DNA of 64,000 nucleotides from positions 4,650,001 to 4,714,000 of the forward strand of contig JAGUCH010000003.1 in NCBI GenBank assembly GCA_019096065.1. The letters are read 5' to 3'. The position numbers and the translations under genes are program-made. The stretch is from Paracyclopina nana. Its lineage: Eukaryota > Arthropoda > Copepoda > Cyclopoida > Cyclopettidae. Of the stretch, positions 1 to 64,000 are shown piece after piece (positions within the stretch are counted from its first letter, which is position 1; each line of letters opens with the position of its first letter). The notes beneath the pieces were generated by a model. The model did not search any database and was not told where the DNA came from. It saw only the letters and a program-made list of their open reading frames with translations.

Positions 1-1850
1 ATTTGCCAATTAGGACTAGACTTGTCAGTTGAGACTAGACTTGTCAGTTGAGACTAGACTTGTCAGCTGAGACTAGACTTGTCAGCTGAGACTAGACTTG
101 TTAGCTGAGACTAGACTTGTCAGCTGAGACTACACTTGTCAGCTGAGATTAAATTTACCAATTAGGGCTAGACTTGTCAGCTGAGATTAGACTTGCCAGC
201 TGAGATTAAATTTACCAATTAGGACTAGACTTGTCAGTTGAGACTAAACTTGTCAGCTGAGACTAGACTTGTCAGCTGAGACTAGACTTGTCAGCTGAGA
301 CTAGACTTGTCAGCTGAGACTAGACTTGTCAGCTGAGACTAGACTTGTCAGCTGAGATTAAATTTGCCAATTAGGACTAGACTTGTCAGTTGAGACTAGA
401 CTTGTCAGTTGAGACTAGACTTGTCAGCTGAGACTAGACTTGTCAGCTGAGACTAGACTTGTTAGCTGAGACTAGACTTGTCAGCTGAGACTACACTTGT
501 CAGCTGAGATTAAATTTACCAATTAGGGCTAGACTTGTCAGCTGAGATTAGACTTGCCAGCTGAGATTAAATTTACCAATTAGGACTAGACTTGTCAGTT
601 GAGACTAAACTTGTCAGCTGAGACTAGACTTGTCAGCTGAGACTAGACTTGTCAGCTGAGACTAGACTTGTCAGCTGAGACTAGACTTGTCAGCCGAGAC
701 TAGACTTGTCAGCCGAGACTAGACTTGTCAGCTGAGACTAGACTTGTCAGCTGAGACTAGACTTGTCAGCTGAGATTAAATTTGCCAATTAGGACTAGAC
801 TTGTCAGTTGAGACTAGACTTGTCAGTTGAGACTAGACTTGTCAGCTGAGACTAGACTTGTCAGCTGAGACTAGACTTGTTAGCTGAGACTAGACTTGTC
901 AGCTGAGACTAGACTTGTCAGCTGAGACTAGACTTGTCAGCTGAGACTAGACTTGTCAGCTGAGACTAGACTTGTCAGCCGAGACTAGACTTGTCAGCCG
1001 AGACTAGACTTGTCAGCTGAGACTAGACTTGTCAGCTGAGACTAGACTTGTCAGCTGAGATTAAATTTGCCAATTAGGACTAGACTTGTCAGTTGAGACT
1101 AGACTTGTCAGTTGAGACTAGACTTGTCAGCTGAGACTAGACTTGTCAGCTGAGACTAGACTTGTTAGCTGAGACTAGACTTGTCAGCTGAGACTACACT
1201 TGTCAGCTGAGATTAAATTTACCAATTAGGGCTAGACTTGTCAGCTGAGATTAGACTTGCCAGCTGAGATTAAATTTACCAATTAGGACTAGACTTGTCA
1301 GTTGAGACTAAACTTGTCAGCTGAGACTAGACTTGTCAGCTGAGACTAGACTTGTCAGCTGAGATTAAATTTGCCAATTAGGGCCAGACTTGTCAGCAGA
1401 GATTAGACTTGCCAGCTGAGATTAAATTTACCAATTAAGACTAGATTTGTCAGCTGAGATTAGACTTGCCAGCTGAGATTAAATTTACCAATTAGGACTA
1501 GACTTGTCAGCTGAGATTAGACTTGCCAGCTGAGATTAAATTTACCAATTAGGACTAGACTTGTCAGCTGAGACTAGACTTGTCAGCTGAGACTAGACTT
1601 GTCAACTGAGACTAGACTTGTTAGCTGAGACTAGACTTGTCAGCTGAGACTAGACTTGTCAGCTGAGACTAGACTTGTCAGCTGAGACTAGACTTGTCAG
1701 CTGAGACTAGACTTGTCAGCTGAGACTAGACTTGTCAGCTGAGACTAGACTTGTCAGCTGAGACTAGACTTGTCAGCTGAGACTAGACTTGTCAGCTAAA
1801 ATTCAATTTGCCAATTAAGACTAGACTTGTCAGCTGAGGCTAGTCAGCTT
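1..1850. repeat. 19-bp tandem repeat array with higher-order structure
   Basis: The stretch is built almost entirely of a 19-base unit (consensus GAGACTAGACTTGTCAGCT). Common variants are CAGTT, CAGCC and TTAGC at the unit end, and a divergent unit containing AAATTTGCCAATTAG or AAATTTACCAATTAG. The divergent ATTTGCC unit starts at 1, 362, 780, 1065 and 1369. These spacings of 361, 418, 285 and 304 are all exact multiples of 19 (19, 22, 15 and 16 units), so blocks of units have been copied as larger units. The array runs off the left edge and decays after about 1800. There are no spacers, so it is not a CRISPR, and it is not a telomeric motif. I see no ORF in it. Confidence 0.95.
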
Positions 1851-1992
1851 ACTGAGCATTAATGAGACTTGACAATTAAGGCTTGTCAATTCAGCCGCGA
1901 TTAGGTATGACTGTGATTTGTAAAGTGTAAAGTTGAGACTAGTTAGGACTTAGTTGTCAAGACTGCTGTCTGCTGTCTTAAAGTACGATTAC

Positions 1993-2321
1993 CTGTAGGG
2001 CCCAACACAGTTCAAAAGTACTTTAGCCTTAGAAGCCATGTTGTTCAAAGAAGCTTCGTCGGAGACATCACAAACGAGCATTTCAATGGTTGCATGATCA
2101 AACCCTTGAATGTTGAGAGATGCCGACATCAGAGCTTTGGCTAATTTATCCTTTGATCTGCCAGCCACGGCCCATTTGAGTTTTTTTCTGTTAGGATCTC
2201 CGGCTTGTCGAAGGTACTCTTTGTCCACAGCCTTGATGACGTACTCAATGACATATTGGCCCGTGTAGCCAGAAGCCCCAAAAATAACCAAATCAAATTC
2301 TCTCAGGTGGTGATCGTTCAT
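1993..2321 (-). CDS. SCCPDH: Saccharopine dehydrogenase-like oxidoreductase, first exon only (partial)
   Basis: This is the amino-terminal coding exon of an SCCPDH-type protein, a family of NAD(P)-binding oxidoreductases reported on lipid droplets and membranes. Visible signs are the Rossmann loop FGASGYTG near residues 14-21, the family motif AVAGRS, and LNCVGPYR at the exon end. I prefer the Met at 2321 over the in-frame Met at 2357, because it leaves about seven residues before the conserved core, as in relatives. The exon ends at 1993 in a canonical CAG|GTAATC donor. All later exons must lie left of the window, so the 19-bp array sits inside this gene's first intron or has broken the gene. 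Convergent or 3' context is not visible. Confidence 0.85.
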
Positions 2322-2989
2322 TCTTCTGATGAGGGAAAGCTTCCTTAATAAAAACATGAGATCTTTACTAATCCCTGCTAATCACTATCACTGCATAGGC
2401 TAAAGGTCAGAGCTCTGGACAGCTTTTTGAACAACCGGCTCATCTGCTGATTTTGAGTGCTAAGGTCAACATTTTTGTTAAGAGAAAACTGAAAATCCAA
2501 ATTCTTACGGGAGAAATGCAATAATCTCGATTGCACCGTGACAGCTCTTTTAGGAAGAGACAAATGTTGTCAAAAAACTAAAATACTTACGCTCTTGATA
2601 AAAAAGAAGCTGCAATTCCTGAAGAAACTTATTAAACTAAGAAGCTGTTTCTGTCTCAGCCTCAGCGTTGATGTGATCGCTCGTCTTTTCTTGATACTTG
2701 ACTGTAAGCTTATGGCAGATGATGGTAAAAGTAAGGAGAAAAGTGATATTTGTTTTTGTTTTAAAAACTTTTTAAAAAATTGTTGTTTGATGCTAGTTAA
2801 TTTTGGCTTACTGAAAATATATATGAAATGGGATTAAGATTAGAATATGGTTCAAACTTTGCTGCTTACAAATTCATTCGCTTGTTTCATTTTACGCTCA
2901 GCAAACTTTACACTCTGATATCATGCACTGCTTTAAAACTGAGCAAACAATCAGCTGATTCCTTATCAAGTTTCGTAACTCTGGGGAAA
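2322..2989. other. Divergent intergenic region between SCCPDH and TSPO
   Basis: This is a 668-base head-to-head promoter region. It is AT-rich, with no convincing ORF, RNA gene or repeat. Short open frames here look random and lack splice-consistent neighbours. Confidence 0.6.
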
Positions 2990-3617
2990 ATGACAACATC
3001 ATCCGAATGGCTGAAAATTGCTGGGGCCGTGGCTTTGCCATTTGTGGGCTCCATACCTGGAGGAATTGTGACCAAAAAGAATATGGACTGGTATGAGGTA
3101 AACGCTAAATAAAAGAGTTACAAGTGAGTCATCATTGCTGAGAAAATTGGCTTCAAATTCCAGACATTAAAGAAGCCTTCGTGGCGCCCACCAAAATGGG
3201 CATTTGGGCCTGTGTGGACCTCTTTGTATTGCAGCATGGGATACGCCTCATACTTGGTGTACAAAGAGTCTGGGGGCTTTCAAGGAGCTGGAAAAAACGC
3301 CCTAATGCTATACGGATCTTCCATTATTCTTAACTGGGCATGGACCCCTTTGTTCTTTGGTGCTAAGAAAATTAAGCTGGTATACCACTTTTCATGAACA
3401 GTTAGACGAGCGTAGCGAAAATATTGAATTGCAGGCTCTGCTTGAGATGGTTGGCCTTTGGGCTACCATTGCTTCAACTGGCTATCATTTCTACTTGATC
3501 AACCCTTTGGCGGGATACCTCTTTATCCCATACTTGTCTTGGGTCACTTTAGCCACTGCTTTGACTTATGACATTTGGAAGAGCAACCCTGACCAAGGCC
3601 AAAAGAAGCTGGAGTAA
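2990..3617 (+). CDS. TSPO: Translocator protein TSPO (peripheral benzodiazepine receptor)
   Basis: The gene encodes a five-helix outer mitochondrial membrane protein of the TspO/MBR family, which binds cholesterol and porphyrins. Exons are 2990-3097, 3164-3379 and 3435-3617, giving 168 aa against 169 in human. Signs are a glycine/proline-rich first helix (FVGSIPGG), the W-rPPKWaFGPVWT-lY-sMGYASY signature, LNWAWTPLFFGAKKIKL, and a last helix with YLSWVTLATAL-Y-IW. Both introns are short (66 and 55 bases) with GT-AG ends. The start at 2990 is chosen because upstream in-frame sequence has no family similarity. The gene is convergent with CIAPIN1, 177 bases downstream. Confidence 0.96.
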
Positions 3618-3794
3618 AATAGCCGAGCAGCAAGTATTTTAAGCATTATGATTCTAAAATAGGATATATGTCAACTGATAACTATATTTTGATCAATTCA
3701 TTAAATCGGCTTCAATGCTAAATGTTGACGAATTTATTTATTAGCAATGATCTACAAACTAAATTTTAACAGTTTTCCTGAAAATCATCTCCTC

Positions 3795-5462
3795 TTATTG
3801 GTCTGCTTTTAGTTGCCTCTCAGAGAGTTGAATCTTTTCACCAGGTTTGAAAGCGGGCATTCCCAAATAAGGGCAGCTGGCACATCGAAAAGCATCGCCA
3901 AGATAACACTGCAAATAGTCAGATCTTTCAGGCAGCTACTTCAAATGAGGATCAAAAGATAGATAACTTACGCTTCCGCATGAAGAAGTTACAGACTTCT
4001 TCGGCGGAGCCTTCCCTTCGGCCAACTCCTCAGCTAGCCCGCAAGAGCAGTCCTTGCACGCCTTTCTTTGGCCTGTAGTTCCGCAAACTGCAATGAAAGC
4101 GTTCAACTACAAACCTTTTCGATGTAACACTACTTTGTACCTCGAAGGGATGCTTCGTCTGGCCTTTTCAAATCATCAGCCTCTAATAAATCATCCTGGT
4201 CTATTAAGTCAACATCATCGTCGTCAGTATCCAAAAGGCTCCAAACTTTCTTCTGCGCTGATGTCTTGATCTTCCTCGCGAATGACAACGGGGTGGATGA
4301 GCCACACTCATAACTGGGATTCGAGCAATCTATCTCAATAACCTGAAAGTCTTCCATATCAGTAAGCTGTAGCTGCTGTCGAATTTCAGCGATTTGCTCT
4401 TGTTCAAGGGGTACAGTCTTGAAAGGCTGAACATTCACGAGTCCTGCCAGTTTCAAGTTAGAAGCCAACTTGGTGGCACTCAGTAGCCCCGCATTGGCAC
4501 CCTTATCACTGACAGCTTGAACAATCTTTATCTGTCCACCTGGCTTTACCAATTTGCCATATAAATCTAACAGGTCAAGATCATGCTGGACAGTTTGTGG
4601 GAATTGGCTTCCAGAAACAATGCTGCTAAATGAACCAGCCTGATGTCCACCTAGAAATAAATATCATCAATAAATAATCAGCACAAGAAACTTAAATATG
4701 CGCGTAGAAGTGAGACAAATTGGGTCAGGAGGTGGCATTGGATGGATAATTTGCGACACTGCATATAGAAAGTAGAAAGTTGTCCTATTTCATAGATGAG
4801 TCACAACTCAAATTGTTGTATTGGCTAAAGAACTCCATGCTGAATGGAGTTTCTTTAGTGTTGGCTAGGGCTGTAGCATTAAAGTTCACTTCCTTTTTGA
4901 CCATAAAGCGTTATAAAAAGCGTTTGTCAAAGAAAGGAAGGAAATTTTTTGTAAGCTTCAATTTCCGGTAGGAAGTAAAAATCTTATGTAACGTAACAAA
5001 ATTGGATAATTACTTTCTCAAAGCTAACTCATAATCTCATATAGTTAATGGGCATTTCTATAGTCCCATTCAATCACTTTCACACTGAAAACAAAAAGAA
5101 AAAAAAACCAAAAATAATTCAGCAATCATCTTTGAGTCATATCTTGAAAAAACAATTGACACGGAGTCTTTGAAATGATATGTAAAAATATATACAGGTC
5201 GGTCTATAAAAGGAAGATAAAAGTTCTTTTATCAAACATTAGCTATTAGAGAATATACTTAAGTATTTTCAATTACTAATATTAAGAGACCTTGAGATTT
5301 TGAGTTAATGGCTAGTAATATTTTGCATCAATATATTATACCCATTGAAAGCCGATGCACATTCTCAAACGCATCTCCTTCTTTTAGCCAGCTTCGATCT
5401 TGAGCTTCGGATACATCTTTGGGCAGGCTCTCCCAAACCCAGAGTGTACGATTTTGAGCCAT
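3795..5462 (-). CDS. CIAPIN1: Anamorsin / CIAPIN1 cytosolic Fe-S assembly protein
   Basis: This is the electron-transfer partner of NDOR1 in cytosolic iron-sulfur protein assembly (yeast Dre2). Exons on the minus strand are 5462-5342, 4650-4141, 4087-3972 and 3908-3795, giving 286 aa. The amino-terminal methyltransferase-like domain includes ENVHRLS near residue 35, as in fly anamorsin. A linker follows, then the two cluster motifs: CX8CX2CXC at C212, C221, C224 and C226, and CX2CX7CX2C at C247, C250, C258 and C261. The protein ends in the family's [13 protein letters not shown] block. The first intron is 691 bases, long for this window, and contains nothing I can identify. The amino-terminal exon was found by phase and similarity rather than by a long frame. 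Confidence 0.93.
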
Positions 5463-6445
5463 CTTTCTGCTTTTAGTTGGAGCACGCCGACACGGAGCAA
5501 TTTGACAGAAAATTCTATGTGTTTTGATGCGTGATCGGAGATTTGACTCTATCTCATAAAACAGAGATACCGGGCAGCTATTTTTCAGGCGGGCACTCTT
5601 TTAGTAAAAAACGCGTCTCCCGCGAAAATACATGTACAAGGCTTTATGTAACTTAGATACAACTTAACGCTATTAAAACTAGGGCCGAAATCTAAAGGAG
5701 AAAAAGATTTGCAATTACAGATTGTACTGCAGCCAGAGATAAAATCATCAGCGCTGCACTAAGTGAAGTAAACTGGCATCAAAACGAGTTTTTATCACTG
5801 TAACGATTCTCACTTTCAAGAGTCATGCACTCGCGAGTGCGCAATATTACTTGTCAAAATGTGTGGGCAAATTTAGCGATGATGTCATTCGCTCCAAAGT
5901 TTGCAATGAAACGAGCATTCAAGTTTAGGGCTATAAGTTTTTTCATCGTATTGAGAATTTTCACGATGACGATTTGATAGCTAATTATAAAGGGAAACTT
6001 TTAGATAAACAATAACGTAAAATTAGTTTGAACTTGATTAGTAATAAGCCACGTAAAAAAACTCGTCAAATCGCCTTCAACAAAAATTGGGCTGACTAAT
6101 TTTTGGGCTGTCACACCCCTCATTTTGTTGTTCTGCTGCATGGGCTTCATCAAGAACTCCACCACCGCTGCAGTTGTTGCACTTCGTGTTGTACAAGCTG
6201 TCCAGTGTACACCTGTTCAGCCTCACTTTTTTGGTCAGTTGAAGCTAGCAGTCTCCCACTTTCCCTCACCCTGAGCTGACTATACTAGAATCCAATGATG
6301 ACTCAACCATGTGGTGGAGGTGAGATCATCATCCTTGAATCTCAAGATGATGAGGTCATCAGTGCCCAAGATTAGCTTTTTGCACTCACGACGCCAGCCC
6401 AGTTAAAGGTTGCCTGCTTCAGCAGTTGTGCATCAACAGTATTAG
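5463..6445. other. Divergent intergenic region CIAPIN1 / NDT-like gene
   Basis: These 983 bases separate two divergent start codons. The sequence is mixed in composition, with no ORF, clear repeat or RNA gene. It presumably contains both promoters and the 5' untranslated regions. Confidence 0.6.
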
Positions 6446-8323
6446 ATGAACATGGCTGGTAAATGTGATGAAGTCATCAGTGGGGGTATCTATGGAGACA
6501 CCACAAAAGCACTTAGAAAAGCCTGGAAGCAACGAGTCGCAGGTGACTCCGACAGAGATATCATTGCAGACGAGGCAAAAATCAGGCAACTCTTCAATGA
6601 CCTCATGCTGTTCCCTTCAAAGTCGCAAGTCTTTGAAATGGTGCACTGCGCAAGGGAAGGTGATCAACGGAGTGACTTTCTCACCTTTGGAGAATTTTGC
6701 ATTTTTGCCACGGAGTTAAGAAAGCACTACGACCAACATCAGACTGTCTCTGGCTCCTCATCCATCACCACATCCTCTTCACAAAGTGCCAAGGTCAGAA
6801 ATATGTCTATAGACAGTGAGGCCTCCGTTGCGGCTGCTGCAACTCAGGGCAACAACACCGTGACATCAAATAATGTCAAAAAGAAGAGCTCAACAGGCTG
6901 CTCTTATGATGTGTTTCTCGGGGGCTCTTGCAACCCAACTGTGTGGAGGAGAGACATTGCCATTCCTCACTTCAAATCACATGGGATCACCTATTACAAC
7001 CCACAACAGTCTAACTGGGTGCCCGAGATGATAGAATTAGAGCATCAAGCTAAGCAAACATCACAGCTCCTATTTTTTGTGGCCAACGAAAAGACAAGAA
7101 ATGTTGTGTCAATGATTGAGATCTCCTACCTTGCTGGTAAGAAGAGGAAACTCATTTGTTGCTTAGGCAGGTATCCAGAAAGCAACCATAAGATAAACAA
7201 CGAGTCTCTGAGTAAAACTGAGTGGCTGGACCTCCAAGATGGTCTCACTGTGGTCAACGACTTGGTAGAGAGGCAAGGGATTCCAGTTTTTGACAGGATA
7301 GATGTTGCCCTGGAGTGTGCTACTAAGGTAATAAAGCAAGGCCTTGCTATTGAAGACCTTGGACTGAGAGACGGTGCAAGGCCTGTGCAGCATGCAGACT
7401 TTCAAATTGGAGATCGCCTCGTCAGGCTTCGTGAAGCATTTGACGCTGTCGGCAAAATATCGTCCACCAATGACTTACGCATGGCTTTCAGGATACATGT
7501 TCATCGGGACTTGACAGCTCATGACCTTAAGAAAATTTCAAACCAAGCCTTCAAGGATGGCAATGCGGCTATAGACTTCAACAACTTTTGCTGCATCGTT
7601 GCGGAATTCAAAATGAAAAAGCAACAGAAGAGTGGCGCTCCTGAAGAGCGTTGTTTAAAGTCTCCACCTTCCGGGGGCGATGAAAAAGATCAGCTTGCCC
7701 GCTGCAGCAAACGGAAAAGGGTCAAGGATTTCTTCTCCAAAGTCTTTCATAGATCCGGTGGCAGAGATGGGTCATCTTCTAGTGGCATCAACGAAGATAC
7801 TCTTTTGAGGGAGCCTGGAGCCTCCGGAGTATTGCAGGCAAGAAGAGGAAGTAGTGTGAGGGATATTTACCTTGGGGGGTCAGCTAACGGGTCTTGGAGA
7901 CAGGATGTGGCAGTACCTCTTCTCAAGAAACACGGTCTCACTTACTTCAATCCCCAAGCTGTCACGAGAAGACTTATGCCAATGTGGGCAGCTGCTATAG
8001 ACAACTCGAGGGTGCTATTGTTTGTCATACTGGGCAATAGCAGGTCTGTTGGTGCCATGAACGAGGCAGCATACTACATTGGCCAAGGTCATAATGTTGT
8101 TCTTGTGATCCAATCAATCAAGGCAGAAGAAAAAGTAATCGGAGACACGGCTCACCAAGAGAGTGATGACAGCTCTGGAGAAGTTCTGAGCAAACTGTCA
8201 CTCAAGGACTACAACAGGGGACGTAGCTATTTGTCGGACATTGCTAATCGTGAAGGTGTACCTGTCTTTGACAACGTAGCTGAGGCCCTGCAATGTGTGG
8301 TGGAGAAATGCAAAAGTCCTTGA
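6446..8323 (+). CDS. Protein with two EF-hand-like and two nucleoside 2-deoxyribosyltransferase-like domains
   Basis: A single uninterrupted frame encodes 625 aa. Two modules are repeated in order. A helical EF-hand-like region (about 15-95) is followed by an NDT-like Rossmann domain (about 150-300) opening with YDVFLGGSCNPTVWRRDIA. A second helical region (about 308-400) is followed, after a basic/serine linker, by a second NDT-like domain (about 471-622) opening with IYLGGSANGSWRQD. Both keep ITYYNPQ or LTYFNPQ and a glutamate in the position expected for the catalytic nucleophile (E225 in MIEISYLAG, E540 in MNEAAYYIG). Known NDTs cleave N-glycosidic bonds of deoxynucleosides; activity here is inference. 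The gene lacks introns, unlike its neighbours. The helical regions show no clear calcium loop. Confidence 0.75.
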   Translation: MNMAGKCDEVISGGIYGDTTKALRKAWKQRVAGDSDRDIIADEAKIRQLFNDLMLFPSKSQVFEMVHCAREGDQRSDFLTFGEFCIFATELRKHYDQHQTVSGSSSITTSSSQSAKVRNMSIDSEASVAAAATQGNNTVTSNNVKKKSSTGCSYDVFLGGSCNPTVWRRDIAIPHFKSHGITYYNPQQSNWVPEMIELEHQAKQTSQLLFFVANEKTRNVVSMIEISYLAGKKRKLICCLGRYPESNHKINNESLSKTEWLDLQDGLTVVNDLVERQGIPVFDRIDVALECATKVIKQGLAIEDLGLRDGARPVQHADFQIGDRLVRLREAFDAVGKISSTNDLRMAFRIHVHRDLTAHDLKKISNQAFKDGNAAIDFNNFCCIVAEFKMKKQQKSGAPEERCLKSPPSGGDEKDQLARCSKRKRVKDFFSKVFHRSGGRDGSSSSGINEDTLLREPGASGVLQARRGSSVRDIYLGGSANGSWRQDVAVPLLKKHGLTYFNPQAVTRRLMPMWAAAIDNSRVLLFVILGNSRSVGAMNEAAYYIGQGHNVVLVIQSIKAEEKVIGDTAHQESDDSSGEVLSKLSLKDYNRGRSYLSDIANREGVPVFDNVAEALQCVVEKCKSP

Positions 8324-8493
8324 TCATTCATTAGCTGAAAATGCTATGTTAACATAATTAAGTGTGGTGCTAAAACAGTATGCTCAAATTGTTTAAAGAA
8401 GTACTAATAATGATGATGACCACTACCTAAACGGCTACTACTCGAATGTTGTATCTGATCATAACAAACGTGCCATTTTTGTTTTTTTCTAGC

Positions 8494-9283
8494 ATGGCCA
8501 CTAGAGCTGGTGTTACAATAGAGCTTGTGAGACGGATGGGAACTGGCATTTACGGATTGAACATGGGTGCGGCGTTAACTGGAGCATCGAAGCTCAACAG
8601 AATGATAAACGACGACACAAAGCGTCGAAAAAAGAAAATCAAGGACTTACAGGCCAACGCTCGTTTAAATAATCCCAGGTTTGAGGTATCTGACAAAATG
8701 AGACACTTCAACAAAAGCTTGCTTCACAACATTAACCTGATACGAAGCGGACCAATCCTCAGAGATTTAGTGCAAATGTCAGCCGTTACATTTTTGGAGG
8801 TGACAGTTTCTCTTACGTCTCTAAAAGGTGTAAAAGATTACTTTCTTTTAGGTACAAGTAAGGCCTACATTTGATCAGGCTTTCATAATGTGGAGGTCCA
8901 CTGGGTGCAAAGACGAAAGCAGTTTAGGCAAGCTTGAAGCAAAGCTAAATGACATCGCACCTCAAATTAGACACGAGTTGACTCAACTTCAAGCTCTTGG
9001 AGCAATCCCAAAACTAGTTTTCATTCAAGGTAAACCAACAGAGTTCCTTTGCCAAAATTACTAATTAACTTAATAAATTTGTTTTTGTGTTATAGATTAC
9101 AGAGAAGAAGAAAGAAAATTTATTGATTCTTTAGCCACGTTCAGAGCAGATACAACCGAAGATATGCATGAACCTTACTTGAATGTTACCCTTAAGACTG
9201 ACGTGCTCAACTTTAATAGGGAAGAGGTTCTTAACAAAATTCTCAATGCTCTTGACAAGGCCAAAGCAACGCACAGAAAATAA
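8494..9283 (+). CDS. RBFA: Mitochondrial ribosome-binding factor A
   Basis: This is a likely mitochondrial RbfA, which binds the small ribosomal subunit during 12S rRNA maturation. Exons are 8494-8799, 8852-9029 and 9096-9283, giving 223 aa. The core shows the KH-like RbfA order: FLEVQVRPTFDQAFIMW, a helix LNDIAPQIRHELTQL, then IPKLVFIQD. This parallels human RBFA (VSLTPDFSACRAYWKTT and PPIVFVQD). The start at 8494 lies two bases after TTTTTTTCTAG, so a 5' non-coding exon or a short upstream coding exon is possible. The next in-frame Met upstream is 8446. The basic amino terminus fits a mitochondrial presequence. It is convergent with the SIAH-like gene, 209 bases away. Confidence 0.78.
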
Positions 9284-9492
9284 ATGGCGTTTAAGTAGAG
9301 TATTTATGACACTTTGTATTATGATAATTCGTGGGAAACTTCAAAAACAAGTCCAGCAGCGACGCTGTTTTCCTTTTTAAGATTTTGACTCATCCAAAAT
9401 CCAACTAAGTAATAATTATAGTGAAAGGCTCTCAAACAATCATACGGAACAAACACTTAGAAAGAGTGATGTCACGATACCTAGGAGGGCTT

Positions 9493-11014
9493 TCAGACCT
9501 TCATCAGCCTAAGCTTGTAGCGAATTTTGCTGTCATCACGAAGGTGTCGTCCAATCTGATCACTGATGCTCAAGCATTTGCCATGTGATACAATGTCATC
9601 ATCAGGCACCCTTAGAGAGGACACCTCTCCCCCATAGCTGTACCTTCATCAATATTGTGGAACTTTAAGATATGACAAGTTCGAAAATAATGGTCAACTT
9701 ACTTGATGTTCCCCTTGAAGGCTGTGATTTCGTACAAATATTGAGAGGCAACCTCTTCTTCTCCCAAAATCCAGACCCAATGATGAAGGCAACGATCTCT
9801 GGTGAGAGCAACGTCAAAAAAGGTGCGATCGAAGCAAGTGATCATTCTTGGTGACCATGCGCCATCCCCTCCAAAGTAGGCACCAGTTAAGATCATAGAA
9901 GCTGTGATTTCTGGACCATCACTATTTTTGAACTCATCTACATGCTTTGTGGCGACATGTTCTACAACGTCATGAATCGCCAATTTGTCCTCACATTCTA
10001 TGTATGGGCAGTTGAAGGGTCTATACTTGCAGGTATTTTCATGCTGCATGAAATTATATTTGAAAAGCAATGAAGAAAGTGAGAGGAAGTTAATTCATAC
10101 CATTTCTTTGTCGCTGAAAGGGATATCTTCACGGCAACCGAACTGCTTATATTCACATGGTATGGTAAGAAAGACTACGGATTTTTCAGCAAAGAGATTT
10201 CGAACCTCAATGTCGACCTCACGGCACACGGGACAGTCTCTAAACAAAAAGTACAAATAAGAAGGGTGGAAGTCGAAAAAAGAAATAGAAGAAATGAACT
10301 CACCTGACTTTATGACGACAGGAGTTGCATACAATATGCCCATTTCGGCATTGCATGATAGGAGGTAGTGAGATTCTTGCACATACTGGGCACTCAAGTT
10401 TCTCCTTCAAATAGGTCTTCACCTTGATGTTTTCATTCTTGAAGGCATCGTGATGTTCAATAGGCTCAAAGTAAGTTTGCACTAAAAAAATAATTTTTCA
10501 TGCAAAAACGAGCAGATCAGACACAGCTGAAAACTAATACCTGAGGCATCTTTCATTCGTGAGCGGGAGGTATGACCAGAATTGCAAGATGTCAACGCAG
10601 AGGCACATTTCATGCGCATTGCATTTGACTCGAATAAGGTTTCATTCCCCTCATCATGATCATCCGACTCATGGCTAGGAGCTTCATCGTCATTCACATC
10701 ACTGCTGTCAATGTTTACATCGTTCGTTTCGTCATCTTCATCTTCTACTTTTACTTCTTCGGGTTCTTTGGTGACTAACGCTGATGAAGTCGAGGGTTGA
10801 GGGTGCTCAAGATTGTGTGATTTTGCAGTGCTGGTGCGCGAAACGGACTTCTTTGTTTTTTTCGCATCAGAAGCCGATTTCTTACTTGTCTTTTGTCCTC
10901 CACTACCTTCAGCCAAATTGGCTCTTTTACGAGAACGGCAGCTCCTACAAGTAAAAAAGATGTCACAGCAAGCGAAAATCATCTAAATATTAACTATTTA
11001 ATTCACCTGGCCAT
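9493..11014 (-). CDS. SIAH/SINA-family RING E3 ubiquitin ligase with acidic amino-terminal extension
   Basis: This is a predicted E3 ligase of the seven-in-absentia family. Exons are 11014-11007, 10944-10541, 10481-10304, 10239-10101, 10043-9703 and 9643-9493, giving 406 aa. The RING spans C168-C202 (CPVC, CRNGH-VCNSC, CPVC). SIAH-type zinc fingers (CEYKQFGC, HENTCKYRPFNCPY) and the substrate-binding beta domain follow, ending in YGGEVSSLRVP. Residues 10-135 are a low-complexity basic then acidic region absent from SIAH1, which is about 282 aa. The first coding exon is only eight bases (ATGGCCAG). The multi-intron structure and divergence argue for a SIAH-like paralogue rather than the canonical sina gene. 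Confidence 0.88.
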
Positions 11015-11769
11015 TTGGCGACTTTTCTTGAAATAACAAATTTTCTAGAACGCGATTTGTACCATTTGACAAGAAAAAACTTGGTTTCTGCGCTCACAGC
11101 TTAATAACGTCAGCGACTCAGTGCAGTACGCTTCGTACTTTGCGCAGATTTTATGATGAATCGAATTAACTCCAGCCAGTATAATAAGCGCAGTTTTCAA
11201 GATAAAATTTGCTTTTGTTCCGCCCTTTCTTTCCGAGATGTCACTCCAAAAAAATTCAATGAATGTAATAAACTGGTTCAACTCAAATTAATTGAAATAA
11301 ATGACTTGCATAGAAGTTTTTAGCTGACTGAGTTAGACAAGCTTATCAAAAAGATTCTCACAGCACTCGAAAAAGCAAGAGAGGAAAAGTAACAGAAAAT
11401 AGTTTTTGATTTCTACAAATCTAAGTCCATCATCTTGGACAAAGATTTAAGGGTTGGATTGGCAACAATTTGAAAATTTTATGAAATGCCTCAAAGTTTG
11501 TAAATAATTTCTTTATTTGAGTTTTTTGCTGTTACGATTACACATTTTTGAGGCATAAAGAAAGCTGAAAACAGACGATTTGTCTTTGTTTAAGAATTTT
11601 TCTGAATCTTAGCATTGCTTCAAATTGCAAAATGCAACTTTACTATGACCAGCTGAAACAAAGCAAAATTTGTTTGTTCATTACTAGATGAACAATATTT
11701 TGTTTCTTGGTGAAGTTGATCTTGGCTTAGATTCGACTCTAGTCAAGTTTTCATAAAATCATCACAAAA
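11015..11769. other. Divergent intergenic region SIAH-like / IGHMBP2
   Basis: These 755 AT-rich bases hold the presumed promoters of both flanking genes and the small RBFA-like exon remnant at 11324-11392. I see no other feature. Confidence 0.55.
11324..11392 (+). pseudogene. Possible remnant of an RBFA-like last exon
   Basis: After a TTTTTAG acceptor-like site, 22 codons and a stop read LTELDKLIKKILTALEKARE and so on. This resembles the end of the RBFA gene at 9283 (VLNKILNALDKAKATHRK, then stop), sharing a K-IL-AL-KA spacing. No upstream exon was found on this strand before the SIAH-like start codon. It could be a decayed duplicate 3' exon or a chance amphipathic helix. Confidence 0.3.
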
Positions 11770-14700
11770 ATGGAAAAAGTTATCACGTACGACAGTCCTC
11801 AAAAATTTGCTGATTTGCAGCGAGGCTTGTTGGAAAATGAGCGCGAAGCAGAGATTGAGCGTACTAAAGACTTGCTAAACAGCTCAGAGAGTGCTAACTT
11901 TAGTTTCAAGCGTGCAAGTCTACTTGAGAAAAAAGGCCTGGGGTTGAAAAAACTTCGAGTTCAAGATTGGTGCTCCAGTATATTTGGCAAGAATTTGGTG
12001 TCATTGGGGAAACACGATGTTAGCCAGTCCGAGCTTCCAGCTAGCTGCATTACAAATGGTAGTAATTAAGTTTTGAAGAGTTGAATGGTTAACAAATGAA
12101 CTTGTTCTAGGTGATATTGTTGGCCTTTTCAATGAGACGAGCACTTCACAAGAAGAAGCTGTTACTGGAGTTGTCACTTGCATTACCTCAAAGTTGGTCA
12201 CTGTTTCGATTGACGACAGTTTTGAAAATATCGACCAAGAAGCTGTTTATTTTGTGGTCAAACTTGCCAATGATGTCACTTATAAACGGCTCAAAAGGTA
12301 TCATCTCTCATTGGCTCCGATTTAAAGAAAGAGCAAAAACTCTCCTTTTTTCAGTGCCTTGGACTGCATTGCTGACGGGAAAAACTTCTCGATTTTGCAC
12401 AACTTCCTGTTTGGTCAGAGTGACCTGAGTATACCCCATCAGTCATTGAGTCCCTCAATTTTGACCGAAGACCGAGTGATCAATTTCATCAACCAAAATT
12501 TGAATGATTACCAAAAGGAGGCGATTGAGTTTGCTTTAAAGCAGAAAGAACTCGCTGTCATTCATGGACCACCAGGAACTGGCAAAACTACTACAGTCGT
12601 TGAATTGATCAGCCAAGAAGTAAAACAAGGCCACAAAGTGTTGTGCTGTGCTCCTTCCAATGTTGCAGTGGACAATTTGCTTGAGAAGTTGGCCAAAAAC
12701 AAGATCAAAGTTGTGCGGATCGGTCATCCTGCAAGAGTCGCCGAGGACTTGCAAAAGTACGCTCTTGATGCAATTTTAGCCAATGCTGATCAAAAGCTGC
12801 TTGCTCAAGATGTCAAAAGTGACTTGGATAAAGCATTAGCCAAGCTGAAAAAGCCAAAAGTGCCACGAGGAGAAAGACAAAGCCTAAAGTAAGTTATCGA
12901 TCCATATAAACCAAGAGAAGGGCTATTTTTATTTTTATTTCAAGAATGGAAATGAAGCAGCTAAGAAAGGAATTGAAGCAACGTGAATCACGAGCTCTTA
13001 AGGAAACCCTAAGCAAAGCTGAAGTTGTCCTGACCACCCTAACTTCTTGCTCTAACATTGATGGTCCACTTAAGCATCTCGACAGTGTAAGCCATTTCGA
13101 TGTGGGTGTGATTGACGAGTGCTCTCAAGCATTAGAAATGGCCTGTTGGCTTGCACTGTTGCAAGTTAAAAAAGTGGTTTTAGCTGGTGACCATTTGCAG
13201 TTGCCTCCTACCATAATGAGTGAGTCTGCGGCCGCCAAGGGCCTCGCTTTCACTCTCATGGAAAGAGTGATAAAAGCATCTCCTGATGTTTTACGGATGC
13301 TCAACATTCAGTACAGGTATTTTGCGCAACTTCTCAAATTATGATATAGCTGATAACGACTATTTATTTGCTTCTTTAGGATGAACGAGTCGATAATGAA
13401 TTGGTCTTCCGAGACATTTTACGAGTCAAAATTAATTGCTCACGATTCTGTAAAGTCTCGGTTGCTCAAGGACCTTCCAAAAGTATCTTGCAACGAAAAT
13501 ACTGAAATCCCACTCGTTCTCATAGATACTTCGGGTTGTGATATGCATGAAATTGTGACAGATGACGAGCAGTCCAAAGCTAATGAGGGGGAAGCAGCGC
13601 TGGTGACAATTTATGCCAACCAGTTGATAGAAAGTGGAATTAGCCCATCGGAAATTGCCGTCATTAGCCCATACAATCTTCAGGTAGAACTGATAAGGTT
13701 GCAATTGAGGGAGAAATATCCAGACCTGGAAATTCGGTCTGTTGATGGATTCCAAGGTCGTGAAAAAGAGGTTGTGATCTTGTCCCTTGTCAGGTCTAAT
13801 CCAAGTGGGCAAGTGGGATTTTTAGCTGAACCTCGTAGGCTTAATGTGGCCATCACAAGGGCCAAACGGCATGTGGCCATAATAGCTAATGTTGACACTG
13901 TGTCGAAGGATCCAGTGTTGAAAGGGCTGATTGAGTACCTGGAAGTTAAGGCTGAAGTGAGATCAGCAATGCAATATGAAGACTTGTTGCGAGAAACGGA
14001 TGTGAAAAGGCCAGAAGGACTTGAGTTCACATTAAAGGATTCTATAGAAGTGCCAGCGAAAACTAATAGCGAGACGAAAAAGAAGAAGCCAGAAAAGAAA
14101 TCCAAATCTCCATCCAAGGTAAGCTTTTATTGCCGTTCAAGCCAAGGCATTTATTATTTGCGTGTTGTTGTTTTTTTGCAGAAAAAAGCAGCCCCTGAGA
14201 TGCAAAAAAATGATAGCAATCCAGAGGGCAAAATTGCTTCTAAATGTGATGCTGAAAACGATCAAGATGTTGCTGAAAAGGAAAATAAGGAATTAGTACT
14301 TCAAAGAATCATCGATGATTTCGTGGAAAACGAGAGTGCTTCAACGTTTCATTGCTCTGCTAATTTAAACTCGCATGATAGAATGTTGCTGCATGAAATG
14401 GCTGAAAAAGCTCATATTGGACATGCCAGCCAGGGTGATGGAAAAAATAGGCATATCGTTTTGACTAAAAAGGCACACTCTGAAATTAATCCATTTAGCG
14501 AAGAAAGGCGGGAAATCAAAGCTGCCAATAGCGTCATTTGCTCAACTTGCCGCAAGGAAATACCCAGAGCCAATATTGAGTTGCATAAGCTCAAGTGTGC
14601 ACCACTTAGTGAAGAAAAATTGCGAGCAACCGTTCTTAAAAAGAAAAGGTCAAGCAAAAAAGACAGTGAAGCTCCAGACGACCTAGACAAGCTTCTAGCC

Positions 14701-15074
14701 TCATTTGACAAGGTCGATAATGTTTGCAATGCTGAAAAATGCAAAATCAAGATTGCTACTTTGGGGGTTCAGTGTGAGCATTGCAGGTACGTTATTTTTA
14801 ATCTTATCAATTGCCGCAAAAACTTGATTATCAAAAGAAATCTAGGAGGAGATTTTGCATTGGACATGGCTTGCCAGAATCTCATGGGTGTGGAGATGCT
14901 GCGAGAAAAGCTGCTAGACAACAGCTTTCCAAAGATGGAAAGTTATTCCCAGGGTCTGGAAGGCCGAATTTCAAACCTGATCCTGCCAAGAAGGCAGCCC
15001 TTCAAAGAAGGCTTGATAAGAAGCTGGAAGAAATGCAGGAGAGCAGGAGTAAAAAATCTGCAAGCAAGAAGTAA
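11770..15074 (+). CDS. IGHMBP2: IGHMBP2 (SMUBP-2) SF1 RNA/DNA helicase
   Basis: This is an ATP-dependent 5'-3' helicase of the Upf1-like SF1B group linked to ribosomes and tRNA. Exons are 11770-12058, 12111-12297, 12355-12888, 12945-13316, 13380-14118, 14182-14786 and 14846-15074, giving 984 aa (human 993). Visible parts are the amino-terminal stalk/1B region, Walker [10 protein letters not shown] near 229-236, motif II DECSQA near 394, QYRM near 459 split by an intron, and VDGFQGREKEVVILSLVRSN plus LNVAITRAK of domain 2A. An R3H domain (about 744-800) and the AN1 zinc finger (about 884-930; CEHCRRRFCIGHGLPESHGC) follow. It ends 76 bases from the convergent coiled-coil gene. Confidence 0.97.
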
Positions 15075-15150
15075 CCAATGATGTATGGTAATATGTCTTC
15101 TTAAAAAAGCCTTTATTTCTCTCAGAGAAGCGGTGGATTATCAAAATGAT

Positions 15151-17032
15151 TTACTTTTTGGCTTGCTTGCCAAACGCTAGTTGCTCGTCTCGCTGTTTCG
15201 TCACATAGGTGGCTCTCCTTTCTTTGCGGTCCAGAATTTTGTTCACCTTTTCGACCACGTCTCCTTTCTTATGAATGACATCTTCCGTCGATTTGAGCTT
15301 GTTCTTGCGCTCCGACAGTAATCTCATCATGGTACCTACCTTCTCTCGCATTTCCTGCAATTATACATTATTGAACTATACAGCTCGCTTTTTAACGTCA
15401 TTGGATGCTTCCTTACAGCTGCCTCCTTTTCCCTTAATTCAGCTCGCAGCATGGCCTCTTTCGCTTCCATTTCCTTCCGTTTGGCCCGTAGTTGAGCCTG
15501 CTTTGTCCTCATGTATTGCTCGCTTAATGCCATTCGTCCCAGCTCTTCTCGGACTCCGGCACATTTTGCCTCCAGGCGTTGGACCGATTCGTTCAAATCT
15601 ATGGCAAGAATATCTTCAGGCTCGTCTGGCTCGTCGACGTCTTGGTCAGCGTGCGCGTCTGAAATAATTTATGGCTCGAATTGGTACTTTTAAATCAAGG
15701 TTTTCACTCTGAAATGCAATACTGACATAATAATGTGGGAGGGTGGTAAAAAATAACGCAATGCCATTTGACAAAAAAATTTGACTTTAAAATTAAGGAA
15801 CATGCAGAGCTCCGAATAAGAAATTTGTAAATAACGCATTTTAAATTTATGATGGTGGTCAATTGTGAGGAATATGCTTGTGTGTGTGGAATGAGTGCGA
15901 AATGATGGCAAAAATCTTATCTCTGCTGATTGCATGCTGTTGCAGAAAGTCAAAGTGAAACGAGTTGGTTTTAGCAGAGAAAAGACTTTAAAGCAGAACC
16001 TGTAGTTGTCTGCGCTGATGCGGATGATGGTGATGATGATGATGACAATGGACTCGTGGAAGCTGCTGCTGGAACGACGGCTGCTTTGACTCGCGATAAT
16101 TTCTCCTGTAAGTCGAGTACAGTTCGAGCATAATCAATTTTGGCCGATGCTGGTCTTCTCTGCAGCTCGTTCTCAAGGTCTGAAACTACATCCAGATATG
16201 CTAATCTCCAAGGCTTTCAAGTAACCTTTTTTCCACTGTCATTTTTTCATTTAGCTAGTCGGTAGATTATCTCGAGGGGCTAGCTACCTAATGATGTATG
16301 GGTTTTTAAGGCTATGCAAATCATTCTTCAAGTTTGATTGAGGGTTTCAAAAGTTATTTTTTAGCTTAAAGGCAACGATGGCTAGAGGGTTTCGTTTACA
16401 CTTATCAATGGAGTTTGATTAAACGAAAATATAGCGAAAGATAAAAGTGGAATATCAGGGTCAACCAAAAAAGCATCGCAGGTTGCAAAACGTAATGAAG
16501 GATATGGTGTACCTTGCAGTGCACTAACTTCAATCTGTTGCTGTTGCCTCTCCTTCTCTTCTTCTGCCTTGTAATCAATCAATGGCTGAGGGAAATCAAA
16601 GTCGGAGATGTCCGCACCCAAGGCTGCTGACATCCTCTGTTTACTCAATTTGTCTGCATACATATTGGCCCTTTCTTTCAGCGAATTCACTGTAGCTTGA
16701 ATCCTGTTCTGCCGTTCAATGCGATCTTGAGCTGCATGCAAATTTTTCCTCGATGCTTCCAGCTTTGAGTGCATTTGTGTGAAGTAATTTTTCATATCTT
16801 CCATTCGTTTTTGCGATTGCTCAGCTCTTAAAAAGTAAAAAAGATACACAAACTCTCAAGGCGGATCCTGAATTCTATACTTTTCTTTTGCTAATTGTGC
16901 TTCCTCAGCTCGTTGTTGCATGAGTCTGACGGCTGCTTGATTGCGTTCCAGCTCGCGTTGAAATTCAGCCTCCAAATCGGCCATCGATTGAGCCTCTGAT
17001 GTGCCATGCATGCTGATGGTGTCGTCCCCCAT
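15151..17032 (-). CDS. Coiled-coil protein, unidentified
   Basis: Exons are 17032-16881, 16826-16513, 16179-16000, 15658-15417 and 15354-15151, giving 363 aa with consistent phases. The protein is mostly long charged alpha-helix typical of coiled coils: about residues 10-155, 156-185 and 225-330. A Ser/Ala/Thr-rich linker lies near 190-215 and an acidic patch DQDVDEPDEPED follows it. The carboxyl end is basic (KKGDVVEKVNKILDRKERR, ending KQAKK). There is no signal peptide or membrane span. I do not recognise the family. A cytoskeletal or centrosomal scaffold is conceivable from composition alone, but nothing specific supports that. Confidence 0.8.
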
Positions 17033-17544
17033 TTTTGCGCGATGAGTGTGCGTGTTGTATCTTTAAGCCTGAAAATACTCCATGATCACTTCAAATTTCT
17101 TGGAGCTTTGCCAAGGTTATTGCTACTACTTTTAAGGGTTTTCCCCAGCTTCCATGCCTGGACAAAAAAAGCTGGTGACAGTGTCTCAACTTACTAATCA
17201 AATGGCAATTCAATAGTTGGGAGTCTTCGTAACAATCCGAACGATGAATATACGCACACTGAAGAAGAAAAGTCTACGTAAAACGTAGAAGCGCACTTTG
17301 CATGGCTTTCCTTAAATATTTTAGAAAGACAAGCAGTGCGAGCTGGACGAATGCTGATCAGGCACTGAAAATCAGGGCCAAATGCTATCAACGCGGGAAA
17401 TTTGCCAAGAAAGCTTTTCCTAGTATTTTGCTACGCAGGTGACCCGCCGCACCAAATATGGTTAGCAGTTTTTTCAGTAGAAGCTCATAAATAGCATAGC
17501 AAATGTTTATTGGGTTACATGGATTAAAAAACCAAGGGCTGCAT
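17033..17544. other. Intergenic region between two minus-strand genes
   Basis: These 512 bases hold the presumed promoter of the coiled-coil gene and the 3' region of the secreted-protein gene. No supported gene or repeat is visible. Confidence 0.55.
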
Positions 17545-18237
17545 TTAATGTTCCACAATGAGATCACCGTCGTCAACTAGAATGTACTCTTCATGGGAAC
17601 CATTCACCGTTCCGGTAGCCGCGCCCATATCACCAGCACCCATCGCTCCGTACGAGCCCAAATTAGTCACGGATACGACGCTCTGACCATCTCGGGAATA
17701 ACCAGTCGCGCCGCCGTTGCCGCCATAGTTGGCGCCATGCATCAGGACGTACGAACGACCCTGGTGATCCCTGACAACTTGAGCATGCTTGCTTTGCTCA
17801 ATGGCGCGAATGGCAGCATAGGCGTGCTGGTTGTGAGAGTTAGCGGCATATTGGAGACTTTGGGAGACGCGAGGATCGGCAACTGATGGGCCCGTCTGCG
17901 AGAAGAATGCAGGCGGAGTTGGGGGTGAACGTACGCAGGCCAAAAAGGATATGAACATTCCAGGAAACGTTGAGGAGGCAATGGCGTCCGGGCAACGATG
18001 TGGGACATGGACATAAGCGAATCCAGTCCTGCAATCACCAACCTAGAAATAAAGCAATGCAATAACAATTAAATAAGGAAAATCATTGTTGAACGCAGAG
18101 CTTACCAAGACCCGAAAGTCGTTGAAAAAGGAGAAATCTGATGCGATGCATTGGTTGATGTCCCTTTCAGTTATTCTTACGCCAGTGCAAGACTTGAGTA
18201 TCATGAAGATAAAAATGGCAAGGACTTTTGCAGCCAT
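17545..18237 (-). CDS. Secreted orphan protein with Gly/Ala-rich carboxyl half
   Basis: Exons are 18237-18106 and 18042-17545, giving 209 aa. The start MAAKVLAIFIFMILKSCTG is a typical signal peptide. The mature part has spaced cysteines (INQC, GDCRTGF, PHRCPD, LACVRS) consistent with one or two disulfides. It then becomes hydrophilic, with alanine/histidine/glutamine runs, glycine-rich repeats (NYGGNGGATG, GAMGAGDMGAATG), and an acidic end. The composition suggests an extracellular or cuticle-associated role, but I recognise no domain. It is divergent from the SLC7 gene. Confidence 0.7.
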
Positions 18238-18399
18238 GATGAAATGAGTTCACGCAGAGGAGTGGTCACGTGGACTGCAAGCAAAATTAGTGATGAAAAT
18301 TCAGCTTCTAACTGATTGCGGAGAAGCACGCTGAGCTGCAATCAATTCAGCTTTTGTAACGCGGAGCCATATCAGAGCAGTTTTATTTCCGCGCCACAC

Positions 18400-18995
18400 C
18401 ACAGTAGGGTCACTCCTAATAAAAAAGTCGCATCATTGAAAAGTACGTGAAAATGCACCATAACTTTAAGAATGCCAAAAATTGGCATTTTCTTGATAAA
18501 TCCCCTTCTAAATCATATGAAAGTCATTTTAAAGCCAGAAAAATTTAAATAAATTAGGTTTTTAGGCAGCCAATTGCCTAAATTGACCAAAAACATACCA
18601 ATTTTAATAAAAATAGCCACAAGTTTGGTTTGCAAAAACTCCGCCATATCTCATAAGAATGTGGATATATGAACACAACATGGGTACTAAATTATTCCAA
18701 GAAGTCCTTCTGAAGTTTTTTGGAAAGCATTTTTGAGGAATGCTGAGGTCCAAGGGATCTAGGCACATATAATTTTTTCTGATTTTCGTGCAGCCTTTTG
18801 GGACAGATTTTCATAGACAAAATCTGAGTTTGATAAAATAAAAACTCCAAAGATAACATTTTAGTAGCCCAAAAACATCATGGAAGTCAATTTTGAAGTG
18901 TTAGCATCAATCTAGAGCCGATTTAGTGATGGCCTTTTTCCCTTATGTTTCAGTGAAAACGATGCGACTTTTTTGTTAGGAGTGACCCTTCTGTG
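18400..18995. mobile_element. Non-autonomous DNA transposon (MITE-like) with ~35-bp terminal inverted repeats
   Basis: The left end (18400-18434) and right end (18961-18995) are inverted copies of CACAG(T/A)AGGGTCACTCC continuing TAA(T/C)AAAAAAGTCGCATC, with two mismatches. The direct repeat CACAC flanks both ends (18395-18399 and 18996-19000) and may be a target duplication, though it is low complexity. The interior has no ORF. CAC...GTG ends occur in the CMC superfamily, among others; I do not assign one. Confidence 0.75.
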
Positions 18996-19475
18996 CACAC
19001 ATTTGAATTGGCCGCCGATGATATATGAGAAAGCTCGGCTTTCACTCGCAAAACATTACCTTACCGGTACAAGCGCTCTACTACATGACTACTCTTATAC
19101 GTAGATAGTCAAAAATTACTCCCACGTGGAAGACTTGGTGCGAAGCATATTTTAAACTTTTTCTACATTTTTATCTTTCCAAAAAGAATACATTAACTGC
19201 ATTATTTAGAGGTAAGTGGCAATTTGAGAGTTGGGAGAAGATTTACTTCCGAGAGCAAAAGAGGGAGCGTAACTTAAAAATAATGTCAGTTGGATCGCAT
19301 AATTGTATGCACCAACTGCCACGATTGATAAAAATGCTGCTAAGCACTTTGATATCGAATTACCCTTGGATAAGCCATGATCCAGAGCTTTTTGCTGCAT
19401 ATGAACAAAATGCCTCGTAAAATGCACCAACACAGCAAAAATCTTATAAAGTGGACGATTCAGCATGTGCTGCTT

Positions 19476-19483
19476 TATATAAA
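19476..19483 (+). promoter_or_regulatory. TATA-like box upstream of the SLC7 gene
   Basis: TATATAAA lies 36-43 bases before the SLC7 start codon. If it is used, the 5' leader would be very short. The assignment rests on motif and spacing only. Confidence 0.35.
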
Positions 19484-19518
19484 CTTTTTGGTAATTGTAG
19501 CTGGATCTTTGCAGAAGC

Positions 19519-21347
19519 ATGACGGCGTCTTCAGTTGAACAAGGAGATAAAAATGGAACAATTGAAAAAACAGAGGAGCTTGGCTTGCAAGATGCAAAAA
19601 GTGAAGATGAAGAAAGAGTGCATCTCAGAAAGGAGTTGGGTCTCCTTGAAGGGGTGGCCATCATCATTGGAATAATTATTGGTTCCGGCATCTTCATAAG
19701 TCCCAAGGGCGTTCTTATGGAGGCTGGCTCCATAGGCTTGAGCCTCATTGTTTGGGTGGTCTGTGGGCTGCTGTCAATGCTTGGTGCTCTGTGCTATGCT
19801 GAGCTTGGCACTTCCATTCCCAAATCGGGAAGTGATTATGCATACATAATGGAAGCTTTTGGGCCGTTTCCCGCTTTTTTGTACCTGTGGGACGCCAATT
19901 TTGTATTTGTGTAAGTTGGAGTCAATTTATGCCTGAATTTAAGCGTGAAATTTTCCTTTTTGCAGACCTACAACCAACGCAATTATGAGCCTCACTGTGG
20001 CCAACTATCTGGTTCAGCCTTTCTTCGGTGAAGAGGACCTACCCAGTTCTGCAATCAGTCTTTTGGCAGCTGTTTTTATAACTGGGTTAACCTGGCTCAA
20101 CTGCTACAGCATGAAGATCACAACCAGGCTGCAAACTGTTTTCATGGTGACAAAATTAGCTGCCATGGGCTTGGTCATATTGGTTGGAATGTATGCTTTG
20201 TCCCAAGGTAAACCTTTCTGAACTAATTTGCTATATTTCTGGTGCTATAATTTCTTATGGCTTTTCTTAGGCGGCTACAAGAACTTTGATAATGCTTTTG
20301 CATATTCAGAAACAGAGCCAGGAAAAATTTGCCTCGCTTTCTATTCTGGAATTTACTCATATGCTGGATGGAACTATCTGAACTTCATGACAGAAGAGCT
20401 GAAGAATCCCTTCGTCAATTTACCTCGAGCAATCTACATTTCACTTCCAGTTGTGACATTTTTGTACATTTTGGCAAATGTAGCTTACCTGTCCGTCTTG
20501 AGCCCTACCGAAATGCTAGCATCAAATGCCATAGCTGTCGTAAGTAGCAATGCGTAAAAAACCTAAGCTTTTAGTGAGGAGGATAATTTTTTCCAGACTT
20601 TTGCATCAAAAGCTTTCAGTTGGTCAGGGGGTGTCATGACGATCCTTGTGGGAATTTCAGCATTGGGAAGCCTGAGTTGTCATATCATGGCCTCGAGTCG
20701 TTTGTGCTTCGTTGGTGCTCGTCACGGTCATATTCCTGACTGCCTATCATTGGTGACTGTTGACACCTACACGCCCAAGCCAGCTCTCGTTTTTCTGGTA
20801 AGCCAAGCAGCTTTGTTGAAGAAACTGCAAGCACTGATTGCTTCTCTTTAGGGAGCTCTATCGTTAGGATATTTGTTTGTTGGCGACATTTATGACTTGA
20901 TCAACTATGCCTCCTTTGTGGAATCTAGCTTCATTTTGTTGTCGATTGCCAGCTTGTTGTGGCTGAGGTGGAAAAAACCCGAGATGAACCGACCTATCAG
21001 AGTAAACGACTTATTTCAAAAAATCTTTCAAAGCAATCAACGTCCCCTTTGTCAACAGGTTACTTTGCTAGTACCGATAGCCTTCTTCATGATTTGCTTC
21101 TTCTTGGTAATGATGCCATTCTACGTAGAACCAATCACAATAGGAATGGGAGTGCTAATTACCCTGATTGGAATCCCAGTGTACGTCATTGGAGTGATGT
21201 GGAAAACGAAGCCAAAGTTTGTCAACGACATTATGAGTGAGTTCGTTAATTTCCAATTTTTGTAGTTTGGTACTTAATTTTTCCTTTTTTTCAGCAACTC
21301 TCAATATCAGCTCACAGAAAGTATTTATGGCTGTTAAGGAAGATTAA
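19519..21347 (+). CDS. SLC7 light-subunit (LAT-type) amino acid transporter
   Basis: This is an APC-superfamily exchanger that normally pairs with a heavy chain of the SLC3 family in the plasma membrane. Exons are 19519-19910, 19966-20207, 20271-20539, 20597-20797, 20852-21001, 21059-21236 and 21295-21347, giving 494 aa. Helix 1 has the unwound substrate motif [10 protein letters not shown], followed by a long acidic amino terminus typical of LATs. Other family marks are [19 protein letters not shown], the [14 protein letters not shown] stretch of helix 6, and [17 protein letters not shown]. About twelve membrane spans are evident. The 57-base intron at 21002-21058 is in frame without a stop, so its retention would add 19 residues. 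LAT versus y+LAT subtype is not resolved. Confidence 0.93.
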
Positions 21348-21366
21348 GATGCTGGCAGAAAGAATT

Positions 21367-21372
21367 AATAAA
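21367..21372 (+). terminator. Polyadenylation signal of the SLC7 gene
   Basis: AATAAA lies 20 bases after the stop codon, in the 110-base convergent gap with the USP gene. Confidence 0.55.
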
Positions 21373-21457
21373 TACTGAAGCTTAAAAGAAGTCAGTGAAT
21401 TTGTATTGAACAGTTAAGAGCTTTAAAATTCGTCTGTAAAACCAAATAGCTCCGCTG

Positions 21458-24327
21458 TTAACTACCTTGAAGAGCTTGAGGGCTGCCTGATGTTGTAGTG
21501 GAGGAAACGGTTGACTCAGAAGTGCTGCGAGCTCGATGTTTCAGGGGAATTAGCTGCTTAGGCGTGACCACAGCTGATGTCCCATTTGACTTGAGAATGA
21601 CTTCAGGTCCTCCACCATAGATGGAGTGAAACAGTCTCCAGATATCATGGGACACTCGGATGAAGTCCGCTGTTGGCCGCAACACGGGCTGCCTATCATT
21701 GAATCGCGTCGTAATAATGGACCGATTATCAATTTGACCAGGAGGATCGCGTTGCCTCCCGAGGACAAAGTGCTCCCACTGCTTGAACCAGGACGAGCTC
21801 AGGCAGTACATTATGGTAGTGTCGGAATCCATGTGGAGAAACTCCGAATGCAATTTTTTGAAGGTTTCAAGCTCGTTTTGCTTCTGCTTGGTCCAAGCCT
21901 CTTGGTCCACCTTACAATGATTGCATTCAAAAAGCCGGCTGCAGGGGGGCCCTCCACCAAACGTGGAATGCAAATAGTTCCAAGCATTCTGCGGAAAGGC
22001 CACGCACAACTCATTGACGAATGCTACCTTGGATGGAATGATACCACCGTGGGAGCACAAAAAATCAGAGTTGTCAATAGGACCTAAGAAGGCACATAAT
22101 TGAATTAAGGGAACATGTTAAAATTATGCCGACATAAAAATTACCTGGCTCGGCGAGGTTCTCAAATTTGTTCAACCATTGGCGACTGATGTAGAAATCA
22201 ACGAGGCTAGTTCGAGTGTCAAGACGAGACTGAACTTCTTCGCGGTGAGGCTCCATTTTTAGATTGTTCTTTCGGTAGAACAAAACGTACGCTTCTGCAT
22301 TCATCACTGTTGCAGGCTCAACTTTTCCCACGAACGAGTCATCATACTCGTACCACTCTTGGTCAGTGTTGTTCAAAGCATATGCTGTGTAGTGGCCTCC
22401 GCCCGCAGTACCATGATGGCAAATGACCCCAATCAAGTCATAGAGGCTCTCGCGAGATATGCAGTCCTTATGCAACCATGGTGACATATCCAGATCCACT
22501 AGTGGAAAGGTCACCTTGTTGCTAATCTTGGAGCTAAATGCAAACTCGTGACGAAACCTTTTCAAATGTATGCAAAGGGTATCTGGCAAAACAGTCACCC
22601 TCGAGTACTTCAGCCCATTTCTCAACTTCTTGCCTGGAAAAGTAAACGTTTGCAAAGGAGACGGTTAATGATTTGAGAGTAATGAAGTTACATTTTTCAC
22701 AGCTGTACATGTTATCGCCCTTCAGCTCATCAGCCGAGAAAAAGTAGGCCAAGCAATCATGCAGGGTGATGTGGGGCCCGTACAGCCACCCTCCAACCCA
22801 TGACCACATCCATGCCAACCATCCACTGTTGCTTTCATTTTGAACTGTTGTCGACGAGGACGAAGAAGAAGCTGTTGAGGGAATGGGCAGCGACAGGTCC
22901 TATAAAAGAACAATCGTTCCTAAGCAAGTTAAACATAGAAAAGAATGAAAAATGCCTTGCCTGGAATGTCTCGACGGTGGTGGAAACTCGGTCACATGAC
23001 AGGCACTGAACTGATGAAACCAGCTTCCCATCAAAAATATCCGAGATGACAGAACGGTATGTCTTAGGCTTACGCTTCGGTTGCCCGCCGAAAGATACTT
23101 TCGAGGGGGACCTTTGGGACGACGCATTTGACGAGGGCAAAGCCTTCAAAAAAGAGGTTGTTGTCGATGGGGATGCAGAGCGGCTGGAGGCAGCATCCGT
23201 GAAATCCAGCTCTCCATCAGACTCTTCGTTCGAGTCGATCATCCCCGGCACCGATCCGACATGCTTCCTCTTCCTTTTCACGACTCTGATTGGTGACTGA
23301 GACTGTGGCTGTGGCTGTGGTTGCGAATGAGCAACTTCCAAGTTACTACTGTTGCTTTCTTCTGACACTCCAGAATCTGCCGTTTCATATTCTTGGTCAT
23401 CTTCTTCTTCTTGCGTGCTGCCACCAGATCCAGTCTCGGAAACCGACTCTAAATGGGTGTCCATGTAGTCAGTGCTGTTGGGGTCGATTTCAAGCATGTG
23501 TTCGGGCTCCATAAGCTCTTCGTGGATTTGGTCCATGAAGCAACGCAGGAATTCCTGAGAGTCTTGCTGGTGATACCCTCTGAACATGGGATGGGCAGCT
23601 TTGAAAGCAAATAGTAGCTTGGATGGAGCAACATAATTCTCATTGTTATCTTTCTTCCTCTGCCACAAATCTTTCAGGAGTATAAGGTAGGATTGGGCCA
23701 AGCTAGGCTTCTCTCTTTGGACCCCATTGAAAACATCAGCTTTGGTCACCAACGTAGAGCAGGTGAGAAAGAAATCCGTTAAAGCTGGCACGTTTGACAA
23801 GCATTGCAACGCTGCGTTCATGTAGCAAGTGTTGCCAAGATTGGAAAGACCCACTAGTCCCCCAGCACTCTTCTGTCGGCCTTCCACGAAAGGGTTGGAA
23901 GATTCGGGATCAGGAGCTTGAGCGAAATACTCAGCCTCTCCGCAACTCCCTTTGTTCTTGTTCAATAAAGACTTCAATTCATGCAGAGTAGGAGTAGTGA
24001 TTTCTTTGTCACAAATGTAACACCAAGCACGAATTGTAGTCAAATTGACCTGAAGTTGAAAAATCTCATTGAAAAGCAAAATGACCACAACAAATGATAA
24101 CGCACCTGAATACAATGAGTAGGGTTATCCTGAAAATGCTTGGTGGAATGATCTTCGCCATTTTCGCTGCAGCCAATTTCGCAGCAGTTAGGGTACAGGC
24201 AAAGCCAGCAATTTTGGCTGGGCTTCTGGCAAGTGCTGCAAGCAGCCGAATCTTGGAGATTTGTCAGCCCTTCGGTGGCGGCATTTCCCGTAGCTTTCGT
24301 GACATGAGGACAAGCTGACAAAGTCAT
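21458..24327 (-). CDS. Ubiquitin carboxyl-terminal hydrolase, USP20/USP33 type
   Basis: This is a C19 deubiquitinase. Exons are 24327-24106, 24049-22961, 22899-22692, 22633-22145 and 22083-21458, giving 877 aa (human USP20 914, USP33 942). Order: a ZnF-UBP finger (1-90; [32 protein letters not shown]), then the catalytic domain split by an acidic/serine insert (about 255-385) as in USP20/33. The nucleophile is C149 in [12 protein letters not shown] and the histidine is near 587 in [11 protein letters not shown]. Two DUSP-like domains follow, each with a WNYLHS-FGGGP or [12 protein letters not shown] motif. The second intron begins with GC (CAG|GCAAGG), a GC-AG intron. The family acts on VHL-linked substrates, beta-arrestin and GPCRs in vertebrates. 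Confidence 0.95.
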
Positions 24328-25094
24328 GTCGTGGCCCTAACTGAATTTAGCATTAGAGCGTTCAATTCCAGCTCAACTGCTCAAGTTCTTGGTTTGATCA
24401 GTTTTTACTGACAAAGTGCTATCATCGCTATCTGTTGTGAAATTAGTTTAAGCTATCGTGTGTGTGCGCGCTGTGCTTTCCTTCTGCTTCTGTCCTGCAC
24501 TCTGCACATTGATGGTCTGTGATATTGCCAAAAGTTAACAGAAATCGCCTCTTTGCAATTATTTGATGGTATTGGTATCTAGCTTTTTCTTCGCTTAATT
24601 CGTAACTCGTAAGTACTCACTTATTCAAAAACAGTGCTGGGAGAATCGGCGTTTTTTCAGATTCATGACATTTAGTTGAAAAACTGAGCAGCGTTTTTTA
24701 AAAGCAAATTTGCCCATACCCGGATATTTTTGGCCAAATTTCTGGCAAAAATCTGGCACCACTGAATTCAGAAAGATTGACTCCTCATTCAAAACATTCG
24801 AGCGACGCCTAGCGGAAAAATTCGGGTAATAACGTAGGCGAAAATTAAATAAAGGCGATGTACCTTTTTTAAGGCAAAATTAAAAAGTAGTAGTATCTCG
24901 ATCCCTCAATAGCAAGATTTTCACCTACTATTTTGATCACGAACGTCCGATAGCTGCCTCGCTAGTTGATTGTTATTGTTATGAGTGAGGAGTCTATTGT
25001 AACTCAGAAGTGGACAAACTAGACGAAGGCGCAACCAGTATGTCACATGCGTGTGGCCCTCGTAAGTGAGTTCTTGACGCAAATTTTGCTAGCT

Positions 25095-25429
25095 ATAATC
25101 AATAGCAAGCAAGACAAATGAGTTTTATCAGGGACTCAAAATTCCGCTAGGTGGCGACACGGTATTTTAGGGGGGCAGATTACTCGCTGAGGTGTATGCA
25201 AACTTTTGTTCAGGGTGGTATTCGGTAAATATTGAAGAAAAAACTTCATTTTTCGCCTTCAAAATCAGTGTATGGATAAGAATATCTGAACTAGGCCATG
25301 AAAATAAATTACTTTTAAAGAGCATATTTTTTAATCTTGAGCCAAATAAGCCCCCTTGACCACTAGCGACGCCAAAAAGCTCTCGTGTCATTTTACCGAA
25401 CTACATTTGTCTTGCTTGCTATGAATTAT
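25095..25429. repeat. Inverted repeat pair, 26 bp arms
   Basis: ATAGCAAGCAAGACAAATG at 25102-25120 recurs inverted at 25404-25422. The arms extend to 25095 and 25429 with two mismatches (ATAAT(C/T)(A/C)ATAGC). The 283-base interior has no ORF. It may be another small MITE, but no target duplication is evident. Confidence 0.6.
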
Positions 25430-25582
25430 GATGAGAGTATCTCGCTCTCAACAACAGCTGACCTTTTTTTGAAAAAATTTACAAAGGTACAGCTCAAACT
25501 ACAGATCCGATCGGAACGAAATTTTGAGGTCTTTATGGTTTCTCGGTACAATTGCCAAATACCAGATTAAAAATACATATAT

Positions 25583-26063
25583 ACTAAATACCGCACACAA
25601 ACACAAAGCAACGCACACTACTAAATACCGCACACAGCAAAAAAATGCAAACCATAGTAAATTCATCAGTTATGGCGAAAAAACTCATTTTCATTATTGG
25701 AACCAGGCTATAGCTGTTTCTTTTTCTTTTTATTTTTTTTTGAGATTGTTTTAAGAGTTATTTTACTGCTTTTTTTTAACAAGTATTCACTTAGTGTGCG
25801 GTATTTAGTATTCACATACTAAATACCGCACACACCCAAACCATACTTATGCACACAGTTTTCTTTCTTGTTTTTTATTTTTATGTGCGGTATTTAGTAG
25901 TCAAACATACTAAATACCGCACACACTTAAATAACGGCAATATAAAAAAACCCAGTTTGATTAGTTCATTGATACAATATAATATTAAAAGTAGTGTGCG
26001 GTATTTAGTAGTGTGCGGTATTTAGTAGAGTGCGTTGCGTTGCGTTTGTGTGCGGTATTTAGT
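25583..26063. mobile_element. Foldback element with nine copies of a 16-bp motif in both orientations
   Basis: The motif ACTAAATACCGCACAC occurs forward at 25583, 25620, 25818 and 25909. It occurs inverted at 25794, 25884 (first base changed), 25994, 26011 and 26048. The outer 53 bases (25583-25635 and 26011-26063) are inverted copies: two motifs separated by a 21-base spacer that matches at 18 of 21 positions. Two internal back-to-back inverted pairs (25794/25818 and 25884/25909) form further hairpins. There is no ORF and no certain target duplication. Confidence 0.8.
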
Positions 26064-26247
26064 ATGTACCTTAAAAATAGCATAATATAATAAAACAAAC
26101 GGTGGAACAAAAATGGGCAGATATTGCGCTACTATAGGCCGGCCGGCCACCTTAAGGCTGTTTTTTGGAACTGAGTTTTGAGAATGGTCTACTCAGAGCT
26201 CTAAGATCATCTAGGCCATATACGTATATGCTTATATTGAATTTGAA

Positions 26248-27207
26248 GGGATATACTAAAATGCGCGACATACGCGACAAGTGCTACATGCGCATGCGCG
26301 GCTAACTTCTAAAATGCACGACATGCACGACAACTAAAATGTGCGACAAGCATCACAGGCAACAAAAATGCAAAAAAAAAATGTTTTTGATACCACTTAC
26401 AACTTCTTAAAATATTTTTTCTATTTATTATGAATAATTTTTTGTTATGCTTTTTCATAAATATTACATTGATGGAGCTCACTCTGTTCACCTATAGTTA
26501 CTGCCGAAATTATAGAGACCTAATCAGAGAGTCTTCCTCGCGATCTTTATTAGCAAAGCTGGTGTGCAGCCAGAAAAGAAGTCATCATTGCCAGAAAGTT
26601 CCATTTAGAGCTTGTTTGTCTATGGCTTGGCTTTTTTCCGTCAGAAATTGTATTTACACATAAGATACCAAAAAATAACACTTTCCTGAGTCAGAATGGG
26701 GTACTGCTACAAGAGGATTGATTGGGGTACAAAAATTTTTTTAATTTTGATATTTTTGCTAAATCTTTGATTTTTAGCTTGGAGTTAACATTAATTAGTA
26801 TGACCATTTATAACACCTCTTGTATTCTTTGTTAACTTTGATTTTTCATAATAAAAACCAGAATTATGTCTGCTTTTTAAGAACTGTGCACCTGAAAAAA
26901 ATTGGACAAAAAAGTTGTTGCATCCCTTTCCAATCCAGTATTTCCCATATTTGTACACTAGATAGCGACAAAATGTTATGATTGGGGTCTCTGTGGTAAA
27001 ATAGTTTTTTATCAGAGTGGAGATAAAACAATGTTGGATTTGAAAAATAGATTATCATATTTTCCTTGTATGTATGGCAAATTGTAGGGCTTCTCCACCA
27101 ATTATATATTATTCTTGAATTAAAAGTGCTAGTGGATTAATAATCCAAATACTTTTGGCTGTCCCGCATTTTAATAGTCGCGCATGTCGCGCATTTTAGT
27201 ATTTCCC
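26248..27207. mobile_element. 960-bp element with 31-bp terminal inverted repeats
   Basis: The ends 26248-26278 and 27177-27207 are inverted copies of GGGA(T/A)ATACTAAAATGCGC continuing GACAT(A/G)CGCGAC, with two mismatches over 31 bases. Degenerate subterminal copies of CTAAAATGCRCGACATGC follow near 26308-26345 and near 27165. The interior is AT-rich without a credible ORF. It fits a non-autonomous DNA transposon; the superfamily is not identified. Confidence 0.72.
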
Positions 27208-27256
27208 AATTTGAAAAGGTGCGGTAACAATTAACTGTGAACCAAAATCTGTTCAT

Positions 27257-30164
27257 TTACTTGAACAGGTCTAATCCATGTGCTATTAGACCTTTGACTG
27301 CATGTGCCCTTGTGATGAAATTTCTTGGGATCATCACCACAATGTTAGAATTTTGCCCGTTTGTCACATGAGCTGAAAAATGGCGCTGAGTCATTTGCCA
27401 TTCTCTAAATGTGATGTTTATGAGATGGGCTAGAAATTCCTTTGGGTTAGAGCCAAGCATTTCTTCAATGCTCAAATGTTTCCATTTGGCCAATTCTGAT
27501 TCAAACCTCTTCATGTACTTGAACACTGCACTCTTCTTGGCATTTTCAAAATCTTCTATTGATACTTCGATGGTGGCAAATCCTCTCTATAATTAATGAA
27601 TTCATGAGCGAACTTAGTGATTGATTATGTAAACCGGCCCACCATAATATTCTTGATGACTTTGAGAGCTTTTATGACGTCCCCGCAATCTTGAAGCAGT
27701 ATCACAATTTCCTTTTGATTGAGATCAGTTTGCACTGAGCACGAGTAAGACATTCCACCGCTACGGATTCCAGTCCAAAGAGGTCCCTGAAATTGAAGAT
27801 ATTTTGTGTAAACTACCTGATCTACACAGTTATGTCGATATGCTTACTGTTCCGTGAGCATTTAAAATCTCGACAGAAACGCAAACTAGAGCAACATTTA
27901 TGGCAGTTGGAAACTCGATCATAATGCAAGCGTGGCTGGATTGAATTCCATCAGAGATGTTTACTCTATGGTGGCCGTACCCATAAAAGTGCCCATTCCC
28001 GTCTTTCTTGGTTGTAATGTTGAAATTTGGGTGCTCTACTGTTGGTACCATTTTGACTGCAAGGATGCTACTTCCTACAGATTTGAGCATTGACGCAACT
28101 TTGTCAAAAGTCCTAACTTCACCCTTATGTATAGATTTTAGGAGCTTCTTGTAGTGCTTAAAGCGGAGAAACGTTCGCCAGAAGCCCACATCTTGAGTTT
28201 CAAAAGCGTCCAAGTCGCGTAATATTGACGAGGCAATTTTATCTATACTGTCCTCGCTATTGGCCTCTTCAAACATCTTGCTTAGAGCATGTACCCCATC
28301 ATTGAAGTCTTCTTTCGTAAAAGAGGCATAGAGAACAATGCAAGATGACGATCTAAAATAGTATGTCTGAGCAGATATAACACCTTGCAGCTTTCTTGCA
28401 GCCTTTGCAATGAGAATCTCAATCAAGAGCAGATAATCAACGTCTTCCTAGGTATGTAAAATAGCTTTAAAAAATATATGCTTAGAAGCTAAACTGCTTA
28501 CCTTAGCGATGTGAGATACATCGTAAGCTATCAAAATGTGGGAAAATAGATCTGAAGTGACTCGTGATGTTGTTGCCTCGTCAATATTCATTAACTCATT
28601 CAGCTTAACCCGCTCAATTGTATAAGGTAATCGAGCAGCGCTTGAGCAATTTACCATTTTCGACCTTTGTACTTTTTTCTTGGCTTTGATTTCTTGTTCG
28701 TACATTTTTCTTGATCCAATAGTAGCCACTGCAGCCCATGGAGCCCTCGCCCATTTTGTAGCCACTTTGAACCAAAAGTTGAAATCCTTTTGTGCCAATT
28801 TTTCTAGATGATTGTCTCCTAAGGATTGACTAGTATCATACAGGAATTCGTCAATGACTTCTCTCATAATTTGTGCATGAGGCTTCAGTTCACTTGATAG
28901 ATGCTTTCTTAGCCCACATGCGTGCGTTGCATTTTTTATGCAGTCTGTAAACTGCAACTTGTCCACTTGGTTCATGTATTCTGCAATGGATTTTTTCATC
29001 TGCATGCAGATTTTGTCTTCATCCACTTCTTCAAAGTCTTCAAAAAGGACCAAAACCTGAATTGATTGTGCGTCAATCTGCGTCAAGTCGTAAGTGAAAT
29101 TACTGAATAACATGTCTCTGTTTTTTCTGAACAATTCTAGCAACACTCTAGTCGCCTCCAAATCAGTGGACTCAATTTCCCAGGCCATCGTCAAAATATA
29201 GCAGTCTTCACAGTTGCTAATTGTAATTTCAGAAGAAGAATCTTTTCCTTTTAAAAGCTTCATTAGCAGAGACAATTCTGTTTGGTTTTCTTCAGGCGTA
29301 ACCAAGATTTCACCCAGCTTTGTCAGCATATCTGTCAAGTTGGTCAGCTCGCCCACGATCACAAGGCTCATGTTACTTGGACGATAAAACCTTTGATGAT
29401 ACTGTCGAATCTTCTCCATAGTCACACAGTTTTCTCTGACATTTTTTGCAAGTCCTGACGAAGCTGCGTTGAAAGAGCCCATATTTTCGTACAGTAATCG
29501 TTGAACATTTAGCTTTGCGGACAATTTTGGATCGAACTCTCTCTCTGTAAGTTCTTGGTACCTAAAATGCACTTTTGTGCATAATTGTGATAGAAATACC
29601 GAACAGTGATTTACATGACACCACTATTGGCTTTTGCATCATAGATTTCCGTCTCAAAGGCATCTTCTGGTAACAATGGATTTAAGATTGAGTCTAGCAA
29701 TGACCCAGCTACGCTTTCGATTCCATTGGGCACTATATTAAGGCCAGAAAATGTGAAACTGGAAAATTTTTCGCAAGAGCTTTAATTGTTGGTTTTTTTT
29801 AGAAACATGTAAGCAAATGTACCTAGTATGGTCGTGGCTTGTGTGAGCATTGATTTCACTGCAGAGATGACTTTTTGAGTACTCATCCAAGAAGCCCTTG
29901 AAGGGTTGCTTTTTGCTCCCCATAAATATCATGTGCTCAAGAGCATGTGGAATTCCATCGTCGTTGTCCGAGGGTGTCTCTTCAATGTAAAAGGAATTAA
30001 AAAACTGAGCACATTTTTGCCATAACTCACTTACTCACACAAATATTGACTTTTGTGACAATGGAGCTACTGACCGGGTAATGAAGTACTCTAAGGGCAC
30101 TCGATTTGTGTTCATAAACTTCGAGCCCATCTTTTCGGAGGAATGACTGCCATGTGTCTCCCAT
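27257..30164 (-). CDS. M16 family zinc metallopeptidase, C05D11.1/Sdd3-like
   Basis: This is an insulysin-related peptidase of the type seen in worm C05D11.1 and yeast Sdd3. Exons are 30164-30039, 30004-29823, 29758-29615, 29561-28502, 28447-27848, 27786-27643 and 27586-27257, giving 861 aa. The inverted zinc motif HALEH is at 62-66, within DDGIPHALEHMIFMGS. A candidate third ligand is E154 in MYQEL. The four-domain M16 clamshell continues with GELTNLTDML and a carboxyl GIRSGGMSYSCSV. Both active-site elements are present, so activity is plausible. The first intron as modelled is only 34 bases; an alternative donor, CCG|GTCAGT near 30072, would make it about 70 but drop 12 residues. Confidence 0.87.
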
Positions 30165-30833
30165 GTTGAGTTCTGACTAGAAGCCCGATGCTGCGGCAAG
30201 ACAGGTGGAATTCTTCTCAACCCACGACTTCCATGCCTGCCCGACCATATGGTAGCTTACATTTGCAGCAGGAAGACTTCTATGTAATTCAAGTCATATT
30301 AGCTACACCCACCCTTTGTCATAGACATTTCCCCAATATTTTAAGCAAGCATCTATCACCTACTGATGTGCACGCCACAAATAAGGCAATCAACTAAAGA
30401 AACTCGTTTTCTGTATGATCTATATTTTCAGTGCATACTTTATACAATTGCCTCAAAGGAAACCTTCTTCGGGACGAAAACCTCTGAAGCAACAAATTCA
30501 ATAATTTTTGTCGAAGTATCAAAGCTAGACACCTTTGTCATGGCATAAACATGCAATTCTTAACTAGAAATAAGCACAAAGGTAATTTTAGAACAATCCT
30601 TCTCACCCAATTCAACACACAAAATGAAGTAATTCACAAGATGCGTAAAATCAGCGGGAAGTGGTCAATTTTTCCAGCAAAACAGGGTCAGTTGAATATA
30701 CCGTTATTTTCAAATTATTGGCGTAAACTTTTTTGTTTTAAGTTTGAATTTTTAGACTCATGCAAGCAATAAGTAAACCTTCATCCCAGCTTATATAGGA
30801 AGTTAGTCAATATAAAAAGTACGTCATTCTTTT
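30165..30833. other. Intergenic region M16 peptidase / HELZ
   Basis: These 669 bases lie between two minus-strand genes. They hold the peptidase promoter and the HELZ 3' untranslated region. I see no ORF or repeat worth calling. Confidence 0.55.
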
Positions 30834-33800
30834 TCACCACTTGCTACCAAAAGCAGATTGGTAAGCTTGGGTCACATTTTCAGAGCTCGAGTTTTGCAGC
30901 TCCTGGCTGCCACGTGTTCCTTGCTGCCTAAGCTTGAGCAATGGATCAGACTGCAGGTCACCCTTGTCACGCCCACTATTTTGCTGCCTAAGCACATTCG
31001 CATAAGTTCGGCTGCTTTGATTAAGTGTTGAAGGATTAGCCCCAACGGAAGGATTCATTGACCAAATTGTCGATAAGTCAGCCGAAGGCATCGTTGACGA
31101 TCTTGACCGATCAATGTTGCCAAAGTCAAAGAAATCCTGAGACATGGTCCGATCCGAGCTATAATCGGAAAACGTCATTTGGCCATTCGAATCATCAGAT
31201 GATCCACTCGCTACGAGAGCTCGTCTTTTGTACAACGGAATTGAGTTAAGGCTATCCCCATTAGAACAAAATGCTCCACCACTTTTAGAATTGGCCTCTT
31301 CTTCGCCACAACTATTCAAAGGGAACTTGAGCATTTCCGACACAATGGACTCCGATTCTGATTTGTCAGCCTTCCGAGCTGCGGCATTAGCAAACGTGTA
31401 AAATGCTTCTGCCGAAGACGCACTCGGCATCAAAATCGATTCACTCGATGGCTTACTGACGACCAGTTCGGCGGTTGAAGAAGGCTCAGGCTGCGATTGG
31501 TACCTCTTGGCTTCAATCCTCTTCTGGATGTCTCTCATTAAGTCAGGATTTTGCTGCATGGTGACAATTAGTTCTTTGAAGAGGACAGCGTCTTTTTCAG
31601 ACTTGCTCACTCTGAGGCTGGTAAACCAGGCCATCTGCAAGTCGTGGCTTTTCAGGAACATTGACAGCTCAATGTCTAGGGGCAATAGCTTGCAAGCAGC
31701 ATCGAGTAGGTTCTGGTTTTGATTCAGCCTTGGCTGACCAGACTTTTCAACCCTGCCATGAGGAGGAGGTGTTGAAGGAATGGGCGGGAAATGGACACCA
31801 TCAGACAAAAATGCAAAGCTTTTGCCAGAGTTCTGAGCCGTTGTTGCGACAGATGTTACAGGAGGCATCGTTGGCCTAAGCTGCACAGGCATCGACATTG
31901 GGTAGGCGGTGGCATGCCGCGGAACTTTTTGCCTTAGGATTGGAGATCCTTTGTGAAAGTTGGGCATCAATGCCGGATTCGGAAGCATACTGGGCGGATA
32001 TTTGGGCCTGAACGACGGTGGAATTGCGGCTGGCCGAAGAGCCAACGTGGTTGGCGGTGGGTTGAAATTTGGATTGACTGATCTTGCTCCTGGAGGTGCA
32101 ACAAATGGAGGGAATGGAAACACAGAGGGGTCAATCAAAAATGGGTTGTACAAGTAGCGAGGAGGGAAAAAGGTGGGTGGAACAAATGGGATTTGTGCGG
32201 GTCTCGGTGGGAAGAATCCATAAGGCACCATTGGAGTCGGTGGCGGAGTTGGATGCCTAAATAAAAATCTAATGTTACTCGAACCGCAGCTTTAAAGTAG
32301 CTTCATCAAAGCTACAGAAACTAATAAAAAGTGCGGAGAAGAATGCAAAACCAGAGTTTTACAGTCGGCTTGTATATTAAAACCTTATTACCTGTAAGCC
32401 TCGGTAGACTGAAGGGCTAGTAGCAAAGGATTCAAGTAAGCTTCATGCTGCCTGCGAGCTCGAGGGATGAACTCTGGTGCCAAAGGATTCAAAATGAACT
32501 TTTTGTTGAGATCACAACTTTTAAGCATGGCCCTATATTAAATGAAAGCGATAATGACCTCTACCTTGAACGGAAAAAATCAAAGGCCTACCTTAAAGCA
32601 TTCCAAGTGGTACCAAATAGAGAATCATGTTTCCTGCTGATGTCCACAAATCTTTCCCAGAGCTTTCGGCATTTGCCAATCGAGCACAGAGCCACGGGGT
32701 CTCCAACAACAGCAACAAGACTTTGTGCGCGAGTAATTGCTGTATTGAGTAGCTTGGCATTGGACAGAAACCCGAAATCTCCGCCATCTTGGTCCAAGCA
32801 TGTCCGCCTGGTTCTCACCGTGGACAAAATGATTGCACGGAACTGTTTACCCTGAACATTGAGCACTCGCTCAACAGAGACACCATACAGCCTTCGCTTC
32901 CTAAGCTCGCTTCGAATTCTGCAAAACGGGGATATAGGCTAGCTCAAAATAGGAATGAGACTCAACGGAAGTACCTTTGAACTTGATCGTAGTAGGGAGT
33001 GACAATTCCTATGGAATTCTCGTCCGAATTTCCCCAAGACTTAGGCCATGTCTTTTGAAGCTCTGCCACGCGATCTACAACCTCGTAAACTTCAGCATCG
33101 TTGTAAAACGATGTGGAGTTGACATCTTGGACATCAGTGCCTCGAGCAGTGAAAACAGTCAAAGGATGCCACGAGCCGTGCTTGAGTTGCTTTCCAGAGG
33201 CCAGCAATTTCTGCTCGTAAAAAAGATCGCTCGTATAGCTGATTATAGCCTCGTGCGATCGGTAATTTTCGCAAAGCAAGATTTTGCAGACGCAATTGGA
33301 CGGATATAAATCGTACAATCGCTCCAGCAAGCTTTTGTTGAATTTTCGCTCTCGAGCAAAACTACTGAAAACTTCGGGACTAAGCTGCATGTGATCTCCA
33401 GCGAGGACGATCCTTGTCTTGTTAGACTTGGCCAAAGCTAAAGGCATAATGGCTTCACATTCCATTGCTTGAGCAGCCTCGTCGATCAAAATATGCGTGA
33501 AATGTCCAATTGGAAGGCCTATGGAGAAGCAACGCAATTAACACCATTTCAGTACAAGGAAGTCGGAAAATTTACCAATATTGCTAAGATATCTTGAGGT
33601 AGCAAGAGTGGCAACGACAATGTTGCATTTCAAAACGTCGTCCTTGGTAGGGTTTCTGAAAGTCCTGTCGTCATCGATGAGACAGTACTTCTGCACTGAG
33701 GTGTGAACGGTTTGGACCCAACGGTTCTTATAGTAGACTCTTAGCAACTGAACTTGGGGATTAGCCGTGATGAAAGGGTCAAGATACTCTCTAATGTACA

Positions 33801-36088
33801 AGTCGGCAGCCGAGTTGGAGTGAGTGCACACGAGGATATTGGTGCCCTCCTGCTTCAGCAAAATTCGGATTGCTTTGGCCAACGTGAATGTTTTTCCAGT
33901 CCCAAAAGGCCCAATGATGAGAATCGGAGGCAGAGACACGGACTCAGAAGTGATAGCCAGGATAGCCTCACGTTGCTTGGGATTGAGTCGAGTGTCCAAG
34001 TCTTCATTCCATTGTTTACCTGGTTGTAGCAATACAAATTAAAGGGTGAACATCGAAACGTCTCTTGTAGCAATTTTACCTGGAGTCCAAGGAATGCTTG
34101 TTTTTTTGGCCAAATTCACGTCAGGATAAACCAGGCTCATGTCTGGAATTCTGTCGATTGCCAAATGCATTTCACAAAGTGGCAGTCGATTAAGCTGAAA
34201 CTGAACTTCAACCTGTAGCTCTTTTCCTTCCGAAAGATTCATGTCTTTGACCAGCTGAGCAGACAGCCTCAGATACAATGACGACTTCCCCGAATCCTCC
34301 ATTCCTGCCACATAAGCAATTCTTTCTCCCCCTGTGCCTTTCCTAGTAATGGGCTTCAGTAGCAGACTTGTGCAATTGTTGGTCAAAATTAGCCGCCCTG
34401 CAGTGGTATCCTCACTCAAAGATCCTTTGAGGCTCATTTTTCCGAAAAGCTCCCCAGGTCGAGCATATTTTGCGGTTGAGCTATTGGCAGAGGATGGCGT
34501 TAATAGGTACTTTGAGATGAGCATCAAAGATGTCTGCACGTTGAACTGCGAAATCTGCTCGAATTGGGCCATTTCCTCGATAAAGAGCAACTCGTGCATT
34601 CGACTGCGGTAGTTTTTCTTCGTAAGAGTAGGCTCAATCACGCTCTTGGACACCTTAAAAGTGGAGGGCTGAGGAGTAGGGTAGGCTTGATACAGAAATA
34701 AGTCCTCCGGATTAGGAACTTGAATGGGAGGTAAGAAATCAAGGATTTGGCAATTGCTTTTGTCCCATCTCTCAGACTGAGCGATCAGAGTATTTTGCAG
34801 CTCACGCAATTTCTTCTCTTCTTCATCATCATCCTCTTCAAGAACTTCTGAGTCGTCAAAAGGTTTGACGTCAATGCTCAAATCTTTGCGCAAGTAGGGA
34901 GTCTTGCCAAAGTCGAAAACCATGGATTGGCGAAACGTTCCGTAGATGGCGGCAAAAAACTGAACACCAATCTTATAGGTCGCACTTTGACAGGGATAAG
35001 AACACTCACTGCGTGACCACTCAGTGGCAGCAGATGGAAAGTTGAGCGTTTTGATGTAGCCTTCGCCATTCTCAAAGCTAACTACTTCTTTAATGAAAAG
35101 TAGGCTGAAATAGTTTGCCACATCTTCTTCGCTCATTTCGCTTAACAGCGTGACGTTCTGCAACATTTCTTTAGCATCTAAATTGAAAGTCCACACGATG
35201 GGCTTTTCAGCTTTTGATGTCAACGTTATTGAGGTAGAGGTATCGCATTCACACGCCACATCTGTGATGGATGTAGCTAAAACGTCGAGAAGGTTGCTGC
35301 TAGCCTGAGTCAGTTTGTCCAGCAAAGCATCTTTGAACGTCCTGTCCAATTTTCTGGCCTTCATTTGTCTGAATTCGAATCTTTCCTTCCATTCGATTAA
35401 TTCCGCTTCTGAATGGGCATTTGGGCAGAGAATAGCTAATTTGCAGCTCCCCCCTTGAGCAGTGGCTTGACAAATTTTGAAGATTGCCTTGCTTGATGGA
35501 AGCTTAGGTGGAGGACGAAATTCCCAAGTCCTCCCTTCATCTAACTTGATAATGCAAAGATGCTCCTCTGACTTGATGTGTTCAGACTTGTCAACGAAAT
35601 TACAGCAACATTGGGGACAAAAGAGGGCCGCGTCGTTTTTTCGATGATTTTTCTTCTCCTTTTTTTCTTTTCTGTTTTGAGCTCTCTTCTCTTTCCTTTT
35701 TGTAGCATTCAAGTTGGGGTGATTTTCTTTGTTGCCATTTGGCAGGTGCTGCTCGTCCAGGGATTTGTTTGCATCCTCAGTCTGCATGCGAAATTTCATG
35801 ACTGATAAGAATTACGAAGAAAATCACGAGAACGATTATCAACATATTTTTCTCAGCCGTTCGCGAACATTAATGTCTCTACTTTTCTCAACTTTGACTG
35901 AATTTGGAGGTGGACATTAAAAATGGGCTACTCACGTTATTGTCAGCAAAGTTAAGCTCATTGATTCCATTGACCGATTCCGCAAGTGCGGGCGGTTTCT
36001 GATCACTTTTTTCCTTTTCTTCTTCATTCTTTGCTTGTTCGGGGTCTAGACTGGCCGCTGCGCCATCATCACACTCGTCGGCCATCAT
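30834..36088 (-). CDS. HELZ: HELZ, CCCH zinc-finger SF1 RNA helicase
   Basis: This is a cytoplasmic Upf1-like RNA helicase that links mRNAs to CCR4-NOT and poly(A)-binding protein. Exons are 36088-35936, 35781-34080, 34019-33576, 33518-32975, 32918-32592, 32532-32392 and 32256-30834, giving 1577 aa (human 1942). Order: a lysine/glutamate-rich amino end, a CCCH finger ([20 protein letters not shown]), a beta-rich domain, Walker A GPFGTGKT near 655, DEAA near 780, then domain 2A with [13 protein letters not shown] and [15 protein letters not shown]2-type motif [12 protein letters not shown] sits near 1069-1080 and a long Pro/Phe/Ser-rich tail follows. Exon 2 is joined at 35781 by phase; a start at 35799 is the alternative. 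Sequence at 36264-36173 looks like a 5' UTR intron. Confidence 0.94.
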
Positions 36089-37058
36089 TCACGACGACGA
36101 AAACGACAAACGAAATCATGAAGCCAAATAAAATCATTCACACTCTACAAGTTCGATTGGTCCTCCAGAATTCTGCAAAAACATAGGGATGATTTTTCGG
36201 AAAATGACAACGTGCAATGAGCAACCGTCGCGATTTGACGGAAAAATAGGAAAAACGCACTTACCACTTCAACAACAGACGTTTCGTCATCAGTGTTTCG
36301 TTCAAACTAGATTCAGCTAGGATTAATTGCTGAAAAAGCCCAATTGCTAGCAGGGAAAATATGCTGAAGTGCACGAATCTGGAAACTCAGCATTACTATA
36401 GTTACTATGATTGTGTGGGCTCATGAGGAAAGGGCAGAACCATTAATGCACAATTCTAATCTAAGCAAGTGAGAATGCTTGAAAAAGAAAAGGACTTTTG
36501 CTACCATAATCTTATGCTCATAGATTAAGATGGCGAAATCATAGCTTTCAATGGTGATAATGACTTACACAAATTTATTATTGTGCCGATTTTCTTACTT
36601 GACTTTTTTGCGCAGTTGTTGCTGTTGAAGCGCAATTATCATGTCAAGGAATCACCGAACCTTAGCTGCAAAAGTCTTAGAAGCTCCAAAAGATTTTGCA
36701 TCACATATAGAGAGTAGGGCTGCTTGATTGTGAGGACATGCTATTTTGCTGTCCCAACGCATTTGATACAATTCAAGTAGACCTGGTATAGTTCCTAACC
36801 GAAACAATCTCTACCACCCATAAATCACATGAAAAATTGAAAGGATAGATAATACCAAACAAATTCTGAAAGCTCATTTTTTGGGGATTCGTATGGAAAT
36901 AAAAAATACCTGGCCTATGGCCTCCCATTGCATAAAATTGTGGAAAACTAGTCCACAAAGAGCATACTCTGGCTTCCCCTACTGAGCAATTGCGTACGTA
37001 GAGATAGAACAATGAATAGTAACTAGCTTTATGTAACTGACTGTCCTGAGTAGTTAGA
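36089..37058. other. HELZ 5' region up to the retrotransposon insertion
   Basis: A likely 5' UTR intron of HELZ spans 36264-36173 on the minus strand (GTAAGTGCG donor, TTTTTGCAG acceptor). The remainder to 37058 holds no supported gene. The target-site copy TTAGA ends it at 37054-37058. Confidence 0.6.
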
Positions 37059-37412
37059 TGTTCAAGCAAGAGGTACTTGTCCTTGGAAAGATCAAATAAA
37101 GTCTAATGAATAAAGGATCTATACTTGTCAAACGTCAATCAGCTGTCAAAACTTGACCAGCGCGGTAAAATCGGTAGTAGAGCGTCACAATCGGTAAAAT
37201 GGGAGCCTTAGCAGGCTAGACTTGATGAAACAAAGGCCAAGATGAAGGCCCCCCTCGTTGGGGAGCAATGGCGGCCTTCAAGGACGAAGAATAGTAGATC
37301 TATCTCGTTCAAAGGTAAAACAGCAAGTGAATATATTCTGACAAAAAGGACGCTAGCTCAGTCAGCTAGCGCCCGCGCAAAATGCAAGGGCAGCACAAAG
37401 TGCTACCAGACA
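37059..37412 (-). repeat. 3' LTR of the BEL-type element
   Basis: 354 bases, matching 44598-44951 at a constant offset of 7539 with no difference seen. In element orientation it begins TGTCTGGTAGCAC and ends GCTTGAACA. Confidence 0.95.
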
Positions 37413-37430
37413 AATCCCCCCTCCGGCCTT
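37413..37430 (-). other. Polypurine tract of the BEL-type element
   Basis: On the minus strand AAGGCCGGAGGGGGGATT directly abuts the 3' LTR, the position of the plus-strand primer in LTR elements. Confidence 0.75.
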
Positions 37431-37507
37431 TAATGAATAAAGGCCGTTAGGATCGATACATGCTTAATAAATTTTTACAATGGCATTCTCAGTGACAGGC
37501 CAGAGCC

Positions 37508-40500
37508 TTACTTCTTGATCAGGGTGAGGGGCACGGCGGCATCGTCGACGGTGCCATCACGTCCAACCGTGACGGCCGTGGCGTAATTGCCCTCAGGCGT
37601 GCGCCTCCACATGAAATAGAGGTTGCTGACCATGCTAACGGTGTAGCAGTTGAATAAGGCGCATGCCGCAAAATCATTCATCAATGTGAGGAACGGCACC
37701 CGCTGATGTTGCCAAGCCTCGTGCCCCAGGGCACCGCAAGATTTGCATCGGGTTTTCATTAAGGGGCAAACCTTCAAGACGTGGTCCTTGCTCCTGCAGC
37801 GGGGGTAGGCACATCTCACTTTCAGGGAGTGGCAGGCCGGCTTTCTAAATTGAGGCAGCGCCTTCGCATCCTTGTCAGCTGCAGCCGCAGCCGTAGCCAG
37901 CTGCCCATACTTCTCCCGATGGGCGGCAGAGCCACATCTGGAACAATGATGGGGCGTTTCCAGGCTGGCATCAAAATTGTTGACAATGACGTCATGCAGA
38001 GTTAGCTGCGACAAAGGCTTTCCATTTGCCAGCACCAACAAATCAGCCTTCAAGTCTGGCGCTAGCGCAGCCTCGTCGATTGGGATGGCCAAACCCGTCT
38101 TCAATGACTGGTAGACCACCGAAGGGGAGTTCACCGACGTGATGGCCTCGCTTTGGACCAGGAAAGCTGGCGCTGGGGAGACTCCTTCGTTCTTCATCCA
38201 TTCTCCAATGCCTAGCGGCCTGAACATCTCGGGTATTTTGGACGTAGAATTGGCAAACCTTTGTTTGTTTTTGACAATGTCCAAAAGAAGCAGGCAATAC
38301 CTGTTGGCATCGCACTGGTCATCCAAGCCCAGCCTCGTCATCATGGTCGACGCCATCCTGGTCAGCAAAATGGCCGGCAAGGCCACATGGTACCAGGCGT
38401 ACAACATCTGGGCGGCGTGCCAGTCAGCTACTGGTCGCGAGAAATCAGCCTTGACGGCACGCAGCTGAACGAGGCCATCTTCCAGCTTCACATCAGGTGG
38501 GGGTGGACCATCGGGATGTTCCCTTTTCCACTTGTCTTCATGCACGACCACAAACTTCGTTGGCAAGGCCAGCCAATCCGCCACATGGCTAGCGCCGGTT
38601 TTCATCTTCGAATGATGAACTTGAGGCTGAGGGTAGGCCATGGCTGCCAGGTTCATGGCGTCGCAGACAGGATAGCATGGCACACTCATGGCGCCCAGCC
38701 TCCTTTGATCGTCGCTCACCGCAAACTGAACTTTTCTTACCAATGATTCGTTCAATATTTGCTTCACGGCCTCAGGAATTTCCACCCCTCTGATGTTGTC
38801 GGTGGCTTGCCTGGCATTGATTAAGCCACCGTAGTTGACTTTAATCATCAGAGCCACTCCGTTGGGCGCAGCGGCGATGAAGGACGTGAAGGCCTCCGGA
38901 GGCGGCTTCGATTGGCCAAAGTCCGCTCGCTCGTAGGCTGCCGGGGTCCAACTTTCCGTGGCCACGATCATCCACAAGTGCGCCGTGATGGAGGCAAAGA
39001 ACTCATTCATTTGCAGCATCTTTTCCACACGTGGCCATTGACTAGCGTCTTCCAAGGTGATCATATTTCTTCGGCCTTCTTTCATCCTGAGGTCGAATGG
39101 TCCCTGGCCTCCAAGACTATCCACCACAGCTAGCGCCATGGGGTAGTAAGCGATGACGGCGTTCTTGTCCACTCCGTGGTGAAGAGCGTCCTTCTTGTCG
39201 TGCTTGGCAGGCAACTTGGCATCGCAAAAATCCTCGGGGCAATCAACCTCGTCCGTTTTTCCCGCGAGGCGAGCCCGAGCAATGGCACACGGTGGCACAA
39301 CCTCCGAGGTTGCCAGCGGGGCTGGCGGCGAGCTCAACAACGTTTCAGCTGCACCCCCGGCTGGGCTTAGTGCGCAAAACAGACCGGCTGCGGAATAGTC
39401 ACGCAACTTTTCGGCCTCGGAGCTATACGAGCCAAAATCATCAAATTCCAGCAGCCAACCCAGAGCCCTACCTTGATCCCTCAGGGGGAAGGCCTGCAAC
39501 AATGAGCGCAGGGCGGCCGCGTCAGGGCCTTCTTCAGGGTCCGGAGGCTCGCCTGTGCGGTATTGATGACGAAGTCCGGCGAGAAGGCAAAAAATCCGGG
39601 AGCACTTCAAGAAGCCATCGGTTGCAGCCTCTTTCATCTCCTCAGTGAGGTGGACTTGCACGTCATTGCCCATCGATTTGACCAACTCTGCCGCCTGCTT
39701 CTTGAAAAGAACAGGGTGGTTGGCCAGCATAGTCCTCAAAGGATCCTGTCCATCGGAGAGGGCGGCCAGGCGCAGCGCGTCTTTGTAAGGGGCATTGACT
39801 CGCCCCACCAATCGTGAGGTCTCCCGTCGGGGATCATCTGGCAAGGCTGGTCCATAGTCGGCCCTCCAACCCATGATGGCCACATTCCCAGAGGAATATG
39901 CGGTAGCCCGCGTGAAATTGTCCATTTCCAGCAATTCGTCCAGGTAATACGAGTACTCAAACCCCCAGTCGCGAGCAAAACTGGCGGCCCGTTCATCCAG
40001 ATCCTCCTCACGCGTGTTCGAATGGAAGTCTCCAGCGCACGCAAAGATCTCGGGAACCTCGCTATCGGGAGCAAAGTAGGCCCAGTCATGTGGGGCTTGA
40101 TGTTGGTTGGCCTCATGGAGCCTTCTGATTGGATTGGGCCGGCGTGGGTCAAATTCCTCATCCCAAGCAAACTCAGGAACCGGGCTGGCTTGGCGTCTTG
40201 CAGCGGCGACGACCTCCTCCTCGCGCACTTCCCTAGCGGGTTGATTTGAGGCTCGTGCTTGCTGCCGGCTCCTTCGCTCCAGGTTCGTCCGTGCTCGGAA
40301 CGTGGCTCCATCTCCTGGCTCCCTGGTGGCGTCGTCAAACCTCAGCGTCCTAGCGGCTCGTGAGGGTGACTTCCTACGGCGTGATGGTGACCTAGAACGG
40401 GTACGTGAGCGGCGATTCGATCGAGAGGCCTTGCGGCTTCGGGAGCGGGCCTTGCGGTCCTTTTTATACCTGCCATCTGGTCGGGGGCGCCTTTCCTCGG

Positions 40501-40645
40501 AATTGTCGGGAGTAGCCTCCCTTCTCGCCTCCTCCAGGATTGCATCGTCTCGTTTGTCGTCGATCAGAAGCTCGTCGTCGTCTTCCATTTTCGTAGCACT
40601 TGGCACTTTTTCGTCGCTCATCTTGTAGGTTCTTCGACCGGACAT
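37508..40645 (-). CDS. Large gag-like ORF of the BEL-type element, placed 3' of pol
   Basis: The predicted protein is 1045 aa, starting MSGRRTYKMSDEKV at 40645, 128 bases after the integrase stop. Residues 10-70 are acidic then charged. Residues 70-120 form an RS-rich basic tract (RSRSRKASRSNRRSRTRSRS). A long alpha/beta middle (about 150-870) follows, with no motif I recognise. Near the carboxyl end are zinc-knuckle-like clusters: CSRCGSAAH near 898, CX4CX4HX4C (CAYPRCRSKDHVLKVC) near 945, and CX2CX4HX4H (CKSCGALGHEAWQH) near 968. Basic tract plus zinc knuckles suggests a nucleic-acid-binding structural protein, hence gag-like, but an env-position accessory protein or captured gene is possible. 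The frame stays open upstream to 41275, overlapping the integrase ORF; I regard that part as non-coding. Confidence 0.75.
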   Translation of the reverse strand: MSGRRTYKMSDEKVPSATKMEDDDELLIDDKRDDAILEEARREATPDNSEERRPRPDGRYKKDRKARSRSRKASRSNRRSRTRSRSPSRRRKSPSRAARTLRFDDATREPGDGATFRARTNLERRSRQQARASNQPAREVREEEVVAAARRQASPVPEFAWDEEFDPRRPNPIRRLHEANQHQAPHDWAYFAPDSEVPEIFACAGDFHSNTREEDLDERAASFARDWGFEYSYYLDELLEMDNFTRATAYSSGNVAIMGWRADYGPALPDDPRRETSRLVGRVNAPYKDALRLAALSDGQDPLRTMLANHPVLFKKQAAELVKSMGNDVQVHLTEEMKEAATDGFLKCSRIFCLLAGLRHQYRTGEPPDPEEGPDAAALRSLLQAFPLRDQGRALGWLLEFDDFGSYSSEAEKLRDYSAAGLFCALSPAGGAAETLLSSPPAPLATSEVVPPCAIARARLAGKTDEVDCPEDFCDAKLPAKHDKKDALHHGVDKNAVIAYYPMALAVVDSLGGQGPFDLRMKEGRRNMITLEDASQWPRVEKMLQMNEFFASITAHLWMIVATESWTPAAYERADFGQSKPPPEAFTSFIAAAPNGVALMIKVNYGGLINARQATDNIRGVEIPEAVKQILNESLVRKVQFAVSDDQRRLGAMSVPCYPVCDAMNLAAMAYPQPQVHHSKMKTGASHVADWLALPTKFVVVHEDKWKREHPDGPPPPDVKLEDGLVQLRAVKADFSRPVADWHAAQMLYAWYHVALPAILLTRMASTMMTRLGLDDQCDANRYCLLLLDIVKNKQRFANSTSKIPEMFRPLGIGEWMKNEGVSPAPAFLVQSEAITSVNSPSVVYQSLKTGLAIPIDEAALAPDLKADLLVLANGKPLSQLTLHDVIVNNFDASLETPHHCSRCGSAAHREKYGQLATAAAAADKDAKALPQFRKPACHSLKVRCAYPRCRSKDHVLKVCPLMKTRCKSCGALGHEAWQHQRVPFLTLMNDFAACALFNCYTVSMVSNLYFMWRRTPEGNYATAVTVGRDGTVDDAAVPLTLIKK

Positions 40646-40773
40646 GAGTTTTATTTTAATCGCGATCGCTAGCGCTGTATGTTTTTGAGCTAGCGCTAGT
40701 AGTTCTTTTCCTTTTCGGGTTAATGCTCCCTTCTTACAATTGGACTGAGAGCGGAAAGGGCCGAGCAAACTAG

Positions 40774-41613
40774 CTAAACCTGCTTCAGCTGAGTGCGAGA
40801 CCGCGTCATGATTGGTTCGTGCTGTGGTGCGCTTTGTTTTGGTTGGATTGCGCAATTGTTGTCTGCGTTCACGCGATTTCCTTTGTTTTTGTCGACTTTT
40901 GCTTTTCTTAACATTATTTTTTCTCGCAAGGCTTTGTGTTCGGCTACCAAGAAAGGCAATTCGTCTAGCGACTTTTCGACCGGATTTTCGTGAGCATCTT
41001 CCTCCACTAGGTCTACCGGGATTAGCATCGTCAACGGGCGGGTGAGCACATGTTTTTTGCATTTCGCTGGGGCAAACTGCATTTCTACTTTTCTGCACAC
41101 GCCGTCTATTTTGTTTGGCAATAGCTTGACTATTTTCCCGTAATGCCACGCGGCTCGCTTTTGATTTGGCATAGCTACTAGCACCAGCTGGCCTACCTGA
41201 ACACTTTTCGAGAATTCCTGCCATTTTGGCAGCTTGTGAAGTTGCATCAAGTACATTTTTAGCCACTCGTCCCACAGGTCTTGTTGGAACCTCTGTGTCA
41301 GCGCGTATCGGTGCATTAGCGTGGGGATCTCCTCCTTGGCCACCACGGGCAACACTTCCCCGGGTGGCCCAGCCGATAAAAAATGCTGCGGCGTAATCAC
41401 TTCCTCGTCTATCACACCCAGAGGCCTTGAGTTGACTACCGCTTCTGCTTCAATCACTAGCGTGAAAAAGTCATCTGCATGGAAACTGCGCTTTCTATAA
41501 GTCTTAAAGAAGGCCTTTTTCCACAGTTTTATGCTTGCTTCGGAAAGGCCGTTGAAGTGTGGTCCGTACGGGGGCGAGAAAGTCCACGTTTTAACCCCCC
41601 CTCGTTGGCCCAC
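40774..41613 (-). CDS. Integrase carboxyl part and DUF5641-like domain of the BEL-type element (out of frame with pol)
   Basis: This frame continues the integrase after a frameshift near 41595-41601. It has FSPPYGPHFNGLSEASIKLWKK, carrying the glutamate of the DDE triad, then VNSRPLG and PQHFLSAG. The carboxyl region WDEWLKMYL-QL--LPKWQ and VGQLVLVAMPNQ is the DUF5641 domain typical of Pao-type pol. The usable stretch begins at about 41600, where it parts from the other frame, not at the first Met. Confidence 0.85.
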   Translation of the reverse strand: MGQRGGVKTWTFSPPYGPHFNGLSEASIKLWKKAFFKTYRKRSFHADDFFTLVIEAEAVVNSRPLGVIDEEVITPQHFLSAGPPGEVLPVVAKEEIPTLMHRYALTQRFQQDLWDEWLKMYLMQLHKLPKWQEFSKSVQVGQLVLVAMPNQKRAAWHYGKIVKLLPNKIDGVCRKVEMQFAPAKCKKHVLTRPLTMLIPVDLVEEDAHENPVEKSLDELPFLVAEHKALREKIMLRKAKVDKNKGNRVNADNNCAIQPKQSAPQHEPIMTRSRTQLKQV

Positions 41614-44516
41614 TTGCGTAGGGACAACCAGTCAATATCAGCTAGCGCTTCAATGACTTTCGTATGCCTGTCATCTTTCCATAATCTTTTCAGGGCCAAT
41701 TTTATGCCTGGTTGATTATCGCTGCGAATAGATTCTGGTGCTCCCCTTCGATAACAAAATCTCTTCAATCCATTTGTGATTGAGATGGCATCCAAAGCTT
41801 CTACTACCTCGGCGTGAATTGCCTTGGTATGGCGACATATGATGACCATGACAAACCACTGTACTGTGGCCCTACCTCTAACAACGTCGAATGGACCAGC
41901 AAAATCCAGGCTCACATGACGAAAAGGCAGCAAGTCCGTGTAGGGCACCGCATCTCTGGGAATGGGCGCCATGCAAGGGGTGATCGGGACATTTTTAATT
42001 TTTTGACATTCAATGCAGTGCTTTATCAAGTTTTCAGCTGCACTGTCTGCTCCCAGGACCCAATAGGTTGCTTTCAAACGGAGGATTAACTTACGTTTTC
42101 CAGCATGATGGCCGATCCATTGGTGCATTTGCGATGCCAGCGCTGTAGCCAGCGGTCCTTTTGGGATAATCAGTCGTTGTCGATTTAGCCACGGGAATTG
42201 CACCTCCGATAATCTTCCCAAAGTCCGCAATTCCATCTGCTGGCCAATGACAATTCGCAGGCCAGCCAGCTGTGACTTTTTGGGGAGTTTTCCATTAACT
42301 TTTAAATATTCGAGGTCTGGCAAAAACTGATCAATTTGCTCCCGCTTGATTATCATGATTTCAGCGTGTTCTCTGGCCAGTTGCGATAACAGACTTGACT
42401 TCGATGTTTCGATGGCGGATTGGAGTTGGTCAGAAGTCAGTGCTATTTGATCCACGGGCAGCTTGGTCAGGTTCCTCAGCCTGGCCTTGACAAGTAGCCT
42501 TGTCAAGTACAGTCTCACCCACGCTAACACGTTCACTGCCTTGCGAAATGATGAATATTTTGTATAATCAAAAACCTTCGCTTTATTTTTTAGCATCTTC
42601 CAGTCTGCAAAGCAGGGCTCCAAGGTGGCCGTCAACGGGGTGCTGCAATCGGTGTCCTCAGCTGTAGCCAGCGAGGCCAACAACACCGACTTGGCCTTTT
42701 CACACGTGACCTCTGGCAGAGATTCTTCGTCTTTGACTGGAGGCAACCATTTCGGGAATTGATCCTTTGGTCCCGCTGCCCAAGCCGGACCAGTAAACCA
42801 TAGCGGATTGGCAAGGAGTTCTCCTGGGGTCTGGAGGCGCGTGGGCAAATCGGCTGGGTTCTGCTTTCCTGGCACGTGTGCCCAGGTGTGATCTTTGGAT
42901 CGACGGTGGATCTCGCTGACTCTGTTTCCTACGAATGTCTTCCAGGTACGTCCAGGTTTCATGATCCATGCCAGCACGCATTGAGAATCCGTGAAAAAGT
43001 AGATTTGATTAATTGACGTATTAGCTAATAGAATTTTATCTTTTAGGCGGACTGAATTGGTCGCTCCCATCAGCTCCAAATCCGGGATGCTTCGCCTCTC
43101 ATTTAGTGGGGCCAGTTGACGTTTGCAAGCCAGTAAGTGCACTTCCACGTGTATGTCTGAGTATTCCACCCTTACGTAGGCAGTGACTGCATAGGCGAGC
43201 TCACTCGTGTCTGAAAACATGATTAGATCCACCGTAGCCGGTGATCTGCGGATTGCTCTGGGAAAAGTGAACTCGGTGATTTGTTGCATTTGGGCGATGG
43301 CTTCTCTCCATTTTTTCAGGACTCGCTCTAAATCGGGATCAATTATTTCATCTAGCGATGTATCCCAGTCGAGGTTATGCACAGTCCTTAAGGCTTGCAC
43401 CTGCTGCTGCACAATTTTTAGGATCAGGGTGATGGGCTCGAGTAGCCCTAGCGGGTCATAGATCTTAGCCTGAGCCCCCGCCAACTTTCGCATCGTGGTG
43501 GGAGGCGTCATGTAAGGGGAAAAATCGGGTGGCAGAAACGTTAGCACGTCTCTTGACAAGTCAATACACATTCCCAATGCTTTTATTTTTTGATCACATT
43601 CATCAGCCAAAACATGCACAGGACTTACGTGTTCGGTGTCAAGCCCTTCGAGTACTGATGGGTGGCTAGACTGCCATTTTCTCATGAATAGCTTCGCTGG
43701 CTCGGTCATCTCCATGCATTCCTTGACCACCAACTTGGCCTCAGCCTCGGTCTCAACCGCGTGCGGGATATCGTCCATGTAAGCGTCTTGCTTGAAAGCT
43801 TGCGTAGCAACTGTTTGATGCCTCTGCCTTGTTGCCTCCTGCATAGCTGCTAGCGAGGCTAAGATGGCCGCACGGTCCACTGTTGCGGGAGCCGTTTCAG
43901 TGGCAGTGGTTGGAACAGGATCAGAATTAGACTCAGCCATTGTAGGTGGTTGGTATCTCCGTGGTGCAGGGGTCTTCAAGGCTGCTGGGGTCTGAAATTC
44001 GTCTGACTGCGAATCGTCCAGCGGGCTGGCGTCAGGTGAAGCGAAAGTAACCTTTTGCGTTGGAGCGCCGTGTGATGAAAATGGCCTCGGCAAATTTGGC
44101 AGGCTTGAAGTAAAGAGGTTAGTAGACTCGAAACATGAAGGTCTTACTAGAGGCTGCGCTGATTGCGTAGCCGCAATGGTGTGTGGAGTTCGCTCGGCTA
44201 CTGAATCCTCGAGCACAGTCTGCATATGAACATCCCGTTGAATTGTCTCATCCAGTTCTTGCGGCTCATCAATCTCAGTGGCGGCAGTTTCGTCTTGAAT
44301 GACTACCAGCCAAGATTCATTTGATTCCTCTGAATCTGGTTGATTTGGAGGATCATCAGATGCAGGCATTGGCCTAGCGGCTTCAGCCTGGACTTGCTGC
44401 TCAATTTCTTCGTCCGTGGGAGGTGGCAGACCCAATCTGCGTCTGCTTCTCCTAATGTCGCGTTTGGGTGGCGTTGGAGTAGTGGAGGACTTCTTCCTCT
44501 TCTTTTTGTTTGACAT
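41529..44516 (-). CDS. Pol ORF of the BEL-type element, reverse transcriptase internally deleted
   Basis: 995 codons. Residues 1-235 are a lysine-rich start followed by acidic, proline-rich low complexity with no gag or protease motif visible. The sequence then passes directly to the RT active-site box DAYMDDIPHAV (Y246), without the RT fingers/palm that should precede it. The rest is typical Pao: YDPLGLLEPI, RNase H (MFSDTSELAYAV, TDSQCVLAWI, HVPGKQNPADLPTR), the integrase HHCC finger (HHAGKRKLILRLKATYW, HCIECQ) and the core aspartates in SLDFAGP and RSDNQPG. The frame is lost at a run of seven G (minus strand) near 41595-41601. This copy should not make an active reverse transcriptase. Confidence 0.88.
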   Translation of the reverse strand: MSNKKKRKKSSTTPTPPKRDIRRSRRRLGLPPPTDEEIEQQVQAEAARPMPASDDPPNQPDSEESNESWLVVIQDETAATEIDEPQELDETIQRDVHMQTVLEDSVAERTPHTIAATQSAQPLVRPSCFESTNLFTSSLPNLPRPFSSHGAPTQKVTFASPDASPLDDSQSDEFQTPAALKTPAPRRYQPPTMAESNSDPVPTTATETAPATVDRAAILASLAAMQEATRQRHQTVATQAFKQDAYMDDIPHAVETEAEAKLVVKECMEMTEPAKLFMRKWQSSHPSVLEGLDTEHVSPVHVLADECDQKIKALGMCIDLSRDVLTFLPPDFSPYMTPPTTMRKLAGAQAKIYDPLGLLEPITLILKIVQQQVQALRTVHNLDWDTSLDEIIDPDLERVLKKWREAIAQMQQITEFTFPRAIRRSPATVDLIMFSDTSELAYAVTAYVRVEYSDIHVEVHLLACKRQLAPLNERRSIPDLELMGATNSVRLKDKILLANTSINQIYFFTDSQCVLAWIMKPGRTWKTFVGNRVSEIHRRSKDHTWAHVPGKQNPADLPTRLQTPGELLANPLWFTGPAWAAGPKDQFPKWLPPVKDEESLPEVTCEKAKSVLLASLATAEDTDCSTPLTATLEPCFADWKMLKNKAKVFDYTKYSSFRKAVNVLAWVRLYLTRLLVKARLRNLTKLPVDQIALTSDQLQSAIETSKSSLLSQLAREHAEIMIIKREQIDQFLPDLEYLKVNGKLPKKSQLAGLRIVIGQQMELRTLGRLSEVQFPWLNRQRLIIPKGPLATALASQMHQWIGHHAGKRKLILRLKATYWVLGADSAAENLIKHCIECQKIKNVPITPCMAPIPRDAVPYTDLLPFRHVSLDFAGPFDVVRGRATVQWFVMVIICRHTKAIHAEVVEALDAISITNGLKRFCYRRGAPESIRSDNQPGIKLALKRLWKDDRHTKVIEALADIDWLSLRKWANEGGLKRGLSRPRTDHTSTAFPKQA

Positions 44517-44576
44517 TTACCTCCCTTGCCAAGTTTGAAGTCCCAGGTTCGGTCTCTTAGCAGAGGTTGGCACCAA

Positions 44577-44594
44577 TCCCGGGTCGCGGCACCA
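44577..44594 (-). other. Primer-binding site of the BEL-type element
   Basis: TGGTGCCGCGACCCGGGA starts three bases after the 5' LTR end on the minus strand. It begins with TGG, as expected for pairing with a tRNA CCA end. I do not assign the tRNA. Confidence 0.7.
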
Positions 44595-44597
44595 TTT

Positions 44598-44951
44598 TGT
44601 TCAAGCAAGAGGTACTTGTCCTTGGAAAGATCAAATAAAGTCTAATGAATAAAGGATCTATACTTGTCAAACGTCAATCAGCTGTCAAAACTTGACCAGC
44701 GCGGTAAAATCGGTAGTAGAGCGTCACAATCGGTAAAATGGGAGCCTTAGCAGGCTAGACTTGATGAAACAAAGGCCAAGATGAAGGCCCCCCTCGTTGG
44801 GGAGCAATGGCGGCCTTCAAGGACGAAGAATAGTAGATCTATCTCGTTCAAAGGTAAAACAGCAAGTGAATATATTCTGACAAAAAGGACGCTAGCTCAG
44901 TCAGCTAGCGCCCGCGCAAAATGCAAGGGCAGCACAAAGTGCTACCAGACA
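44598..44951 (-). repeat. 5' LTR of the BEL-type element
   Basis: Identical by eye to 37059-37412. It is followed outward by the TTAGA target copy at 44952-44956. Identity of the two LTRs implies a recent insertion. Confidence 0.95.
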
Positions 44952-45058
44952 TTAGATGATATATTTTTAATATGAATTACTTATTGCTTCAATAAGCATT
45001 TATTCAATCTACTTGCGCCTAGTTAATTTGCTTTCAGTTCAAATCTAGTGCAGTGCAC

Positions 45059-47331
45059 TTAAACATCTATAGGCACTGCATCAGCTTTTCTGGGATTTTT
45101 GGAGGGCCTTTGCATCGCTTTGAGCTCATCAAGCTCATCATCGATAGCCCTAAATTGCCATCCCCAAGAAGCATTGTACAAGAATGGTCTGTGATCAAAT
45201 CTGTTGTCATCTGGACTGTAAGTTTCAGCATGGTAAGATGGCGTTAGTACAGTCATCTTGTGCCTGTTGATTGAGTAGAATCTGAAGAAAAGCTTCACTT
45301 TCTGAGCCACCTCCTCTGGGCTCAAGGATCCATCATTAAGAGTTGACCACTTGTGCAGCAACTTGCAAAACATTGAATATGGCCCACATTTCGACTGAGA
45401 TCTGAGCTTCCCATAAACACTTAATTCATCATAAGACATGCCTAAACAATATAAAAAATACTTAGTTTACTATATCAAAATATAATTCATCTTACCCATG
45501 TCTTCCTCATCACTTTGCACAATTTGCCCCCCTGAGAGTGGTTCGAGCTCAGCAGTTGGCTTTGCTATCAAAATTTCACAAAGGGAACTAAGATCAAATT
45601 TCTTAGCTGCATAAGCCAAAAAGCTTTTAAGATCAGTCTTCGAAATGCCTCCTATGGGATTGACATCTGCAGATGAGCAATCATATTTAGTCATATATCC
45701 TCTAAGAGCTTCATCCACATTTGCTGATCCCAAGACCAAAAGCCCACCAGGCCTATTTCTTGCCCATAAGACAAGCTGAGCAAAGAGATAGGCAATAACC
45801 ATCCTGGATCTTGCTTGGACATTTTGTAGGGCAACATTCTCCCTGACAGTGCCTCCATGCGCAGCAAAAATGGGCTTTTTGCCCTGACAGGAGTCAGCAA
45901 AAATGTCAATGAATGCATCCACAGCTTTATCAATTTTGATGGCTAAATGATAGCTCCCAATTTGATTTCCAAGCATTGCAGCTCTGTTATTAGTTTCAGA
46001 GGAGCTGTTCTTTGTGCCCATATAGACTGTGACAAAGAGTCTACTGCAAAGCTCCTTTGGATCGATTGGAGTGTATTTGGGGTCAGCCACAACTCTTCTG
46101 ACATCCGAAAGAGCCTTGGAGTTTCCCTGCCTAATGGATTCCACAACCATATTGCACATTGAGAAAACAATTGTAGCAGTGCTTGAAGAATCCAGACCTC
46201 CAGACAGAGGCAACAAGAATCCTCCCTGCCCACTTCTTCTCAAGTAATCCCATAACCAACAAGCTGGCCCTTGGGCAATCTCCTCTTCAGGACTGTTATA
46301 CTTCCAATCAATGATACTGCTAGTGGGCAAACCTACATCTTGATGGTCCGATAGTGCAAAGCAAGTGACATCAATCCTCGGATAGGCGGGAGCGTGTGAG
46401 GCTCTCAAATTTCTGCTTCGTATGGCGTTTCTGTAAGATCTGATCTCTTCCAAGTCCATAGTGGCAGTTGCCACCTCTACTTCCTCTATGCCAAATTGTT
46501 CGGTCCGGCCAACAATGAATCCATTCAGTGCCAAACACGAGCACCCATTAAAGTAAACCCGTTCACCATCACATCCTCTCAAATTGGAGAAAAGGTAAAT
46601 GCCACCACACTTGGCAGTAGCATCTCTGATGAGATTGACTGACACATAAGCCTTCCTTAACTCCATGTAAGAACCAGATGAGTTGACGATGATTTCAACT
46701 CCATCAAGACTCATGTCAATGTGAGTGCTTTTTGGGTTCCACAACTCTTCGCAAATCTCATAGCCAATGACAGTGTCTTGTAAGGCTAAGACAGCATCAC
46801 CGAAAGGCACTTTGTCTTGACCAGTGACCCTCTGTATGATTCTAGGCAAGTAAAAGTCTTCAGTACTCCTTTTCTTGGTCCATGCAGTGAACCATCTAGT
46901 TTCTCTGTAGTTGCCATCATCACAATTAGCCAATTTTGGACGGACTAAGAGAATTTTTTTGTTCAAAAACACAACCCTGCAGTTATAGGTGACATTTTTG
47001 TGCATGACAGGCATGCCAACATCAATCTACAGGCAGAATCAGTCAATTAATCCTAATTTCCATGCATTGCTAGGGTGCTTACCAAGATGTTTTGACACCA
47101 TTCATGCTCCAAAAGAGACCTCAAAACTTGCCAAGAGTGAAGTAAAGTGTCGGACTCATAGAAGTGGTCTTGACAGTTGTACCCAGTGATTTCTAATTCA
47201 GGGCCAGACCGGTATTTGGCTCCAGCCTTCTTAGCCAAGTGAATGCTGGCCAAAATCCTTTCCAGGTTGCCATCAAAATCCAAAGCCCACTGATTCAGTG
47301 TACTGACAGCCAAAGTAACTTTTCGGCCCAT
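45059..47331 (-). CDS. NADSYN1: Glutamine-dependent NAD+ synthetase
   Basis: The enzyme makes NAD from nicotinic acid adenine dinucleotide, ATP and glutamine, the last step of the Preiss-Handler and de novo pathways. Exons are 47331-47083, 47026-45496 and 45441-45059, giving 720 aa (human 706). The amino half is a carbon-nitrogen hydrolase (glutaminase) domain with the nucleophile cysteine near 172 in GYEICEELW. The carboxyl half is the synthetase with P-loop [12 protein letters not shown] near 355 and [16 protein letters not shown]. Both active sites look intact. The stop is 107 bases from the retrotransposon, which therefore lies in or just beyond the 3' UTR. Confidence 0.97.
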
Positions 47332-47893
47332 GATTCAGAACGAAAATGGCGTTGGAGCAAGGATTTTTTGAGAGTTATTGATCAAGCTTTCGTGACACTT
47401 TGAGGGGAGTTTATGTTTTGAGTAGCTGACAGCTCACCTCATGCTGCATTATTGGTACAATATAAATAATTCTCAATGGACAAGGAGAGGAAACATGCAC
47501 TTTCTACCCAATGCTAATGTATTTTTGGTTTAACGCAGTCTTTCGGTCAATTTTTTCAGATTTGTTTGACAAACCTGTAAAACAGCACTATTACTTCGAA
47601 TTTGTTTATGTTTTCAGATTTCAATTGATGCATCAGCTTAAGACCCAAGCTAACTAATACTTCATTGGAAAAAGCAAAATTGGGATGGTTAGTTTCACAT
47701 CTAGCGACTTTTCTATATAAAAGAAAAGTTAAACTTTCATGGCAATTTGCGTGGCACTCTGTGATGTACACTTAACAAAAAGAATAATAATTAAGCATGA
47801 AAAAATAGATTTTTTAATTTGTCTTAGGGGTTTATTAACGTTATAACACTATAAAATACCTTGCATAGAAATATTTGCAACGGCGTGCTACTA
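47332..47893. other. Intergenic region NADSYN1 / SPRYD3
   Basis: 562 AT-rich bases contain the NADSYN1 promoter and the SPRYD3 3' end. No gene or repeat is recognised. Confidence 0.55.
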
Positions 47894-49684
47894 TCAACCA
47901 GATAAGGGCCTCAAGTCAACTCTGACCTTCTCTTGTGAGCTCATCATGCCCACAGTGGGAAAAAATCCACCTCTTGGAATTCGAGCCTCACGCTTGCCGA
48001 TAATGTTGCCATTTCTAGTAAAGTAGATTTGGACTTTCACTCCATTCTGCATGTAGTTGCGATCACTCCACCAATCTTCATCATCAGCAGAATCACTTGG
48101 GTAGTCAACAGGACCAGCAGCTATAACATTGCGACCTATTTCAACGCCAACTGAGTATGGATCTCCTGCAGCACCTCCTTGTTGGTCAAGTTCATCATCA
48201 CTATCACTTCTACACTCGTAGTTCCTGGGGAACAGTACACCGCACCCCATAATGTCTCCCTTATGGCATCTCGGACCAAAAGGAGAGCCCACACCGCTGC
48301 CAGCAAAAACCTTCCCATCATCTGCATGATACGCTATTGAGCCTCTGTTCCAACCAGGATGTCTGTTTTTCGGATAGTCTTTCCGGGTCAAACCAATGGC
48401 AATGAAGCACCTGAGGCCAGGATCTATGATCTTTTTTTTGCAAAAAATAATATAAATATATTACAGACCAAAGTTTAGTTTTTAAAATTATTACCTCGAT
48501 TTCAAAATAGTGATGTCTTGTGCTCATTGGATGCTTCGCTTGAGCAAGCCCCACGTCATCATGGGACTTGCCTCTCCCGACATACTCCAAAATGGGCCCA
48601 TTGAGCCGAATGTCGTGCAGGCTAAGCCAGTCGTCCTCACAATTATCCACCATCATCATGATGTCCTCTTCAGGAATGTACCTTAAATTGCTGCGGAGCA
48701 TGACCGATTCCCCGGCACTTCGCATTGACACCGCTAAAAATAGTCCTCCAGGTGGCATTTGAAGGCGGATAGGAAACATGGCAAGTTCTTTGCCGTTGTG
48801 AGTGAAGAAAATGGTCGACGATGCGTATTTGATGCCGCATCCGATTTTGTCTCCCACATCAGCTCTTGGTCCGAAAGCAGCGCATTTCACTTCTCGGCCT
48901 TCGTACTGCAGCACATCACCAGGGCTGTAAGCATACGAGTCTGGCACACACCCCGGCTGAGTTTCCAAGGAGAAAAAGCGACTCACAATACCGACAGACA
49001 CAGTGAGGTAGCCGGCTCCTTTTTCGAGAATTTCAACCTCAAAGTAGTTTGCTTCAGCGCTAAAAAACCAATAATAAGCGCTAACCAGACAGGAAGTACA
49101 AAAACTTGGATAAAGTACCTGAAAGCCCTGCCACCAACATAGACACCAACGGCATCAGGCCGCTCAGGGTCTGGCTGATATGTGATGACGCCACCTTTGA
49201 CAGACAGGTTTTTGGCTCTATGTACGTCTTCTTCCTCTTTGGCAATTGATGCCTGCCTGATGAACTGGTTGCCCTGCCTCCCCTCAAGAAATGCCTGGAT
49301 TTCCGCCTGAGCTCTGACAATGTCCACTTCTCCGGCTCCCCCTCGAATCGCACCTCCTCGAGGAACTTGAACTTGACGATGGGGAGCTCGCATGACATGA
49401 GGAAATGCGCCGTTCATCACTCCCATCATCATCACTGGAGGTTCGAGCAAGGGATCAACTGGGACAGCGCCCACTGGCGGCGGGGGAGGCGGTAAGGCGA
49501 CTTCAGCGGCAACTCCCGCGAGAGGAAAAGGCCTTTGAGCCCCTTGGCCAGCACCCCTAAGATCATGGTCATCATTGCCACCACCAGCAGGAGCAGCTAA
49601 AGCACCGCGTTGTCTCTCGGCTCTCTGTCTTATGATGGCCACAATTTGCTCCCTTGATGCTGGCTGCATCAAACGGTGCTCCAT
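47894..49684 (-). CDS. SPRYD3: SPRY domain-containing protein 3
   Basis: Exons are 49684-49119, 49059-48495 and 48430-47894, giving 555 aa (human about 442). Two SPRY domains are visible. One runs from about 145 to 300 (GVYVGGRAF, FEVEILEKG, VGDKIGCGI, FFTHNGKEL). The other runs from about 345 to 550 (FEIEIIDPG, GWNRGSIAYHADDGKVFAGS, KGDIMGCGVLFPRNY, IYFTRNGNIIGKREA). The extra length is an amino-terminal Gly/Pro-rich region of about 110 residues with a proline run. SPRY domains mediate protein binding; the partner is unknown. The acceptor of exon 3 is purine-rich (CAAAAAAAAG) and unusual, but the family alignment across it is good. Confidence 0.92.
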
Positions 49685-50465
49685 TTTGGAAAACTGGAGC
49701 TATTTTGCTTTCAAGAAATGTTCACATTTTCGCGATAGACTTCGCTGATTCACCTCATTCGGTGATTTCGGTCTTCTGAAATTACGTTCTGTCAGAGCGC
49801 ACTCGCGGAACAGCGCACAGCAGACTTAGGCGCACAGCTGCTGCTGTTGCTGCTCAGTCTCCGTGTTGCTGTATCTTTCACGGGTGTCTATTTACCACTC
49901 GAGAGGCAAAATATCCCTCAGTGACGGATCAATTAATGGAATCATTTTTATAAAAGCTCAATGACCGTTTGGCAAAAAATAAGCATTTAGTACTTATGGA
50001 CTCATAGATAAAACCATTTTTAATTTCTGTCAAGTTAATTTTTTATTTCAGATGGACCAAGCCATATTTCCCGTGCAGGAGTGGTAGATAAATTCGTAAA
50101 TGCCTCAATTTAATTAAACGTTTTTTCTTTGTTAGTGGAAGCCACCAGAAAGACTTTTTTAAGCCTCTGATATTAATCTCAAGCACTTTTTCAAATCATT
50201 TCAGATGCCACGGAGCTTTTTGATTCAGGCTTAGTGATGATAAAAAATAAATATTTCACTTCAGTGGAAAAAATGCTATTTTATAGCGTTTTGTATTATT
50301 ATGAAATTGTCAAAATGTCGAGTCATAACTTGATCTAAGTCGATCCGGTATTATAGGTACATTTAAAAAGCCTCTGTATCACGACTGCCGGCGTTACGTC
50401 CTTAAGCGACGTGTTACATCGATAGTTTTCAATATCTTACGAAATAAGCAATTTCACTTGGCAAA
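49685..50465. other. Divergent intergenic region SPRYD3 / VCP
   Basis: 781 bases separate two start codons facing away from each other and presumably contain both promoters. No motif is strong enough to call. Confidence 0.55.
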
Positions 50466-53761
<3,296 letters not shown>

Positions 53762-53814
53762 ATTATTCTGAACAAGAACTGCTTTTCCCTTTATGTAAAA
53801 ATTATTTGGTAAAA

Positions 53815-53820
53815 AATAAA
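53815..53820 (+). terminator. Polyadenylation signal of VCP
   Basis: AATAAA lies 53 bases after the stop, in the 146-base convergent gap with OPA3. Confidence 0.55.
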
Positions 53821-53907
53821 GTAAACGAACCTTTCGTCCAAAGTTAGATATGGTGACAAGACTAATCGTGTTTATTAGAGGTGCCAGGCATGATCAGAAA
53901 AACAAAA

Positions 53908-54588
53908 TTAAACTGAATGAAGGCTCATTTGAAGAACAGCGCTCAAGATTGGTTTTTGAGCCAACTCATCTTGCAAGGAGTAATTACTAAATGATACCTC
54001 CTGGGGTGTTTGTGTGGATTTTGAACCCGATCCCAAGCCGAGGAACCCTGTATTTTTCTTGTTCACGCTCTCGAGGCCGTCTTTAAGAGCAATTGTGATT
54101 CTCGAAAGTTCTCGTATTTGAGCAGCTTGCTCTTCGACTGTGAAAGCAATTCTATCGACTTGTTCACGAAGTTCGTTCTTCTCCTTTTCTATGACAGCAT
54201 TCTTGGCATCCTCCTTTTCACTTTGTCTCCGATATTCGATTACCAAAAGTATGGTGGCAACAGACAATATTATGAATTCGGAGAGGAGCTACAAGTTTGA
54301 GGCATTAAAAAACCTCAAGCAAAATTACCTTATATAGGTTACCTGAGATCCTGTATCAATAGCTTTTTTCTCGTCCAACTTCGGCACTTTTGTGACTTTG
54401 CCCAAGTTCAAAATACGCATGCGGACCTTGACGTCTGCCCAATGAAAAATCTGTGCCACAGGAATGCAGACATAGTCCCTGAAGATTTTAGAGCTTCTAG
54501 CTCGACTAGCAATGCTGTTTGCCAATGGCTTCGAAATTTGCTTCACTAATAGTACACCCAACTTGGCCAGGGGGAAGGCCGCCACCAT
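53908..54588 (-). CDS. OPA3: OPA3 mitochondrial membrane protein
   Basis: Exons are 54588-54343 and 54288-53908, giving 208 aa (human 179). The family start FPLAKLGVLLVKQISKPLAN is intact. It is followed by FRDYVCIPVAQIFHW, an isolated hydrophobic segment (LLSEFIILSVATILLVIEY) and a carboxyl coiled coil (about 110-165). OPA3 acts in mitochondrial morphology and lipid metabolism; mutations cause optic atrophy type 3 in humans. The carboxyl tail after the coiled coil is serine-rich and unconserved. Confidence 0.94.
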
Positions 54589-55588
54589 TTTCGAACTGAC
54601 AACTTTCCTCGAAGACTATTGTTTGTTTACATTGAAAGCAGAAGTCAGCTAACGTCGCTCAATTTCGCGGAAAATTTGAAATGATACTTGACGCACTTTT
54701 AAAAAAGTAGCTGAAATTGGCCTAATCGTAACTCATGACTTTTATTCAATCACAATCGGCAACGAAGAGTAAAAGCGTGGCTTTGCAAGAAACTAACAAA
54801 CTGGATAACAACTTGACGACTAATCAATATTGGGAAAAATCATGGCTGCTCCACCACAATGAACTTTTGATTCCTTCAATTTGGCGATAGCTTTGAGCAT
54901 ATCTTCGTTGGTGATGTCTCGCAGAGCATCACATGACACATCCTCGTTGCTGCGAGCCTTGAGAGCCATCAACTCTCTCATTCTATACACCGAAGCCGTT
55001 CTGCAAGCTTCCCGCAAATCGGACCCAGAAAAGCCCTCGGTTAAGTTAGACAGCCTAATATAGTCAACAGAACTGCAAACCGCCTCCATTTCAAGGATCC
55101 TCTGGAGAATGGCCTTGCGCTGGTGGATATCGGGAAGCCCCACATGAAATGTAGCGGGCATTCGCCTCAAAATTGCCTTGTCCACATCTTTCGGCCTGTT
55201 GGTAGCTCCCATGACTACCACAGTAGCTTCCTGGTTGGTCTCAAGGCCATCCCACATTTGCATGAACTGAGCCTTCACCATAGCAGTAGCTTCATGATCA
55301 TGCGAGTCGCGAACTCGTAGCAAGGAGTCAATTTCGTCAATGAAAATAATACAAGGCGAGAGCTTCGTTGCTAGAGTGAAAACTGCAGTGGCCAGCTTTT
55401 GTGATTCTCCGTACCACTTGTCGGTGATTTGCGAGACATCCAAGTTGACGAATCTTGCTCCAGCCTCTTTTGCAGTTGCTTTAGCAATCATAGTTTTGCC
55501 ACATCCTGGAAAGAAACTTATGAGGCAAGATGGTCTAAACGTAGAAAATTGATTTCTCACCTGGGGGCCCGTGGAGCAAAACACCCCT

Positions 55589-61479
<5,891 letters not shown>

Positions 61480-62978
61480 ATTAATTTTTCAATTGTGGAT
61501 TTGACTCAATTCATTTCCCGAATTTTTCTATCGGTCGAAAAACACTCGTCGAACGTTCACTCATGAGCTTTGACTGATTTGTGATTTGACTCATTTGAGT
61601 GATTCGGTTCTCAGTTCTCTCACTGCCAACAATCAGCGGAAAAACAAAATTAACAAATCAAAATCAGAATCAAAACATCAGGCTGAAACACGAATGAGCG
61701 CCAGATTTTAAAAAGTCAAAACAAGTGATGTTTACAGCGCTTTGAAGACTACATTTTCGGAAATTTAAATCAGTTCTTTGACTTTTTTGAGAACTTTTTG
61801 GCTCTTTGGATTCAAAGGAAGGAATTAACAACAGCAATAATTATTTTCTTTTTCTTTAAATTTTTTATTATCGAACATTCACCTCTGACAATGGTATACT
61901 GGAGTGATAAATGTGTTTTTCAAAAATTAATTTACGTTGAATTAATCTTAATGCCATTTGCTCTAGAGCTCTGATTTGCTCATGCCTCGCAATGAAAGGA
62001 AGTGCTGAGTATATTTCAAGAACTCTATCATACGAAAGGTAAGGTCCTTTAAAAAAAGCAATGCTTTTTAAAAGTATTTTTCTGAGCTACTTCATATCCT
62101 CTTGATGGGAACGCTTACAAAGTATACATGACTTGAGTCTTGTTTTCTATGCGCCCACATTAACCTGAGGAGTAGTCTAACCCAGAGACTTTCTATATAT
62201 AAGTCTGGTCTAACCCAGACAAAAATTATTACCAAAAGTATGCATATTTTCTGAAAGCTTACGTCCCAGGGATTTGCAGTTATTTTAAAATCCTGGCTAA
62301 GCGCCTCTCATAACATAGAATTTTAAAAACGTGCAGCTCAGATTGATTTAGTTTTGAATAAAAGTGAATAAAATTGACCCCCTCTAAAATCAATTAATAT
62401 AACTTTTTAAAATTACTCTATAAGAAAATCGCTAGAGTTGGAGATGCAGTCTAGCAAAATTCAACTTACTGCCTATTTGCTCCTACTGTGATTGTCAGTT
62501 TGAGTTATACCCTTAGGTCACATTTTTCTGAGCCCAATAGTCCATTTTAAAGTTTATGCAAAGCTTCTGCTCTTAGATATGATGATGTTTGCATGACTTT
62601 TGAAAGGGCTCTCTTTAAAAACTTTTCATCTCATGTTGAATCGCCAAATGCATGGGGCATGATGAGAGTTGCGGTCCCCTTGCTCTAATCACATGCTACC
62701 AACCATTTCTCGAAACCCATTTTAGAACATGGAACATGCAAGCTGTGGTTTTGGCTCAGAAGCTTTAGATTGTAGGCATGATTTAGTTCTTTTGTAGAGA
62801 TTTTTTCTCCCGTCTCTTTCTTTATTTCCCCTTTTTTTCAATTATCACTTGCCCCTCTATATTAAGCACTTCAATGTGCATACAACATATGAAAGATCTT
62901 TTTTTGTACATCATAAGCGACTTGAATGAAGATGGCCGGGTAACAATGACCATGCAGGTTTTGTTAAACCCACTTATA
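61480..62978. other. AT-rich region upstream of RAD54
   Basis: The first few hundred bases presumably include the RAD54 promoter. The rest shows no ORF, RNA gene or clear repeat beyond two copies of GTCTAACCCAGA near 62175-62215. Confidence 0.5.
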
Positions 62979-63703
62979 CAGACTGTCCCGGAGATTTCTG
63001 TACACTTATAAATCAAAAGTTTGTGTTACAAATTCGGGAAATATTAGACACAATGGATATCATTGGAAAGCTTGAATCTTTGGCCATCTTTTTTTGCTTC
63101 AATGGATAAAAGAAATTAAAAGTAAAAAAATGAGAAAACTTAATTTTCCTGAGGTACCCTTAATTTTTCTCCCAAAAAAGCAAATTTGCCCAAACCTGCT
63201 ATTATTGACCAAATTTTCAGCTAAGCTAATCCGGGCTATCTTTTGACATCTTTTCATGAAAAAAAATCTTGCAGCACTGTGCTGGCTCATCAGAAAGGTG
63301 AATGATTGGAAAGGATATTTTTCAGTAAACAGAAAAAAGACAATTAGGGCACTGCCTACTAAAAAAGTTTCAAAATTAGTGTTTTAAACATCACATCTTT
63401 GGGATTTTAAGTTAATGAAGATCAAATGTTTAACCAATTTTATGTGAAATTGAATAAATAATTTTTTTGTGAAAGTGACTATTCATCAAAAAAATCAGTA
63501 AAAATGGGTGTGAATTTGGAGTATTTATCAATTTTGTTGTCTAAATCAAAAATTGAATTAATACTTTTTTTTTAAAATCTCAAAACCAAAAAAGATGGCT
63601 TAAGTTTCAAGCTTTCCAACGGTATCCATTGAGTCTGGTATTTCTAGAAGTTTTAACACTAACTTTTGATTTCAAAGTGTACATAAATCTACGGGACAGA
63701 CTG
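62979..63703. mobile_element. Tc1/mariner-type MITE with ~115-bp terminal inverted repeats
   Basis: The ends CAGACTGTCCCGGAGATTT (62979) and, inverted, CAGTCTGTCCCGTAGATTT (63703) are flanked by TA on both sides (62977-62978 and 63704-63705). The inverted arms extend about 115 bases inward (to about 63095 and 63590), with blocks such as AATCAAAAGTT, CAATGGATA and TTGGAAAGCTTGAA conserved. The interior lacks a transposase frame, so the element is non-autonomous. Confidence 0.82.
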
Positions 63704-64000
63704 TATATACGTATATGCTAACATTTAATAAAGCCTGACCTGGCTGAATCTAATGAAACATCATTCAGTACGTCTGGTCTACTTATTTACTATTTCAATG
63801 GAAGGTGATTAGGCAAATTGGATCCCTACCAAAATGGTGCACCTTGCCTGCAAGGACTATTTGCGTACAGCATCGACATCTGTTATTTGCTACGCAGCAA
63901 AGCTTATCTCAATGAAAAATGCACACAGGGCTCGGATCCGCTGATTTCCCCCCAATCACGGAACATTAATCTATGGCCCCCATAGGTTCCCTTTCCGATT
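63704..64000. other. Right-edge sequence, no feature seen
   Basis: About 297 bases after the MITE with no ORF or repeat I can support. Confidence 0.4.

What the first reader, a model, noticed from the sequence alone, without database searches (positions are those of the whole stretch)
37508..40645. A 1045-aa zinc-knuckle ORF lies downstream of pol in a BEL/Pao-type element
BEL/Pao elements usually encode gag then pol, with an optional env-like ORF third. Here pol comes first and the third ORF looks gag-like: an RS-rich basic tract and carboxyl zinc-knuckle clusters (CX4CX4HX4C and CX2CX4HX4H). No gag motifs are visible before pol. Either the element has a reversed gene order, or it carries an unusually large nucleic-acid-binding protein in the env position. 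The middle 700 residues match nothing I recognise.
Basis: partly seen in the sequence, partly recalled or inferred. Interest (0 to 1): 0.75.

Follow-up and report, generated by a model that had tools for sequence, protein, structure and literature searches.

The report
BEL retroelement's conserved zinc-knuckle third gene
This animal jumping gene is a shortened copy of a normal BEL/Pao element; the odd large protein at its end is not a misplaced gag but a conserved extra gene of unknown origin, probably RNA-binding, that sits where an envelope gene would be.

Summary
The ORF, its RS tract and its zinc knuckles are real (minus strand; three knuckles, not two). The 'pol first' order is not: this copy has lost about 3.76 kb (Gag capsid/nucleocapsid, protease, front of RT). 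The 8 relatives found by DNA in the same 92-Mb animal genome all keep that Gag-protease-RT stretch upstream, then the same third ORF. ORF3 was found at 41 loci (this one included): 40 lie behind BEL pol domains on the same strand, the 41st behind a pol remnant. Of 11 other BEL elements fetched (7 of them among the 41), 10 carry it, down to about 21-25% identity. ORF3 and pol diverge in step; in the one pair with unsaturated sites ORF3 is as constrained as pol. No match in Pfam, PDB sequences, a 5.8-billion-protein set or two contig collections; no detectable homology to the elements' own Gag outside the knuckles; no membrane anchor in this protein. Most likely it is an intracellular RNA-handling accessory protein in the env position, working like C. 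elegans Cer1's CERV (RNA export) or as a second nucleocapsid-like protein; the mechanism is inferred. Its frame stays open back across pol's stop, mostly in the -1 phase. A new variant of a known kind.

The parts
44952..44956 (.). 5' copy of the TCTAA target-site duplication
44598..44951 (-). 5' LTR, 354 bp, TG...CA
   Evidence: identical to the 3' LTR, 0 of 354 mismatches
44578..44594 (-). primer-binding-site-like stretch TGGTGCCGCGACCCGGG; the tRNA was not identified
   Evidence: present in the leaders of 9 of 9 copies
43803..44516 (-). Gag N-terminal remnant of ORF1, about 238 residues
   Evidence: 50-90% identical to the ORF1 N-termini of 8 relatives
43798..43803 (-). deletion junction; about 3.76 kb of Gag CA/NC, protease and front of RT missing; only a few bases shared at the ends
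   Evidence: 1 of 10 DNA hits (this copy) spans the junction
41529..43800 (-). RT from YMDD on, RNase H/A17 region, integrase zinc domain, in one frame with the Gag remnant
40774..41631 (-). integrase C-terminal part and DUF5641, in another frame (frameshift between about 41529 and 41631)
37508..40645 (-). ORF3, 1045 aa from the first ATG; its open frame continues upstream to 41449, overlapping pol in the -1 phase
40352..40456 (-). RS-rich basic tract, about residues 64-98
39224..39289 (-). invariant Cys453, Cys469, Cys474 of the central region (possible extra zinc site)
   Evidence: invariant in 10 of 10
37832..37945 (-). zinc knuckle 1, CX2CX4H...C with a long insertion
   Evidence: canonical CX2CX4HX4C in L043, L047, L048
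37766..37813 (-). zinc knuckle 2, CX4CX4HX4C
37706..37747 (-). zinc knuckle 3, CX2CX4HX4H
37415..37424 (-). 3' polypurine tract GGAGGGGGGA
   Evidence: GGAGGGGGG (GAAGGGGGG in L021) before the 3' LTR of all 11 copies printed
37059..37412 (-). 3' LTR, 354 bp
37054..37058 (.). 3' copy of the TCTAA target-site duplication

Best explanation
The locus is a recent, internally deleted insertion of a BEL/Pao LTR element whose normal order is LTR - gag-PR-RT-RH-IN (one frame of about 2,500 aa) - ORF3 - LTR. ORF3 is an old third gene of a large BEL clade of this genome, inherited together with pol. It most likely makes an intracellular RNA-handling protein: the RS-rich N-terminus would engage nuclear RNA-processing or export factors, and the three C-terminal zinc knuckles would bind element RNA, so that the protein acts for the unspliced genomic RNA (nuclear export or protection, like Cer1 CERV or retroviral Rev) rather than in membrane fusion. 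The frame is open back over pol's stop, mainly in the -1 phase, so translation probably begins upstream of the first ATG, from a spliced message with its acceptor near the end of pol, or by frameshift or reinitiation. Shown: anatomy, deletion, gene order, conservation, selection (one pair), lack of matches in the collections searched. Inferred: RNA binding, nuclear role, way of expression. My likelihoods: anatomy and order about 0.95; intracellular nucleic-acid-binding accessory protein about 0.6; export-type role about 0.35.
For: Order: Gag N-terminus, pol, then ORF3 in 8 of 8 DNA relatives; the stretch missing from the window copy (Gag CA/NC, protease, front of RT) is found in place in 10 of 10 relatives, the 8 plus L035/36 and L037/38, L009 being the query; Pfam on L009 gives DUF1758, RVT_1, A17, H2C2 and DUF5641, with DUF1759 weak, E 0.012. 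Distribution: 41 ORF3 loci, 38 with A17 2.1-3.2 kb upstream on the same strand, 39 with DUF5641 within 1.4 kb, 40 with at least one; the remaining locus lies behind a pol remnant; 32 of 41 have an open frame of 1000 codons or more. Co-inheritance: Spearman 0.88 between pol and ORF3 identities of 11 elements, 0 of 9999 permutations as high. Selection: for L011/L013, dN/dS 0.042 (ORF3) and 0.037 (pol); all other pairs have saturated or near-saturated synonymous sites. Twelve knuckle ligands invariant in 10 of 10; the top profile hit in the PDB, not significant, is a retroviral nucleocapsid (2ihx, E 0.94). No 19-residue window above 1.6 in P0001. Upstream frame: 2 ORF3-frame stops in the 120 nt after pol's stop over 18 elements, against 23.5 in shuffles (0 of 500 as few); -1 phase in 14 of 18. 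Precedent: CERV, a spliced env-position protein required for gRNA export (PMC10309623, abstract and passages).
Against: No fold, no RNA data, no significant homology to any RNA-binding protein beyond weak knuckle matches (zf-CCHC in 2 of 10 members, best E 0.064; zf-CCHC_6 in 1, E 0.021). The RS tract is weaker in divergent members (RS/SR 6 and 7 in P0009 and P0010 against 21 in P0001). Some homologues have hydrophobic windows: P0009 reaches 2.09 with 6 windows above 1.6, P0013 has 3, P0010 2, P0005 and P0012 1 each, so a membrane contact is not excluded for the whole family. No conserved splice acceptor was seen by eye before ORF3, and the donor-like AG|GTAAATG of the leader lies in a wholly conserved stretch, so splicing is not demonstrated. 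The upstream-frame pattern fails in 4 of 18: L019 and L040 in the +1 phase, L047 and L048 in phase with pol but behind its stop; L040 and L047 each also have one stop. One BEL element (L046) shows no ORF3 within the 4 kb fetched.
Confidence: 0.6

Rival explanations
1. ORF3 is a second Gag: a structural protein with its own capsid-like core and nucleocapsid, derived from an ancient Gag of a BEL-like element and kept as a minor particle component.
For: Three C-terminal knuckles as in the elements' own Gag, the last of both being CX2CX4HX4H; the only hhalign match of the diverse profile puts ORF3 knuckles 2-3 on Gag knuckles 2-3 in register.
Against: That match has probability 0.1%; nothing outside the knuckles aligns with confidence. 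DUF1759 is not found in ORF3. No fold was obtained. An ordinary Gag is already present upstream.
Confidence: 0.2
2. ORF3 replaced env with a protein taken from an unrelated RNA virus (for example a nucleoprotein or capsid), as other BEL lineages took glycoproteins.
For: BEL elements have acquired env-position genes from other viruses (Atlas, PMC9094657, passages). The central ~700 residues are a long conserved region of unknown kind.
Against: No match in IMG/VR contigs by two short peptide patterns per scan, in the 5.8-billion-protein set or in Pfam. These searches reach only limited distances.
Confidence: 0.15
3. ORF3 is a host gene captured by the element.
For: RS tracts and CCHC knuckles also occur in host RNA-binding proteins (general knowledge; non-significant DDX-15, SRSF1 and DHX8 matches to the RS stretch only).
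Against: All 41 ORF3 loci found in this genome lie behind BEL pol sequence, so no free-standing host copy was seen; but only 44 of 271 candidates were scored and introns would hide a host gene. No Pfam relative.
Confidence: 0.1
4. ORF3 is a divergent envelope glycoprotein.
For: It sits in the env position and its frame overlaps the end of pol, as env often does; P0009 has a hydrophobic window of 2.09.
Against: No window above 1.6 in P0001, P0006, P0008, P0011 or P0014, so no conserved anchor; RS tract and three zinc knuckles. No dedicated signal-peptide predictor was run.
Confidence: 0.04
5. The element truly has a pol-first, gag-last order.
For: In this copy no capsid, nucleocapsid or protease family precedes RT.
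Against: The Gag-protease-RT stretch is in front in 10 of 10 relatives, and a junction seen only in this copy explains its order.
Confidence: 0.01

Closest known systems
BEL/Pao elements (Belpaoviridae, Semotivirus; e.g. Ascaris Tas, Atlas virus)
   Same: LTRs, PBS-like stretch, PPT, gag-PR-RT-RH-IN order and A17/DUF1758/DUF5641 domains in the intact relatives; a third gene after pol.
   Different: The third gene is an RS/zinc-knuckle protein, not a recognisable glycoprotein; the C4 relative is about 11.7 kb (from the coordinates), above the 4.2-10 kb quoted in PMC8742986 (whole text).
Cer1 CERV of C. elegans (Ty3/Gypsy; PMC10309623, abstract and passages)
   Same: Env-position ORF, not Env-like, without obvious homologues outside its own group; a nuclear regulator of genomic-RNA export, the function proposed here.
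   Different: 517 aa, a different retroelement class, no zinc knuckles reported in the passages I saw (a possible C4 finger); sequence relation not tested here.
Bdelloid rotifer Vesta/Juno ORF3s (PMC5408684, abstract and section 3.3)
   Same: Non-envelope ORF3 in the env position of LTR elements.
   Different: Those are GDSL esterases or DEDDy exonucleases; ORF3 here has no enzyme family match in Pfam.
Retroviral/BEL Gag nucleocapsid
   Same: CCHC-type knuckles in tandem; last knuckle CX2CX4HX4H as in these elements' own Gag.
   Different: No capsid homology detected; the elements also have an ordinary Gag upstream.
Phlebovirus-like Env of hookworm Atlas virus (PMC9094657, passages)
   Same: Third coding region of BEL elements after pol.
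   Different: A class II fusion glycoprotein; ORF3 of the window has no membrane-like segment by hydropathy.

Membership tests
BEL/Pao (Belpaoviridae) | Pao-type RT/RNase H region (Peptidase_A17) and DUF5641 after integrase | tested here: met
   A17 7.8e-35 and DUF5641 6.5e-18 in the window copy; DUF1758, RVT_1 and others in L009
BEL/Pao (Belpaoviridae) | gag-PR-RT-RH-IN order | tested here: met
   Met in 10 of 10 relatives examined; lost by deletion in the window copy
BEL/Pao (Belpaoviridae) | LTRs of 0.2-1.2 kb flanking the element, with target duplication | tested here: met
   354 bp, 0 mismatches, TCTAA; LTR matches of 317-352 bp in 10 of 10 relatives
BEL/Pao (Belpaoviridae) | genome 4.2-10 kb | tested here: not met
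   Window copy 7.9 kb, but the C4 relative is about 11.7 kb; a descriptive range, not a diagnostic feature
BEL/Pao (Belpaoviridae) | PBS complementary to tRNA-Arg or tRNA-Gly | not tested
   PBS-like stretch seen; tRNA not identified
Retroviral or BEL Env | transmembrane anchor | tested here: not met
   Hydropathy scan only: no window above 1.6 in P0001; 5 of the 10 sequences scanned have 1-6 such windows, best 2.09 in P0009
Retroviral or BEL Env | signal peptide | not tested
   no predictor was run; the true N-terminus is uncertain
Gag | tandem zinc knuckles | tested here: met
   Three knuckles, ligands invariant in 10 of 10; last ligand absent in L048
Gag | capsid homology or fold | tested here: inconclusive
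   Profile comparison 0.1%; AlphaFold mean pLDDT 35 and 34
Rev/CERV-type RNA export factor | needed for export of unspliced genomic RNA | not testable with these tools
   needs experiments
Rev/CERV-type RNA export factor | made from a spliced message | tested here: inconclusive
   Donor-like site in 9 of 9 leaders, no conserved acceptor seen, frame open upstream of the first ATG

The most novel reading that the evidence does not exclude
ORF3 founds an unreported family of retroelement regulators: a ~1,050-1,120-aa RS/three-knuckle protein that, in a whole clade of BEL elements, took the env position and escorts or packages genomic RNA, translated as a -1-phase overlapping frame at the end of pol; internally deleted copies such as this one could keep supplying it while being mobilised by others.
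Probability: 0.3. Interest if true: 0.75.

Novelty: new variant of a known kind. Interest (0 to 1): 0.5.

Why it matters
The env slot of BEL elements is known for captured glycoproteins. Here a broad set of elements in one genome keeps a large knuckle-bearing protein without a conserved membrane anchor there, under selection, next to an ordinary Gag. If it is an RNA-export or packaging factor, it would be a further case, beside Cer1 CERV, of an LTR retrotransposon with its own RNA regulator, in a different retroelement family, and would make the question of how such elements move unspliced RNA testable. It also warns that gene order read from one deleted copy misleads.

Tried and rejected
Rejected: reversed gene order. 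Displaced or duplicated Gag as a demonstrated relation: no confident homology. Env: no conserved membrane segment. Host gene: not seen, not excluded.

Led nowhere: ORF3 against Pfam, PDB sequences, the 5.8-billion-protein set, viral contigs and bacterial/archaeal contigs. No positive control with pol was run in the protein set, so its silence may reflect poor cover of animals. Two single-sequence AlphaFold runs (whole ORF3, residues 725-1000) gave mean pLDDT 35 and 34; no fold search was made on them. Host identity: exact nematode SL1 absent; Rfam SL1 and nematode cuticle-collagen searches silent, but nothing rang in their controls either; I name no phylum. A depletion of ATGs in the pol-ORF3 spacer, suggested, did not survive shuffles (15 against 19.3; 66 of 500 as low). 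A conserved slippery site or splice acceptor was not found by eye. In print: 8 literature searches were answered; in their listings I saw no report of such an ORF3, but I opened only six papers (PMC3118150, PMC8742986, PMC8220671, PMC9094657, PMC10309623, PMC5408684), most of them in passages, and most subscription papers are not held.

Dropped or limited counts: one search used 57 of the 150 A17 rows and 41 of the 150 DUF5641 rows, typed in with the ORF3 places in view; it therefore shows what lies before ORF3, not what share of BEL elements has ORF3. One search scored 44 of 271 candidates. One search used 13 elements with a readable ORF1-ORF3 boundary; one search added 5 (L017, L037, L040, L047, L048), three of them unfavourable; L021 (ORF3 N-terminus lost) and L046 (no ORF3) were left out. 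One search used 5 ORF3 and 6 pol sequences with open frames; one search used 11 elements.
Full report
What is there. On the minus strand of the window lies one LTR element from 44951 to 37059 (7.9 kb): two 354-bp LTRs with no mismatch, a TCTAA duplication, a PBS-like stretch after the 5' LTR and a GGAGGGGGGA polypurine tract before the 3' LTR. Pfam finds Peptidase_A17, Integrase_H2C2 and DUF5641, so it is BEL/Pao; ORF3 matches no family.

Why pol seems to come first. A DNA search found this copy and 8 relatives in the same genome (92 Mb, 10 contigs, unnamed). Read around each of them, 8 of 8 have the ORF1 N-terminus, then RT-RH-IN, then ORF3. Between the first two, a stretch missing from the window copy is present in all 8, and in L035/36 and L037/38 as well: against the L009 Gag-protease-RT translation the other nine match at 46-87% identity (in L017 the match ends about a hundred residues early). 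In L009 this stretch encodes a weak DUF1759 match, three Gag knuckles, the DUF1758 protease and the front of RT. A probe over the junction at about 43.80 kb hit 10 places; only the window copy matched across it, while the C4 copy matched on either side 3758 bases apart. So the window copy is a deletion derivative; ORF1 fuses a Gag remnant to RT from YMDD on, in frame. The integrase frameshift is a second lesion. Identical LTRs mean a recent insertion; whether the deletion came before or after insertion cannot be told.

ORF3 is a standard third gene. The protein search found 52 matches from 44 of 271 candidates scored, which merge into 41 loci, the window included; 38 have A17 2.1-3.2 kb upstream on the same strand, 39 have DUF5641 upstream within 1.4 kb, 40 have one or the other, and 32 have an open frame of at least 1000 codons. 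The odd one, on C8, follows a 75-aa pol remnant 93% identical to that of L042. Of 11 BEL elements fetched besides the first 8, 10 carry ORF3: L035 and L037, L039-L044 (pol 30-42% identical to the window copy, ORF3 25-32% over the main part), L047 and L048 (L048 about 21% over 328 residues); L046 does not within 4 kb. Seven of the 11 are also among the 41 loci. A17 itself rings at least 150 times in the genome (150 of 243 candidates scored), so BEL elements are abundant.

Selection and descent. L011 and L013 differ at ORF3 by dN 0.0035 and dS 0.085 (ratio 0.042), pol 0.037; between all other pairs synonymous sites are saturated or nearly so while dN is 0.15-0.33 in ORF3. Across 11 elements pol and ORF3 identities rise and fall together (Spearman 0.88; 0 of 9999 permutations). 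ORF3 has therefore travelled with pol, and in the one pair that can be measured it is about as constrained as pol.

Anatomy of ORF3. An RS-rich N-terminus of variable length, a conserved core of about 700 residues with invariant Cys453, Cys469, Cys474 and Cys661, and at the C-terminus three knuckles whose twelve ligands are invariant in 10 of 10 aligned homologues; the very divergent L048 lacks the last ligand. There is no window above 1.6 on the hydropathy scale in P0001, though 5 of the 10 sequences scanned have between 1 and 6 such windows, best 2.09 in P0009. Profiles of 5 or 10 homologues find nothing significant in the PDB; the top hit of the larger one (E 0.94) is a retroviral nucleocapsid over two knuckles. 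Profile comparison with the elements' own Gag gives 0.1%, though the only aligned piece sets knuckles 2-3 in register. AlphaFold without an alignment failed twice.

Expression. In 13 elements with a readable boundary the ORF3 frame has no stop between pol's stop and the first in-frame ATG (0 in 708 codons, against 27 in 707 and 26 in 708 for the other frames). With 5 more elements and a fixed stretch of 120 nt, 2 stops were seen against 23.5 in shuffles (0 of 500), and ORF3 lies in the -1 phase to pol in 14 of 18. Many of these elements are related, but a subset of 7 diverged ones still has 1 stop against 10.5 (0 of 500). The frame therefore behaves as coding back to pol's end. A spliced message, a -1 frameshift or reinitiation would each fit; I saw neither a conserved acceptor nor a slippery site. 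The 1045-aa figure is thus a minimum.

How it probably works. In CERV of C. elegans Cer1 an env-position protein from a spliced mRNA is required for export of the unspliced genomic RNA (PMC10309623, abstract and passages); bdelloid LTR elements carry other non-envelope ORF3s (PMC5408684, abstract and section 3.3). With an RS tract and knuckles and no conserved membrane anchor, an RNA-handling role is the best guess: export or protection first, a second Gag-like structural protein next, a captured viral nucleoprotein third. None of these is shown.

Verdict. What remains is a conserved RS/zinc-knuckle third gene without known homologues in the collections searched, in a large BEL clade: a new variant of a known kind, interest 0.5.

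Noticed in passing
between pol stop and ORF3 in L011, L013, L015, L017, L019, L023, L035 (window counterpart about 40720-40740): An otherwise poorly conserved spacer keeps a G6 tract in 7 of 9 aligned copies (GAGGGGGGC in 6, AAGGGGGGC in L017; degenerate in the window copy and L009), much like the 3' polypurine tract: perhaps a central PPT or a fossil of an older 3' end.
   Followed up: partly
window about 44510-44525, leader: The ORF1 ATG sits in AG|GTAAATG, a donor-like sequence, in 9 of 9 copies; the whole leader is conserved, so the weight is low.
   Followed up: partly
window about 41529-41631: By coordinates, the integrase frameshift of the window copy lies near where relatives have a G run (GAGGGGGGGG or GAGGGGGGAG) in integrase; the two were not aligned.
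   Followed up: no
G000:C8:2080546-2082924 and L045: A second deletion derivative that keeps ORF3 behind a 75-aa pol remnant.
   Followed up: partly
L046:796-2289: Behind a 1430-aa BEL pol frame lies a 498-aa ORF without detected ORF3 similarity.
   Followed up: no
G000, genome-wide: At least 150 Peptidase_A17 matches, many in stop-free frames of 2000-3100 aa: an animal genome of 92 Mb rich in open BEL elements.
   Followed up: no
window 45470-47014, 34039-35799, 22835-24115, 13381-15081: Host genes around the element: NAD synthase with CN hydrolase, a weak MOV10-like match (below Pfam's cut-off), a ubiquitin hydrolase, an AAA_12/R3H protein.
   Followed up: no
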